Source: Notolepis coatsorum
Lineage: Eukaryota; Chordata; Actinopteri; Aulopiformes; Paralepididae
DNA: 64,000 nt
Assembly: GCA_963971535.1 (NCBI GenBank)
Contig: OZ020587.1
Coordinates: forward strand, 154,912,682 to 154,976,681
Reading direction: 5' to 3'
Position 1 is the first letter of the stretch. Each line of letters begins with the position of its first letter. Position numbers and translations under genes: made by a program. Below, in pieces: positions 1 through 64,000 of the stretch. The notes under the pieces are model-generated. The model made no database searches. It was not told where the DNA came from and saw nothing but the letters and a program-made list of their open reading frames with translations.

Positions 1-150
1 GCAGAATGGGTACAATACAGCACAGCTCAATACACAATTGTTAAGGGGATGCAGACCAGAGAGAGACTTTAGTCTTGTTTACATCAGGGTCCCCCATTTT
101 CAATACCAGATTTGTTTACATCAGGGTCCCCCATTTAAATTACAACTATC
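1..150 (-). mobile_element. 3' end of a non-LTR retrotransposon
   Basis: The reverse complement of the first ~95 bases matches 32,800-32,906 almost base for base, including the GTAAACAAGAC...AAAGTCT stretch and the terminal TACCCATTCTGC. It is therefore the same LINE tail in the opposite orientation. A short segment (TTTGTTTACATCAGGGTCCC) is repeated at about 84 and 112. The element continues beyond the left edge or is 5'-truncated. Confidence 0.7.
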
Positions 151-1532
151 TCAGATCACTTGAGTGTTTATGTTGCTTTAATTTACACATTATAAGTCAC
201 ATAAAGCTAATTACAATGTCTGTTTCAGAATTATAATACATCTGTGGGCGTACCCTGACCAATACGGGGAGCTAAACAAACACTTCCGGTTCCCAGTATA
301 TGGCAGTACAGGAATTGTAGTCCACATAAACAGCATTAGATTAGACTTTATAAGCTTTCAATGTTGAAAACTTGAAACACAAACAACATAGATTATGTTT
401 AAAAGTAAGATGTTTAGGTTATATTCACTTGAGTTAATGTGTTTATCTAAAGAACCAATGAAAGATAACTAGCCCTTTCCATTGTAAGACATTTTTAAAC
501 ATGATTCAAAATGTGTGGTTCCACATTCATATGATGCTTGTGTACATATGCGATATGATTGATAAATGATAACACTATCATTACATCCTAGGACGGGATG
601 GATGAGAAATAGCTGATGTTTTGTTAAGTTCACAGACGATCAACAAAGAACCCACTCAAATGGTATTAGAAGTGGAAAATTAACATGTGTTTTTATTTTC
701 AGTCAGGCTCTGAGACGAGATGCAGAAGCTATAGTTTTAAATAGGATTCTAATCAACACAACCCAGACAGTCAAAGCGTCACTAATATATTTTTGTGTTT
801 GCAGGAAACAGGCAGACAATTAGGAGAGGCAGACGGATTTGCCTCTGGATTGAATTGCAAAGCAGGGTTTAAAACACTCACTCAAACCAGCTGAGGACGA
901 TGTGGAGTGAAAGACAATGCAAATAGCCAGTCTGACCACACCTATAGAGACTCAACTTAGTATCTCCACTTAGTATAGTAGGAAGTATCGCTTTAGATGC
1001 AGATTTTCTCTTTGTTACCACAAGACTCAGCCGAAGGTCGTGTGGAGCTGAGAGACAATCGATTGACCATTCGGAACAAATCTACATCCAAACACCCACA
1101 TGTAAATTTCTTCAGAGTGGGCACTTGGGAGACAAAGCAATGCAAATGCCTGCACTCGTGACCACAGACTTGATGAACTCACCTGGCGGTGGATGGCAAC
1201 AGAGAACCACTTAATTAACATGAATTAGACACAGGTGATGAATTTGCAGTTATGAAAATCTACCTAACTCCCATACTAACAATAACTAACCAGTCGTTTT
1301 CATCATCTCTTTTCAAGAGGCACATGAATTAGAGAAGTGCCCGAGATGAAAGATTAATGATGAAAACAACTTTACTTACAATCCCCTCCTTCTATTCTCT
1401 GTTTATAACCAATAACATGCATGACTATTCCTTAGACTATTCTTTTAACAACTAATACATTTCCATGACTGCAAAATATCAACCACAAAATTGAAACACA
1501 ATTATCTAAATGTACAAGGTATACACGTACAT
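151..1532. other. No gene recognised
   Basis: AT-rich sequence without a convincing reading frame on either strand. Two diverged segments at about 890-960 and 1,040-1,190 share pieces such as GTGTGGAG..GAGA.ACAAT and CAATGCAAAT. This suggests an old local duplication, but nothing identifies a function. Confidence 0.5.
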
Positions 1533-1718
1533 TGATCATTTAGCTGACACTGTATGACAGGACATCAAAAAGGGCACAACTCTATCAGCTGAGTAACAAT
1601 GTTCATCAAAGTGTTGAGTGCCACAGTGTAGGTTAGTTTTATTAGTGTTGAGTGCTACAGTGTAGGTTAGTTTATTAGGACAAATGCATGACAGTAAGGT
1701 TAGTTAGGGTTAGATGAC
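1533..1718 (-). mobile_element. L2-type LINE 3' tail, rearranged
   Basis: The reverse complement matches the 3' tail of the L2 copy at 52,830-53,000 (CTAACCTACACTGTAG..., CATCAAAGTGTTGAGTG...). The piece with the usual GTCGCTTTGGATAAAAGCG core is mostly missing. A ~33-bp segment around GTTGAGTGCTACAGTGTAGG occurs twice in tandem. It is a short decayed copy. Confidence 0.75.
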
Positions 1719-2111
1719 AAAACGAATGATTGTTTTTCATGCAAAATTAACTGACTACCTAGATTTTATGTTTTTTCCCCATGCTAAATTATGACGAGCC
1801 ACACTGAGACGTGAATAACGCCAGAGAAGTCGTGGCGAGGTAAGTATCCTGAGGCACACCCAACGCATCCTGAGGTAAGATCAACTTCAATTTAACACCA
1901 CAGACTATTTTATCTGATTCAAGACTTTGGCCATTCATTTACTAATTTTATTTAAAGCCTAATGCTGTAAGATCTAGTTAGATACAAGATCTGATAAGAT
2001 TGTAGTGAATGTGACCTTCTTAACATAAAGAATCACTGCTAATGCAATTGGCTTGCATTTCCTATTTTCAATTAAATGATTTTATTTGCAATGAATTGAA
2101 TTAATCCCAAA

Positions 2112-2810
2112 ATGATTTTCCACTTTAGCAGAAAGGCGTTGAATCATTTATGTGAGGAGTTTTCTAAGGCAGTTTTTATCATCCTCAGATCACGAATTGG
2201 TGAGAGGACAGGACGAGGAACACAACCCAGCGACCTGAGCGACCCACGACAGCATACTACCACCAGGGACGCCGCCAAGGAGCTGCGGACACAACCAGAA
2301 CGACGACAACAACCATGGGAGAACCACCAGCCCACGCAACACAGACGTCCCCAAAGGAAGGGGAGCAGAGACAGAAAGGACGACATGCAGCCCCACCCCG
2401 GCGACCCGCGGCAGACCATCTGCAAACGAGAACCGAAGTCCCCGACCATCAAGGTGGATTCCCATGACAAGATTGTCATCCGTGTGAGAGAGAGCGTCCT
2501 ACTGACTAGCCACTACACCGGCGGGCCCTCGCCCTCCATCAAGTGGTACCGCAATGACGAGGAGAGGACAGCGAAACCAGCACAACACATTCAAAAACGC
2601 CCGCCCCCTCGCCCCTCTAGTACCGCGATGACGAGGAACGGGGGGGACCAACCACCACACAGCACGTTCAAGAACGCCCTGACCACCATGTCTCTAGGCC
2701 TGATAGGGGCCAAGCGTGAGCACAGTGGCAGACATGTGATGGTGGTGGAGAACAACACAGGTTCTAGGAAAAGAGTCTGCAAGACCACTATAGTTGACTG
2801 CTACAGGTGA
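2112..2810 (+). pseudogene. Immunoglobulin-like (I-set) domain fragment
   Basis: An open frame of 232 codons. Its second half reads as a muscle-type I-set Ig domain: a 'VLLTSHYTGGPSPSIKWYRN' strand B-C region with the core Trp at about residue 144, and a 'TTMSLGLIGAKREHSG' E-F region ending in VVENNTGSRKRVC. This resembles Ig domains of titin/IGFN1-like proteins; that is recognition from memory, not a search. Between the two halves a ~75-bp segment is duplicated (TACCGCAATGACGAGGA at ~2,547; TACCGCGATGACGAGGA at ~2,621). This inserts about 25 residues into the fold. The Tyr normally found in the SGxY motif is His. The first half is low-complexity, rich in Gln, Arg and Pro, and unlike any domain I know. 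An acceptor-like TTTAGCAG precedes the frame and a donor-like CAG/GTGACC ends it, so it could be a diverged exon. A decayed exon or retro-copy is likelier. Confidence 0.45.
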
Positions 2811-4299
2811 CCCTTGACAGGGAATGAACGGCGACCAGTGAATGTTCCCGACTGCATCGTCAAGAAGAGACATCATCAGAGACCTGTGAACCAAGAGACT
2901 TCTGAACACAGTGTCCACATTGTTATGTATTTATTTAATTTTTATGTGTTACTGTTTGGCCCTGCCACACGGCCGACAGAGAACACCTTGTCAACAACGA
3001 CGCAACATCATTCAGATTAATACCTTCACAAGCAGGAAACTTTTCACACAATTGTATGTATCTGCAAAACGATGAACTAGGGATGTGATGAAAAGAAATC
3101 AATGAGAAAGCATTAACAATGGTTAGTAATAATGAGCTAAAATGTATTGCTGAAGGAAGAAGTGACCACATGATCACATTACATCACATTTGAATTACTT
3201 AGGTTACAAAATTGTATTGTCAGACAAGAAAGAATCAGTTGTTTTATTCTCTCATAGAAGAGGACATGTAACGTTGTTTTGCACCTGTATGGTGAACCAT
3301 TGATAGTATATGCACTAGAATTACATACAGAAGCGATGCATAAGACGTTTTATCTCCTCATTTATAGAGAAGAAATGGAGAAAATTGCCTGATTCTAAGT
3401 AAAGACCAACAAAACTGAGGCAATCACAGATGAAAGTGACACTCAAACTCAGGGTAAATACAACTGGATCCTAAGTAATTTCATCAAGAATCATCATAAA
3501 ACGTGCAAATATATATATATATATATATATTTTTGAACAGTTTCCCATAATCAATCATGTTAGTTTTATTAACCACCAGGTTAACGGTTGTTAAAATGTT
3601 TTTGTACACATTAGCCTTATGTGTAAATCCTATTCCTAATAATTATGCACACAATTTTGTTTTTTCACCCTGTGCACTCTGACCACACAGAGACAGTGCA
3701 TGTATTTAATTGGTTTACGATGCCTGTATGTACAACCAGATCACATTAGCTCCCCTGAGTCACGACATGAACGACTGAAGGTATGCCAAGATATTTGCAC
3801 AGCGATAGCTTCTAATGAGTATGTTAAGTGTTGTTTGATATCAGAGTTGAGGACCACTCATTGATATAGGTATTTTGAGCGATTAATAAAAGAAAAGGGT
3901 GACATCTATTCCCACATCTCTGATATCAAAATAACACAGACCGCAGTCCAGTCGATCATGTCATGAATCATGTATGTAAATAATTCTATTTTAAACTGTT
4001 ATGCCAACAACCAAATCACATTGGCCAAAATTTTCATTATTTTAATTGTTTTCTATTTTCACTTTTACCTGTTCCAAACAATCCTGGTATATTATACATT
4101 AATCTCACCCAAATTATAAGAAAGAAAAGTGAGTATTGTGGTATAATATCTAATGTTCTCATGTAAATATAGTCCCCTCCCCTATATCCCCTTACCTGTG
4201 CCCCCCCCCTCTCTGTGGAATAAGACACTCCCCTCCCCTGTGTCCCCATTACCTGTACCCCCCCCCCCCCCCCCCCCATCTGACCTATCAAATGGGACC
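2811..4299. other. No gene recognised; simple repeat and stem
   Basis: AT-rich sequence. It holds an (AT)n run at about 3,508-3,531. A 13-bp inverted repeat has arms TTTGATATCAGAG at 3,834-3,846 and its complement at 3,918-3,930. A C-rich tract lies at 4,199-4,280. The proline-rich frames over that tract are composition artefacts. Confidence 0.5.
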
Positions 4300-4503
4300 A
4301 CACCCCCTCCTGTTAACTATATAGATCTCCTCTTGAGATCTATCCGGGTCTTCTTACCTGGGTAATTAAGCTGATCACCTGGGGGGAAACCCTCAGCCAT
4401 TCTCTCTATGTATTCTATCTGTTTGGTTAATAAACCCTTGTTATTATCCAAGCCTCGGTTGACTGAGACATTCTTCATCAGGATATCTACTAATATCCCA
4501 CAC
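4300..4503 (+). mobile_element. Possible 3' part of a solo LTR
   Basis: Seen: a TATA-like ACTATATAGATC at about 4,316, then AATAAA at about 4,429, then a short U5-like stretch ending in CCCACA at ~4,502, directly before the LINE ORF1. The spacing suits an LTR promoter and polyadenylation region. No matching 5' boundary or target duplication was found. It may instead be the 5' UTR of the LINE. Confidence 0.3.
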
Positions 4504-4525
4504 TATTTATATAACTTCAGACACG

Positions 4526-5635
4526 ATGAAATGCTTTGGATGTGGGATGGAAGGTCATATGATTAGGTCCTGTCCTACTAAGAGGCCTGGGTCGTCTGAT
4601 CAAACACCGCCATCACCCAGGGCAGGTCCAAGTGGCTCGAGCACCAACAAGGGTCGAGAGAGAACCTCTGGGAGGAAAGGAACAGGAGAAGGTCTGGTGG
4701 AGAAGACAGGACAAGGTGAGAAGGTGTAGGGGGGGGAGAGGCCTGGTGGAGGGAGTAGAACAGGGTAAGCAGGTGCAGGAGGAGAGGAGAGGCCTGGTGG
4801 AGAAGACAGGACAAGGTGATAAGTTGCAGTGGGAGGGGGGGGGGGGCTGGTGGAGAAGACAGGACAGGGTGAGCAGGTGCAGGAGGAGAGGAGAGGCCTG
4901 GTGGAGAAGACAGGACAAGGTGAGAAGGTGCAGGGGGGGGTGGACCTGGTAGAGGGGGCAGAACAGGGTGAGCAGGAGGAGGGGGTAGACCTGGTAGAGG
5001 GGGCAGAACAGGGTGAGCAGGTGCAGGAAGAAAGAGGTTTGGTAGCGGAGGCAGGATTAAATGTGAATTCTAATTGGAAAAAAGTGGAGAAAAAGGGAAG
5101 AGCGAAGGCTGTTGAGGAGATCACTGTGGTCGAGGAGGGTGAAGAAGTGGGAGGTCAGAAGACAGGGGTCGGAGGTGAAGAAATAATCAGACTGGGCAAA
5201 TGCACTGGATCAGCTGCTGGAGAAGTAGAGTGTAGCATAAATGAGGAGGAAATGGAACTTGATGCTGATGTTACCAAAATTTCCCAAAAAAGGAAAACTG
5301 AGGTCAGTCAAAAGAGTGTCAACCTGAGCAGGAGGTAGACAGTGACAGTGGAGACTCTGACTTCAGTGATGAGGCGGAGTCTCTGCCTCCCACTCAGTCT
5401 CAGGCTGACAGGAGGGATGGGTATTCTTTAACTAGAATAAAACGTTTTCTACAGGATACTAAAGGCTCAAGGGCAGTTAAGGTGGAACGTTTTTTTCCTG
5501 ATGTAAAGCTATTTGTTGAGTCCGCTAAGTGGCTAATGAAACGCAATGACAAGATTGACGAAGGTTTCTCTGATCAGGAGATTTATCGTTTAAGGAAACA
5601 TGTTCAAAGGTCAAGATCAAAAATCTCCAATGATG
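4526..5635 (+). pseudogene. LINE ORF1 (CCHC knuckle protein), frameshifted
   Basis: Starts MKCFGCGMEGHMIRSCP, a CCHC zinc knuckle (C-x2-C-x4-H-x4-C) at residues ~3-16, typical of the RNA-binding ORF1 protein of Tx1-like elements. After ~45 codons comes a purine-only, G-rich tandem repeat (about 4,690-5,030) built on GGTGGAGAAGACAGGACA. Its length changes have thrown the frame. Past the repeat an acidic Glu/Val-rich segment runs to 5,338. A shift of frame there uncovers a conserved-looking end (GFSDQEIYRLRKHVQRSR, ~5,560-5,620). ORF1 proteins bind element RNA and form the ribonucleoprotein. This copy cannot make an intact one. The next frame (ORF2) begins ~60 bases downstream. Confidence 0.65.
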
Positions 5636-5692
5636 TTTAAGTTATCTGGTCTCCTTTTATTATTTTATGTCCTGCAGTTTGGATATTTTCTC

Positions 5693-7671
5693 ATGGCAGA
5701 ATTTAAAGTAGGTACCCTAAATTTAAATGGTGCAAGATATGATGCAAAGAGGGCATCTCTTTATCAACTAATGGATTTTAAAAATATTGATGTGATGCTT
5801 GTCCAAGAGACGCACAGTACTGAGGATAATACAGTGGCTTGGAAAAGAGAATGGAATGGAAAAATAGTTTTAAGGGGAGACACTGCAGGTGAATAGGGTA
5901 AAAAAATTAACTAATAGATATCACAATGAAACTTCCCCAGTTGATTACTTATATTAAGCCATAAAACCAGTACTAGTGGTGGAGTGGGGATTTTATTTTC
6001 CAGACAATTTTTGCCACAGTCATGTGAGATTGAGGAGGTTGTAAAGGGACGTCTTTTGAAAGTAAGAGTGTTATATGAGAAGGTGAAAATGGTATTTATT
6101 GTTGTTTATGCCCCAAATGTTGGTTTGGAAAGAATGTGTTTTTTAGATTCTTTGGCTGATGTTATTAAGGGTTGTGATAATGAAGAGTTTTTATTTCTGG
6201 GAGGGGATTTTAACTGTACTGTTAACCCCGTTTTAGATAGGAACCATCAAGAGCCTCACTCTGCATCTCGTAGTCGTCTCTCTAGGGTGATTGAGACGTA
6301 TGAGCTGAGTGATGTGTGGAGACGAATGCATCAAAAGCAGAGGCAATACACATGGGTTCACACTAGAGATTTATTATCATTGGCCAGACTTGATCGGTTT
6401 TATTGTTTTAAACACCATTTTAGTGTTTTTAACAATTGTTATATAACCCCTGTTGGTTTTACTGACCATTCTCTTGTGTACTGTTCTGTTTTTATCAAGT
6501 GTGTAAAGCCACAAAGTGCTTACTGGCATTTTAATACGTCTCTTTTAACTGATCAAAATTTTAGGGACGCTTTTACCTTCTTATGGAAGGTTCATAAGCA
6601 GACAAAGGCCAGTTTTATCTCACTACAGCAGTGGTGGGATGTGGGGAAGTGCAAAATTAAGCAGTTCTGCCAACAGTACACTCTAAATGTTACTAGGGAT
6701 ATCGCCAGATCTATGAAGGCTCTGGAGATTGATGTGGAGGAGCTTCAAGAGCTAGCAGAATCCACAGGAGATCAAGGCCATATTGGAGCTCTCAAAGTTA
6801 AAAAGTCTGCTCTGGCTGACCTGTTAGGTATTTCAGCACAGGGTGCTCTGGTGAGGTCACGTTTCAGAAACATCTCAGAGATTGATGCATCTTCCCGTTT
6901 CTTTTTCGGTCTGGAGCGCAAGAATGGGCAGAAGAGGCTCATCCACAGCATGCGCTCAGACACAGGTCAGATACTGTCTGAGTCCACTGACATCAGGAGG
7001 CATGCTGTGGGTTTTTATAGTAGCCTCTTCCAGTCTGAACTTGGAGAGGTGCAGGAGGAATCTCATGGTTTCTATGAAGGCCTACCAAAGGTAGAGAAAG
7101 AGTCCAGTGCAGAGCTGGAGGCGGATGTGTCTCTTGATGAGCTCAATACTGCCCTGCAGAGCATGGCAAATGGGAAAGCTCCGGGTATAGACGGATTACC
7201 TGTAGAGTTCTATAAGACCATGTGGGCAGTGTTGGGGGAAGCTCTCCTGATAGTCTTATTGGAGGGCAGCTGCCGCTGAGCTGCAGAAGGGCAGTACTCA
7301 CACTGTTGCCAAAGAAGGGAGACTTAATGGAGATCAGGAACTGGAGACCTGTCTCACTTTTGTGTACAGAATACAAGCTCCTCTCCAAGGTGCTAGCTAC
7401 CAGGCTGAGAGAGGTAATGGGGCAGGTGATCCATCGTGACCAGACCTATTGTGTGCCTGACAGGTTGGTCAGTGACAATGTTTTTCTGATTCTGGATTTT
7501 TTGGACATCTCTAGTGCATTGGGTTTGGAAACTGGTCTTATTTCCATAGATCAGGAAAAGGCTTTTAACAGGGTTGAACACCAGTACTTGTGGAAAACTC
7601 TAGAGGCCTTTGGTTTCAGCCCAGGTCTCATAGCCAAGATCAAGGCTTTGTACAGTAACATTGAGAGTGTG
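5693..7671 (+). pseudogene. LINE ORF2, part 1: AP-like endonuclease and RT start
   Basis: ORF2 probably begins at the ATG at 5,693 (MAEFKVGTLNLNGARYD). The APE-type endonuclease shows TLNLNG, VQETHS, GGDFNC near 6,200, a LARLDR block near 6,380 and a closing FTDHSLVYC at ~6,460. These are the metal-binding and catalytic blocks of LINE endonucleases. A stop at 5,894 and a shift before 5,984 break this domain. The reverse transcriptase begins near 7,110 with NGKAPGIDGLPVEFYK. Another frameshift falls at ~7,250. RT block 3 (NWRPVSLLC) and block 4 (ISIDQEKAFNRVEH) follow before the insertion at 7,672. The protein would nick target DNA and prime reverse transcription there. Confidence 0.75.
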
Positions 7672-9219
7672 TATAGTAAAAAGGAATAAGGGTTTATCTT
7701 ATAAAACCATCTAACTACCTTACTCTGCATTGTGTTTCTAACTACACCTTAAAACATATTTACTTATAAAAACCATCACGGTCTTGTAGGACGGCAGCGA
7801 AGCAGGAGGAAGCATCAATGAGGAGAAGAAGTTGTCTCAGATCTGTTTTAATTCAAAGTAAAAAAGTGAAATAACAATGATTCTGGTTTCCAGGGGAAAT
7901 TAATTGTGCAATGATTTTCAATGGTCGCAAACTATATGCCGTTTGTCATTGAAAATCAGTCTAAGAGAGTAGATTAAAGAATGGTCTTCATTGGTTTGAT
8001 GAGTTGGTGATTCCCTTTGTTGTCTGGCGACAACACAAGGATTCTTTTCTCGTTTCAAAAAGCTTCTTCTTCGTGTGTTCCGCTGCTTGCCGTTTCGCCG
8101 TCCTCTGGGTGGGGGGTGGTGTGTTCTGTTCCCGGTCTGTTTTTGTTGTCCTTCCCACCCCCCTTTTTATCAACGAGGCGAAACTCCTCAAAGTGAGGTC
8201 ATCCATGACCTCACCCAAATGGTCTCATCCAATCACCAGCATTCACAGTTCAAATCTCAAAAGAGGTGGGCCTTAGAAGGGCTATTTGCTAGTTTAAAAA
8301 TAGACTTAATAACTGTGGTATTAAGTCTCAGAACAGTCCTTTTAACTTAAGTTGAATAGCTACAAACAGTTTATATTTAGTTATCATTGAAAATATGTTC
8401 CCACTTGATTCACCAAGGCTCAGTTGCTCCTATTTGTACCACATTGTTTCATCTAATTTCTAAACACAGACATATTACTTTTAACTAGTAGAATCTTTAT
8501 GTGAGATGAGAATCACTGTCTGTTACCATCAAGCCCAGTTTCATAGTTTTATAATTATTCTTTTAGCTTAGTTCTATATCTATTTCAAACAGCTATTACT
8601 CAGCACGTTGGGTATTCTTCCAGTTTGGTTTATATAAAAGGCTTGATTGTAACCTCGATGACTTTCTGTCATAAACACAGCATATTTCATATTTTTTTTC
8701 CATATCAGTCCAACATAACAGTAATATTTGCAAGTATTTCACATTACTTGTAAGCATCCTAAATCAGTAAAAACACATTTAAGATATTGAAGATAGTTTC
8801 CTCCTAAAACCTCATCTGACCAGTTTGTCAGTATCCTGTGTCACAAGTCTCAGCTAGATAACAGCCAGGTGGCCCATTGTCCTAAGCTTCCTCGGCCTGG
8901 CAGCTACTACTGAGGTTTCCTGTTGTATAAATAGAATTATCTACCTACTCACTCTAAATGTAAATATCAACTCCTACCCTCCAGGGCAACTAAAATCCCA
9001 CTATTGTTCTAGTCTGCTTGATCAGCCAACCCCCTATAGAAATTATAACCGTAGCCAGCTAGTGGGCTTTGTCCCAGCGTATCTTTTTAGCAAAGTGAAT
9101 CAGTCAGTATGACTTCAAGATATACCTACCCTTTTGACTATTTAAGACTGCAAGTCTAATGCATTCATATTTCACACCTTATAGAGTTTTGTGAGCTATA
9201 TTTATCAAATGATACGACA
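7672..9219. mobile_element. Unclassified 1.55-kb insertion in LINE ORF2
   Basis: The LINE codons run ...NIESV / LKINGG... when this stretch is removed. TGTG flanks it on both sides (7,668-7,671 and 9,220-9,223), which suits a 4-bp target duplication. It has no coding frame of note. It could be a solo LTR: its left side reads TGTATAG and its right end ACGACA, compatible with TG...CA, and a TATATAAAAG box lies at ~8,632. No second copy is present here to prove it. Confidence 0.5.
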
Positions 9220-9223
9220 TGTG

Positions 9224-10113
9224 CTTAAGATTAATGGTGGTTTGAGTGCTCCTTTTAAAATCCAGAGGGATATTAGGCATGGGTGTTCTTTGTCGGGAAT
9301 GCTCTATTCCCTGGCATTTGAACCCCTGCTACGCAGGCTCAGGGCAGGCATCTCGGGGGTAAGTGTCCCTGGGTGCATTCCACCTTTTAAGCTTTCAGCA
9401 TATGCAGATGACTTGGTTATTTTTATAAATAAACAAGAGGACATCAATGTGTTAGTTGAAAATGTGGGACGTTTTGCTTTGATTTCATCGGCTAAGGTCA
9501 ATTGGGGGAAGAGCGAAGCACTCATGGTGGGTACGTTGTGCAGCAGACTCACTTTACCAGGGGGCCTGCATTGGAAAAAGGGAGGTTTCAAATATCTGGG
9601 AGTTTTTTTAGGGGATGAGACTTTTAAAGAAAAAACTGTGAAAATGTACTGGAAATAGCTCAATGCCGTTTAAAGAAATGGAAGTGGATTGTACCAAACA
9701 TGTCGTATAGGGGCCGTTTTCTGGTAATCAATAACCTAGTGTCTTCTAAACTGTGGCATCATCTCATGTGTGTTGATTCCCCAATAGACCTTCTCCCTAA
9801 AATTCAAGCTTGTTTTTTAGATTTTTTCTGGGACAAGCTGCACTGGGTGCCCCAGAGTGTTTTGTATTTGCCCAAGGAGGAGGGTGGGCAGGGTCTTGTG
9901 CATCTGTGCAGTAGGGGTGCAACTTTTCGACTCCAGTTCATTCAGAGACTTTTTTATGGAGGCCGGTGGCTTGTGCCATACTAGTGATGAGGATATGTTT
10001 CCTACGTTTAAGCTGCAGCCTGATTTAAAAAATTGCACAGGGCCTCTTTTAGCAATGGGAGATGTTTCTGGTGTGTTTTTTGATGAGGTTGATGGAAAAT
10101 GTTTGTACAGACT
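9224..10113 (+). pseudogene. LINE ORF2, part 2: reverse transcriptase palm/thumb
   Basis: Continues directly after the insertion with LKINGGLSAPFKIQ, RHGCSLSGMLYSLAFEPLL and the catalytic box AYADDLVIF (two metal-binding Asp) near 9,400. Then come the thumb region and a KYLGVFLG block at ~9,590. A stop at ~9,658 and shifts near 9,700 and 9,985 break the frame. The coding sense carries on to the DIRS-like insertion at 10,114, where codon KCLYRL is split and resumed at 15,439. Confidence 0.75.
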
Positions 10114-10133
10114 GTTCTGTATCGTATTAGCTC

Positions 10134-10303
10134 TCGCTCGGCGTCACTCTCTGCACTGTCCTCGCACACGTGCACACGCACTGAATAAAGACCACAATGT
10201 ACCTTTAATCCCAATATTTGTCTGACCACACCCCTATCAGCGTACCCATATAAGCAGGGGTGGGGCCACCCACTCGCCTCCTTCTCGCTTTCACCACAAG
10301 GAA
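10134..10303 (+). repeat. Left inverted terminal repeat of DIRS-like element
   Basis: Inverted match to 15,230-15,404, including CACTGAATAAAGACCACAAT and GGTGGGGCCACCCACTCGCC. The AATAAA inside may serve as a poly(A) signal in the opposite copy. Confidence 0.8.
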
Positions 10304-13300
10304 GTGCCTCGGTAGATCCCCACACTTGAAGTGATGTGATGGTAGGAGAAGAGTTGGAAAACAAGGATACGTTGACATCATACCTTTATTTTCTCTCTCA
10401 CTATTTTCGAGAAAATACGGCGATATTGTCTTCGTACTGGAGTGTCTGGAAGATGATGATCATTCTAAAAATCCTCCACCGGTTTTCGTATTGGGAGTTC
10501 GCGCCGCTACATGCTTTTCCAACTGCAGTCCTTGCTGTGTGCTGGTTGCGGTAAAGACACAGCTGGGCTGTAGGACGCGCCGCTGTTGTGAGAAGCGGTG
10601 GGTTCCAGGTTTGGTGAGTTATGTTTTGCTGGCAGGCTCCACTTGTCTGTTAGTGCTATGGGGGCTAATTGACAATGTTTATGAAAACCGGCCCCAGGCT
10701 AGGGTCCTTTGTTCAGCCTCTTAGGCGACAGAAGACCTTGGTCTGAAGCCCATTATAGTTTTAACTAGTGGGCCACGACCATTAACACTGGTGATCCCTA
10801 TGTTTTCTGGACGAGTGGATATCTCTCTGTCACCGTGTAGGCCCCTTCTTTCATATCCAAATGAGAGTATTCCCTCACGAGGAGATATGGGCATAGATGT
10901 TCGATAGCGGAAGATCTGTGTTCAAAGTCAGCTACACAGGCCAGTTGGGTATTGTGCTGGCTCCGTCGGGTGTGGTAAAATCACTGTTGTAAAACTGTGT
11001 TAACATCTTGTTTCTCTTTTCTCTTAAAAAGTGAGGAGGGTTTCAGAACGGCGGCCTGTCTGGGTGAGTGTTATATCATTGTGTACACGTTCAGGTGATA
11101 GCTGCTTAGCTTACGTGCTAGTGGTGGCCTACTGTTAGCCAGTCAGCTGTTAGCTGCGGCGCTAGCCTGCTGTGATCACTAGGTGGCCTACTAGGTTAGG
11201 CTGGGGAACGTTAGCTTGCTGCTATCGGCCTAGGTCCAGCGCGGGGTGGCTCCGGCACCTCGCGCGCCGCCACGGTTCCCGACTCTCCTCTCCCTCACGG
11301 GGAGAGGCGGGGGGATTCGAAGCTACTCTCTGGTCGCGCGCGCGCCGTTCGCTAGGCGTCTCGCGGGCTGGGGCGGTAGCGTCCGACGGTTAGGGAGGCC
11401 GTTAGCTTAATGCTACTCTGTTGAACGTGCTTTGATTATAACATGTTTTACACTCTTGACTACGACGTCATCTTTGACAGGGGATGTTCGTCGACCCTGC
11501 CCTGAGCCAGGACGGCAAGGATTGCGTCAACAAAGGGGACCGTAGCGATGGGTTGGAGCGGCGACGCTGGCCGGGTCGGCAACACAGGACGGCTGTGTTT
11601 ACTACGGGGCCTTGAGACTGCACTTCGTTGATCTACGCTCCGGGTAGGCTAGGTTTGGCCAGACCTTATACACGTCTTCTGGCTTTACCTTCTAAATGTT
11701 TTGTAAATAACGATGTTTTCCAAAAACGTGTGTTGCTGCAATACATTTAGGATACGACGCGAGTTATGTGTGAATTGTCTTGTCACTGGTAATTAGCTTC
11801 TCCGTGCAAATCGGGTTGTTGTTACAGATGTGAAAATGATCTGGTTGTTGTGTGAGAAACATCATGTGTGTTTATATGTACCGTGTACTCACAACTAAGG
11901 GGGTTAACTAACCTATGAAGCTATGCTTAGTGACAAATGAGTAAAGAATGATTCTTTTCTCAGCCTGTAATGACAATAAACAGTGTGTTCACATATTAAC
12001 AGGTTTTCCTGTTTTAAACTGGCCGTATTAAGGGTAAAGTAGGAGGATTGTGTTTTTCCCCCCGGTTCCCTGGGGACTTCTTCATCCTCCTATCAGTGTG
12101 GACATGTTGTTGCACTACATTGTGTCAATGTGTGGTAGGGATACGATGTAACCCTTAGCTTGATTGCTGAGGTTGTGCTAAATCTGCTGGAGAACCTTTA
12201 TTTTCCTAAAAGAAAAGATTGTTGGTCGCTTTCGTGTGTGCTTAGCAAGGCCTGTGGCCGATACTAATCGAGAATTATGTATTCTCTCATTATGAAAAAC
12301 GGCGTTCCTCTGTAGAGTGTTTTTGCCATTTTTTGTAGGTGATGATGGGTTGTGTGTGTCATGTGACCTACAACTGGGTTGGACTGGCCACAGAAGCACA
12401 TGTGTAAGTTTGGACCGGGGCTCTTAGAGAGCCCTCTCTATTCTGTGTTTTTTCCTTAGTAAAAATCAGATAGCAGGTTAGCTCATGCGCTGTGTGAAGC
12501 TGTCAAACGCTTCATAGAGCTGACTATGACTGTGTCATACTCTCTTTTTGTCATTACATCGTATCATGGGTGTGGGGTCGTAAAGGGGTGAACTGGTAAC
12601 CTTTCCTCTCCCCCTTTTTTCTGTTGGTCAGGGGTACACCCCCTGTCCTTCAAGGTTCCTGTCACGCTGCGGTTCGGCACAGCAGAAATTCCCCCGCCAT
12701 AGAGTACGTCACCGTGCGCGTCTCTGTTGGTAGGACTTCCGTGTGCTGTTCAGGTCCATGTGATGGATCTGTTTTCGGGGGGTGGTCAGGGCTCCTCCTC
12801 ACCAAACGCCTATTCGGGCCTTCTGTGAGTTCGGACTCCTCCTTCCATGTGAGGGAGCCTCCTTCAGAGTACAGAGCCTCCTCCTCAGATTGTCAAGGTG
12901 AGTGGACCCTCTAGAAGGTGTCCTATTCTATTGTGTATGTATTCGATTCAATTCGATTATTGAGTGTGTATGGGTTCAGTGCCTCTTCCCCGGAGAGCCC
13001 TAAAACCAATTTTTTACATGGCTCAAGGTGCAATATATTCTTTTCAATCTGTACAGCTCGCGTGGGAAGTCTCTCTGGGGATTCCCGTCTCCTTCCTATG
13101 GGAGGGTGGTGGGATGTAAAAATGTGAAAAAAATTTACCCCCGGCTGTGTAGACTGGGATACATACTGTTGGTGCTTCCTTCTTTTCTATTAAAAAGAGT
13201 TGGAGTTAGGAAGTGTCACACCCCTCTTGTCGTTCCCCTGGGCGCCTTGGGGATTCAATGACAGGTCTAAATAGCCTGTTCATTGATGTGGGTGTGTCCC

Positions 13301-13837
13301 GACGCACGTATAGTGCTAGCTCGCTGTAAACAGGCGACTGACTGGCACGCCTTGGTTGCTTGAGGTTAAAACGGCGTTTTTATAAAGCAACTGGGATGGA
13401 GGTTTTTCCTCTTCCGACGACCACATCCCACGACCTGGGTTGGTTATCGACGGATTCTCGTTCATGTCTGGGGGATGATGACGGAATGGATCTGAACATA
13501 TGTAGAGGGGTCTCACGCCCTGGGGGTGGGCCACCGGGCGCGGTTCGCCCGAACGTCTGGGTGGCGCCTTCTTTTCATGTTAAGATCAACACGCATATCT
13601 GCCCTTTCTCCTGGAGTAGGCATGTCGGCGTGGTTATGGCACGGGACTGGTTCTGGTCACGCTGGTCCGGATCAGTTGAACCCGTTGTCCGCCGGGGATG
13701 CAGATCTGCTGTTCTGGTACCCTGAGGGACTTGGGCTTTTTTCAGGGGGAAAAATGCCAGGTCGGTCCGGGTGTCACAGGGTTAAGCGCTATGGAGACCC
13801 TGGTTGGGTAAATTTTTTACTCAGCACTGTCGTAATG
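10304..13837. other. Interior of DIRS-like element, no gene recognised
   Basis: GC- and CpG-rich patches (for example 11,230-11,390) alternate with plain sequence. Open frames are short and lack known motifs. A degraded gag is possible but unsupported. Confidence 0.4.
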
Positions 13838-13957
13838 GCTTACGGCCATGCCAACCTGTACACGCTCGATCTCGTCGGATCTCGGCCGCTACACAGGTTG
13901 GTCCTGGTTAGTACTTGGTTGGGAGACCGCCTGGGAATACCTAGTACGGTGTGCTTG
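13838..13957 (+). ncRNA. 5S rRNA-like sequence inside the DIRS-like element
   Basis: About 120 bases read as 5S rRNA from GCTTACGGCCATGCC to the 3' end. The internal Pol III promoter part is best kept: CTGGTTAGTACTTGG (box A region) and GGGAGACCGCCTGGGAATAC (box C). The 5' half has several substitutions (CTGTACACGCTCGATCTCG; GGCCGCTACACAGG), and the 3' terminal strand no longer matches the 5' strand perfectly. A T6 run at 13,975-13,980, 18 bases downstream, could terminate Pol III. It is a 5S pseudogene or a 5S-derived SINE-like piece, not a functional rDNA repeat. Confidence 0.8.
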
Positions 13958-13980
13958 GTGCTGGTTCTCCATTCTTTTTT

Positions 13981-15104
13981 GCTCTTCTCTCACGCATGGC
14001 GAAGAGGGGCCTGTTGGGGTGGTCTTTGACCTCCTCTGGTGACCCTGTGCTTCCCGTATCGCCAGGCCCGGTCCGAAGTAATGTTTCGTCGACCCGTAGG
14101 CCTGGGTTAACCCTTTTTGAAAACTGAAACACTTGTACTGCGGTATAGCCGGTGTATACTCGCAGGTGTGTTTTGGAGGTTTTTCTTGAGGGGTTATAGG
14201 AACAACCGCCGCATTGGGTAACACCAAGGTGGTTGATTCCCTGGTGTGTTGGAGCAGTGTCAACTCCCGGGTTCACCGGTTGAGGGTGCCCCTGCACGTT
14301 CATGACGTCTGCCAATCGTGTCAGCCTTCTCTGCCTCAACCCCTCTGGGTGGGGATTTTTTAAATGGAGGCTTGGTCATGCAACAACGCCAGCATACGCG
14401 CCTTCCGCCGGGGCGGCTGTGTTCAGCTGTCCCCTCTGGCGCCTGTCTCGTCCGCAGTCTCCAGGCTAGGGTTAACAGCCTGTTGCCTGGTTTTTCCCCG
14501 GTGCGCTGCCTGCTTCCGTTGGTTAACCTTTTTTGTGTGCTTACGGCCATGCTGACTGCCTGTTCTGCAGGGTCAGTGTGCCAGGCGGTGTACTATTGGG
14601 GGGACAGGGCCCGCTCGGCTGAGGGGCCTTTGTCCGAATACGCTGGCGATGTGGGGGGCGGGGTCACTAAGTGCCCACCTGGTGGGGTCTTGATGCTGGC
14701 ATCATGGACTTCTCCGGGCCCCCGTTCCAGGGGGTCCAGTCCCTTTGGTGGGTCTGGGTCTTCCTTTGCGCTCCGCTGCTATGGCCTTGCCACGGGGTTG
14801 GGTTTGCCCTTGACCCCGTGATTCTGGGGGCAGTAACGAGGTTGTTTCCTCCGTTCGTTCCCGGGTGGCATGCGGGTTGTGCGTGTGTGTAGTCGTGGGG
14901 TCAAGCCACGGTCTGCTCACCCTGTGCGTTGAGTTGCTTGAGTGCCTCTTCGCACGGTCGGGTCCGTCGCCCTCCCGTGAAGCCCCCAATAGGGGGGGTG
15001 CCCTCCATTAGGGTGGGTCGGGGGGGCTCGGCCCTCCCTGTTCTGATGGTTGTGGGGGGCTTTCAGCGGGGTGTATTTGTCGGCCGATGGCTCTCGCTCG
15101 GCCT
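13981..15104. other. Interior of DIRS-like element, no gene recognised
   Basis: GC-rich with plus-strand frames of 167 and 96 codons (14,318-14,821 and nearby). They are rich in Gly, Ser and Leu and lack any motif I know. A remnant of a gag-like frame is possible. Confidence 0.35.
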
Positions 15105-15190
15105 CCCTTGTGCAGAGAGTGACGCCGAGCGAGAGCTAATACGATACAGAACGTTAGGTTATGACTATAACCAAGTTCTGTTAGTATAGC
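15105..15190 (+). repeat. DIRS internal complementary region
   Basis: The left half (GTGCAGAGAGTGACGCCGAG... ACAGAAC) is the reverse complement of the element's left end. The right half (AGGTTATGACTATAACCAAG...) is the reverse complement of its right end. This junction-like array is diagnostic of DIRS elements and is used in rebuilding full ends during replication. Confidence 0.75.
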
Positions 15191-15229
15191 GACGCTCGGC
15201 GTCCGACGCCGCTGCAGCCCTTGATCTCG

Positions 15230-15404
15230 CCTTGTGGTGAAAGCTTGGGAAGGAGGCGAGTGGGTGGCCCCACCCCTGCTTATATGGGTAAGCTGATAGG
15301 GGTGTGGTCAGACAAATATTGGGATTAAAGGTACATTGTGGTCTTTATTCAGTGCGTGTGCACGTGTGCGAGGACAGTGCAGAGAGTGACGCCGAGCCTC
15401 GCTA
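15230..15404 (-). repeat. Right inverted terminal repeat of DIRS-like element
   Basis: Inverted partner of 10,134-10,303. The terminal stretch to 15,438 reads ...GTTATAGTCATAACCTAAC before the LINE codons resume. Confidence 0.8.
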
Positions 15405-15438
15405 TACTAACAGAACTTGGTTATAGTCATAACCTAAC

Positions 15439-16069
15439 GTTAGTCAAGGTTCTCCACAAGGAGAAGCTCAACGGGAGAGGTGACACTCCCTGGAGAGCGC
15501 ACCTTGGTCTCAGTGATGAGGTGAAACCAGAGTGGCGAGCACTGTATAAACCACCATTATTCAAAAGAATTGGCGATCTGCAGTGGAGGGTTTTACATGG
15601 CATAGTGGCTGTCAATTCTTTTATTTCCATATTGAACCCTAACGTCTCACATGACTGTCCTTTTTGTGCGCAAAGGGAAACAGTTTTCCACTGTTTTCTG
15701 GACTGTTCCAGGCTGCTGCCTCTGCTAGGGTTACTAGAGAGACTTTTTCAGTCCGGTGAAGAGGTGTTCTCGAAAGAGAGGTACATTTTAGGTTTTAAAT
15801 ACTGTAGAAAGAAGTGTCACCTTTTTAATTTCATTTTAGGGAGAGCAAAGATGGCTGTGTATCTCAGTAGGAGGAATAAGATAGAACAGATCTTGGATCA
15901 TGATGCTGTATGTCTGTTCAGAAAAATTATCAAAGCCAGACTGAGCATAGATTATAATTATTATAGAGCATTGAACAACCTAGATCAGTTCACTGATATA
16001 TGGGCACATAAAGGAGTGTTGTGCTCTGTAATGGAAGATGAGTTGGTGTTGGCAATTGAGCTGATTTGA
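15439..16069 (+). pseudogene. LINE ORF2, part 3: C-terminal domain
   Basis: Resumes with LLVKVLHKEKLNG and runs open for ~210 codons. It includes LQWRVLHGIVAVNSF and the CPFC...ETVFHCFLDC motif (C-x2-C-x7-H-x4-C) at 15,657-15,706, a zinc-finger-like block near the C terminus of Tx1/L1-branch ORF2 proteins. The stop is TGA at 16,067. This last third is less damaged than the first two. Confidence 0.75.
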
Positions 16070-16125
16070 GTTTTTTCTTTGTTGTGGTTGATTTTTGTTG
16101 TTGGTGGTGTTTTCTTTTTGTTGTT

Positions 16126-16164
<39 letters not shown>
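16126..16164 (+). repeat. (GTT)n microsatellite in LINE 3' UTR
   Basis: About 13 GTT/TTG triplets in the 3' UTR of the Tx1-like element, upstream of AATAAA at ~16,276. Confidence 0.9.
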
Positions 16165-16165
<1 letters not shown>

Positions 16166-16304
16166 GCTTTTAAAAATTGATTGTCAAATTGTTTGTAGGT
16201 GTTCTTGGAAGAAAGACAAGTGTTATACAGTTGACTGTGTAATACTTTTTGTTGTAATGCTGGAATGATTTATAAATAAAGTGTCGTTAAAATTCAAAAA
16301 ATTC

Positions 16305-18286
16305 TCTCTCTCAATTCAATTCAATTCAAATAGGCTTTATTGGCATGAAATATTAACATACTTATTGCCAAAGCAAGTTCAACATACAAACAATAACATA
16401 TATATTAAGCAATAAAATATCATAACATTAGTAATAACAGTAAGGACAATCAACAAGAAACATATTAATTTACAAAATAGTCACTCGATCGGGTAGTCAT
16501 TTTTCAAGTGTGGCCATTCAGATACATTTTACAGGGCTTGTTCTCTTATTTTGTGACAACCGTCTACATATTTTGCAGCTAATGCTGTACACTGACTTTT
16601 CTCCCCACACATGTATAGTAGCTTTTGGTGATCAGGGAGATGGATAAACTGTGCATCAATTTTGTTTATTTTATCAAAGAAGACTTCTCTTAGGTCCTTG
16701 TATTTCTCACAGTATAGCAGGAAGTGAAGTTCTGTCTCAATGTCCCCCTGATGGCAAAGTGAACACAGCCTGGGCTCTCTGGGCAGCCAGTTTTGCCTGT
16801 AACGGCCTGTTTCTATGGTTAGACTGTGTCCACACAGTCTGTACTGTGTCAATGTTTTTCTTAATTTTATCTCACTCACAGTAGTCAGGTATTCTGCCAC
16901 CATGTACTCTCTGTTTAGGGTCAAATAGAATTCTAATTTACTTTGAGATTTGGTTGATTTGTTCCAATATTCTATATAGTTTTCTTTTTGTTTTGAGATT
17001 ATTTGGTTGGGCCAGATTTTTTGGTATCTGTCCTGAAGCATTTGTGGGCAGAGATTTCTGACTAGCTGGCAGAGGGGACTCCTATCTGGGTTCATCTCTT
17101 GGCTCTGAAGGGCTTTGTAGTGGTAGGAGTGGGGGTCACTTGATTGGAGGTGTGTGTAAAATGTTATGGCTCGCTTTTGAATTTGAATGATTAGGGGGTA
17201 TTGGCAGAGTTCTGCCCTGCATGCATTATTGGCAGTGTGTCTGTGGACCTTAAGTAGGTTTTTGCACAATTCTGCATGCAGTACTTCTAATGGGTGTTTT
17301 TCCCATTTTGGGAAATCTTGGTTAGTTAATGGACCCCACACTTCACTGCCATATAATATTATTGGATTTATTACGGAATTTAGAATTTTGAGCCAGGTCC
17401 TAATTGGGATGTCAATTGGAATTTTCCTTTTGATGGCATAAAAAGCCCTTCTTCCCTTCTCCTTCAATTCATTCACAGCCATATTGAAGTTTCCATTATG
17501 ATTTATTTTCAATCCCAAATATGGGTAGCTTTTTGTGTTTTCTAATATGTGTGTGCCTAATTTAAATGTATTATGTGAACTCTGAGACTTGTGTCTCCTT
17601 TGAAAGATCATGACTTTAGTCTTCTTCATGTTTACGTTCAGAGACCATGTCTGGCAGAACTGGTGGAGGATGTCTCGGTTCTGTTGTAGACCCTCTTTAG
17701 TGGCTGACAGCAGAACCAGATCATCTGCGTACATCAGTAATTTTACATTGGTATCGTGCAGAGTCAGACCGGGTGCAGTAGAAAGTTCTAATAACTTTGC
17801 TAATTCATTTATATATATATTAAACAATGTTGGGTTTAAATTGCACCCCTGGCGGACTCCGCGACCCTGGGTGAAGAAATTTGTTCTTTTATTTCCAATT
17901 CTAACAGCACATCTGTTTTTTGTGTACATGGATTTGATCAAGTCATATGTATTTCCTCCAACACCACTTTCTAGAATTTTGAAGAAAAGACCTTTGTGCC
18001 AAATTGAGTCAAAAGCTTTTTCAAAATCGACAAAGCAGGAATATATTTTGTTTTTGTTCATTTTTACGTGAATGTCAATTAGGGTTTTAAGAGTGTATAT
18101 ATGGTCAGAGGTACGATAATTTGGTAAGAATCCGATTTGGCTTTTACTTAGAACGCTGTGTTCTGTAAGGAATTCTATGAGTCTGGTGTTGATGATACTA
18201 CATAGAAGTTTGCCCAAATTACTCGTCACACAGATACCCCTATAGTTTTTTGGGTCATGTTTATCTCCACTCTTGAAAATTGGGGT
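16305..18286 (-). mobile_element. Second non-LTR retrotransposon (3' part), runs into gap
   Basis: Minus-strand LINE whose 3' end lies at ~16,305-16,330, with a GAATT-type pentamer tail. It reads leftward from the assembly gap. Branch uncertain: the Cys/His C terminus and pentameric tail suggest an I/Nimb- or Rex-type element. A short ORF piece of the same family recurs as a satellite at 48,403-48,990. Confidence 0.8.
16529..18286 (-). CDS. LINE ORF2 reverse transcriptase, N-terminus lost in gap
   Basis: About 585 codons run open from the gap edge to TAA at 16,529-16,531. Starting at TPIFKSGDKHDPKNYRGICV, the reverse transcriptase blocks follow: QIGFLPNYRTSDHI, CFVDFEKAFDSIWH (first catalytic Asp), GVRQGCNLNPTLFN, and MYADDLVLLS (catalytic Asp pair, ~17,725). 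Next come thumb (YPYLGLKIN) and connection regions. A C-terminal LCSLCHQGDIETELHFLLYC zinc-finger-like motif sits at ~16,700-16,760. No stops or shifts are visible in this span, so this copy is fairly young. The endonuclease would lie upstream, in or beyond the run of N. The protein copies element RNA at the nicked target site. Confidence 0.8.
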   Translation of the reverse strand, partial: TPIFKSGDKHDPKNYRGICVTSNLGKLLCSIINTRLIEFLTEHSVLSKSQIGFLPNYRTSDHIYTLKTLIDIHVKMNKNKIYSCFVDFEKAFDSIWHKGLFFKILESGVGGNTYDLIKSMYTKNRCAVRIGNKRTNFFTQGRGVRQGCNLNPTLFNIYINELAKLLELSTAPGLTLHDTNVKLLMYADDLVLLSATKEGLQQNRDILHQFCQTWSLNVNMKKTKVMIFQRRHKSQSSHNTFKLGTHILENTKSYPYLGLKINHNGNFNMAVNELKEKGRRAFYAIKRKIPIDIPIRTWLKILNSVINPIILYGSEVWGPLTNQDFPKWEKHPLEVLHAELCKNLLKVHRHTANNACRAELCQYPLIIQIQKRAITFYTHLQSSDPHSYHYKALQSQEMNPDRSPLCQLVRNLCPQMLQDRYQKIWPNQIISKQKENYIEYWNKSTKSQSKLEFYLTLNREYMVAEYLTTVSEIKLRKTLTQYRLCGHSLTIETGRYRQNWLPREPRLCSLCHQGDIETELHFLLYCEKYKDLREVFFDKINKIDAQFIHLPDHQKLLYMCGEKSQCTALAAKYVDGCHKIREQAL

Positions 18287-18486
18287 NNNNNNNNNNNNNN
18301 NNNNNNNNNNNNNNNNNNNNNNNNNNNNNNNNNNNNNNNNNNNNNNNNNNNNNNNNNNNNNNNNNNNNNNNNNNNNNNNNNNNNNNNNNNNNNNNNNNNN
18401 NNNNNNNNNNNNNNNNNNNNNNNNNNNNNNNNNNNNNNNNNNNNNNNNNNNNNNNNNNNNNNNNNNNNNNNNNNNNNNNNNNNNNN
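18287..18486. other. Assembly gap (200 N)
   Basis: Exactly 200 unknown bases, probably a placeholder of unknown true length. It cuts the LINE ORF. Sequence on its right (GGGAGCCCATCGCAGGG...) does not continue the LINE frame. Confidence 0.98.
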
Positions 18487-19007
18487 TTTGGGAGCCCATC
18501 GCAGGGCCTTGCGAGTGCACAAGTACGAGCGAGGGAGAGGATAAACACGCCACCTAGACGCAATTTCAACAATTACCCCCCTATAATAAAGTAAGTGCTT
18601 GTTTTACTGTCAAAGGCAATCCAGAGGGCAGAGTTTTATGCCACATTAGCCTCTGCTCATCCATAAAGAATGATAAAAAAAGGAATAAAAATGGCCACCA
18701 ACATACCCACCAGGCTGGCCCTGTTTTATTTGACGTATATGACAAGGAAGCAGGGCTCATACTATCACCGACATCTAAGAAGGGAGATCCCCCCTTGAAC
18801 GGCCCTTCTAAGGTTTCTCTCCTCCACATTGCCTGTGGTGCATTTTTTACTATTGCTAGGTTTTAGTGAGTTTTTCTTTACCTTCGCGTGGGGTATGTCT
18901 GGGAGTGTTGCATTCATTTTATTTATTACATTTTTTTTTGACTTTATGGTGTTTTTGTTTTGTTCTTGATTTATTTTGATGTTTCTTCTTTTAATTTTTT
19001 TTTGTGT
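18487..19007. other. No gene recognised
   Basis: AT-rich sequence with T-runs. No coding or structural feature recognised. Confidence 0.4.
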
Positions 19008-19168
19008 TATCTTTTTCCCCCTCCTTTTTCCGTTTTTCTCCCATCCCAATGTTAGTCGTTATGCCAATTCCCAATCCCCTTCCTGGTCGCACTCTACCCC
19101 CTACCGTCGGTCTGGGAGGGCTTAGACTATCACATGCTTCCTCCGACACATGTGTAGCCAATCCCCCC
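19008..19168 (-). mobile_element. Truncated copy of tRNA-derived SINE
   Basis: Matches 20,184-20,345 closely (CCCATCCCAATGTTAGT, CGGTCTGGGAGGGC, CACATGCTTCCTCCGACACA). It lacks the tRNA-like head of the complete copy. A short (TTTGA)n run follows at ~19,178-19,200. Confidence 0.75.
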
Positions 19169-19200
19169 TACAAATTAATTTGATTTGATTTGATTTGACT

Positions 19201-20183
19201 CATATCCCCTTCAACCCCACTGTGTTATAGGTTCTGTTCAAACACATCTACAACGTTATAACACAGTAAACTGCGGTCCCGTCCGCTTCGTTTTGACTCC
19301 GCGCGGAGAGCGGTCCGGCCTAGAACCAAGCGGACTCAGGTAGGTATCAGCACCGGTTACACCTCTGTAATTGGGGCGGATGATTTCTTATATATATTTT
19401 TTCCCCCGAGCGGGGTGGCTCTGAAATACGCGCCCTGCGACTTTAATAAGTTCCAGAGTCCAGGGCCCTGCTACTCCCAAGGTGCTGGTCTGAGTCGCCA
19501 ACATTTATCACGTAAACATCCAACACGGCGCTAAAGCAGACTAATGCCTCCCTGCTCCGGCATCCCTTCTGCAGCCCCATCAGAATCATGGCAACAAATC
19601 CGGCTTTTAATAGTTATCTATGGAGTCCCTCGCACGCAATGAACACCCACATTTATTTCTCCAGGCTTTCTCCCGACGAGGGTAAGTGGATCAATTAGTG
19701 AAGACTACAAGTTCAGCATCTTTACACATAGTATCAATTGTTAAGTTGAGCAACAGCACAGGTTCCCCCGGATTATCTCAGATCTCTACCTCCTCCTCCT
19801 CCTCCTCCTCCTCCTCCTCCTCCTCCTCCTCCTCCTCCTCCTCCTCCTCCTCTCCTCCCTCCATCCCCCTCTCTCTATTCTCTCCATCCCAGGTCTAAAG
19901 CCTCATTACGACTGATCCTGCGAAACACACAACCTTGGCGCACACCTTCGTGCTAATGGCCCACAGATTGATTTTTAATTAGTAACACTTTTGGACGCCG
20001 GCCAACTGAAATGGACTTATATGAGCAAACTAATCACCTTTTACTTTAAGGGCAGAGAGGTCTCCTCTAAGTGGACGGTGTTGAGGATTTTTTACAATGT
20101 TTGGATGTTCACAGGGAAAAGTGCCACAAAACGCGAATGATTTCAGTTACGTTCTCTTTGAGTCCGGTTTATTGCTATTTGCA
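19201..20183. other. Unique-looking non-repeat sequence with (CCT)n
   Basis: Not similar to other parts of the window. It has moderate GC and several TAAT/ATTA cores (for example TTTTTAATTAGTAACAC at ~19,972). A short frame from the ATG at ~19,589 runs 36 codons across a donor-like GAGG/GTAAGT at ~19,682. It could be host conserved non-coding DNA or an exon; neither is shown. Confidence 0.35.
19789..19853 (+). repeat. (CCT)n microsatellite
   Basis: About 21 CCT triplets in a row. Confidence 0.95.
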
Positions 20184-20640
20184 CATCTTTTTCCTCCTTC
20201 TTTTTCAGTTTTTCTCCCATCCCAATGTTAGTTGTTATGCCAATTCCCAATCCCCTTCCTGGTCGTTGCGCACTCTACCCCCTACTGTCGGTCTGGGAGG
20301 GCGGAGACTATCACATGCTTCCTCCGACACATGTGTAGCCAGCCCACCACTTCTTTTCACCTGGCAGCGCAGACTCTCACTGGGGGAGTGTAACGTGTGG
20401 AAGGATCACACTACGTCTCCCAGATCCTTCCCTCGCTGTGCAGGCGCCCCGACCGAACTGTAGGAGTCGCTGTTTTACAACGACCAGAATACCACCCCAC
20501 CGGCTTCCCTCCCGCTGACTCTGCCAATCGAGCCAGTATGACGGCCGGCCCAAGCCGGAAGCAACGCTGACAGCTGGATTCGATACTAGTGTCTCTTGCG
20601 TTGGTGACGAGCGCCTTGTCCGCTGCGCCACCCAGCCGCC
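20184..20640 (-). mobile_element. tRNA-derived SINE
   Basis: Read on the minus strand, it begins GGGCGGCTGGGTGGCGCAGC, with a tRNA A-box (TGGCGCAGCGGACAAGG). A degenerate B-box follows ~40 bases later (TATCGAATCCA). A ~350-bp body then shares its far end with the copy at 19,008. Pol III promoter boxes in this order define a tRNA-SINE. Confidence 0.8.
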
Positions 20641-20790
20641 CTTGTCCTAATACTAACCTACAGTGTAGCGCTCAACACTTTGATGAACATTGTTACTCAG
20701 CTGATAGAGTTTGTACCCTTCCTGATGACTTGTCATACAGAACGTGTAAGTCGCTTTGGATAAAAGCGTCAGCTAAATGACAAGATGTAA
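20641..20790 (+). mobile_element. L2-type LINE 3' tail
   Basis: Near-identical to 52,856-53,012: TAACCTACAGTGTAGCGCTC, TTACTCAGCTGATAGAG, then GTAAGTCGCTTTGGATAAAA and GCGTCAGCTAAATGAC. It abuts the SINE head. It may be a 5'-truncated L2 copy, or the L2-derived tail of a composite SINE. Confidence 0.8.
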
Positions 20791-21174
20791 AATAGCAACA
20801 TGGGGGAGGGGAGAGGGGGGGTACAGGTATGGGCGCAGTAATGATCTGAATATAAATATATGACAAAAAATAAATAGTGTAAATAATATAATGAGTGTAA
20901 CAGCGTAAACAAAGGTGTGGATGAGGGTCTTTTATGCTCAGAATATACGTTACAATAAATATAGGCTATGTATGAAGAATTTCAGATTCAGATTCTTTCA
21001 TCGTCACAGTTTTTTTAAATGTACAAACATTCAGAAAAACATGAGATGCTTGTTCTTCCCGGCTCCTCAACACAATACGATCTGTACAAACCGTACAATA
21101 CAAGGTATATGCTTTTTACAAGGGTAAGAAGTACAATAATAATCTTCTGCAGTGAGAGTAGCAGCAGTGTGTGT
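20791..21174. other. No gene recognised
   Basis: A G-rich patch, then AT-rich sequence with TTCAGATTCAGATTC. This could be the simple tail of another retroposon. Nothing firmer. Confidence 0.35.
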
Positions 21175-21607
21175 GTAATAAGCAGGGGTGTAAAGTACTT
21201 GAGTAATTGTACTTCGTTACAATACTTAAGTACTGTTTTGGGGGATTTGTACTTTACTCAAGTATTATTAGGTTATTATACTTTGTACTTTTACTCCATT
21301 ACATTTCAGAGAAACAAAACATACTTTTTACTCCTTACATTTAAAATGCAGACCTACAAAGTACAAAGTACAAATCTCACAGGTCCAACCATTTTAATTG
21401 GTATATTTTAATTGTTTATCTGGCCGAACTAACGTTAACGTTATTAATCCTGCGACCGCAGGTAAACAGCCAATCAAATCCCCATCAATGGAAAATTAAC
21501 CCGCCCATACCCATGCTGATTGGTCCTTGTGCAACACTAGAAAGCATGGATCTTTGATTAAACACCTGCTATCAGGGGAATAGACAGATCCGCATTATGC
21601 TGTGATT

Positions 21608-21875
21608 AATATTGTGATATTATTCAGGGTACTCCAGTATTCTGTCTTTAATATTGTGATATTATTCAGGGTACTCCAGTATTCTGTCTTTAATATTGTG
21701 ATATTATTCAGGGTACTCCAGTATTCTGTCTTTAATATTGTGATATTATTCAGGGTACTCCAGTATTCTGCTTTTAATATTGTGATATTATTCAGGATAA
21801 TCCGTATGCTGTGGTTAATATTGTGATATTATTCAGGATACACCAGTCTGTTTTTAATATTGTGATATTATTCAT
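21608..21875 (+). repeat. 42-bp tandem repeat in hAT element
   Basis: About five to six copies of a unit beginning TTAATATTGTGATATTATTC; the last two are diverged and shortened. The long open frame across them only reflects the repeat. Confidence 0.85.
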
Positions 21876-22129
21876 GCTGTGATGTGAATGCCGTCCATGT
21901 TAGTTTACCTTCAATGGAGAAGTGCATTAAATAATTTTAATGCAAAAAAAGTGTCCTCTGTTCTTTCATTTCAGCATTGTCTATCGCAGAACACATTCCA
22001 TTGTGGGCAGAGTGTATACTTGGTTTAATTTCACCTTGGCCTAAACACCAGCTGATGATTTCACTAATTGGCTCACCTCTTCAACTAACTCACCTGGTGC
22101 AATGTGTAGTTATATTTCGTATTTGCATC

Positions 22130-22289
22130 GCGTCCCGCTCTGAGCCTTACGAGATACTTCTATCTCCTGTGATACTTAATGTATCTCCCACGAATAAAAA
22201 ACACATGCACCCCACCTGTATGGGGCCCCGCCCCTTATGGTGGCCACCACCCATATAACCATGACTCTGGTCATGAAACACCCTTCCTC
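22130..22289 (+). repeat. DIRS left inverted terminal repeat
   Basis: Inverted partner of 27,380-27,541 (GGGGCCCCGCCCCTTATGG and CATGACTCTGGTCATGAAAC). The two arms are nearly identical. Confidence 0.9.
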
Positions 22290-24879
22290 TGTTTTCGTCC
22301 CAGCGTATTGGATGCGTGCACCATACGAGTCTAGCGGAATGAAAAGATTAAGGAAGATTAATAATGTTGGAAGCTTACCGGAGGTTGCTGGCCCCTGGCA
22401 TCTTCGACGCATGTTTTCGGCGACACGACGGGCCTGTGTTGATGTTCCTCGTTTGATGACTGCACATCGAGGTTCAGCTGTACAAGGCTGGCTGTCGGGC
22501 CAGCTTGTACTCAGGTAGGCCCTGTGTCTTCAGGCATGGGTATTAGTGTTAGTAATGCTGGTTTGTTTTGTTACACATCCATGTTGTGTGTTGGCGCCGG
22601 GGGCAGGATGGTTTGGTGAACGTTCTCTGCAGGGAACGGTTTCCAAGCTGTCTTGGGCGTGCTGCTAAAACATCTGAAGCTATGCTACATGCTATCGCTA
22701 CTGCCGCATGCTATTACTACTGCTAATTGCTATGCTGTTTTAATGTCTCCGCCGTGAGATGTTGTCACTCTCCCGCCTCTTGCCCGGTTCATCAATGAAG
22801 GTCAGTCGGTAGCTGTTGTGGGGCTTTTTGAGTTCTATTTACCTTTTTCGGGTAAATGGGTTGACAACGGGGTAGGTCGTGGCTAGGTTCCTAGCCAGGT
22901 ATTTTACCTTGTGTTCCGGCGGGGTTTGTTGAACGGTGTTCCCATCTGGGTTGGCGTTGGGTAGTGGGGCTATGGGTCCAGCCGACATGATAAACATGTT
23001 GCGTGTCTGTGCACAGGCAATTGTTGTCTTGGGTCCCACATTGCCTGGCGTTAGGCTGCAGTAGTATAAGGGCAGGGCCGCCTGGGAGAAATGTGAGGCC
23101 CTGTGCGTTTTTTGACGCGAGGCCCCCCACCTCCTGGGGCGGCCCTGTGTAGGGGGCTATTGTTTCGTTTTGTCACTCTGCTATGAGAGGGTCTGTCTTG
23201 CTACAGCTTTCTCTCCTCTCAAACCATTCATACTGACGGTCAATCGGTATACTGGGGGAGTAGTGCAGGGGGGGGGCTTTGTTTACCTTTTTTGGTAAAT
23301 GGGCTAAACTAGGGCTGGTGTTCTGTTGTGAATATTTTGAATGAAGACGGGTCTGGTCCGTCTCCCCTTAAACTTTGTGTGTATGGGTTTGCTCATTCTA
23401 CAGTTTTTTGTGGTTTAGCTCTTTTATTCATTTAAAGCCTTTCATGGTGCACACCACAGTGGAGGGTGCTGTTTGCAATCACCACTGGTGCTCCATGTTA
23501 ACGTCAGTCCTTTGTTTTTGATATATTGAAACAATGCCCCGCCCGGCCGACACCATGGGTGGGTCGGCCTGGCGAGTGGCTGGTGGGCTGTTAAGGCTTG
23601 TACCGCCACGGTATGGAATTGGCAACGATTAGAACTGTGTTCGAATTGCTGGTTTTTTCTATTAAAAAAATGGTGTCTGGTGGAGGGGCCTTGAGGGCCA
23701 GCCGACGTCGACACATCGTGCGAGGTTGTTGACGTTATTAGCTTTGACCCAGCCGCAAGCTATAACCGCTCAGGGTTCCCCTCTCCGCAGGGGATTTTGG
23801 TCTTCTGCTGGAGCGCGGGCGGTATTGTCCTAGGCCCTACACCGCCTCACACCGCGCAGCCAGAAGAAGAGAGAGCACGGCCTCGTCAGCGGCGATGACG
23901 GGGTCCTCGACAGGCGGCCATGTTTTTCCCCCGCCAGAGGTATCCTGGGCGTTGATTCGACAGGTGTCCACAAGGCCGACAGCCTTGGCGGCCGAGGGAT
24001 CGGCCATGTAGGATGGGTTCGGCTTGAACAAACAAGCCATCACCGTTCTGCCGCGAGCAGCCCGCTCTCCGATCACTCCCTTCCCCAACACCAGCGGAAG
24101 AAGTGGGCTCTGATTGTTTCCTTTGGCTGCGGGCCGCGTGCCTTCGTTGATGCGCGGGCGGCCCCCCTTTTTTCGCTTCTCATGGGGACAGGGGCTGACA
24201 CCCAGTTGATGGCTGAGCCTGGGTCTGTCCGTGAGAATGTTGTGCTGTCAAGCGGCTCCCACACCTTGAACTGTGTTGGTTGAGCCTGGTGTTACGTCTG
24301 TCAACTTAAGTGTTGTCAGCAGGGGGGCTCGAAACCTTTTGAGGCACACAGTGCGGGCTTCCCCGGCCTCGCCTTCGCCAGGCCAGGTATCATGTTGGTG
24401 CCTCCCACTCCTGAAATATTGGCAAGTGGTCGCAGCTCACATGGTTTGGGGTGGTAGTAATATCACTGCAGGGCTACGGTGTGTAGGAACCCATGGGGGC
24501 CTTACACCTTGCATGTCCGGCTGCAGAACAACTCCTTCAGCATGTTCTGGAGGGGTGTTCAGTGGGGGGGGGGTTTTTCATCGGAAGCCCCCCGTATCAG
24601 ATCGGCCCTTTCTGTCGGGGTTCCCCCTTGGGTGCGGTTGCCTCGTGGGTGTGTCAGGGTCAGGTGTTCCGACACGGAATGTGCTCCTCGCACGGTTCCG
24701 GGGTTGTCTACGCACAGCGGGGGGACCGGGCCAACTATCTACAGTTCCTGGCGGACCTGCGCCACGTGACGGCGGGTGCGTTGGGAGTGTCATCACATAT
24801 GACTACGGCAGTACCATATGTCGAGGTAGATGGAGAGAACGGTGAGGCGGGGACTTGTGTTTACACAACCCCACCCGTT
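22290..24879. other. DIRS interior, gag region probable but unreadable
   Basis: The position between the left repeat and the RT is where DIRS elements keep gag. Only broken frames are seen; an Arg/Glu-rich stretch near 23,850-24,100 might be its remnant. No motif supports a call. It contains the 75-bp hAT MITE at 23,073. Confidence 0.35.
23073..23147 (+). mobile_element. 75-bp hAT MITE
   Basis: Starts CAGGGCCGCCTGGGAGAAAT and ends GGGGCGGCCCTG, the same termini as the 5.2-kb element at 48,139-53,336. The 8 bases before and after (TATAAGGG, TGTAGGGG) agree at six positions, a worn target duplication. It is almost only the two ends. Confidence 0.75.
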
Positions 24880-25860
24880 TTCAGGTTTGGTACAGACCCT
24901 GTTGTCGGGGTCTCCAGCAGGGACAGCTCTGGTCAACGAGATCCAATCTCTGTGGACGAAGCAAGCCATCGTCGTGGCGTTCTCCTCCCGGTGTTCTCAG
25001 CCCGAGAAGTCGGGAGGGAGGGGTGTAAGACCCAGGCTGGACCTGTCCCATGGGAAGGTTCAGCATTTTTTGGGTCGTCTCCTACCTGTTGAACACTGTC
25101 AGGTGGGGGTCTGGTTCTCCTCCATAGACCTGTAGGATGCGTATGCGCATCCCCGATCTTCCATCCTAGGGCTTACCTACGCTTCCTTTGCAGGGTTAGC
25201 GTATGAGTACCAGAGGCTGCCGTTCGGTTTTCTCTGGCTCCCCGCATCTTCACCAAGTGCGTGGAGGCCGCACTGGGGCCTGCGTCGTCCGGGGTTACGG
25301 AGTGTTCTGCCCTGATGACGTTCTGGTCCTTTGCGGTCAAGGTGGATCGTCAGGTTTCATACCAGGCAGGTCTCTACCAGCCTGGGGTTGCTGTAGACTG
25401 GATGTAGAGTATTCCTCTTCCCAGTCAACGGTTGGAGGGCTATGGGCATCCATCTCAGAGCGTGTTGTCAACACGCTCGGGAGGTTCCGTCCTAGGACGG
25501 TTACGGCGCTGTCTCACGTCGCGTTTTCACCGACGCCTCCCTCGCTGGTGATGCGTCGGGCCAACGCAGTAGGGGGCAGCTGGCAAACCATGCTGCCCGG
25601 TCTGCGCTACGTTCAATGTGTTGGTGTTGAAAGCGGTCCTTCTGGTCCACAAATGGTGTTGATCAGGACGGACGATACGACGTCAGTGTCGTGTATCGAC
25701 AGACAGGGAGGAGTACGCTCCCCCTGTCTGCACCAGGCGGCGGGCGGCTGGCTATGGGCGTCCTCCATCTGCGTGGCCTGAGGGCTCCCCACATCCCCGG
25801 CAGGGAGAATGTGGGTGCAGGTGTACTGTCGCGGGGCGGCCCTCATCCTGACGGGTGAGG
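24880..25860 (+). pseudogene. DIRS reverse transcriptase and RNase H, broken
   Basis: Spread over three frames. RT pieces: VNEIQSLWTKQAIVV, RPRLDLSHGK, then FSSIDL-stop-DAYAH, where the conserved DLxDAY catalytic box carries a stop at ~25,134. YEYQRLPFGF, the box after it, lies at ~25,205. Near the end, LRAPHIPGRENVGAG (~25,780-25,820) matches the C-terminal RNase H motif of DIRS/Gypsy-type pol. The enzyme would copy element RNA into DNA in the cytoplasm or nucleus. At least one stop and three shifts make it non-functional. Confidence 0.75.
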
Positions 25861-26048
25861 ATTGCGTCTGGACATGGCCAGGTAGGTCTGGGACCGATGC
25901 CGTGCCGCCAGGGATTCTTCCCCATACATCTGTTAGGTCAGTTGTTGGGACGGGTACGTTGAGGGGCGCAGGTTCTTGATCCTGATGGTGTTACCATCTG
26001 GAATGCGCATGCTCCCTCCACTGTCGCGCTTACGCGGGCAGATGACGT

Positions 26049-26999
26049 ATGTTCCAAGTGTGGTGTAAGGCGGGGGGCCGGGACTCAGTCTCCTGCCCCC
26101 TGGATGCTGTCCTTGGTTACCTCCAGTCTCTCCTTGATAGACTGTCGGCTTCGACGGTGAGGGTATATGCAGCAGCTATATCCTCCTATCATGAGGGGTT
26201 TGAGGGGATGTCTTGTTCAGCCACCCTCTTGTGAAGCGTTTCCTGCTTGGCGCTCGACGCGTTAAGCCGGTGCAACGCTCCTTGGCTCCGACTTGGGATC
26301 TTCAATTGGTCCTCGGTCGGTTGTCCTTGGCCCCGTTTGAGCCGCTCGAGCAGGCGCCGTGGGGCCGGCTGTCCTTCAGGACCGCGTTCCTTCTGGCTGT
26401 CACTTCCGCTAAACGCGTAGGTGAGCTCTGTGCTCTCTCGGTACGTCCAGAGTGCCTGTCTTTTCGGACCGATTGCGGTGTCACTCTGCGACCTGATCTT
26501 GCTTTCGTGCCTAAGAATATCCGGAGTTCCTTCCGCTCCCGGGATATTGTGGTTCAGGCGTTTCGTCCTCCTCCTCACACTAGTGAGTTAGATGCGGGCC
26601 TTCACCTGTCATGTCCAGTCCGTGCTTGGGGATTTACCTCAGCCGTACTCAGGATTTCAGGGTTACCGTCCAGCTTTTTGTCTGTTACGGTGGGGCTCGT
26701 GCTGGTAAGGCACTGTCGGAGCAGCGCCTGTCCCATTGGTTGTGCGAGGGTGTTACCCGCTGCTACACGTTGGCTGGGCAGGATCCCCCTGGGGGCGTCA
26801 GGGCGCACTCCACTCGTGGGGTGGCTGCCTCTGCCGCTCTCCTGGGTGGGGCCTCGGTGGAGGCCATCTATGCTGCAGCTTCATGGTCCTACCCGGGCTC
26901 CTTTGTAAGGTTTTTCCTCATGGACATGACCGGGGGTTCTGTCTCCCAGGCGGTTCTGGGGTCTGTGGCCTTTCCTGCTTCCCGTCCTTTGGTCGGGTA
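26049..26999 (+). pseudogene. DIRS tyrosine recombinase, broken
   Basis: An N-terminal SAM-like DNA-binding part, SASTVRVYAAAISSYHEGF, is followed by a shift near 26,215. Then comes the catalytic domain: FLLAVTSAKRVGELCAL holds the first catalytic Arg (~26,415). After another shift near 26,610, VRAHSTRGVAASAAL holds the His-x-x-Arg pair (~26,800), and SWSYPGSFVRFFL closes the domain. In this family the nucleophile is the Tyr of an RFY motif, and here RFF is read, so the nucleophile appears lost. The recombinase would integrate a circular DNA copy without target duplication. The stop is TAG at ~26,998. Confidence 0.8.
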
Positions 27000-27230
27000 G
27001 CAGGAGTGTATGGGTATGGGCCACAGTGTGTTGAGTCACACGTGGTTCCGCCTGTACGGTGTGTTCAAGGGGTTCTAGCTCCCTCTTGTTCGCATTCAGG
27101 TGGAGTTGACTGCGCCCCCCCTTCGTTAGGAAGGATGGGGTGACAGGGCTCCCCGCACCCCTTGATGTGGGCTTACGGGTCCTCAGGGGGTACATCTGTC
27201 GGGTCTCGCGCCCGCTCTTCCCCATTATCT

Positions 27231-27330
27231 CGTAAGGCTCAGAGCGGGACGCGATGCAAATACGAAATATAACGATAGGTTATGTAGATAACCTAGTTAT
27301 ATTAGTATTGGCTGAGCGTCCCGCTCTGCG
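27231..27330 (+). repeat. DIRS internal complementary region
   Basis: The left half is the complement of the element's first bases (CTCGTAAGGCTCAGAGCGGG ... CGAAATATAAC). The right half is the complement of its last bases (AGGTTATGTAGATAACCTAG...). Confidence 0.85.
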
Positions 27331-27379
27331 CGCCCTGAGTTCCCTCTTGAGGGATCTTTTCCTGGGACGGGTTTTTGGC

Positions 27380-27541
27380 GAGGAAGGGTGTTTCATGACC
27401 AGAGTCATGGTTATATGGGTGGTGGCCACCATAAGGGGCGGGGCCCCATACAGGTGGGGTGCATGTGTTTTTTATTCGTGGGAGATACATTAAGTATCAC
27501 AGGAGATAGAAGTATCTCGTAAGGCTCAGAGCGGGACGCTC
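27380..27541 (-). repeat. DIRS right inverted terminal repeat
   Basis: Inverted partner of 22,130-22,289. Confidence 0.9.
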
Positions 27542-27589
27542 AGCCAATACTAATATAACTAGGTTATCTACACTGTAAAAAGTAACCAG

Positions 27590-29808
27590 CACTTCACAAC
27601 ATTTAACAGTATTATCTTACAGTAACATATTGTAATTAAGGCCTCCTGTAATATCCCAACAAATACATGTAAAAAAGACAGTATCTTTTGATTTCACATT
27701 ATATTATTCTTATTTCACAATAAAATACCGCAATCAAAATCCTCTGTAATATCACATCAGATGTTGTAATCTCACAATAGCATACCAACATATCACATTA
27801 TATTATTCTTATTTCACAATAAGATACCGCAATCAAAATCCTCTGTAATATCACATCAGATGTTGTAATATCACAGTAGCATATGAATATTTCACATAAT
27901 TTATTTATTATTTCACAATAAAATATTGCAATCAAAATCCTCTGTAATATCACATCAGATGTTGTAATCTCACAGTAGCATATCAACATATCACATTATA
28001 TTATTCTTATTTCACAATAAGATATTGCAATTTTATACAAAACAAGATGAAAGTGTTTCTCTGTAATATCACATCAGATGTTGTAATCTCACAATAGCAT
28101 ATCAATTTATCACATTATATTATTCTTATTTCACAATCAAATATTGTAATTTTATACAAAACAAGACGAAAGTCTTTCTCTGTAATATCACATCAGATGT
28201 TGTAATCTCACAATAGCATATCAACATATCACATTATATTATTCTTATTTCACAATAAGATACCGCAATCAAAATCCTCTGTAATATCACATCAGATGTT
28301 GTAATCTCACAGTAGCATATGAATATTTCACATAATTTATTTATTATTTCACAATAAAATATTGCAATCAAAATCCTCTGTAATATCACATCAGATGTTG
28401 TAATCTCACAGTAGCATATCAACATATCACATTATATTATTCTTATTTCACAATAAGATATTGTAATTTCATACAAAACAAGACGAAAGTGTTTCTCTGT
28501 AATATCACATCAGATGTTGTAATCTCACAATAGCATATCAATTTATCACATTATATTATTCTTATTTCACAATAAAATATTGTAATTTTATACAAAACAA
28601 GATGAAAGTCTTTCTCTGTAATATCACATCAGATGTTGTAATCTCACAATAGCATATCAATTTATCACATTATATTATTCTTATTTCACAATAAAATATT
28701 GTAATTTTATACAAAACAAGATGAAAGTGTTTCTCTGTAATATCACATCAGATGTTGTAATCTCACAATAGCATATCAATTTATCACATTATATTATTCT
28801 TATTTCACAATCAAATATTGTAATTTTATACAAAACAAGACGAAAGTCTTTCTCTGTAATATCACATCAGATGTTGTAATCTCACAATAGCATATCAACA
28901 TATCACATTATATTATTCTTATTTCACAATAAGATACCGCAATCAAAATCCTCTGTAATATCACATCAGATGTTGTAATCTCACAGTAGCATATGAATAT
29001 TTCACATAATTTATTTATTATTTCACAATAAAATATTGCAATCAAAATCCTCTGTAATATCACATCAGATGTTGTAATCTCACAGTAGCATATCAACATA
29101 TCACATTATATTATTCTTATTTCACAATAAGATATTGTAATTTTATACAAAACAAGACGAAAGTGTTTCTCTGTAATATCACATCAGATGTTGTAATCTC
29201 ACAATAGCATATCAATTTATCACATTATATTATTCTTATTTCACAATAAAATATTGTAATTTTATACAAAACAAGATGAAAGTATTTCTCTGTAATATCA
29301 CATCAGATGTTGTAATCTCACAGTAGCATATCAACATATCACATTATATTATTCTTATTTCACAATAGAATATTGTAATTTTATACAAAACAAGACAAAA
29401 GTCTTTCTCTGTAATATCACATCAGATGTTGTAATCTCACAATAGCATATCAACATATCACATTATATTATTCTTATTTCACAATAAGATACCGCAATCA
29501 AAATCCTCTGTAATATCACATCAGATGTTGTAATCTCACAGTAGCATATGAATATTTCACATAATTTATTTATTATTTCACAATAAAATATTGCAATCAA
29601 AATCCTCTGTAATATCACATCACATTTTTTTATCTCACAGTAGCATATGAATATTTCACATAATTTATTTATTATTTCACAATAATATATTGTAATTTTA
29701 TTAAAAAAAACAAGACAAAAGTCTTTCTCTGTCATATCACATCAGATGTTGTAATCTCACAATAGCATATCAACATATCACATTATATTATTCTTATTTC
29801 ACAATAAG
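27590..29808 (+). repeat. Left subterminal tandem array of the CACTA element
   Basis: About twenty imperfect units of ~95-120 bp built around CTGTAATATCACATCAGATG and TTGTAATCTCACA. Two unit types alternate and form a ~674-bp higher-order period (compare 28,234 with 28,908). One unit type contains AAACAAGACGAAAGTCTTTC, which is also found in a LINE 3' UTR at 32,815. The recurring 63-aa minus-strand frames are repeat artefacts. Confidence 0.85.
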
Positions 29809-31326
29809 GTGTTATAAGTGGTTGCTAGGGTGTTTCTAGGTGGTTGCTGTTATGGGTGGTTGCTAGGGTGTTTCTAGGTGGTTGCTAGGGTGTTATAAGT
29901 GGTTGCTAGGGTGTTTCTATGGTTGCTAGGGTGTTATAAGTGGTTGCTAGGGTGTTTCTAGGTGGTTGCTAGGGTGTTATAGCTGGTTGCTAGGGTGTTT
30001 CTAGGTGGTTGCTAGGGTGTTTCTATGGTTGCTAAGGTGTTATAAGTGGTTGCTAGGGTGTTTCTAGGTGGTTGCTAGGGTGTTTCTAGGTGGTTGCTAG
30101 GGTGTTATGGGTGGTTGCTAGGGTGTTTCTAGGTGGTTGCTAGGGTGTTATAAGTGGTTGCTAGGGTGTTTCTAGGTGGTTGCTAGGGTGTTTCTAGGTG
30201 GTTGCTAGGGTGTTATGGGTGGTTGCTAGGGTGTTTCTAGGTGGTTGCTAGGGTGTTATAAGTGGTTGCTAGGGTGTTTCTACGGTTGCTAGGGTGTTAT
30301 AAGTGGTTGCTAGGGTGTTTCTAGGTGGTTGCTAGGGTGTTATAGCTGGTTGCTAGGGTGTTTCTAGGTGGTTGCTAGGGTGTTTCTATGGTTGCTAGGG
30401 TGTTATAAGTGGTTGCTAGGGTGTTTCTAGGTGGTTGCTAAGGTGTTTCTAGGTGGTTGCTAGGGTGTTATGGGTGGTTGCTAGGGTGTTTCTAGGTGGT
30501 TGCTAGGGTGTTATAAGTGGTTGCTAGGGTGTTTCTAGGTGGTTGCTAGGGTGTTTCTAGGTGGTTGCTAGGGTGTTATAAGTGGTTGCTAGGGTGTTTC
30601 TAGGTGGTTGCTAGGGTGTTATATATGGTTGCTAGGTTGTTTCTAGGTGGTTGCTAGGGTGTTATAAGTGGTTGCTAGGGTGTTTCTATGGTTGCTAGGG
30701 TGTTATAAGTGGTTGCTAGGGTGTTTCTAGGTGGTTGCTAGGGTGTTATGGGTGGTTGCTAGGGTGTTTCTAGGTGGTTGCTAGGGTGTTATAAGTGGTT
30801 GCTAGGGTGTTTCTAGGTGGTTGCTAGGGTGTTTCTAGGTGGTTGCTAGGGTGTTATGGGTGGTTGCTAGGGTGTTTCTAGGTGGTTGCTAGGGTGTTAT
30901 AAGTGGTTGCTAGGGTGTTTCTAGGTGGTTGCTAGGGTGTTATAAGTGGTTGCTAGGGTGTTTCTAGGTGGTTGCTATGGTGTTATAAGTGGTTGCTAGG
31001 GTGTTTCTAGGTGGTTGCTAGGGTGTTATAAGTGGTTGCTAGGGTGTTTCTAGGTGGTTGCTAGGGTGTTATATATGGTTGCTAGGTTGTTTCTAGGTGG
31101 TTGCTAGGGTGTTATATGTGGTTGCTAGGGTGTTTCTAGGTGGTTGCTAGGGTGTTATAAGTGGTTGCTAGGGTGTTTCTAGGTGGTTGCTAGGGTGTTA
31201 TATGTGGTTGCTAGGGTGTTTCTAGGTGGTTGCTAGGGTGTTATAAGTGGTTGCTAGGGTGTTTCTAGGTGGTTGCTAGGGTGTTATATGTGGTTGCTAG
31301 GGTGTTTCTAGGTGGTTGCTAGGGTG
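29809..31326 (+). repeat. GTTGCTAGGGTG minisatellite
   Basis: 1.5 kb of ~21-22-bp half-units, mostly paired as TTATAAGTGGTTGCTAGGGT and TTCTAGGTGGTTGCTAGGGT. Copies vary at the TATAAG/TATGGG/TATATG position. Confidence 0.95.
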
Positions 31327-31590
31327 AAAAGCATGGTGAAGAGGTCGTGACCCGGGTGGGCGGGGTCTGCCATGATCTTCCTCGCCCTCCTCAAGGCCCT
31401 GGAGGAATGTAGGGACTTGAGGGAGGGAAGGGGGCAGCCGATCACACTCTCCGCTGATCGTATCACCCGCTGCAGCCTTGTCCCTGACCGTGGCTGCAGG
31501 GAACCAGGTGATGATGGAGAGGGTGAGGATGGACTGGATGATGGCAGTGTAGAACTGGACCATCATAGTCCTCTGCAGCCTAAACTTCCC
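31327..31590 (-). pseudogene. LINE ORF2 C-terminal fragment
   Basis: The minus strand reads QFYTAIIQSILTLSIITWFP followed by ATVRDKAAA and, after a shift, a Pro/Arg-rich remainder. This is the conserved post-RT region of vertebrate LINE ORF2 proteins (a 'SILT...WF' block). Only ~85 codons remain. It lies directly against the minisatellite. Confidence 0.55.
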
Positions 31591-32915
31591 TAACAGGGGA
31601 GCCTATATCATTGGGACAGGTCTCTGCTCATCAGCAAGGAAAGGTACTGCTTTGGGGAGAAAGTATATCATCTATCACTACTGCCACCAGGTGTGGGAGG
31701 GTGCGGGTAGTATTAGGAGAAGTGTGGGTGTGTGGGGAATTACTGCGAGTCGCCCTGGAGGGCAAGAAGGACCAGCTCACTACCCCTAGGTTAGTAAATC
31801 CTATAGGCCCCATCCACCACTCTGCTAAAGCTCCACTCTACTCCTGCACTAAAGTCAGGGATTCAGTTGGACTCAGATCTGCATGCTGCGTTCCCCCTAC
31901 CTGGTGAACGTTCATAGGGATAATCCACCCTGCTACACAAACATCTCAAAACAAACTGGTCAGACTACATGCTTGACCTTACTCCTAGAACCCACCTCAC
32001 CCCTGCCCACTTTGACAACCTAGGATGGCTTAGAGACGACAGAGTACATCAACATGCAATGGGCCTGGTACCCAGATTCGGCTCAATCAGGGACTAAACA
32101 TGTTTCGCAATTATGCCAGATCAATGTGGAACGCCCTACCCAAAGCTGTAAAGGAATGTGAATCACTACCCACTTTCAAAACCACTCTCAAAGAACACCT
32201 ATACGGGAGACTGCAATTCGAAACTGGCCCCTGTAAATGTCCTAACCCAACCCCCTCCAATGTACAGTAAATTACCAACATGGTTTTGTCAATATTCCAA
32301 TGTGCTTGTATACAGTTGTACAGTGTCCACCCACCCCTCCTATACCCAACCTACCCAACCCCCCCACCCCACCCACCCAACCATCTCCAATGTACAGCCC
32401 CCCCCCCCCCACCCCACCCCACCTAATGTACGGTTTCATAAATGTATAGATGTAGCAGTACTGTCTGTATGTCATGTATGTGTGTGTGTGTGTGTGTGTA
32501 AATGAATGAACCGAAATATGTAGTTTGCTGATAGATACACAAAATGGGTTTATTTATGTTGATTTAATTTGGTTGTGTTGATGTTTCCATTTTTGCAAAA
32601 TGCATATTCTGTTTGTTTTACACAATAAGTCTATTGGTGTGTTGTGTGTGTGTAAGGGCAGGTGTAGAAGATTTTTTCTTCTTCCTGTTCCTTTCGGCCA
32701 TGGTATTTGGTGAATTATATGTACTGTTGGACTGTGGTAATTCCATGTACGAATAAATAAATGATGATGACGATGTATGTCCTGATGAATTGAAAGGTTA
32801 TGGGGGACCCTGATGTAAACAAGACGAAAGTCTTTCTCTGGTCTGCATCCCCTTAACAATTGTGTGTATTGAGCTGTACTGTATTGTACCCATTCTGCAA
32901 TCTGTTAATAAAGTT

Positions 32916-32959
<44 letters not shown>

Positions 32960-32970
32960 GTACCCGTTCT
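31591..32970 (+). mobile_element. LINE 3' fragment with UTR and (CAAT)n tail
   Basis: Around 31,980-32,210 broken frames read LGWLRDDRVHQHAMGLVPRF, then MWNALPKAVKECESLPTFK, a typical C-terminal end of an L2/CR1-type ORF2. A C-rich UTR, a (TG)n at ~32,480-32,499 and AATAAA at ~32,907 follow. The (CAAT)n tail runs ~32,917-32,958. The last 110 bases match the tail at the left edge of the window on the opposite strand. Confidence 0.65.
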
Positions 32971-33169
32971 GCACCTGCGTATTGCGTATAATGCATGATT
33001 AGGAGACATGTTGAGACTTGTCTAGGCTGCCTGCACACACACCAGCTTCCTGGGCGGGCGCCTCCCAGAATGCACTACACCTGTACCTTGCCTCCCAGAA
33101 TACCTGCACCTTCCTCCATTGTTGTATCAGCGTGTGCTGTATCTCTGCATCGTTAATCGACAATAAAAC
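32971..33169 (+). promoter_or_regulatory. Possible promoter and first exon of CACTA genes
   Basis: After the LINE tail comes a GC-richer patch with two CCTCCCAGAAT motifs (33,061 and 33,091); the first reads CCTCCCAGAATGCACTAC, close to the ZNF143/THAP11 promoter element known from vertebrate TATA-less promoters. It ends with a strong donor, AAAAC/GTGAGTATA, at 33,169/33,170. No initiator can be fixed. The role is inferred from position upstream of the transposase gene. Confidence 0.35.
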
Positions 33170-34149
33170 GTGAGTATATAGTGCATGATAAAGTCGATGG
33201 TGGATATTATTCTGTATCTATGATTTCGATTGCAAATGCCAGCGGAGTAGTGCTGTGTTCGTTTTTTACATGGTTATGCGTTTTTACACGTTATGTGTGC
33301 CTGCTGCTAATGTTAGCTGTTAGCTATGTCTGACCTCTGTTGGGTAATGCAACGTTGCCTACCAAACAACGGGACCACTGTGTTTTTTTTTATATTGCTC
33401 CTGGCTGTTCAAACTAATTTTACCGTGTGAAAGAGGGGAAAGTTGGTTCATTTCCACAAACTACCAGTGAAAAAGTGTTGTTCTGAACTGGAGCTATAGT
33501 ATAGCCAGCCATTTAGCTACCTGGCTACCTATATAGCTTCAGTTCAGCTAACTAGCTACATGCAGCATTTAGCCAGTGATGGGCAAGCTACTTGGAAAAT
33601 GTAGTAAGCTACACTAGTTACTCTCGATTAAATATAGCTCAACTACAATGGAAGCTATCCCCAGATAAATGTAGCAAGCTACACTACAAAAATAGCACAC
33701 TACTTTTTTTTTTTTTTTTTTTACTTTACTTTATGATCAGGTTTCCACCAAACAAATACAGTAGGCAGGCAAAAGAAAGTTCAGTTTGTTTATGAAACAA
33801 GCCCTCGGTCTGGCTTTTTGTGTCATCATTTTAACATGAACTTGTATTATGTACAAAATGTTAATAAAGTATGAGGAAATAACTGTGGAAACGTAATAAA
33901 TAAAAGGCCAAATCAATCAAATAAACACTAAAATATATACTCTCTCTATTGGAATGGAGACTTTTCAGCACAGGATAAACTGCCCACTTTATCAACCAAA
34001 ACTTCTTCAATATCAGAATTTTAACTAATAATAACTGTCTTACTGAATTTTACTATTATGCTACCATGTCTATACTACCACCAACTATGCTGTCTATACT
34101 ACAGTATGTACTCGGAGTATAACACTCAAGCTCGACACTGCTAGACAAA
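33170..34149. other. Intron-like sequence, includes a repeat fragment
   Basis: AT-rich. At ~33,573 starts CAGTGATGGGCAAGCTACTT, like one terminus of a fish hAT MITE. It runs ~150 bp to a T-run at 33,703-33,722; no second terminus was found. Otherwise nothing is recognised. Confidence 0.4.
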
Positions 34150-36258
34150 CAATACTAATTTATAGACTATTTGTTTCCTGTGCAGTACACCTGAGATTAA
34201 TCACCTCATGCAGTACTGTTTGACATGAATTTATGCGTCGTTCCCTGTGTTTTTTTTCTTTCCTCTTGCCTCCCTCCCTTGTCCTAGGGCCTGCCTACTG
34301 ATTGCCTATGCCTGAATCTTTCCGGCCGACAAGGCGTACAGGACAGTAATCTGCACTGACGTCTCCCCAGATCCATGCACGGATTGCTTCTTGGTTGTAT
34401 AGGTAGGCCTATATGCAACACAGATCGTAGTTTATAGACTATATTTGTTTCCTGTGCAGTACACCTGAGATTAATCACCTCATGCAGTACTGTTTGACAT
34501 GAATTTATGCGTCGTTCCCTGTGTTTTTTTTTTGTCCTAGGGCCTGCCTACTGATTGCCTATGCCTGAATCTTTCCGGCCGACAAGGCGTACAGGACAGT
34601 AATCTGCACTGACGTCTCCCCAGATCCATGCACGGATTGCTTCTTGGTTGTATAGGTAGGCCTATATGCAACACAGATCGTAGTTTATAGACTATATTTG
34701 TTTCCTGTGCAGTACACCTGAGATTAATCACCTCATGCAGTACTGTTTGACATGAATTTATGCGTCGTTCCCTGTGTTTTTTTTCTGTCCTAGGGCCTGC
34801 CTACTGATTGCCTATGCCTGAATCTTTCCGGCCGACAAGGCGTACAGGACAGTAATCTGCACTGACGTCTCCCCAGATCCATGCACGGATTGCTTCTTGG
34901 TTGTATAGGTAGGCCTATATGCAACACAGATCGTAGTTTATAGACTATATTTGTTTCCTGTGCAGTACACCTGAGATTAATCACCTCATGCAGTACTGTT
35001 TGACATGAATTTATGCGTCGTTCCCTGTGTTTTTTTTCTGTCCTAGGGCCTGCCTACTGATTGCCTATGCCTGAATCTTTCCGGCCGACAAGGCGTACAG
35101 GACAGTAATCTGCACTGACGTCTCCCCAGATCCATGCACGGATTGCTTCTTGGTTGTATAGGTAGGCCTATATGCAACACAGATCGTAGTTTATAGACTA
35201 TATTTGTTTCCTGTGCAGTACACCTGAGATTAATCACCTCATGCAGTACTGTTTGACATGAATTTATGCGTCGTTCCCTGTGTTTTTTTTCTGTCCTAGG
35301 GCCTGCCTACTGATTGCCTATGCCTGAATCTTTCCGGCCGACAAGGCGTACAGGACAGTAATCTGCACTGACGTCTCCCCAGATCCATGCACGGATTGCT
35401 TCTTGGTTGTATAGGTAGGCCTATATGCAACACAGATCGTAGTTTATAGACTATATTTGTTTCCTGTGCAGTACACCTGAGATTAATCACCTCATGCAGT
35501 ACTGTTTGACATGAATTTATGCGTCGTTCCCTGTGTTTTTTTTCTGTCCTAGGGCCTGCCTACTGATTGCCTATGCCTGAATCTTTCCGGCCGACAAGGC
35601 GTACAGGACAGTAATCTGCACTGACGTCTCCCCAGATCCATGCACGGATTGCTTCTTGGTTGTATAGGTAGGCCTATATGCAACACAGATTGTAGTTTAT
35701 AGACTATATTTGTTTCCTGTGCAGTACACCTGAGATTAATCACCTCATGCAGTACTGTTTGACATGAATTTATGTGTCGTTCCCTGTGTTTTTTTTCTGT
35801 CCTAGGGCCTGCCTACTGATTGCCTATGCCTGAATCTTTCCGGCCGACAAGGCGTACAGGACAGTAATCTGCACTGACGTCTCCCCAGATCCATGCACGG
35901 ATTGCTTCTTGGTTGTATAGGTAGGCCTATATGCAACACAGATCGTAGTTTATAGACTATATTTGTTTCCTGTGCAGTACACCTGAGATTAATCACCTCA
36001 TGCAGTACTGTTTGACATGAATTTATGCGTCGTTCCCTGTGTTTTTTTTCTTTCCTCTTGCCTCCCTCCCTTGTCCTAGGGCCTGCCAACTGATTGCCTG
36101 CCTGAATCGTTCCGGCCGACAAGGCGTACAGGACAGTAATCTGCACTGACGTCTCCCCAGATCCATGCACGGATTGCTTCTTGGTTGTATAGGTAGGCCT
36201 ATATGCAACACAGATCGTAGTTTATAGACTATTTGTTTCCTGTGCAGTACACCTGAGA
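34150..36258 (+). repeat. 253-bp tandem array with exon-like modules
   Basis: Eight copies at 253-bp spacing (module starts near 34,288, 34,541, 34,794, 35,047, 35,300, 35,553, 35,806 and 36,080), almost identical to each other. Each has a T8-9 tract and TCCTAG acceptor, then a 115-bp module starting GGCCTGCC, then GTATAG/GTAGGC as donor. The module has stops in all plus frames where read, so if spliced it is untranslated. The first and last copies have a longer pyrimidine tract than the middle ones. The repeated 64-aa minus-strand frames are not supported as genes. Confidence 0.8.
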
Positions 36259-36461
36259 TTAGCCTATAGTATACGTTCATAATCTGCATGCAAACTGTAA
36301 TCTCTCCTTTCTCTGGTTTCCTTTTTTCTAGGTCATCAGAGAGGTCTTTAACATACAGTATCCTGTTCAGTGGCATCTTGTTCAGTGAGGCAGCCAGGCT
36401 AACCAGTGTTCAGTGTGAGGCAGATGTAATGATTGGGTAGGTAACTATAGCACGCACAACA

Positions 36462-39122
36462 ATGTTCCACTGTAAATATATTCGATGTCAGCATGTGTCT
36501 GAGAGTGTGCATACCTTTGTCCAGCACGCGCAGCTCCACAGTAACGCCCCCAATTATCTTTATCAGTGCGGGATACCTGACTGCTCACAGAGGTTCAGAA
36601 AACACGCAGCACTGAGATCTCATATATATAGGCTGCATAGGTGCTACCTGCAAGCTGGTCAGCCGCCTAGACCTCCTAGATCAGCTCTACCACCTGACAC
36701 ATCCTTGAAATGTGTGCTTGAGGCTTGTGCATTTAAGTGTGACACTTTAGCCTCTCTTATCAAGCATTTGAAGACACACATAAAGGGAGGAATGGAATCG
36801 CCATGTCCATTTAGAGGTTGTGATTGCAGGTTCACAAACGTAATGACTTTTGCTTCACATATTTCCAGGAAACACAAGGATTCAGTTTTAGATGACTTGG
36901 TACTAGACAAGTCTACAGAGTCATTGCCAGAACCCAGTCAGACGTATTCAGAAGCTGCTGGTGAACATGATGAACCAGAAGTGCCATTAGCTGTGGACGA
37001 AACCCTTTTTTTACATAACCTTACACTTTTCTATTTGAAATTGCAATCTAAGCTACTCTTACCGGCAAGCACCATACAAACCATTATTGAGGACTTTCAA
37101 ATTGCTCATGAACTTGGCCTGTCTCATACACTTAACGTTCTGAGTGAGAAATTGAAGAAACTTGGAATCCCTCAGGCCACTATAAGCAGCATGGTTGATG
37201 AAGTGAACAGAGATGATCTACTCACACTTTTTAACAAGGGAAGACTCAGTACAGATACAAAGAGGAAGTCTGCTTTTAAAGAGTGTTTCAACCATGTTCA
37301 TCCCGTGCCTTTGCTCTTGGGCAATGATGAAAATGACAAAGAATGCTTTGCTCAGTATGTACCTATACATGAGACATTGGTGACACTGTTCAAAAACGAG
37401 TCTCTACGAGAACAGTATAACATGACACGTTTGCAGCAATCTACTGATGCTGTCTATCAGGATGTCAAGGATGGAGAAGGATTTCAAAGTAATCCAATGT
37501 TGAAAGCTGACCCTTCCTCACTTGGTTTGATACTGTACCAAGATGCCTTCGAGGTTGTTAATCCACTGGGCTCAGGGAAGAAAAAGCACAAGGTCTTAGC
37601 TGTTTACCTAACCCTGACTGACATCTTGCCTCACAATAGATCTTCTATAGATCAAATGCAACTTGTTCTCTTATGTAGGGAGCAGGACTTTAAGTATTTT
37701 GGGCTAAAAAAGGTTTTTGCACATCTGATTGAGGACCTCAAAATCCTGGAGGAGAGAGGTGTAGTCATATCTGATGGCACTGTACTAAAGGGCTCTTTGG
37801 TTGCCATTGCAGGAGACAACTTAGGATCCCATTCTATTGGGGGATTTTTAGAAAACTTCAGTCGATCTAAATATTTTTGTCGCTACTGTCAGGTACAGAG
37901 AGAGGATTTTGTGAAGAATCCAGTGTTGTGTGGTGCCACAAGAACGGTCCAATCATACACAAGTAATTTGCAAGACCTGGAAACTAGTACCACAGACTCT
38001 GTATGCGGTATCAAGTTTGACTCTCCTTTCAACCAGCTTTCTCATTTCCATGTTTGCCAGCCTGGCCTCCCACCATGTCTAGGCCATGATTTATTTGAGG
38101 GAGTCATGGCTTATGACCTTCCTTTATATATTCGCCATTTAGTCCAGGAGAATCATTTTACTTACCTGCAGTTAAATCGGTGCAAAAACAAGTTCCGATA
38201 TGAAGGGAACGATGGTAGGGACAAACCAGCAGACCTCTCTCCCAGCAGTGACAAACTAAGTGGGCATGCAGTTCAAAACTGGTGTTTCCTTAGATTACTC
38301 CCTCTCTTGGTGGGTGGCAGGATTAAAGATCCCTGTGACAATGAGGTGTGGCAGCTCATTTTGCAGCTGAGAGAGATGGTTGAGCTTATCTGTGCACCAG
38401 TCATTACAGAAGGCCAGGTAGCATATCTGAAAGTCATCACAGAGGAGTACATATGCAACAGGAAAAGGCTCTTCCCCAATGCCCCCCTGAGGCCAAAGCA
38501 TCACTATATTGGCCATTATCCAGATCTAATCATCCACTTTGGCCCACTTATTCGCCTGTGGACTCTGCGGTTTGAAAGCAAACACACTTTTTTCAAACAG
38601 TGTGCCAGAAAATTGCACAATTTCAAAAATCTGTGCAAAACACTAGCAGAGAGACACCAACTCCTCCAGGCCTACCTGAGTGCGGGAAACTTGTTTCCTC
38701 CTGTTATACAGGTAGAGAAGGGGACTGCCTTTTATTTGGATGATTACAACAACAAGATCAGGGCATCTGTAGCCAGTTGTCAATTTGAGTCTCAGTCTGC
38801 AGTGGCTTGTAACAATGTTACAGTCAAAGGCACAGACTACAGAAAGGGGATGTTCATCTTGTTTGGGAACAGTGATGAAGGACTTCACATGGGGAAGATT
38901 ATGCTGGTCATTGTTGCCCAAAACTCTGTCCACTTTGTCTCAGAGAAACACATTTGTGTGAAGTTGATTGACATGGGTGTGTACTGTGACTTAGGAGTGG
39001 CCCAAGAGGATTACGTGTGCATTAAGCACAAAGATTTACTGGACTACTATCCTCTTCCAGCATACAACGTGCACGATCAGATGCTTATTGCGCTCCACCA
39101 TTCTTTTCCAGGAGCAGTTTAA
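36462..39122 (+). CDS. CACTA-type DDE transposase with C2H2 zinc fingers
   Basis: 886 codons, uninterrupted, starting at ATG after ACAACA. N-terminal ~140 residues carry four C2H2-type fingers (starting near residues 3, 34, 82 and 112), likely DNA binding. The middle is helical and less distinctive. The catalytic core shows AGDNLGSH (Asp452), a CRYC knuckle (Cys473, Cys476), CLGHDLFEGV (Asp543) and LRFESKH (Glu705). This order D, CxxC, D, E is that of CACTA/Mirage/Chapaev transposases (TNP2-like). The enzyme would cut at the CACTG ends in the nucleus. A 5' UTR exon ending near GGGTAG/GTAACT (36,439) and the 253-bp modules upstream may feed its transcript. The codons look intact, with all core residues present, so the gene may be functional or very recently so. 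Family assignment rests on motifs seen, not on a search. Confidence 0.8.
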   Translation: MFHCKYIRCQHVSESVHTFVQHAQLHSNAPNYLYQCGIPDCSQRFRKHAALRSHIYRLHRCYLQAGQPPRPPRSALPPDTSLKCVLEACAFKCDTLASLIKHLKTHIKGGMESPCPFRGCDCRFTNVMTFASHISRKHKDSVLDDLVLDKSTESLPEPSQTYSEAAGEHDEPEVPLAVDETLFLHNLTLFYLKLQSKLLLPASTIQTIIEDFQIAHELGLSHTLNVLSEKLKKLGIPQATISSMVDEVNRDDLLTLFNKGRLSTDTKRKSAFKECFNHVHPVPLLLGNDENDKECFAQYVPIHETLVTLFKNESLREQYNMTRLQQSTDAVYQDVKDGEGFQSNPMLKADPSSLGLILYQDAFEVVNPLGSGKKKHKVLAVYLTLTDILPHNRSSIDQMQLVLLCREQDFKYFGLKKVFAHLIEDLKILEERGVVISDGTVLKGSLVAIAGDNLGSHSIGGFLENFSRSKYFCRYCQVQREDFVKNPVLCGATRTVQSYTSNLQDLETSTTDSVCGIKFDSPFNQLSHFHVCQPGLPPCLGHDLFEGVMAYDLPLYIRHLVQENHFTYLQLNRCKNKFRYEGNDGRDKPADLSPSSDKLSGHAVQNWCFLRLLPLLVGGRIKDPCDNEVWQLILQLREMVELICAPVITEGQVAYLKVITEEYICNRKRLFPNAPLRPKHHYIGHYPDLIIHFGPLIRLWTLRFESKHTFFKQCARKLHNFKNLCKTLAERHQLLQAYLSAGNLFPPVIQVEKGTAFYLDDYNNKIRASVASCQFESQSAVACNNVTVKGTDYRKGMFILFGNSDEGLHMGKIMLVIVAQNSVHFVSEKHICVKLIDMGVYCDLGVAQEDYVCIKHKDLLDYYPLPAYNVHDQMLIALHHSFPGAV

Positions 39123-39325
39123 ACAGGAAAGGGAGGATATGACAGACGTGAGGACAGACGTAAGTGGAGCAGGATATCAAGTAACCTTAAGATAGTTGAT
39201 TTTGTATTGTTGATTGTATAGCGAGCACATGTTGGCAGTTAACCGCATATAGTGCACTGCAAACAGACAAGTAGGGAATATGCACAAACTGATTCATGAT
39301 TGACCCTAATCAATGAGACTAGGTA

Positions 39326-42300
39326 ATGGAAGATATAAAGGAAGCAGTTTGGTCATATTTACCGGGCCTCCCTGATGACTTACTGACCACCCTACTTGAG
39401 GATCTTGGAGTGGAGAGTGTCGAAGATCTGGCCTTAATGGAGAGGGTGGATCTGGTCCGACACCTCAAACCAATCCAGTGTCGGAAGCTGATGGATGGTC
39501 TTAAGAAAGGTAAATTCATATTTAGACTTGCGTGACACTTGGAACTATGCCCTTGGAACATTGGCATAACTGTTTTTGTCCCTTCTAGGGTTAGTAACCC
39601 TTAATATGGAGGTGCTCCCTCCCCATCCAATTGCTTCAAGTTCCCCAACACATCCAATTGCTTCAAGTTCCCCAACAACGAGCTCTGTGAACACTCTGTC
39701 CTCTCCGAACACCTCTATGCAATCTCTGTTGTGCAGCCCCCCAAGCACTCCAAACTCTTCACAGCCTGGCAGCGCATGGCATGTAGACTTTTGTGTCAAC
39801 TGGAACCGGATGTCAACAGCCATTCAACGTGCAGTGGAAAAAGAACAGAGACCAAAGCCAGATGAGAGAAGGGCCTTTGTGAACGCTTTGGTGGATCAGA
39901 TGATGGAGCACGAGCACAACCCAACCAGAACCACGTGCCTCAGTATCGTCCGAACAATTGTCAGGAGCCATCCTGACACCTTTGCTGACATTAGCAGGCG
40001 AGGTGAAATGGTTGGAGACGGATGCCACTCTCTTCTCCAACAAGTAAAAACAAGAGTGGAGTATAAAAGCAGGAACAACACTCTGGCTAGACGCCGCAGA
40101 GGCAGAGAGGAAAGACGGCCCACTGGCATGGCAGGAGAGTCCAGGCTGACGAGAGGTCCTGTTGACCAATACGGGTAGGGGTGGCAAAACAAACGGCGCC
40201 AGTGTCCTCTCCATTCACGCTCGCAGCAATTAGGGGTTAAAGTGGCACTGCCAATGCTCGACTAACTTAGGTTATTTGGATTGAATGTTTAAATTATGTG
40301 TAGATTTTTTTTTAATATAATTTCTAGGGCTGTCCCTGACTAAGGATTTGGATAGTCGACTATGATTGGCCAAAATGTGCAGTTAGTCGACAAAAATAAA
40401 ATAAAAAGTAGAATATATATATATATTTATATATATTTTTTTTTTATCATTCCATTTGGGCTGTGGGGGGTGCTTAATGTCTGAAGGCTTCTTGTCCTCT
40501 GCAAAAGCATGCAATTGGTCCACTGATGGATACATCTTGATATTTGTCTAGTCTAGTGTGTTCATTAGATGGGTGAAATCCTCTTTCAGTGCTTCTGTGC
40601 CTGTTTTCGTAGGCAGTTAGCCTCTGGTATGCGTGCCATTAGCGTTAGAGGCCTTTTTTCTTTTGGAAAGAATGATAAAAAAATATATATATTATAATTT
40701 TTCTTTTTTTATGTATTCCACTAAGAGGTTGCCTATGATTCCTTCCTATCCCTAGGTGTGTGAGGTGGGGCCCAGCAAGCTTACCGGACGGGGAGACAGA
40801 GGAAACCATGGCGGCTTTGAAAAGGGATCTGCGGAACATCTACTCAGGCATGCAATCTACTTTACTTTTGGTGAATTGACACCATGAATAAATATCCCAC
40901 ATTAAGCAAAAAGGCCACTTTAATATTCAGAATGAGTAATACAATTAAAGGTTTGCCACTCAATTTCCCAGATGTGGCAACATCAAATCTAATTGTTGTT
41001 ACTTGGTTTGTATGTCTGTACACAGAGGAAGGGATGGGTGGGACAGCGAGAGCAGAACTTCTGATGGAGAGGACCTACGTCATCCTGCGGCGTTACTTGA
41101 ATAAAATGCCTCCACCAACGATGGTGGCGGTCAAAGAAGAATGGCCTTTTCTCTTCTCTCAGACGGGGCTTTTCTCCCACTTTGGCCTCCTGACAGACAC
41201 CGATGTCCTTCAAAAGATCAAAGATGCCCTGTGTCATCGAGGACGGACCATCCTGCAGTTCTGCCAGAAACTGGACAACCCGAAGATCAGGGATGTTCTG
41301 GCCAGATATCATCCAGAGGTTTCGGAGATCAGTGCCTGTATTGTCCTGCTCCTTATGGTGTACTTCAAGGAGCCTACGGAGAAACTACTGCTCGAAGTTG
41401 ATGTACGTTTATTTAAATATTAAAATATTTGAAATGCGAGTGATTACATTAGGGGCGACTGAAGCTCAGTTGGTAGAGATGGTCGTTCATCGACCGTAGG
41501 GTTGGTGGTTTGAATCCTGGCTCTGACTGTCCGCATGTCGGAAGTGTCCTTGAGCAAGACACTTAACCCCCAAGTTGCTCCAAATGGGCCGAGCTGATGT
41601 GTGGTGAGCTGTAGTGCGTGGATTAGCTTATCTTCATCCTTTCATAATGTTAAATCTGCTATTGTGTGTTACTTTGTTGCAGACCTGTGCCACTGTTGCT
41701 GATGTGAATACTGCAGCACTCCCAAGCACCCCCTGTTTGATAATTCAAGGTAATAATGTTCAGGGATGAGCTTGTGTTCCTTTGCATCGAGGGGGAAAAT
41801 CTGACCGAAGGCAGTTTGTGATACGGCACACATATGACGCTTATAAATAATATCCTGAGCTGGCATGTCTCATGTTCAACTTTGTCAGTGCTGTAAAGTT
41901 GAAACCTTTTTAAATCTTAGACAAACAAAACACTTTGCTTTCATGAAATATTGTAAGCCGTCATTTGAGGCTTTATAAAAGCAGCACAATGAACACAAAT
42001 CTGTCAGTGCGACCTCATCTTAAATAAGAGACAGCATTGCTTGTTGTAAGAGAGGCAGAGTTGATTTGGCAAAAATATATATATATATATGCATTTTTCT
42101 TTTTCTTTTTAATAATCGAATTTTATTTTCATATTCAAATCCCATGCCCATCGAACGAAGCTTTGAAGTATTTAAGACAGCCTTAGTTCTGTGTCATGTC
42201 CTTGCAGGAATGTATACCTATCCACAACAACGCATGACGGGGTATCTGTTCATTTCAGGTGACGCAATGCAGCCTTCTGGATGGATGCTATCCATCGAGG

Positions 42301-42888
42301 GAGAAGTTGTGATGGGCCCACACCCATTATTTTTGCATGGGGTAGCTGCTTTATTCACCAGCTACTATGTCTTCAACCTGGAGTATCCTTCCGTTGGATC
42401 ATCCACACTTGAGTTCATCCAAAGGTATTTTAACACTCTGAACACATGATCAATGTCATCAGTAAGACTTATCATGCAAAGACTATCTGGCTATTAAGTC
42501 CATGCCTTTCTACAGAGGCCATAAAGTAGATTAAATGCTTTGAGTATGAAGCCTGGAACCAACTATGTGAATTGGGACCACACCATCACTTGATGTTGCT
42601 GCTATCTTGTTAAGAAATTGACATAATGGTTTAATTCACATTATAGTATGGCTTCAAAATTCGGATGAGTAAACATTATGTTAGAGGTACCATGAAAAAA
42701 CACAGGTGAGCACCTTGATAAATGCTGAGTCTATTTAAAACTGAAACGTATCTTTGCTTATTAACAGGTTCTTCTTGGGCATCAACCCGGAGAAAGGCTC
42801 CAGGGCAAAGAAGCGAAGCGCCATCAACCCTCAAGTGACCACCCTTTTTCGTAAGCTCATAGACTTTGAATGGTCTGCATCTGCATAG
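39326..42888 (+). CDS. SAM-domain accessory protein of the CACTA element, 7 exons
   Basis: Seven coding exons join in frame to 530 codons: 39,326-39,509; 39,589-40,174; 40,756-40,847; 41,026-41,402; 41,683-41,749; 42,259-42,424; 42,768-42,888 (TAG). All introns are GT-AG except intron 3, whose donor reads TCAG/GCATGC, a GC-AG intron. Residues ~3-62 form a SAM-like five-helix domain (SYLPGLPDDLLTTLLEDLGV, then KPIQCRKLMDGLKK). A Ser/Pro/Thr linker follows. Then comes a conserved-looking helical block (RRAFVNALVDQMMEHEHNPT), a CVRWGPASLPDGE segment, and a C-terminal region with KEEWPFLFSQTGLF and WMLSIEGEVVM. The layout resembles the SAMD3-like proteins of fish. SAM domains bind proteins or RNA. 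Lying 200 bp behind the transposase on the same strand, it may correspond to the accessory end-binding gene of plant CACTA elements; that role is inference. Confidence 0.75.
41452..41632 (+). mobile_element. V-SINE-type tRNA SINE in intron 4
   Basis: A tRNA-like head with A-box (CTCAGTTGGTAGAG) and B-box (GGTTTGAATCC), then the fish SINE core TCCTTGAGCAAGACACTTAA. It lies in the intron between exons 4 and 5 of the SAM gene. Confidence 0.85.
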
Positions 42889-43235
42889 ACAATCGTCCTT
42901 CTCCTGTCGTCCCCTGACGTGAACACCCTTCTTCGTAAGTAAGCTCATAAACTTTGGTCTGCAAAGACAATTGTCCTTCTCCTGTCGTCCCCTGACGTGA
43001 ACACCCTTCTTCGGAAGCTCATAGACTTTGAATGGTTTGCAAAGACAATTGTCCTTCTCCTGTCGTCCCCTGACGTGAACACCCTTCTTCGGAAGCTCAT
43101 AGACTTTGAATGGTCTGCATCTGTATAGACAATCGTCCTTCTCCTGTCGTCCCCTGACGTGAACACCCTTCTTCGGAAGCTCATAGACTTTGAATGGTTT
43201 GCAAAGACAATTGTCATGCTCCTGTCGTCCCTGCG
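42838..43235 (+). repeat. 78-84-bp tandem repeat made from the SAM gene's last exon
   Basis: Five units. The first contains the last ~16 codons and stop of the SAM gene (ACCCTTTTTCGTAAGCTCAT ... TCTGCATAG) plus ~35 bases after it. Later units vary by a 6-bp CATCTG indel and by AAGTAAG at the start. Confidence 0.85.
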
Positions 43236-43329
43236 CCTCTTTTGTTATTTTGAGTGCCTCTTTTGTTCTTTTGAGTGAGTGCATAAAGTGTATTCATTAG
43301 TTCCATTTTCGGGTAAGACCTGGAAGTAC

Positions 43330-43465
43330 TAGTTTCATGGCGACAGTGGCTCGGGAGGTAGAGCAGTCGTCTGGCAATCCGGAGATTCCCGCTCCTCCCC
43401 GGGCAGCGTGTCGATGTGTCCTTGAGCAAGACACTTAACCCCTACATGCTCCCGTCGGTGTGTGA
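43330..43465 (+). mobile_element. tRNA-SINE fragment
   Basis: GTGGCTCGGGAGGTAGAGCA (A-box-like) and TCCTTGAGCAAGACACTTAA (fish SINE core). It is a different subfamily from the copy at 41,452. Confidence 0.7.
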
Positions 43466-43549
43466 ATGGGTCAAATGTGCACAAATTGTAAAAAAAAGAA
43501 AAAAAACAGCCATTTACCATTTTACTTACGAATATTATTACTTTGTCTT

Positions 43550-45870
43550 AGTTTTGCCGTTTTGAGCAGTGTTGACCAGCAGTTTATAAAATAATATTTA
43601 AAATGTTTATTAGCAACGCCGAGCTTTCTAACCATTGCGTTTCTCTGTACGAAACTCTCGTGCAACTGTGTACCTTTGAATTTTCTCTGTGATACTTGTA
43701 CAACGAGCGTTTCGCAGAGGACCAGTTCTTCAGAGTTAATATGGGATTTTCCTATGGGTCAAATGTGCACAAATTGTAAAAAAGAAAACAGCATTTACCA
43801 TTTCAAGAATAAGAATATAATTCTTTGTAATATAATTCTTTGTAATAATTCTGTCTTTTGACAATAAAATCCCATAATTAACTCTGAAGAACTGGCGAAA
43901 CGCTCGTCGTACAAGGTGCATCAGTCAGCTAAAGCCGTTTTGAGCAGTGTTGACCAGAAGTTTATAAAATAATATTTAAAATGTTTATTAGCAATGCCGA
44001 GCTTTCAAACCATTGCGTTTCTCTGTCTGAAACCCTCATGCAACTGTGAGTACCTTTGAATTTTCTCTGCGATACTTGTACAACGAGCGGGATTTTCCTA
44101 TGGGTAAAATGTGCACAAATTGTAAAAAAGAAAACAGCCATTTACCATTTCAAGAATAAGAATATAATTCTTTGTAATAATTCTGTCTTTTGACAATAAA
44201 ATCCCATAATTAACTCTGAAGAACTGGCGAAACGCTCGTCGTACAAGGTGCATCAGTCAGCTAAAGCCGTTTTGAGCAGTGTTGACCAGAAGTTTATAAA
44301 ATAATATTTAAAATGTTTATTAGCAATGCCGAGCTTTCAAACCATTGCGTTTCTCTGTCTGAAACCCTCATGCAACTGTGAGTACCTTTGAATTTTCTCT
44401 GCGATACTTGTACAACGAGCGGGATTTTCCTATGGGTAAAATGTGCACAAATTGTAAAAAAGAAAACAGCCATTTACCATTTCAAGAATAAGAATATAAT
44501 TCTTTGTAATAATTCTGTCTTTTGACAATAAAATCCCATAATTAACTCTGAAGAACTGGCGAAACGCTCGTCGTACAAGGTGCATCAGTCAGCTAAAGCC
44601 GTTTTGAGCAGTGTTGACCAGAAGTTTATAAAATAATATTTAAAATGTTTATTAGCAATGCCGAGCTTTCAAACCATTGCGTTTCTCTGTCTGAAACCCT
44701 CATGCAACTGTGAGTACCTTTGAATTTTCTCTGCGATACTTGTACAACGAGCGGGATTTTCCTATGGGTAAAATGTGCACAAATTGTAAAAAAGAAAACA
44801 GCCATTTACCATTTCAAGAATAAGAATATAATTCTTTGTAATAATTCTGTCTTTTGACAATAAAATCCCATAATTAACTCTGAAGAACTGGCGAAATGCT
44901 CGTCGTACAAGGTGCATCAGTCAGCTAAAGCCGTTTTGAGCAGTGTTGACCAGAAGTTTATAAAATAATATTTAAAATGTTTATTAGCAATGCCGAGCTT
45001 TCAAACCATTGCGTTTCTCTGTCCGAAACCCTCATGCAACTGTGAGTACCTTTGAATTTTCTCTGCAATACTTGTACAACAAGCGTTTCGCAGAGGACCA
45101 GTTCTTCACAGTTAATATGGGATTTTCCTATGGGTAAAATGTGCACAAATATGTAAAAAAAGAAGAAAAAAAAGCAGCCATTTACCATTTTACTTACGAA
45201 TATGATTACTTTGTCTTAGTTTTGCCGTTTTGAGCAGTGTTGACCAGCAGTTTATAAAATAATATTTAAAATGTTTATTAGCAACGCCGAGCTTTCAAAC
45301 CATTGCATTTCTCTGTTCGAAACTCTCGTGCAACTGTGAGTACTTTTGAATTTTCTCTGCGATACTTGTACAACGAGCGTTTCGCAGAGGACCAGTTCTT
45401 CAGAGTTAATATGGGATTTTCCTATGGGTAAAATGTGCACAAATTGTATATAAAAGAAGAAAGAAAACAGCCATTTAACATTTCAAGAATAAGAATATAA
45501 TTCTTTGTAATATAATTCTGTCTTTTGACAATAAAATCCCATAATTAACTCTGAAGAACTGGCGAAACGCTCGATGTGCAAGGCGCATCAGTCAGCTAAA
45601 GCCGTTTTGAGCAGTGTTGACCAACAGTTTATAAAATAATATTTAAAATGTTTATTAGCAACGCCGAGCTTTCAAACCATTGCGTTTCTCTGTCCGAAAC
45701 TCTTGTGCAACTGAGTACCTTTGAATTTTCTCTGCGATACTTGTACAACGAGCAGGATTTTCCTATGGGTAAAATGTGCACAAATTGTAAAAAAGAAAAC
45801 AGCCATTTACCATTTCAAGAATAAGAATATAATTCTTTGTATATAATTACTTGTAATAATTCTGTCTTTT
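43550..45870 (+). repeat. 332-bp tandem array
   Basis: About seven units beginning GCCGTTTTGAGCAGTGTTGA; the middle ones repeat at exactly 332 bp (43,934, 44,266, 44,598, 44,930). Some units keep a second copy of CGTTTCGC..AGTTCTTC, giving an internal inverted repeat (43,692-43,755 against 43,862-43,918). The other units have lost it by deletion. Confidence 0.85.
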
Positions 45871-46056
45871 GACAATAAATGCCGGCTTACCTCGTGTAAT
45901 TATTTGTAATAATTCTGTCTTTTGACAATAAATGCTGGCTTACCTCATGTAATTATTTGTAATAATTCTGTCTTTTGACAATAAATGCCGGCTTACCTCG
46001 TGTAATTATTTGTAATAATTCTATGTCTTTTGACAATAAATGCTGGCTTACCTCAT
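45845..46056 (+). repeat. 53-bp tandem repeat
   Basis: Four copies of a unit with AATTATTTGTAATAATTCTG, TTTTGACAATAAATG and GGCTTACCTC. Each holds an AATAAA, so the array could act as a poly(A) region for the CACTA genes. Confidence 0.8.
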
Positions 46057-46080
46057 TTGTGCGTTTGGACTGTTGTTTTT

Positions 46081-46608
46081 AATGTACAATAGCCTACGTG
46101 CATTTTTGAAGTCCAGCGCAGTATACTTCCTGGCAGAAGCTCACACTTTGGTTTTCTGTCATGATTAATCACGTCATCCAATAGTATTTGACAGGAAACT
46201 ATTGTATGAGCTTCCTCCAGAAGTATACTGGAGCTGGGGACTATACAGTTATGCATACCATTGTAAATTGACTGTTATTTTGCCAAATTATATAATATAA
46301 TAATTATTATTATTCAATTATTTTGTTGGCAAGTCTGAAAAGTAATGCAAAAGACTTGCCAACAAAATAATTGAAAAATAATAATTATTATATTATATAA
46401 TTTGGCAAAATAACAGTCAATTTACAATGATAGACATGCATAACTCTATAGTCCCCAGCTCCAGTATACTTCTGGAGGAAGCTCATACAATAGTTTCATG
46501 TCAAGATACAATAGGATGACGTGATTAAACACAACAGGAAACCAAAGTGTGACCTTCAGGAAGTGTACTGGAGCTGGACTACAAAAATACATGTAGGCTA
46601 TTGTAAAT
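46081..46608. repeat. Long palindrome (fold-back)
   Basis: Arms of ~255 bp (46,081-46,335 and 46,353-46,608) with a 17-base loop. The inner arms are nearly perfect (TGTTGGCAAGTCT / AGACTTGCCAACA), the outer part imperfect. It could be a fold-back MITE inserted in the CACTA end region. Confidence 0.85.
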
Positions 46609-47456
46609 ACACAATACATTGTTGTAATATATATACAACAAAATAATGTGATATTACAGTAATTTCTTACAATTTGATGTTGTGAAGTCACAATACATTG
46701 TTGTAATATATATACAACAAAATAATGTGATATTACAGTAATTTCTTACAATTTGATGTTGTGAAGTCACAATACATTGTTGTAATATATATACAACAAA
46801 ATAATGTGATATTACAGTAATTTCTTACAATTTGATGTTGTGAAGTCACAATACATTGTTGTAATATATATACAACAAAATAATGTGATATTACAGTAAT
46901 TTCTTACAATTTGATGTTGTGAAGTCACAATACATTGTTGTAATATATATACAACAGAATAATGTGATATCACAGTAATTTCTTACTGTTAGAAGTTGTG
47001 AAATTACAACAATGTATTGTACTACCATTACTGTGAAATTACAACACATTGCTGTGAAGCCATTCACAGTAAATTATTGTGAATCTTACTGTAAAAGTCA
47101 TGCAAAATATTGCCAGTAATTTATTGTAATATCACAGTAATTTCTTACAGTATGAAGTTGTGAAATTACAACAATGTATTGTACTACCATTACTGTGAAA
47201 TTACAACACATTGCTGTGAAGCCATTCACAGTAAATTATTGTGAATCTTACTGTAAAAGTCATGCAAAATATTGCCAGTAATTTATTGTAATATCACAGT
47301 AATTTCTTACAGTATGAAGTTGTGAAATTACAACAATGTATTGTACTACCATTACTGTGAAAGTACAACACATTGCTGTGAAGCCATTCACAGTAAATTA
47401 TTGTGAATCTTACTGTAAAAGTCATGCAAAATATTGCCAGTAATTTATTGTAACTT
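46609..47456 (+). repeat. Right subterminal tandem arrays of the CACTA element
   Basis: Five 79-bp units (CACAATACATTGTTGTAATA ... TGTGATATTACAG) are followed by about three ~162-bp units (GAAGTTGTGAAATTACAAC...). The 12-mer TGTGATATTACA is the reverse complement of TGTAATATCACA in the left array. The inner units also show it in the forward sense. Confidence 0.85.
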
Positions 47457-48186
47457 TAGGGTGAAACATTTTACAGTGTACATAACCGTTAAAATGAAAA
47501 CTTGGCCCACGGTGGAATGAGTTTGAGACCCCTGGTCTATCCCTTTAAAAGAAAAATTACTTTTACGTTTTAGTACTTAAGTACATTTAAAAGTAGGACT
47601 TTTTGTACTTTTACTCAAGTGTGTTTTTAGCCAGATACTTTGACTTTTACTTGAGTCAGATATTGAGACGGTACCCATACTTTCACTTAAGTATAATTTC
47701 TGTGTACTTTTTACACCCCTGGTAATAAGTGTGCTTGTGTGTAAGTCACCTCATCTGAATCTGAGCGACAGCAACAGGACATCATACTGTATTTGTATTT
47801 ATTGGTTTAAAATACAGAGACAGTGTGTAACTGAGGGGTTACAAAACCCTGGCTGTATTAAAGATTGTGATAGATTAAACCACTGCTAATTATCATTATT
47901 ATTACTTGCCAGAAAGTACAGTTATAATATGGCAGACACTCAGAATAATACGGCACGGTGACAAAGAAATATCATTTAGAATATTTATTATTATGCAGCA
48001 ATTGTACAGAATGGGAATTAAGGGTTGCGCTTGTATGGCGAAGAATATGAATAAAGTCAGTCAGTAGCAAAGTCAGTTGCAATGAATAATTCCTAAGCTG
48101 GGATACTAGACTAAACGCCGCCTGGCGTAGGGTGGCACCAGGGCCGCCTGGGAGAAATGCGAGGCCCTGTGCGAGATTTAACGCGA

Positions 48187-48227
48187 GCCCCCCCCCCCCC
48201 CCCCCCCCCCCCCCCAAAAGGTTAAAA

Positions 48228-48266
<39 letters not shown>
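48187..48266 (+). repeat. C-run and (AT)n
   Basis: About 29 C residues, then (AT)n at ~48,229-48,266. Length is unreliable in assemblies. Confidence 0.9.
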
Positions 48267-48270
<4 letters not shown>

Positions 48271-48402
48271 TTTATACAGTCAACATATTCTTAAATAATA
48301 GCGCTGCCCGAGGCGGGGCATGATACAGTCAACATATAGCAAAAGAGAGAGCGAGAGAGAGCTCCCGTTCTACAGTCAATATACAGTGTACAGAGAGAGA
48401 GA

Positions 48403-48549
48403 GAGAGAGACACATTGGAAAGAAATTGAAATGCTATTTGGCCCTAAACAGAGAGTACACAGTGGCAGAATACCTGAGCACTGTGACTGAAGATCCTTGA
48501 GCACAGCCTAGCCATCGAGAAAGGCCGCCATAGGCAGACTGTGTGTGTT

Positions 48550-48586
<37 letters not shown>

Positions 48587-48669
48587 ATGTGTGTTTGTCA
48601 TATGTGTGTGTGTTAGAGAGAGACTAGAGCATGTATGAGAGATTCAAAAGGACAAAGATCAACACTTAA

Positions 48670-48706
<37 letters not shown>

Positions 48707-48990
48707 ATTGGAAAGAAATTGAAATGCTATTTGGCCCTAAACAGAGAGTACACAGTGGCAGAATACCTGAGCACTGTGACTGAAGATCCTTGAGCACAGC
48801 CTAGCCATCGAGAAAGGCCACCATAGGCAGACTGTGTGTGTTAGAAAGAGAGAGAGAGAGAGAGAGAACATGTGTGTTTGTCATGTGTGTGTGTGTTAGA
48901 GAGAGACTAGAGCATGTATGAGAGATCCAAAAGGACAAAGATCAACACTTAAATCCAACAAGAAGAGGGTCTATACCAGAGAAACCAAAG
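48403..48990 (-). repeat. 293-bp repeat unit built on a LINE ORF piece
   Basis: Two units, each with a ~120-bp stretch (48,428-48,545; 48,721-48,838) matching the ORF of the minus-strand LINE at 16.3 kb: CCCTAAACAGAGAGTAC (LNREY) and GAATACCTGAGCACTGTGA. It continues as EHSLAIEKGRHRQ, against GHSLTIETGRYRQ there. The stretch itself reads in the plus direction here. (GA)n and GTGTGTGTTAG spacers fill the rest. Confidence 0.75.
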
Positions 48991-49296
48991 CAGCAAGGAG
49001 CCAATGGCCGACATCAGCTAAATAGGCTAGCCAGGTACTGTGACACCAGGCCACACACAGCTTTGGCCAACGGCCCAACGCTACCCAAGCTACACAAACG
49101 ACCAAGACAATCACACACAGCACATGTCGTATCTCCAAATGTTGTGAAGTAGCATATGTTTTGCCTGGAAAAAAACATCGTTATTAACAAAACATTCAGG
49201 AGGGGAAGGAAGGAAGAGTGGGGTAATGTCATGACATTTTCATTAATCTTACCTTCACAAAAGGAACGCAGGGCGAAAGGCCGCAACACAGGTCTC

Positions 49297-50195
49297 CACG
49301 TTGACGAAAGGCCTCTCGCTGTCGGGACAAATAAGCTATGGCCAGAGCCTTGTCATGGTGCAGGCCCGACTACATCTTCTGTCAAAGATGATGTCGTAGT
49401 CAGAGTGCCAGTCTGCCAGAACCCCCTGCTATTCTCAAGGCTAACTGATAGCATCAAACGAACGTTCCCAGCTGACGCTAAACAGCTAACTGGCTAACAG
49501 TTAGCTCAATCAGGCACCTGGCTGTATGTAGCCGCATAGCTTGCTTCTGCGTTAGCTAATGGTTAGCACAAGCTAACAGCTAATTAGCTAACAGCTGATT
49601 GAGCTAACTGTTAGCCAGTTAGCTGTTTAGCTTCAGCTGGGAACGTTCGTTTGATGCTTGTGCTAACCATTAGCTAACGCAGAAGCAAGCTATGCGGCTA
49701 CATACAGCCAGGTGCTCTCACCAGGCACACACCGTTAGCTTAGCTACTAGTAGTACTATATTAGCTAGTCGACCAGTTTGGCTCCAGAGAGAGAGAAAGA
49801 GAGATAGGTCCACGGCGGGTATATAATCATAGGTTGACTCACCATAACGCAGTATCAATGCGGCGCCAATGGTAAAGTTGGAAGGAGACTTTCTTGGCCC
49901 ACGGTGTAATTTCTTCTGATCCATGCTGCTTTTGAATAGACATCCACTCGCCTCGCTCCTCTGAATAGCGCTGAATTAGATGATGGAGACAACCGCGTGG
50001 AGTTGACGAAGTTCATCTGCCAAACGACTATCCTCTTCATCTTGGCTGCATGTCTCTAGGTTAGCTAACGCTAGATAGCCTTTAGCTAAGCTAGCTACTA
50101 GCCGACATCATCATCATGGCTATATCCCGACTGCATCATGACAAGGCTCCGGCCATTTGTCCCGCCTTTCGTCAACGTTCCTTGGTGACCGACCG
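49297..50195. repeat. Inverted and shuffled repeats in the hAT interior
   Basis: ACGTTGACGAAAGGC...GGGACAAAT at ~49,297 returns inverted at ~50,100-50,190. Between them are two blocks, A (49,451-49,513) and B (49,514-49,573). They recur as complements A' (49,594-49,657) and B' (49,658-49,715) in the order A-B-A'-B'. The sequence is rich in GTTAGCTAA words. Confidence 0.8.
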
Positions 50196-50312
50196 ACTGA
50201 TAATGACCGACCTCTTTCTTCGTCTTGGCTGGCATAACTAAGCATAATAGTCAAACGCAGCTGACTCACGCCGGCGTAGTGTACTACACATGATGTAAGT
50301 AAAACCACTCCC

Positions 50313-52802
50313 TTCGTTGAAACCTACCGCCCTCCAGGTCCGCTCGATCACTTCACAGATGAGCTGGACATGCTTCTTAGCTCCTTACCGGAAGATGGTA
50401 CCCCTCTCCTTCTACTGGGCGACTTCAACCTGCCTGACTCATCTCAGTCAGTCATAGTAGTCTCCCTCCTACAATCGTTTGACCTGACTCCCACTCCCAT
50501 GCCTCCCACCCACAAAGCAGGCAACTCCTTGGATCTCATATTTTCCCGTAACTCCAGCATCATTAACACCACGGTAACTCCCCTACATGTATCTGACCAT
50601 TCCTTCATATCCTTCTCACTAACTCTCATGCTTAACCGAAAGGTCTTCACCCCAACTCAAACAGTCTCACTCAGACGCAACCTGCCCTCCCTATCCCCCT
50701 CCACCCTCTCCTCTGACATACTATCCGCTCTACCTTCGAGTGACACCTTCTCTGCTCTCTCCACAGAGATGGCAACCTCCACCCTCCTTTCAGCCCTTGC
50801 AACCTCCTTCGACAAGCTCTGTCCCCTCGTTGAGAAACCTGCCCGCCGTTCCCCACCCAGTCCATGGCTGACAGATCCAGTGAGAGAACAAAGACAGGTC
50901 CTGAGAGCAGCTGAAAGGAAGTATAGAAAGTCACGCCTCACTGCTGACATCGACACATATCACAACCTCTTGTTAACATTCTCCAAAACCATCACTAATG
51001 CCAAAGCTTCTTTCTTCCACCATAGGATCGAGGCCTCTGCCAAGAATCTTCGCAAACTGCATGCTACCATGTCCTCCCTCCTCACTCCCCCCCCACCCCC
51101 CCCTCCCTCATCTTTCTCTGCCGAAGACTTTGCGATCTTCTTTGAGGAAAAAGTGGAGAACATCCGCAGCTCCTTCTCCCAACCCCCACCCATTCCAAAT
51201 GCTGAATCGAGAACCTCATCCTTCACTCTGTCATCTTTCTCTCCCATTACAGAAGCAGAGACCCTGACACTGGTAACGTCAAACCGTCCGACTACTTGCC
51301 AGCTGGACCAGCTACCCTCCCCACTCCTCCAGACCATAGCACCAGACATCCTCCCATTCCTAACTGCAACCATCAACTCCTCACTCAACTCGGGGGTGGT
51401 CCCCACCTCCCTAAAACAAGCCAGAGTCACGCCGCTCATAAAAAAACCAACCCTGAACCCTACTGTCATAGGCAACTACCGTCCTGTCTCTCTTCTCTCC
51501 TTCCTTTCTAAAACACTTGAACGTGCTGTATCCAACCAACTTACTACTTATCTCTTACAGAATGACCTCCTAGACCCTAATCAGTCAGGCTTCAGGACTG
51601 GTCACTCCACAGAGACAGCCCTCATTGCGGTCACAGAGGCACTTCACTTAGCAAAAGCGAAAGGCCTCTCCTCTGTCCTGATTCTCCTAGATCTATCTGC
51701 AGCCTTCGACACAGTCAACCACCAGATCCTCCTTGCGGCCCTCGCAGGAATGGGAGTGGCTGGCTCTGCGCTGACATGGCTGTCATCATACCTCAATGAC
51801 CGCTCCTACCAAGTGTCATGGAGAGGGACCCTGTCGGCCACCCGCCCCCTGCGGACGGGTGTCCCCCAGGGCTCGGTCTTAGGACCCCTTCTCTTCTCCC
51901 TCTACACTAAATCACTGGGTAACATTATCACGTCTCATGGCTTCTCCTACCATTGTTATGCCGACGATACTCAACTCTTCCTCTCCTTCCCTCCCTCAGA
52001 TATCCACGTCTCTGTGCGGATCTCGGCCTGTCTGTCCGACATCTCAGCCTGGATGACGTCCAACCACCTCAAACTGAACCTAAGCAAAACAGAATTGCTC
52101 CACCTGCCGGCCAAATCCTCCCCCCTAACCGACCTTTCAATCACAGTCGAGAATGCAGCTGTGACTGCGTCCCCGACCGCCAAGAACCTTGGTGTTGTCC
52201 TCGACGACCAGTTGAACTTCTCTGCTCACATCGCAGCGACGACCAGAACCTGCCGATTCCTCCTGAGCAACGTCAGAAGGATACGCCCCTTCCTGACAAA
52301 AGAAGCCACCCAACTCCTCGTCCAATCAACAGTCATCTCCCGCCTCGACTACTGCAATGCACTGCTCGCTGGCCTCCCGGCCACTGCCACTAAGCCTCTT
52401 CAACTCATTCAGAACGCAGCGGCCCGCCTGATCTCAAACCTACCGAAGTCGGCCCATGTCACCCCACTTCTTAGGGACCTGCACTGGCTCCCCATTGCTG
52501 CACGAATCCGCTTCAAGGCCCTCGACCTAGCATACCGTGCGGCAAAGGGAACCGCTCCCGCCTACCTCCGGTCAATGGTCTCTAACTACACACCCTCAAG
52601 ACCCCTACGCTCTGCATCTTCTGGCCGCCTCAGACCTACTCCTATCCAAGCTCCGGGAGGGTCATCAAAGAGAAGTCGCCTATTCTCAGTCCTTGCCCCA
52701 CAATGGTGGAATGAACTACCCACCCCAGTTAGGACAGCCGAATCACGTCCAATCTTTCGCCGTCGACTAAAGACGCACTTCTTCAACCATTATCTGAATT
52801 AA
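50313..52802 (+). CDS. L2 ORF2: endonuclease remnant and reverse transcriptase
   Basis: The frame is open from the truncation point to TAA at 52,800; the first ATG is at 50,370 but is not the natural start. The endonuclease C-terminal half has LLLGDFNLP and HVSDHSFISF. The reverse transcriptase has VIGNYRPVSLLSFLSK, LLDLSAAFDTVNH (catalytic Asp), TGVPQGSVLGPLLFSLY and CYADDTQLFLSF (catalytic Asp pair). The C-terminal L2 block has SRLDYCNALLAGLP, LHWLPIAARI and WWNELPTPVR. There are no stops or shifts over 820 codons, so the copy is young. It is dead on arrival for lack of the 5' end. The protein nicks DNA and reverse-transcribes L2 RNA, recognising the 3' tail. Confidence 0.9.
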   Translation, partial: FVETYRPPGPLDHFTDELDMLLSSLPEDGTPLLLLGDFNLPDSSQSVIVVSLLQSFDLTPTPMPPTHKAGNSLDLIFSRNSSIINTTVTPLHVSDHSFISFSLTLMLNRKVFTPTQTVSLRRNLPSLSPSTLSSDILSALPSSDTFSALSTEMATSTLLSALATSFDKLCPLVEKPARRSPPSPWLTDPVREQRQVLRAAERKYRKSRLTADIDTYHNLLLTFSKTITNAKASFFHHRIEASAKNLRKLHATMSSLLTPPPPPPPSSFSAEDFAIFFEEKVENIRSSFSQPPPIPNAESRTSSFTLSSFSPITEAETLTLVTSNRPTTCQLDQLPSPLLQTIAPDILPFLTATINSSLNSGVVPTSLKQARVTPLIKKPTLNPTVIGNYRPVSLLSFLSKTLERAVSNQLTTYLLQNDLLDPNQSGFRTGHSTETALIAVTEALHLAKAKGLSSVLILLDLSAAFDTVNHQILLAALAGMGVAGSALTWLSSYLNDRSYQVSWRGTLSATRPLRTGVPQGSVLGPLLFSLYTKSLGNIITSHGFSYHCYADDTQLFLSFPPSDIHVSVRISACLSDISAWMTSNHLKLNLSKTELLHLPAKSSPLTDLSITVENAAVTASPTAKNLGVVLDDQLNFSAHIAATTRTCRFLLSNVRRIRPFLTKEATQLLVQSTVISRLDYCNALLAGLPATATKPLQLIQNAAARLISNLPKSAHVTPLLRDLHWLPIAARIRFKALDLAYRAAKGTAPAYLRSMVSNYTPSRPLRSASSGRLRPTPIQAPGGSSKRSRLFSVLAPQWWNELPTPVRTAESRPIFRRRLKTHFFNHYLN

Positions 52803-53027
52803 AAAAAAAAAAAAAAAAAAAAAAAATCTAACCCTAACTAACCGTACTGTCATGCACTTGTCCTAATAAACTAACCTACACTGTAGCACTCAACACTTTG
52901 ATGTACATTGTTGCTCAGCTGATAGAGTTGTGCCCTTCCTGATGGCTTGTCGTACAGAACTTGTAAGTCGCTTTGGATAAAAGCGTCAGCTAAATGACTA
53001 AATGTAAATGTAAATGTAAACCAATAG
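50313..53027 (+). mobile_element. L2-type LINE, 5'-truncated
   Basis: Homology starts inside the endonuclease domain near 50,313 (VETYRPPGPLDHF). The ORF, an A-run (52,802-52,826) and a 3' tail ending GCGTCAGCTAAATGAC with (ATGTAA)n complete it. The same tail lies at 20,641 and, inverted, at 1,533. Confidence 0.9.
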
Positions 53028-53176
53028 TGTGTCTGCTGCAGAACCCCAGAGGCTGAGCTCCAATAGTGAGTATATCTGCAGACCCAGGAATAAGTCAGAC
53101 ACATTCTACAAACGTGTCTAATGTGAAATATATAAGCATATAAGCAAAACTAGATTTTAGGTCTGTGATGAAAAAG
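53028..53176. other. hAT right interior
   Basis: A CCAATAGTG...TCTGC segment occurs twice (~53,021 and ~53,060). No coding sequence. Confidence 0.4.
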
Positions 53177-53300
53177 GGCCTCGCGGGAAGGGGGGCCTCG
53201 CAAAAAAAAAAAAAAAAAATAATAATAATAATAATAATAAATATTTTTTTCTTTTTTTTTTTTTTTTTTGCGAGGCCCCCCTTCCCGCGAGGCCCTGTGC
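53177..53300. repeat. Terminal hairpin of the 5.2-kb hAT element
   Basis: GGCCTCGCGGGAAGGGGGG... then A-run and (AAT)n, T-run, and the complement ...CCCCCCTTCCCGCGAGGCC. The stem is ~30 bp beyond the A/T runs. It adjoins the GGCCCTGTGCG terminal motif. Confidence 0.8.
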
Positions 53301-54391
53301 GACCGCACTGCTCGCACACCCCCTGAGGCGGCCCTGGGTGGCACTATAGTGGGCAAACGATGGTACCGCTGGAGACAGGGGGGTATCCTCCCAGAGATGT
53401 AAGCTCTGGAGGAAAGAAGAATGTTCGGATACTCAGTCTGTTCAATTGAAGAAAGGGGTTCTCGTATAGATCCAGTCCTTGTAATCCAAATGCTCAGCAA
53501 CAAAGCAATAGCTGTAATCCAATTGCCCGATAGCAATGACGATAGCCAGCCAGCTTCGGTCCACGAAGCTAGCCCGAGGTAAGATCTTCAAGGTGGTTAA
53601 ATCCAAACGACAGTGGGTATTAACGAGGCTCTTCTCCACAGTAGTACGTTCCACAATCACTATAATCCAACCAATACTGGTTCTGCAATCACCGCCGTAG
53701 GTTCCAATATGCACATGTCCAGTAGGTCCACGACTAGGCCCTCCTCGTGTATTGGCACTAACTACTAAGTCCACGCACACTTGCTAAGGTTGCACTAGTT
53801 ACTAAACGAACGAACTGCTTGGTAATGTCACACACGAACGAACACGATTCACACTAAATGACGACTCTTTACTTCACATTAAGCTAAGTCGAACTTGACG
53901 TTATTGCATTAACTCTGACACTTTTACTATTCACTTCGCACGTTAGGTTCACAACACTCTGTTTAGACTAACTGCTTCACACTACATTAGAATCACACTA
54001 CCGCTGCTGCGCCTTCCACAATATATATACTTAAATGGCTTTCTAGTGCCAAGCCTCAGCTCTCGTCTCGAATCAATGCGCCGGCACCAGGCATGTTCCA
54101 ACATGCCCAGACTCGCCTTTGAACCTGACTTCAGGGGCGCGTTGTCTGGCGCCGAGAACGTCAAGGGCGTTATCCAATGAGGAAAGTAATATTACTAGGA
54201 TTCAAACGCAGGCTTAAAGGGAGATAACTTATATATATAAATAATATACAAGGTATATAAAACAATAAATGTAGATTCTCAGCTTTAATCTGGCCCTTCA
54301 CAACAGCCGCCTCCTAATTAGTCCGCACCTAATTAGTTAAGGGAGACAGATTAATTGCTCCATTGATGCTTGTTGTGAGGAGTAGGTCAAT

Positions 54392-57300
54392 CTACAAAGT
54401 CAGTGGGTCATGGTCGTCATCAGGGGAGTCAGGGAGCTCCGGCAACTCTATCAGCTTCGCCACGGGTCGGGTGTAAGTCCGCCCTTGGACTATGACTTCT
54501 GCCGCTCTGACCTTCCCATCGGCACCAGTAATCACTCTGCTCACACGGCCGGCCGGCCACGTAGCTCGGGGTAGTGACTGGTCTATGATCATAACGACTG
54601 TGTCCACCTTCAGGTTGTCCCTGTCCTTTACCCACTTCTGATGGGCTGGAAGGGAGGGTAGGTAGCGTAGGAGGAAGCGGGCCCAAGACGGGTCGATCTG
54701 TGCTTGGTTGTGTCTCCACATCCTCCGTCCGTTCCTGTCGTTCTGTCTGTACACCGTCTGAGGAGGGGCCGGGTCCGGCCGCCCCATCAAGAGGTAGTTT
54801 GGGGTGCTGGGTTCGAGGTCAGCTACGTCGCTTGGAGCGTAGCTGAGGGGGGTGGAGTTCGGAACTCCCTCTTCTTGAGCCCATGGTTCTCTCACAGGCA
54901 TCGCGTCTAATGTCAATAGCCTCTCAACGGGCTGTACGAGAGAGTGGCCTGTGTCGCTCACCTTTGTGTAAAGGCAGCGTGTGGACGTTGGTTGGCTGGC
55001 AGGTCCGTAGAGGGGGCCCTGGAGCGTCCACCCCAGTCGGGTCTTAACCGCGACTGGGCATCCTTTGGATCCGATGTGGGCCGCCGTGGTTGGGACAATG
55101 AGGTCCGCGTGGTCGGAGCCTATGAGCAGGGTCGGGGTGGCGCCGTCGATGAGCGGTATAGGCAGTCTGCGTAGGTGCGCGTACTTCGCCATCAGCTGTG
55201 GGATGGGGTAGTCGTAGCTCGACAGACCTATGTCATGGCTGGTAAATGCCTTAGTGATGCTGTACCGCTTCTCGGGCTGCTCGACCGCTGCTATTGTGAA
55301 TGAGACGTTTTCGCCCTTTATGGTCTTTAGGTCTCGCTGAATAGTACGGATTGTCATTGTTTCTTCGGTACCCCGCAGGCCCAACTGGGCTGCGGCGGAA
55401 GCGAGGAGGAGAGTCTTTTCTGACCCGTCGTCGAGGACGGCATAAGTGTCCAGGACCTTGTCCTCATAGCTCAGGAGCACTCTGACCACTTTGATGAGCA
55501 CTCGGGGGCTCCCACTATACGTGGGGTCGATGTGGAGCACTCCTGTTGGTGGGTTGCCTTGTAGGGCTAGTCTTCTCTTGGGGGCCTCGCACAGTGATTG
55601 GCGGTAAGGGGCGTCTGGGGGGTCAGCCTCAATCCACTGATCCATTTCGGCGATGGTCAGTCCCTGGAACGCGTCGCACTGTGCCAGCCAGTGTCCTCTG
55701 TGGCAGTAATAACAGGCGATCTTCCATTCCTCTGTGGCGGGGGCGTTGTGACTTGTCTGTGGTGACACCGACTCGGCCTGGTACGAGTAGCACCGTGACT
55801 CCCAGTGTCCGCTGCGGCAGTCAGTACACCAAGGGGGGGGGTCAAGACTGGTCTGTGGTGACATCGCCTCGGCCTGGTACATCACCGTGATGGGCCGACT
55901 TTGGTTTCCTGGTGGGCGTTTGTTGCTCTCATGCAGGACTTCTAGGTGGGCGCCGTCACACTTGCCACACCTTTTCTTGAGGCGGCACTCGGCTGCCATG
56001 TGGCCGCGTGCGCAGCGGAAGCAGCGGCGTTTATCCTCAAGCCACTGACCTATTTCGGCTGTAGTTAGGTCTTTGAAGGCGTCGCACTGTGACAGCTGGT
56101 GTTCACTGTCACAGTACTGACAGACAGCCTTCCACTTCTCCTTGGCGTGGGGGTTGTGGCTCGTCTGCCGTGACACAGCCTCGGCCTGGTGCATCACAAT
56201 CACGGACCGGCGGTTGTCGTTGAACCTTCTCGGTCCATCTTTAGGGTTAGAGCCACCCCACTCGAACGTGTCTAGTCGTAGACTGCTGACCTCCCTGGCT
56301 AGGAAGTCAGCAAGGTCTAGGAGGGATGGTTCTGGGCCGTGGGGGTCACGGTGGTCTCTCTGCCGCCGAAAGCTCTCTTGACGGGCGGGAGGGAGCTTCT
56401 CCAGTATCCGCTCCACGTTGGAATTGGCATATAGTTCATATCTCCCCTTCTCCTTCTGTGACCCGAGCATCCCTACAAGGGATTGCACCTTTATAGAGAG
56501 GTCATCTAGTGCTCTATTGTCTTTAGCTGGGGGGAGGCGGTCGATATCCCGTATTTCTTGGATTACTTAATCCCATATGCGTCCATAGCGCGCGTCGAGG
56601 GCCACCAGAGCATCAGAGTAGGGGGTTCTTGAGTTCGAATATGCCAGCGCTATGTTATGCGCTCTGGGCACTTTAAGGTGCTTGAGGAGGATGGCATATT
56701 TATAAGACTTGTCGTGTACCTCGGACATGATAGTCTCTAAACACATGCGTAGTTCCGTATACTGTGCTCTGTCCTCACGCGTAAAGTCTGGGAACGTGGG
56801 TGTTCCAATGTAAGATGCCATGGATGGCTGGGACACCGATGCGCATAGGGGGAGGGGCCTCCTTGGCGAGTCTCCCCATACGTGGGGTCGTGGGTTAGTG
56901 CTGGGTGGGTACCAGAGGCCGGGCCCCCAGGTACTGCTCCTCGGTGCTGACTGTGTATGAAACTCACCCCTGGGTTGGGTCGGGGGTTCGTAACGCAGCG
57001 TCTCGGGGCTGAGGTCGGGGCTGTACTGTTCCTCCTGGTCCGAGATGGGTTCGTGCGTGTGGGCTTGATGTCCTCCCTCGTCCTCCGCTAGGTCTTGAAG
57101 TCTCTTAGTTAGTTTCTCGGCGACGTAGGTGGGATCTTCCCGTTGGCTGGGTCCCGTATAGACTGGTCGGGGAGGGGGCTCGGCGACGTAAGCAGGTTCT
57201 TCCTGTTGGCTGGGTCCCGTGTAGATTTGTCGGGGAGGGGAAGGTGCCCTCGACCCGTGTCGTGATGATCTTCTGGAGCTCCTGGTGGAGGAGTGGGGGG

Positions 57301-58131
57301 TCGCCCTCTGGATCAATTGCTCTATCATCTGCGCCTGCAGACGGTCTCGCTCCGCTTCGCGCTGTGCATTGGTGCGGTCTCGCTGAATGTTTTCTTCAGC
57401 CTGGAGGCGCCTCTCTTCCAGTCGGATGCGTTCTCTTTCTATTGCAGACTGTTCGCGCGCACTCTGTTGTTGCGCTTGGAGACGTTCTCTTTCAGTGGAT
57501 GCTGTTAGCGTGGCGATCAAGGCTTGTGCTAGTCTCTGGTCAGCCTCGCTGGGGGATGACACTGATGAGGGTGATCTGGCGCTGACAGGACTTGGTGGTG
57601 ACCTGTTCTCTTTACGCACTCCGAGGTCCATCTCTTGAGCGCTGCTTCTTACTTTCTCCCGCGCCCCGAGGTCCATCTCTAAGACGCGGTACTCTTCTCT
57701 TGGGTGCGCGCCGAGGTCTATCTCGGGTGCGCGCTCTTGGGTCTCTTGCGTTCAGAGGTCCATCTCGGTGGCGCTGTCTTTATCCTTTGGCCCTCCGGGG
57801 TCTATCCCGGTGGCGCTGTCTTTATCCTTTGGCGCTCCGGGGTCTATCCCGGTGGCGCTGTCTTTGGGTATAGTCACGTCATGTCCCGCTTGTTCCCCCC
57901 GTGAGCTAAGTCAGTTTCGTTTGAACCCACTGGGGTCTCTACTGGTGGGGCCGACAAGTCGATTAGGTTGGACATGCTTAAGCTATTAGTTTTATCCGCG
58001 CTTAACGTCTTTTTAGATAAGCTAGGAGGTAGAACGACAGCGTAGTCCTCCAAGTGTGGAGGTGGCTGACGTTGGCGCCTAGGGCGCTCTAGTTTGGGAG
58101 AGCCGTTTGGAGAGTGTCCGCCGCTGGCCAT
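54392..58131 (-). pseudogene. BEL/Pao gag-pol remnant (gag, protease, C-terminal integrase)
   Basis: Begins MASGGHSPNGSPKLERPR at 58,131. A shift near 57,880 falls in a 36-bp tandem repeat (KDSATGIDPG units). The main frame then runs from MDLGAREK (57,676), with a Glu/Arg/Gln-rich coiled segment, to a TAA at 56,567-56,569. It continues in the same frame to 54,392. Zinc knuckles follow: CQYCDSEHQLSQC, CFRCARGHMAAEC, CGKCDGAHLEVLH, then two further CxxC modules (CTDCRSGHWESRC, CYYCHRGHWLAQC). The aspartic protease shows VLDDGSEKTLL. At ~54,830 the sequence jumps to YLLMGRPDP and the WPAGRVSRVITG block, the C-terminal integrase-linked domain of BEL elements. RT, RNase H and the integrase core are deleted. 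Gag would form particles; nothing here could replicate alone. Confidence 0.8.
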
Positions 58132-58167
58132 ATCACTATTAATATGATATTAAGATTACTGATACCC

Positions 58168-58186
58168 TCCGGCTCGAAGGACCAAT
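58168..58186 (-). other. Primer-binding site of the BEL element
   Basis: On the minus strand the bases just after the 5' LTR read ATTGGTCCTTCGAGCCGGA. From TGG on, this fits the complement of a tRNA 3' end (CCA). The tRNA identity was not determined. Confidence 0.6.
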
Positions 58187-59374
58187 TGTAACTGAGGGGT
58201 TACAAAACCCTGACTGTATTAAAGATTGTGATAGATTAAACCACTGCTAATTATCATTATTATTACTTGCCATAAAGTACAGTTATAATATGGCAGACAC
58301 TCAGAATAATACGGCACGGTGACAAAGAAATATCATTTAGAATATTTATTATTATGCAGCAATTGTACAGAATGGGAATTAAGGGTTGCGCTTGTATGGC
58401 GAAGAATATGAATAAAGTCAGTCAGTAGCAAAGTCAGTTGGAATGAATAATTCCTAAGCTGGGATACTAGACTAAATGCCGCCTGGCGTAGGGTGGCACT
58501 ATAGTGGGCAAACGATGGTACCGCTGGAGACAGGGGGGTATCCTCCCAGAGATGTAAGCTCTGGAGGAAAGAAGAATGTTTGGATACTCAGTCTGTTCAA
58601 TTGAAGAAAGGGGTTCTCGTATAGATCCAGTCCTTGTAATCCAAATGCTCAGCAACAAAGCAATAGCTGTAATCCAATTGCCCGATAGCAATGACGATAG
58701 CCAGCCAGCTTCGGTCCACGAAGCTAGCCCGAGGTAAGATCTTCAAGGTGGTTAAATCCAAACGACAGTGGGTATTAACGAGGCTCTTTTCCACAGTAGT
58801 ACGTTCCACAATCACTATAATCCAACCAATACTGGTTCTGCAATCGCCGCCGTAGGTTCCAATATGCACATGTCCAGTAGGTCCACGACTAGGCCCTCCT
58901 CGTGTACTGGCACTAACTACTAAGTCCACGCACACTTGCTAAGGTTGCACTAGTTACTAAACGAACGAACTGCTTGGTAATGTCACACACGAACGAACTG
59001 CTGTAACACGATTCACACTAAATGACGACTCTTTACTTCACATTAAGCTAAGTCGAACTTGACGTTATTGCATTAACTCTGACACTTTTACTATTCACTT
59101 CGCACGTTAGGTTCACAACACTCTGTTTAGACGAACTGCTTCACACTACATTAGAATCACACTACCGCTGCTGCGCCTTCCACAATATATATACTTAAAT
59201 GGCTTTCTAGTGCCAAGCCTCAGCTCTCATCTCGAATCAATGCGCCGGCACCAGATGTTCCAACATGCCCAGACTCGCCTTTGAACCTGACTTCAGGGGC
59301 GCGTTGTCTGGCGCCGAGAACGTCAAGGGCGTTATCCAATGAGGAAAGTAATATTACTAGGATTCAAACGCAGG
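58187..59374 (-). repeat. BEL 5' LTR, truncated at its U3 end
   Basis: Matches the split LTR from TGTAACTGAGG to AAACGCAGG, then stops ~93 bp short of the other LTR's end. The sequence that follows is unrelated (TGTCGTATATTTC). Confidence 0.8.
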
Positions 59375-61250
59375 TGTCGTATATTTCTAAATGAAAACAT
59401 GAATAAAGCAACTATAAATGTACCAAAATGTTGAGTTACAAGAAGGAGCCGGAAAAACACCATGTTGGTTGAAAGAGGGTAGACAGTTGACTCCCCAGAC
59501 CAGATGGCTGACCTTTAAGATAATCAATGACCCCTCAAGACTATATTGAGGTAATCAGGAAAGGAGTTGGTATTTTAGTGTACTGGCCACTGTGAGAAAC
59601 CCTCCCCCTGTCAAATAGCTACCTACCGCAAGGCCACAGAGGTCACTAAACCAAATAGCCTTGTATACGTCAAACAGGAGACCATTTGGCATTCTATAGA
59701 GATTGAGTAAAACCCCCGTTCCCAACAGCACATTCTAAAGGGAAATGGTCATCTCAAACAGACGAGGAAGGAGATAATTATCTTTGAAACAGGAACCAAC
59801 TGAGAATAACAGTTGAGATCAAAAGGTCATATTTAAGTAATTTCAGGTTAGAACGGCAGCTGCTGCTGACTAGGGTACAGAGGTCAGAAAAGGTGACACC
59901 AACGGTGGGAATCTCCATTTCACATCACAGAACTGCCACCAGTTAAAACAGTGCAAATCAATAATATACTAATAGGTTTAGCAATTTCATAAATTACATG
60001 TAGGCATAACTCTTAGAACTATTAGAATAACAGAAGTCACCATAAGGAATAAAAACTCTTAATGCTAAAAAGATAAACAACTATACAATATTGGTCATAT
60101 GATTTAATCAGGAAACAAAGTGTTCTATTGAAGGACGGATATGGTTTGTTGTCTGGGCACTGAGAGTAGTCTGTTTCTTCAATCTAGACTATGTAAACAT
60201 TTTGTCACAAGAAAACATGAGGAGATGGCACGCATTAAACTAATCCCCTCATCAAGTAATGATTAAACAGCCCGACAGATTCTATGGTGAACGGTTGTGT
60301 CAGCAGAATAATTGTGTAACATGTTGTCGCAAGACCCAGGAGGACGTGTCACGACAGACAAGTTCCTGCTACAAGGAATTTGTCCAAATAGGGAAGCCAG
60401 ATTGTGGGAGTGACGTGACTAGACAGGGCAGGGAAGGTCTCTCTCTCTCTCTCTCATAAAAAGGGCTGATGGCGACGGAGAGAGACACACACCAGAAGGG
60501 ACCTGGAGACTGCACACACACCCGGTGACGGGAGCGAGGAGACGGAGAAGGATCCCTGGGGCCGGTGACACAGCGAAAGGGAGACACCGATGACAGAACG
60601 ATCGCCTCGCAGCAGGGGAGCCAGACTCCACCGAGGGTAGACGAAACCAAGCGCTTCTATGTTATGCAGATAACATAGAAACAGAGAACAGAGTGATGGG
60701 GTTCGGGCCAGATTGCTTAACGAGATAGAGGAGACCTGCTTATAATCGGTACGACTGAGTAATGTTGTTTTTTGCCAGACCGTCTATCGAGGCTTCACTC
60801 TTAGAATCGGCGCGTATGACAGGCGAGCTTTGAAAGACGTTTCATGCAGATCTGTTGTATCGTGGTCCGACATAATCTGCTTAAAAGATTCGCCTTTAGA
60901 ACGAATCTTGGGGAGGTATTGGTTGATTGGGGGTGAGATTTAGACAGGTGAACTCCCCGACAGCGCTAATATGAAGATTGAGAGGATGGGAGGTTAGAAT
61001 GACGGGGGGAAGTAACCTTTGGAATAATGCACTTGTGGGAGAAAAGCGTGGGGTAACTGCACATGAGATTAGAATTTAGGAGAATATTGTGTGAAATGGG
61101 CGAGGTAGGAAATGCGTTTAGGATGAATGTGCGCAAATGAATGGTATGCTTATGAATGGGACATTGTTTTGCTAAGTATATGTGTTTGAATGGATGAATG
61201 TTAGGAGCTATGAGAGAGTGCCAGTGTATTTTTGTATCATTATGGAACAT
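59375..61250 (+). other. Possible start of another LTR element; no gene
   Basis: Starts with TG exactly where the BEL LTR breaks off, as expected for an LTR element inserted there. A (CT)n run at ~60,440-60,456 is followed by CATAAAAAGGG, TATA-like, at ~60,456. A short perfect hairpin lies at ~60,655-60,680 (TTCTATGTTAT-gcag-ATAACATAGAA with minor shift). No primer-binding site, second LTR or pol motif is in view, so this is tentative. Confidence 0.3.
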
Positions 61251-64000
61251 GGGTGATCAAAACGGCAGCGGAGAAACCATAACACTGTCCAGGGACTAGG
61301 TTAGCGAGCGACGTTAGCCGCAAGGACAGCGGGACTAACGTGTGGACGCTGTGTTGCGTTGTCGAGTGAATTGAATGAATGGCAAGTGTGATGGAACCAA
61401 GATGATGTGTAATGTTCGTTGAAATTTTTCAAAACGGTGGTGTTAAGGGCTAAAAATAATGTAGAAGCGATCAAAATAAACGGAGTGTTTGGAGCTGATG
61501 ACGTCACTGGGAGCGTCTAAGCTTGGGGAGCGTTGGATGTAAAATACTGTGTATTTCGGTCAGGCGGGGCCAAACGGGCGAGCGTACTAGAATAAAGATA
61601 ATAATATATGTTTTGTGAACGGGGGCTAAATAGGATTAAAGTTATGTTGCGGGGTATAGCAGGGGTTGTGTAGACGTCGCGATGTGTTGTGCCGCTCGGA
61701 TCAACAGGATAATGGGCCGTTTAGGAGAAGTGATGTTGGATGCTAAGCTAAGCTAATGGAGCTAGCAGTACTGAGCTAACGAAGCTAAGATGCTAAGCTA
61801 CCTGTGCTAACAATATAGCATGATTGAACTCTCGGGGAATATCGCGTGATGCTACTCTTGGTGGCTGGGACGGGAACTTAGAGAGGCGGAGGACAAGGAA
61901 CTTCCGGTGTAGGGGGTTCTGGGGGTTGTGGTTTTGTGGTTGAGGTGGAACGTCAAGTTGACGTCTTGGTGTGGTGTTACGTGATGACGCACTTGCGGGG
62001 GAGGGCGTGGGTGCCTCCCGCAGGACGTTGTGAGTACTGTAGTGCGTTGGTGGTGATGGACAAACGTTCCAGCGGAGGGCAGTGTTGCCTATTTGATAGT
62101 TACACCTCTCCTTCACAGGTAAACGAGGTGCAGTAGGCAACGGCAGAACAGTTGTGGTTATTATGGGGTTTTGAGTAGCGACCATCTGTGGGAATTTGTA
62201 AAGTCTTTTTATCGGGTTTTTTCAGTTGTTGATGACGAATGTATATACTTGTTTTGTTATCAATCTGTATTTGTTGTGGGGCCAGGTGTGATGGCGCTAG
62301 TGGGATAGGAGTGAGATGGGTGTGTGAGTTTGTTTGTGACTTTGGTTAGAGTAGTTTGTTCTAATTATAGGCTGCTGATGTGAATGAGTGTTGGGACATG
62401 TGGACGGTATGTGTCTGTCTGCGCATGCGCGCCACGGTCGGTCGGCGCTAGGAGGTTGGACTATGGGCTTTTGTTGTGGCAGTGGTCATTGGAGGGCTGT
62501 AGAGGGCGATGTTGGTCAGGGATGGTTGGAGTGAAAGCAGCGGCGTTGTGTGGTGGGGTTTGCGTGAACCCCCCCCCTTTTTTCTCCTCTGTCTCTTCCT
62601 CCCTCGTTCACACTCTCCCCTTCCTCCTTCCCTCCCTCCCTCCCTGTCTCTCTATCTCCCTCCCTCCCTCCCTCCCTCCCTCCCTCCCTCCCTCCCTCCC
62701 TCCCTCCTTCCCCGCCCCTCTCCGCTCCATCCCTGTCTCCCGGCTTGACTTTGTGGGATGACAGGTGCGCAAAGGGAGTTTTGGTCAGGATGGATTGCCT
62801 TTATGGGGGGATTGTGTATTGGTTATATTAATATAGTGTTACTTGCTAAATTAGGGTTACATAAGGATAAATAGAATACGCATGGTCAATTTGGAGCCCC
62901 TCCCCCCCCTCCCTCTATGTCTCTCCTCCCTCCCTCTCTCTCCCTCTATCTCTCTCTCCCTCCTTTTTCTCTAGTTACTGTTGGGCGGCCAGGGTTGATT
63001 CAGGTTGTGGTGCCCCGGCAGTAGGGTTTGAAGTATGGTGTTAGATATTAGGAGCTCCATGCGGACTCTTTTAGTCTGATTAAAGTTAAGGTTTGATTTA
63101 GGTTGAAGTTGGCAGCGGGTGATGGAGTTAGTGTTTGATGTCCTGTGGGTTAACTGGACCAGGCAATACGGGGTAGTCTGCTAATTAGGTATAGACTGTT
63201 TTGGGTTTAGTTAATGTTGGATTGTGAGCCCCCCCCCCCCCCCCCTTCCTCCCCTCAGTCCCTGGATCCCTGTATCCCTCCCTCCTTTTTCTCTTCCCTC
63301 CACCCCCCCTCTGACTCTCCTTGTATTTCTCCCTGTGGTTCACCATCCCTGGGTTTGCGGCATGTTGTGGGCATTTGGTTGTATGTTTATTTGGGCTGCG
63401 TTGTTATTGTGTATGTGAAGTAGGTACCGGATGGGCGTTGGCCTGTCTAGGTGCAGGTGATGGTAGGATGAGTTATGATATTCTTTGTGTAAAGGAGCTT
63501 GGGGTGTTTTCGTTCGGATTCGCGACTGGAGGAAAGCGCTTTGGGCTGAGAATGGAAGGTTCCTTGTGAATTCAAGGATCTGGAGGATATTGCGGTGGTG
63601 TAGTACGGGTGTCCATGAATTTATTAACATGGCCAGCTGTGCTATGTGACGGTCAGGGTTTTAGTGATCTAAATTACTAAAAGTTTATTGTTTTCCCTGA
63701 TTGGTAGTTGGAAGCAGTGACAACACTAATGGATTTTTATTAGTGTTGTGAGGGGGTAATGGTTGTGTGTAAGGATGTAAGTATGTGTGTGGGGATGAAT
63801 GAAATTGATGTTGTATGAGGAGTGTGAAGCAAAAGCGAATAATACATTTAGTCGATACGCTAATCGGGCATTTAAAGTAAGAAATAAGGTCAGGATGAAC
63901 AGATTCATCAAGCAAAGAGAGATTGGAACGGATGAAGGACCAGGTTTACCAAGAGTATTAGACAATTGATAGGCATGGGACTAATGATTATGTTTCCCAG
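61251..64000. other. No gene recognised
   Basis: Fairly GC/CpG-rich around 61,260-62,130, with repeated GCTAAGCTAAG words at ~61,740-61,800. Further right it is T/G-rich on the plus strand. All frames are short and without motifs. It could be the long leader of an LTR element or host intergenic DNA. Confidence 0.4.
62618..62715 (+). repeat. (CCCT)n low-complexity tract
   Basis: TCCC/CCCT tetramer runs, nearly pure at 62,658-62,708. Related C/T-rich tracts lie at ~62,898-62,972 and a C-run at ~63,229-63,245. Confidence 0.9.

Follow-up and report, generated by a model that had tools for sequence, protein, structure and literature searches.

The 64,000-nucleotide stretch of Notolepis coatsorum DNA that was analysed (the window) contains a whole DNA transposon of 19,908 bp, delimited by its ends, a TA target duplication and an empty site (Table 1). 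Its terminal sequences, CACTGTAAAA and TTTTACAGTG, are found nowhere else in the window, and TA adjoins both of them; their perfect inverted repeat spans 10 bp only, and the termini read CACTG..CAGTG. Between them lie a transposase gene, a spliced second gene and several tandem arrays. The subterminal arrays are present at both ends, and the left array has 12-mers in common with the reverse complement of the right one. An earlier note on this DNA had proposed a transposon with exactly these boundaries, matching termini, a TA duplication, subterminal arrays and two apparently intact genes; the ends, flanks, empty site and open genes described below all agree with it. Scanning the element for tRNAs and Rfam families gave no hits.

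Table 1. Features of the transposon and its target site in the window
Feature	Position	Strand	Remarks
Whole transposon	27571..47478	.	ends, TA duplication, empty site
TA target duplication, left copy	27569..27570	.	
Left terminal inverted repeat	27571..27580	+	CACTGTAAAA
Left subterminal tandem arrays	27694..29808	+	99/119-bp units
43-bp tandem array	29805..31326	+	
253-bp tandem array	34280..36261	+	length and version vary between element copies
Transposase gene	36462..39122	+	one exon as read, 886 aa
Second gene	39326..42888	+	gene model, 7 exons, 547 aa
Second gene, exons 1-4	39326-39509, 39589-40174, 40756-40847, 41026-41402	+	
Second gene, exons 5-7	41683-41749, 42208-42424, 42768-42888	+	
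332-bp internal tandem array	43829..45848	+	
Right subterminal arrays	46610..47453	+	79-bp and 162-bp units
Hypervariable 9-bp zone	47464..47472	+	AAACATTTT in the window
Right terminal inverted repeat	47469..47478	-	TTTTACAGTG on +
TA target duplication, right copy	47479..47480	.	

The transposase is encoded by an uninterrupted 886-codon open reading frame and has four C2H2-like fingers, whose first residues are 4, 36, 84 and 115, as had been claimed for both the frame and the fingers. Its motifs follow the order D, D, CxxC, HxxxxH, E, in which D452, C473xxC476, H680xxxxH685 and E705 can be placed at the motif level. The residues previously read as the catalytic core (Asp452, CxxC at 473-476, Asp543 and Glu705) all exist, but the putative triad is most likely D361-D452-E705; its first aspartate is most likely D361 by motif reasoning alone, and D543 would lie outside it. 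These motif residues are unchanged across 30 transposase copies, an observation of little weight since the copies are nearly identical. With the transposase as query, a Pfam-A hmmscan to E 10 returned weak zinc-finger and unrelated models only, and an NCBIfam search gave nothing useful. PDB sequence searches yielded no chain related beyond zinc fingers and chance, and one scan of viral_contigs found no relatives.

The second gene splices in frame, as announced in the earlier note, in a putative model with six introns (five GT-AG and one GC-AG). A Pfam-A profile search with its protein gave no transposase match. Of 30 copies, that of the window among them, 28 have exons 1-2 and their splice sites intact, and two (L022 and L026) are without intact exon 1-2 splice sites; exons 3-7 are covered in other copies only by one 51-mer from exon 6.

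The element sits within a high-copy repeat. Its empty site, in which the two flanks meet at one TA, has an exact match at each of the 100 places listed; with up to 3 mismatches allowed, there are 8,633 such places in the genome, and the reversed control gave 0. In the window itself, the opposite arm of the host repeat (27278-27312) carries the unoccupied site over 35/35 bases. Another copy of the element, with left end L051 and right end L080, lies 9 bp away in a different repeat member, and each of the two loci keeps the empty site of the other.

The 3.42-Gb host assembly was searched for further copies. The 10-mer end alone is not diagnostic genome-wide, with 27,714 places versus 15,096 for the reversed control, whereas longer ends are: at up to 2 mismatches, there are 216 places for the 52-bp left end and 108 for the 45-bp right end, window included. 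The same threshold and scope gave 195 places for a catalytic-core 50-mer and 251 for the exon 6 51-mer of the second gene, and all four controls gave 0. The idea that the ends bound other copies holds for the 52-bp and 45-bp ends. A same-strand right end lies 16,264-30,253 bp (median 19,886) from 64 of the 100 listed left ends, the remaining 36 being without a listed right end. Left ends sought by exact spacing were present in only 2 of ten 600-base stretches because array lengths vary between copies. Both ends were read in 20 further copies: the 2-bp duplication matches in 19 (18 TA, 1 TG) and the flanks are mismatched in one (TG/AA, L057/L084), while the third flanking base matches in none.

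That these copies are segmental duplications or assembly duplicates, and not products of transposition, is extremely improbable. Some do stand in tandem: on C7, for instance, three left ends follow one another at intervals of ~6.6 kb, and on C1 three catalytic cores do so at ~7.8 kb. But copies are spread over many contigs, paralogous empty sites exist and the flanks differ at 30 left-end loci (window included). At 25 of these loci the flank ends in TA, and two of the 30 occupy distinct positions of one and the same repeat. The explanation by segmental or assembly duplication is refuted for the 19 copies in which both ends were read and a 2-bp duplication was seen. Separately, pairs of CACTGTAAAA and TTTTACAGTG 39.6-41 kb apart on C1 (7.2-7.9 Mb) were considered as a giant element and rejected. 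They reflect a segmental duplication in tandem, in which the 10-mers occur by chance, and no transposon, since the flanks are unmatched (CT vs AA) in the three pairs read out of six, and these three are one and the same sequence.

Transposition appears to have been very recent. Among 2,494 first-look candidates, 51 transposase matches were scored, all of them full length and 50 without a stop. Thirty transposase genes, that of the window among them, were read after ranking by protein similarity to the window copy, so the intactness and identity figures hold for the best copies, not for all copies. The reading frame is open in 30/30, the mean pairwise difference is 1.53 of 2,661 bp, and 15 genes are identical. 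Over the element body, 53 of 4,182 sites vary among 25 copies, with only 4 common to two or more of them. The distinct codon variants in the transposase (11 non-synonymous, 12 synonymous) say nothing on selection because of the same ranking. The many almost identical full-length copies, the open frames and the near absence of shared mutations point to very recent jumps, and the element may still be able to move. Together with the 2-bp duplications and empty sites, they back the previous suggestion of recent activity. A burst that is already over, with copies young but silenced or a protein no longer functional, is possible, although we rather doubt it. One of the 51 scored copies does carry a stop, and likely active CMC-EnSpm families are described as silenced by piRNAs in cichlids (PMC11753138), but the open frames and scarcity of shared mutations speak against it.

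The right end shows a peculiar variation. Inside it, an AT tract of 9 bp (positions 7-15 from the right terminus) exists as 13 alleles among 100 listed of 135 places, with a diversity ~127 times that of the element body. Several alleles are reverse complements of each other, and copies with different alleles have a constant left end and are otherwise nearly identical over kilobases. Transposition itself might rewrite this zone, by local re-synthesis or an end-for-end flip, at the jump or during later repair, but we hold this for quite unlikely. The zone is nevertheless a cheap and directly testable clue to right-end processing.

With a probability of roughly 0.88, we assign the element to the autonomous DNA transposons of the cut-and-paste type and to the CACTA/EnSpm-Mirage-Chapaev-Transib (CMCT) clade; within this clade, animal EnSpm (CACTA-like) is the most likely branch. 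CACTA/EnSpm elements characteristically have subterminal repeats arrayed near both termini, as is the case here. The 2 bp found in the copies do not fit Transib/RAG-like elements, which make a 5-bp target duplication; a Tc1/mariner-like element shares the TA duplication alone, and the transposase matched no DDE_1/DDE_3-type profile to E 10 in Pfam. The CMCT placement results from motif order, termini and target duplication. The clade is defined by C(2)C and H(3-4)H between the second D and the last E (PMC12730594), and both are present at the motif level, along with 5'-CA..TG-3' termini and a duplication within the 2-5 bp range. The start CACTG is one base off CACTA, and that of a zebrafish CMC-EnSpm element is also reported to depart from it (CACTC; PMC11202377). 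The CACTA/EnSpm-like label given previously is not supported by the profile comparison suggested with it, which gave no placement in Transposase_21/TNP2 in Pfam-A to E 10 but named no other family either. The 3-bp duplication of plant-type elements is also lacking in the 20 two-ended copies.

An affiliation with a TA-specific CMCT branch, such as Mirage, which uses TA, or ESTA of fungi, and not with animal EnSpm/CACTA, seems unlikely. Of the 20 copies, 18 have a TA duplication, TA duplications are described as defining ESTA (PMC12730594) and plant CACTA elements make 3-bp ones (PMC4158355). However, CACTA-related TRC elements of animals also make 2-bp duplications (PMC1636069), ESTA is described from fungi (PMC12730594), and fish CMC-EnSpm elements are similar in their CACT start and their two genes (PMC11202377).

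As an animal EnSpm-like element, it would be mobilised by the 886-aa protein, which has N-terminal zinc fingers and a D-D-E core. This transposase would recognise the 10-bp termini together with the subterminal arrays, cut the element out and insert it at a TA dinucleotide, with the 2-bp duplication as the result. The product of the second gene probably assists binding or excision as an accessory factor, by analogy with plant CACTA elements and their second product, and the Notolepis element is an opening to ask what role this gene has. Besides, near-identical copies with both genes apparently open are a natural start for a vertebrate CACTA transposition assay.

Spm is one alternatively spliced unit, unlike the two separate genes of the Notolepis element. 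Plant CACTA (En/Spm) is otherwise similar as described, with a DDE transposase, an excision-supporting second product, a CACT start and cut-and-paste movement, but with a 3-bp duplication versus 2-bp TA here (PMC4158355). CMCT lineages are described as sharing CA..TG ends in most cases and the C(2)C and H(3-4)H signature; ESTA shares the TA duplication but comes with TET/JBP genes (PMC12730594), whereas Pfam finds no such domain in either protein here. Among animal elements of the CACTA superfamily, TRC/SmTRC1 is reported with a 2-bp duplication (7/14 copies), empty sites revealed by insertions into repeats and an internal tandem-repeat region, yet it has CCC ends, a 54-bp TIR and a Transposase_21 domain (PMC1636069), against CACTG ends, a 10-bp TIR and no profile match here. 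Finally, the view that large autonomous elements of this kind are little described in vertebrates needs tempering, since large CMC-EnSpm elements with CACT-type ends, two full proteins and full-length copies are in print for zebrafish and horse mackerel (PMC11202377). Compared by description, the terminal repeat differs from ours (the zebrafish end is CACTCAAAAAAAT, 13 bp). Three full copies are given for zebrafish and six for the horse mackerel alternate haplotype (PMC11202377), versus 64 paired among 100 listed left ends in Notolepis, where many nearly identical 20-kb copies make the element notable for its recent burst.

CACTGTAAAA opens the element and the reverse complement closes it; both occur once each in the window, and TA adjoins the element on either side. 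A perfect terminal repeat extends over just 10 bp, the ends being dissimilar further in, and the bare 10-mer is uninformative genome-wide (27,714 places in the host assembly vs 15,096 for a reversed control). A 35-mer made of the window flanks joined through one TA was found exactly at all 100 places listed in the host assembly, and at 8,633 places when up to three mismatches are allowed (reversed control, 0). Because this empty site exists elsewhere, the boundaries of the element are established. Among the matches listed, the empty-site 35-mers mostly form inverted pairs with a spacing of ∼265 bp; the element therefore sits in an arm of a short inverted-repeat element that is very abundant. 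This host repeat spans 27278-27570 and resumes at 47481, and its intact opposite arm (27278-27312) carries the unoccupied site with 35 of 35 bases. Besides, in another member of the repeat, a second copy (left end L051, right end L080) lies at a site shifted by 9 bp, and each of the two loci keeps the empty site of the other.

Positions of the element, its parts and neighboring repeats in the window
Feature	Position	Description
Whole element	27571-47478	19,908 bp
Left subterminal array	27694-29808	AT-rich units
Transposase gene	36462-39122	886-codon open frame
Gene 2	39326-42888	7 exons, in-frame splicing to 547 aa
SINE-like stretch	41450-41640	by eye, resembles a tRNA-derived SINE
Tandem array	42828-43231	78/162-bp units; by eye, repeats parts of the last exon and 3′ flank of gene 2
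SINE-like fragment	43345-43400	by eye, resembles a fragment of the same SINE
Right subterminal array	46610-47453	AT-rich units
Variable zone	47464-47472	between GGGTG and ACAGTG; positions 7-15 from the right terminus
Right-flank direct repeats	47826-48138 / 58187-58499	98-99% identity, ∼10 kb apart
Right-flank direct repeats	53336-54212 / 58491-59374	98-99% identity, ∼5 kb apart

The left and right subterminal arrays have 12-mers in common, in inverted orientation, and internal arrays with units of 43, 253 and 332 bp account for ∼5.5 kb of the element's length. In the gene model, five of the six introns of gene 2 are GT-AG and one is GC-AG. ARAGORN and Rfam scans of the element, both SINE-like stretches included, gave no match. 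In the right flank, the closer pair of direct repeats stands around a minus-strand gene for a DUF5641 protein, and the direct repeats perhaps belong to a retroelement with long terminal repeats.

In the host assembly (3.42 Gb in 4,787 contigs; ≤2 mismatches; window counted), the 52-bp left end was found at 216 places, the 45-bp right end at 108, a 50-mer at the predicted catalytic Glu of the transposase at 195 and a 51-mer from exon 6 of gene 2 at 251, with 0 for the control in every case. Sixty-four of 100 listed left ends (window included) could be paired with a right end that is listed on their strand at a distance of 16,264-30,253 bp (median 19,886). The other 36 are without a listed partner, which does not equate with truncation because left and right ends were compared only among the matches listed; of the 100 right ends listed, 81 entered the pairing, and the remainder are mostly on contigs outside the left-end list. 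The dinucleotide before the left end is TA at 25 of the 30 loci read (window included), TG at three and CA at two. In 20 further copies read on both sides, the flanks are TA/TA (18), TG/TG (one) or mismatched (TG/AA, one), and the third flanking base never matches (0/20); the target duplication is therefore 2 bp, with a strong preference for TA.

Some loci of the host assembly (G000) have an unusual arrangement. Three left ends follow each other ∼6.6 kb apart on one contig (G000:C7:153100373, 153106979 and 153113542), and three catalytic cores lie ∼7.8 kb apart, seemingly inside one element, on another (G000:C1:76357344, 76365115 and 76372917); both seem to be internal tandem duplications. The region G000:C1:7.2-8.0 Mb was rejected as a transposon, as it consists of about six tandem copies of a ∼135-kb segment with evenly spaced chance 10-mers.

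All 51 transposase matches that were scored, out of 2,494 first-look candidates, are full length (window included), and 50 are without a stop. Among the 30 copies read (window included), which are those closest to the window and so give best-case figures for openness and identity, the transposase frame is open in all, exons 1-2 of gene 2 and their splice sites are intact in 28, and the transposase coding sequences differ on average by 1.53 of 2,661 bases per pair, 15 of them being identical. The first 123 bp of the left end were compared at 30 loci picked independently of the protein (first 52 bp within one mismatch of the window). Twenty-six of these loci share one sequence and four, the window among them, do not; one locus (L060) diverges past the first part of this sequence. 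Across the body of 25 copies, only four of the variable sites are common to at least two copies, which argues for a star-like burst whose copies have little history in common. The 253-bp array units differ in number and version between copies.

In these 25 copies, the 9-bp zone inside the right end has 10 alleles, with a mean pairwise difference per site of 0.143 vs 0.00112 for the body (ratio of 127) and 5/9 variable sites vs 53/4,182 (Fisher p = 5e-8). Of the 30 copies, five are omitted from this comparison: L026 is rearranged, L036 and L029 are one element, L018 lacks a listed right end, and the listed right ends of L027 and L038 were left out. A pattern demanding the fixed flanks GGGTG and ACAGTG around a free gap of 6-13 bases matched 135 places in the host assembly (control, 0), and the gap was exactly 9 in 100 of 100 listed. 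These 100 right ends display 13 alleles: AAAAATTTT (29), AAACATTTT (19, the allele of the window), AACATTTTT (18), AAAATTTTT (11), AAAAATGTT (8), AACAATTTT (4), AAATTTTTT (3), AAAATGTTT (3) and five singles. Outside the zone, 8 of the 100 ends listed in a freer search (≤2 mismatches to the window) differ. The alleles correspond neither to the array classes (27 loci) nor to the few substitutions common to copies. At the left end, the same free-gap search gave 257 places, with one allele in 60 of 100 listed, another in 27 and seven more in the other 13; the left zone thus does vary across the wider family. When left ends were paired with a typed right end (n = 49), 47 had one left allele and the right zone had 12, in a pairing that took in 57 right ends of contigs C1-C7 and in which some tandem left ends share a right end, so that not all are independent. 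Four pairs of alleles are reverse complements of each other, an excess that is only suggestive (p = 0.04, with single-step variants of the AAAAATTTT and AAAATTTTT backgrounds taken as independent). The variability could possibly originate from local template switching or flipping at the A/T tract during repair, or from right-end exchange between copies.

Searches in Pfam (both proteins), NCBIfam (transposase) and PDB sequences placed neither protein in a family, and no Pfam domain was found in the gene 2 product, which may resemble SAMD3-like proteins of fish genomes; the host is itself probably a ray-finned fish. Motifs do allow a placement of the transposase, which contains, in order, D361 (YQDAF), D452 (GDNLG), C473RYC476, H680HYIGH685 and E705 (RFESKH). 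Four C2H2-like fingers, which begin at residues 4, 36, 84 and 115, stand N-terminal to the core. Since transposases of the CACTA/EnSpm-Mirage-Chapaev-Transib (CMCT) clade carry C(2)C and H(3-4)H between the second D and the last E (PMC12730594), the second acidic residue would be D452, and the first is likely D361. The earlier note named Asp452, Asp543 and Glu705 for its DDE transposase; by motif order, Asp543 (in GHDLFEGV) then falls outside the triad. GHDLFEGV is probably a conserved motif of CACTA proteins.

To the ends, target rule, copies and open genes that we observe, a putative mode of transposition can be added. The zinc fingers and core of the transposase may bind the element ends and subterminal arrays, the D-D-E core would cut both ends, and the element would join across TA with a 2-bp stagger. 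For the gene 2 product, an accessory role is probable; excision and transposition of plant CACTA elements are aided by their second product, according to PMC4158355.

Finally, a literature search that covered few subscription journals and probably no Repbase reports showed, among the papers listed, none on a comparable fish CACTA burst, a SAM-type second gene or a hypervariable end, which is weak evidence of novelty. CMC-EnSpm elements are reported to make up 4.69% of the zebrafish genome (PMC4746887), and large two-protein members are described in zebrafish, with three full copies and a 13-bp TIR, and in horse mackerel, with six full copies in the alternate haplotype (PMC11202377). According to the respective sources, the target duplication of animal CACTA relatives is 2 bp long (PMC1636069) and a red alga hosts CACTA families of 16-20 kb (PMC6431247). 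This kind of element is thus already known, and the present one stands out by how many full-length, near-identical copies it has.
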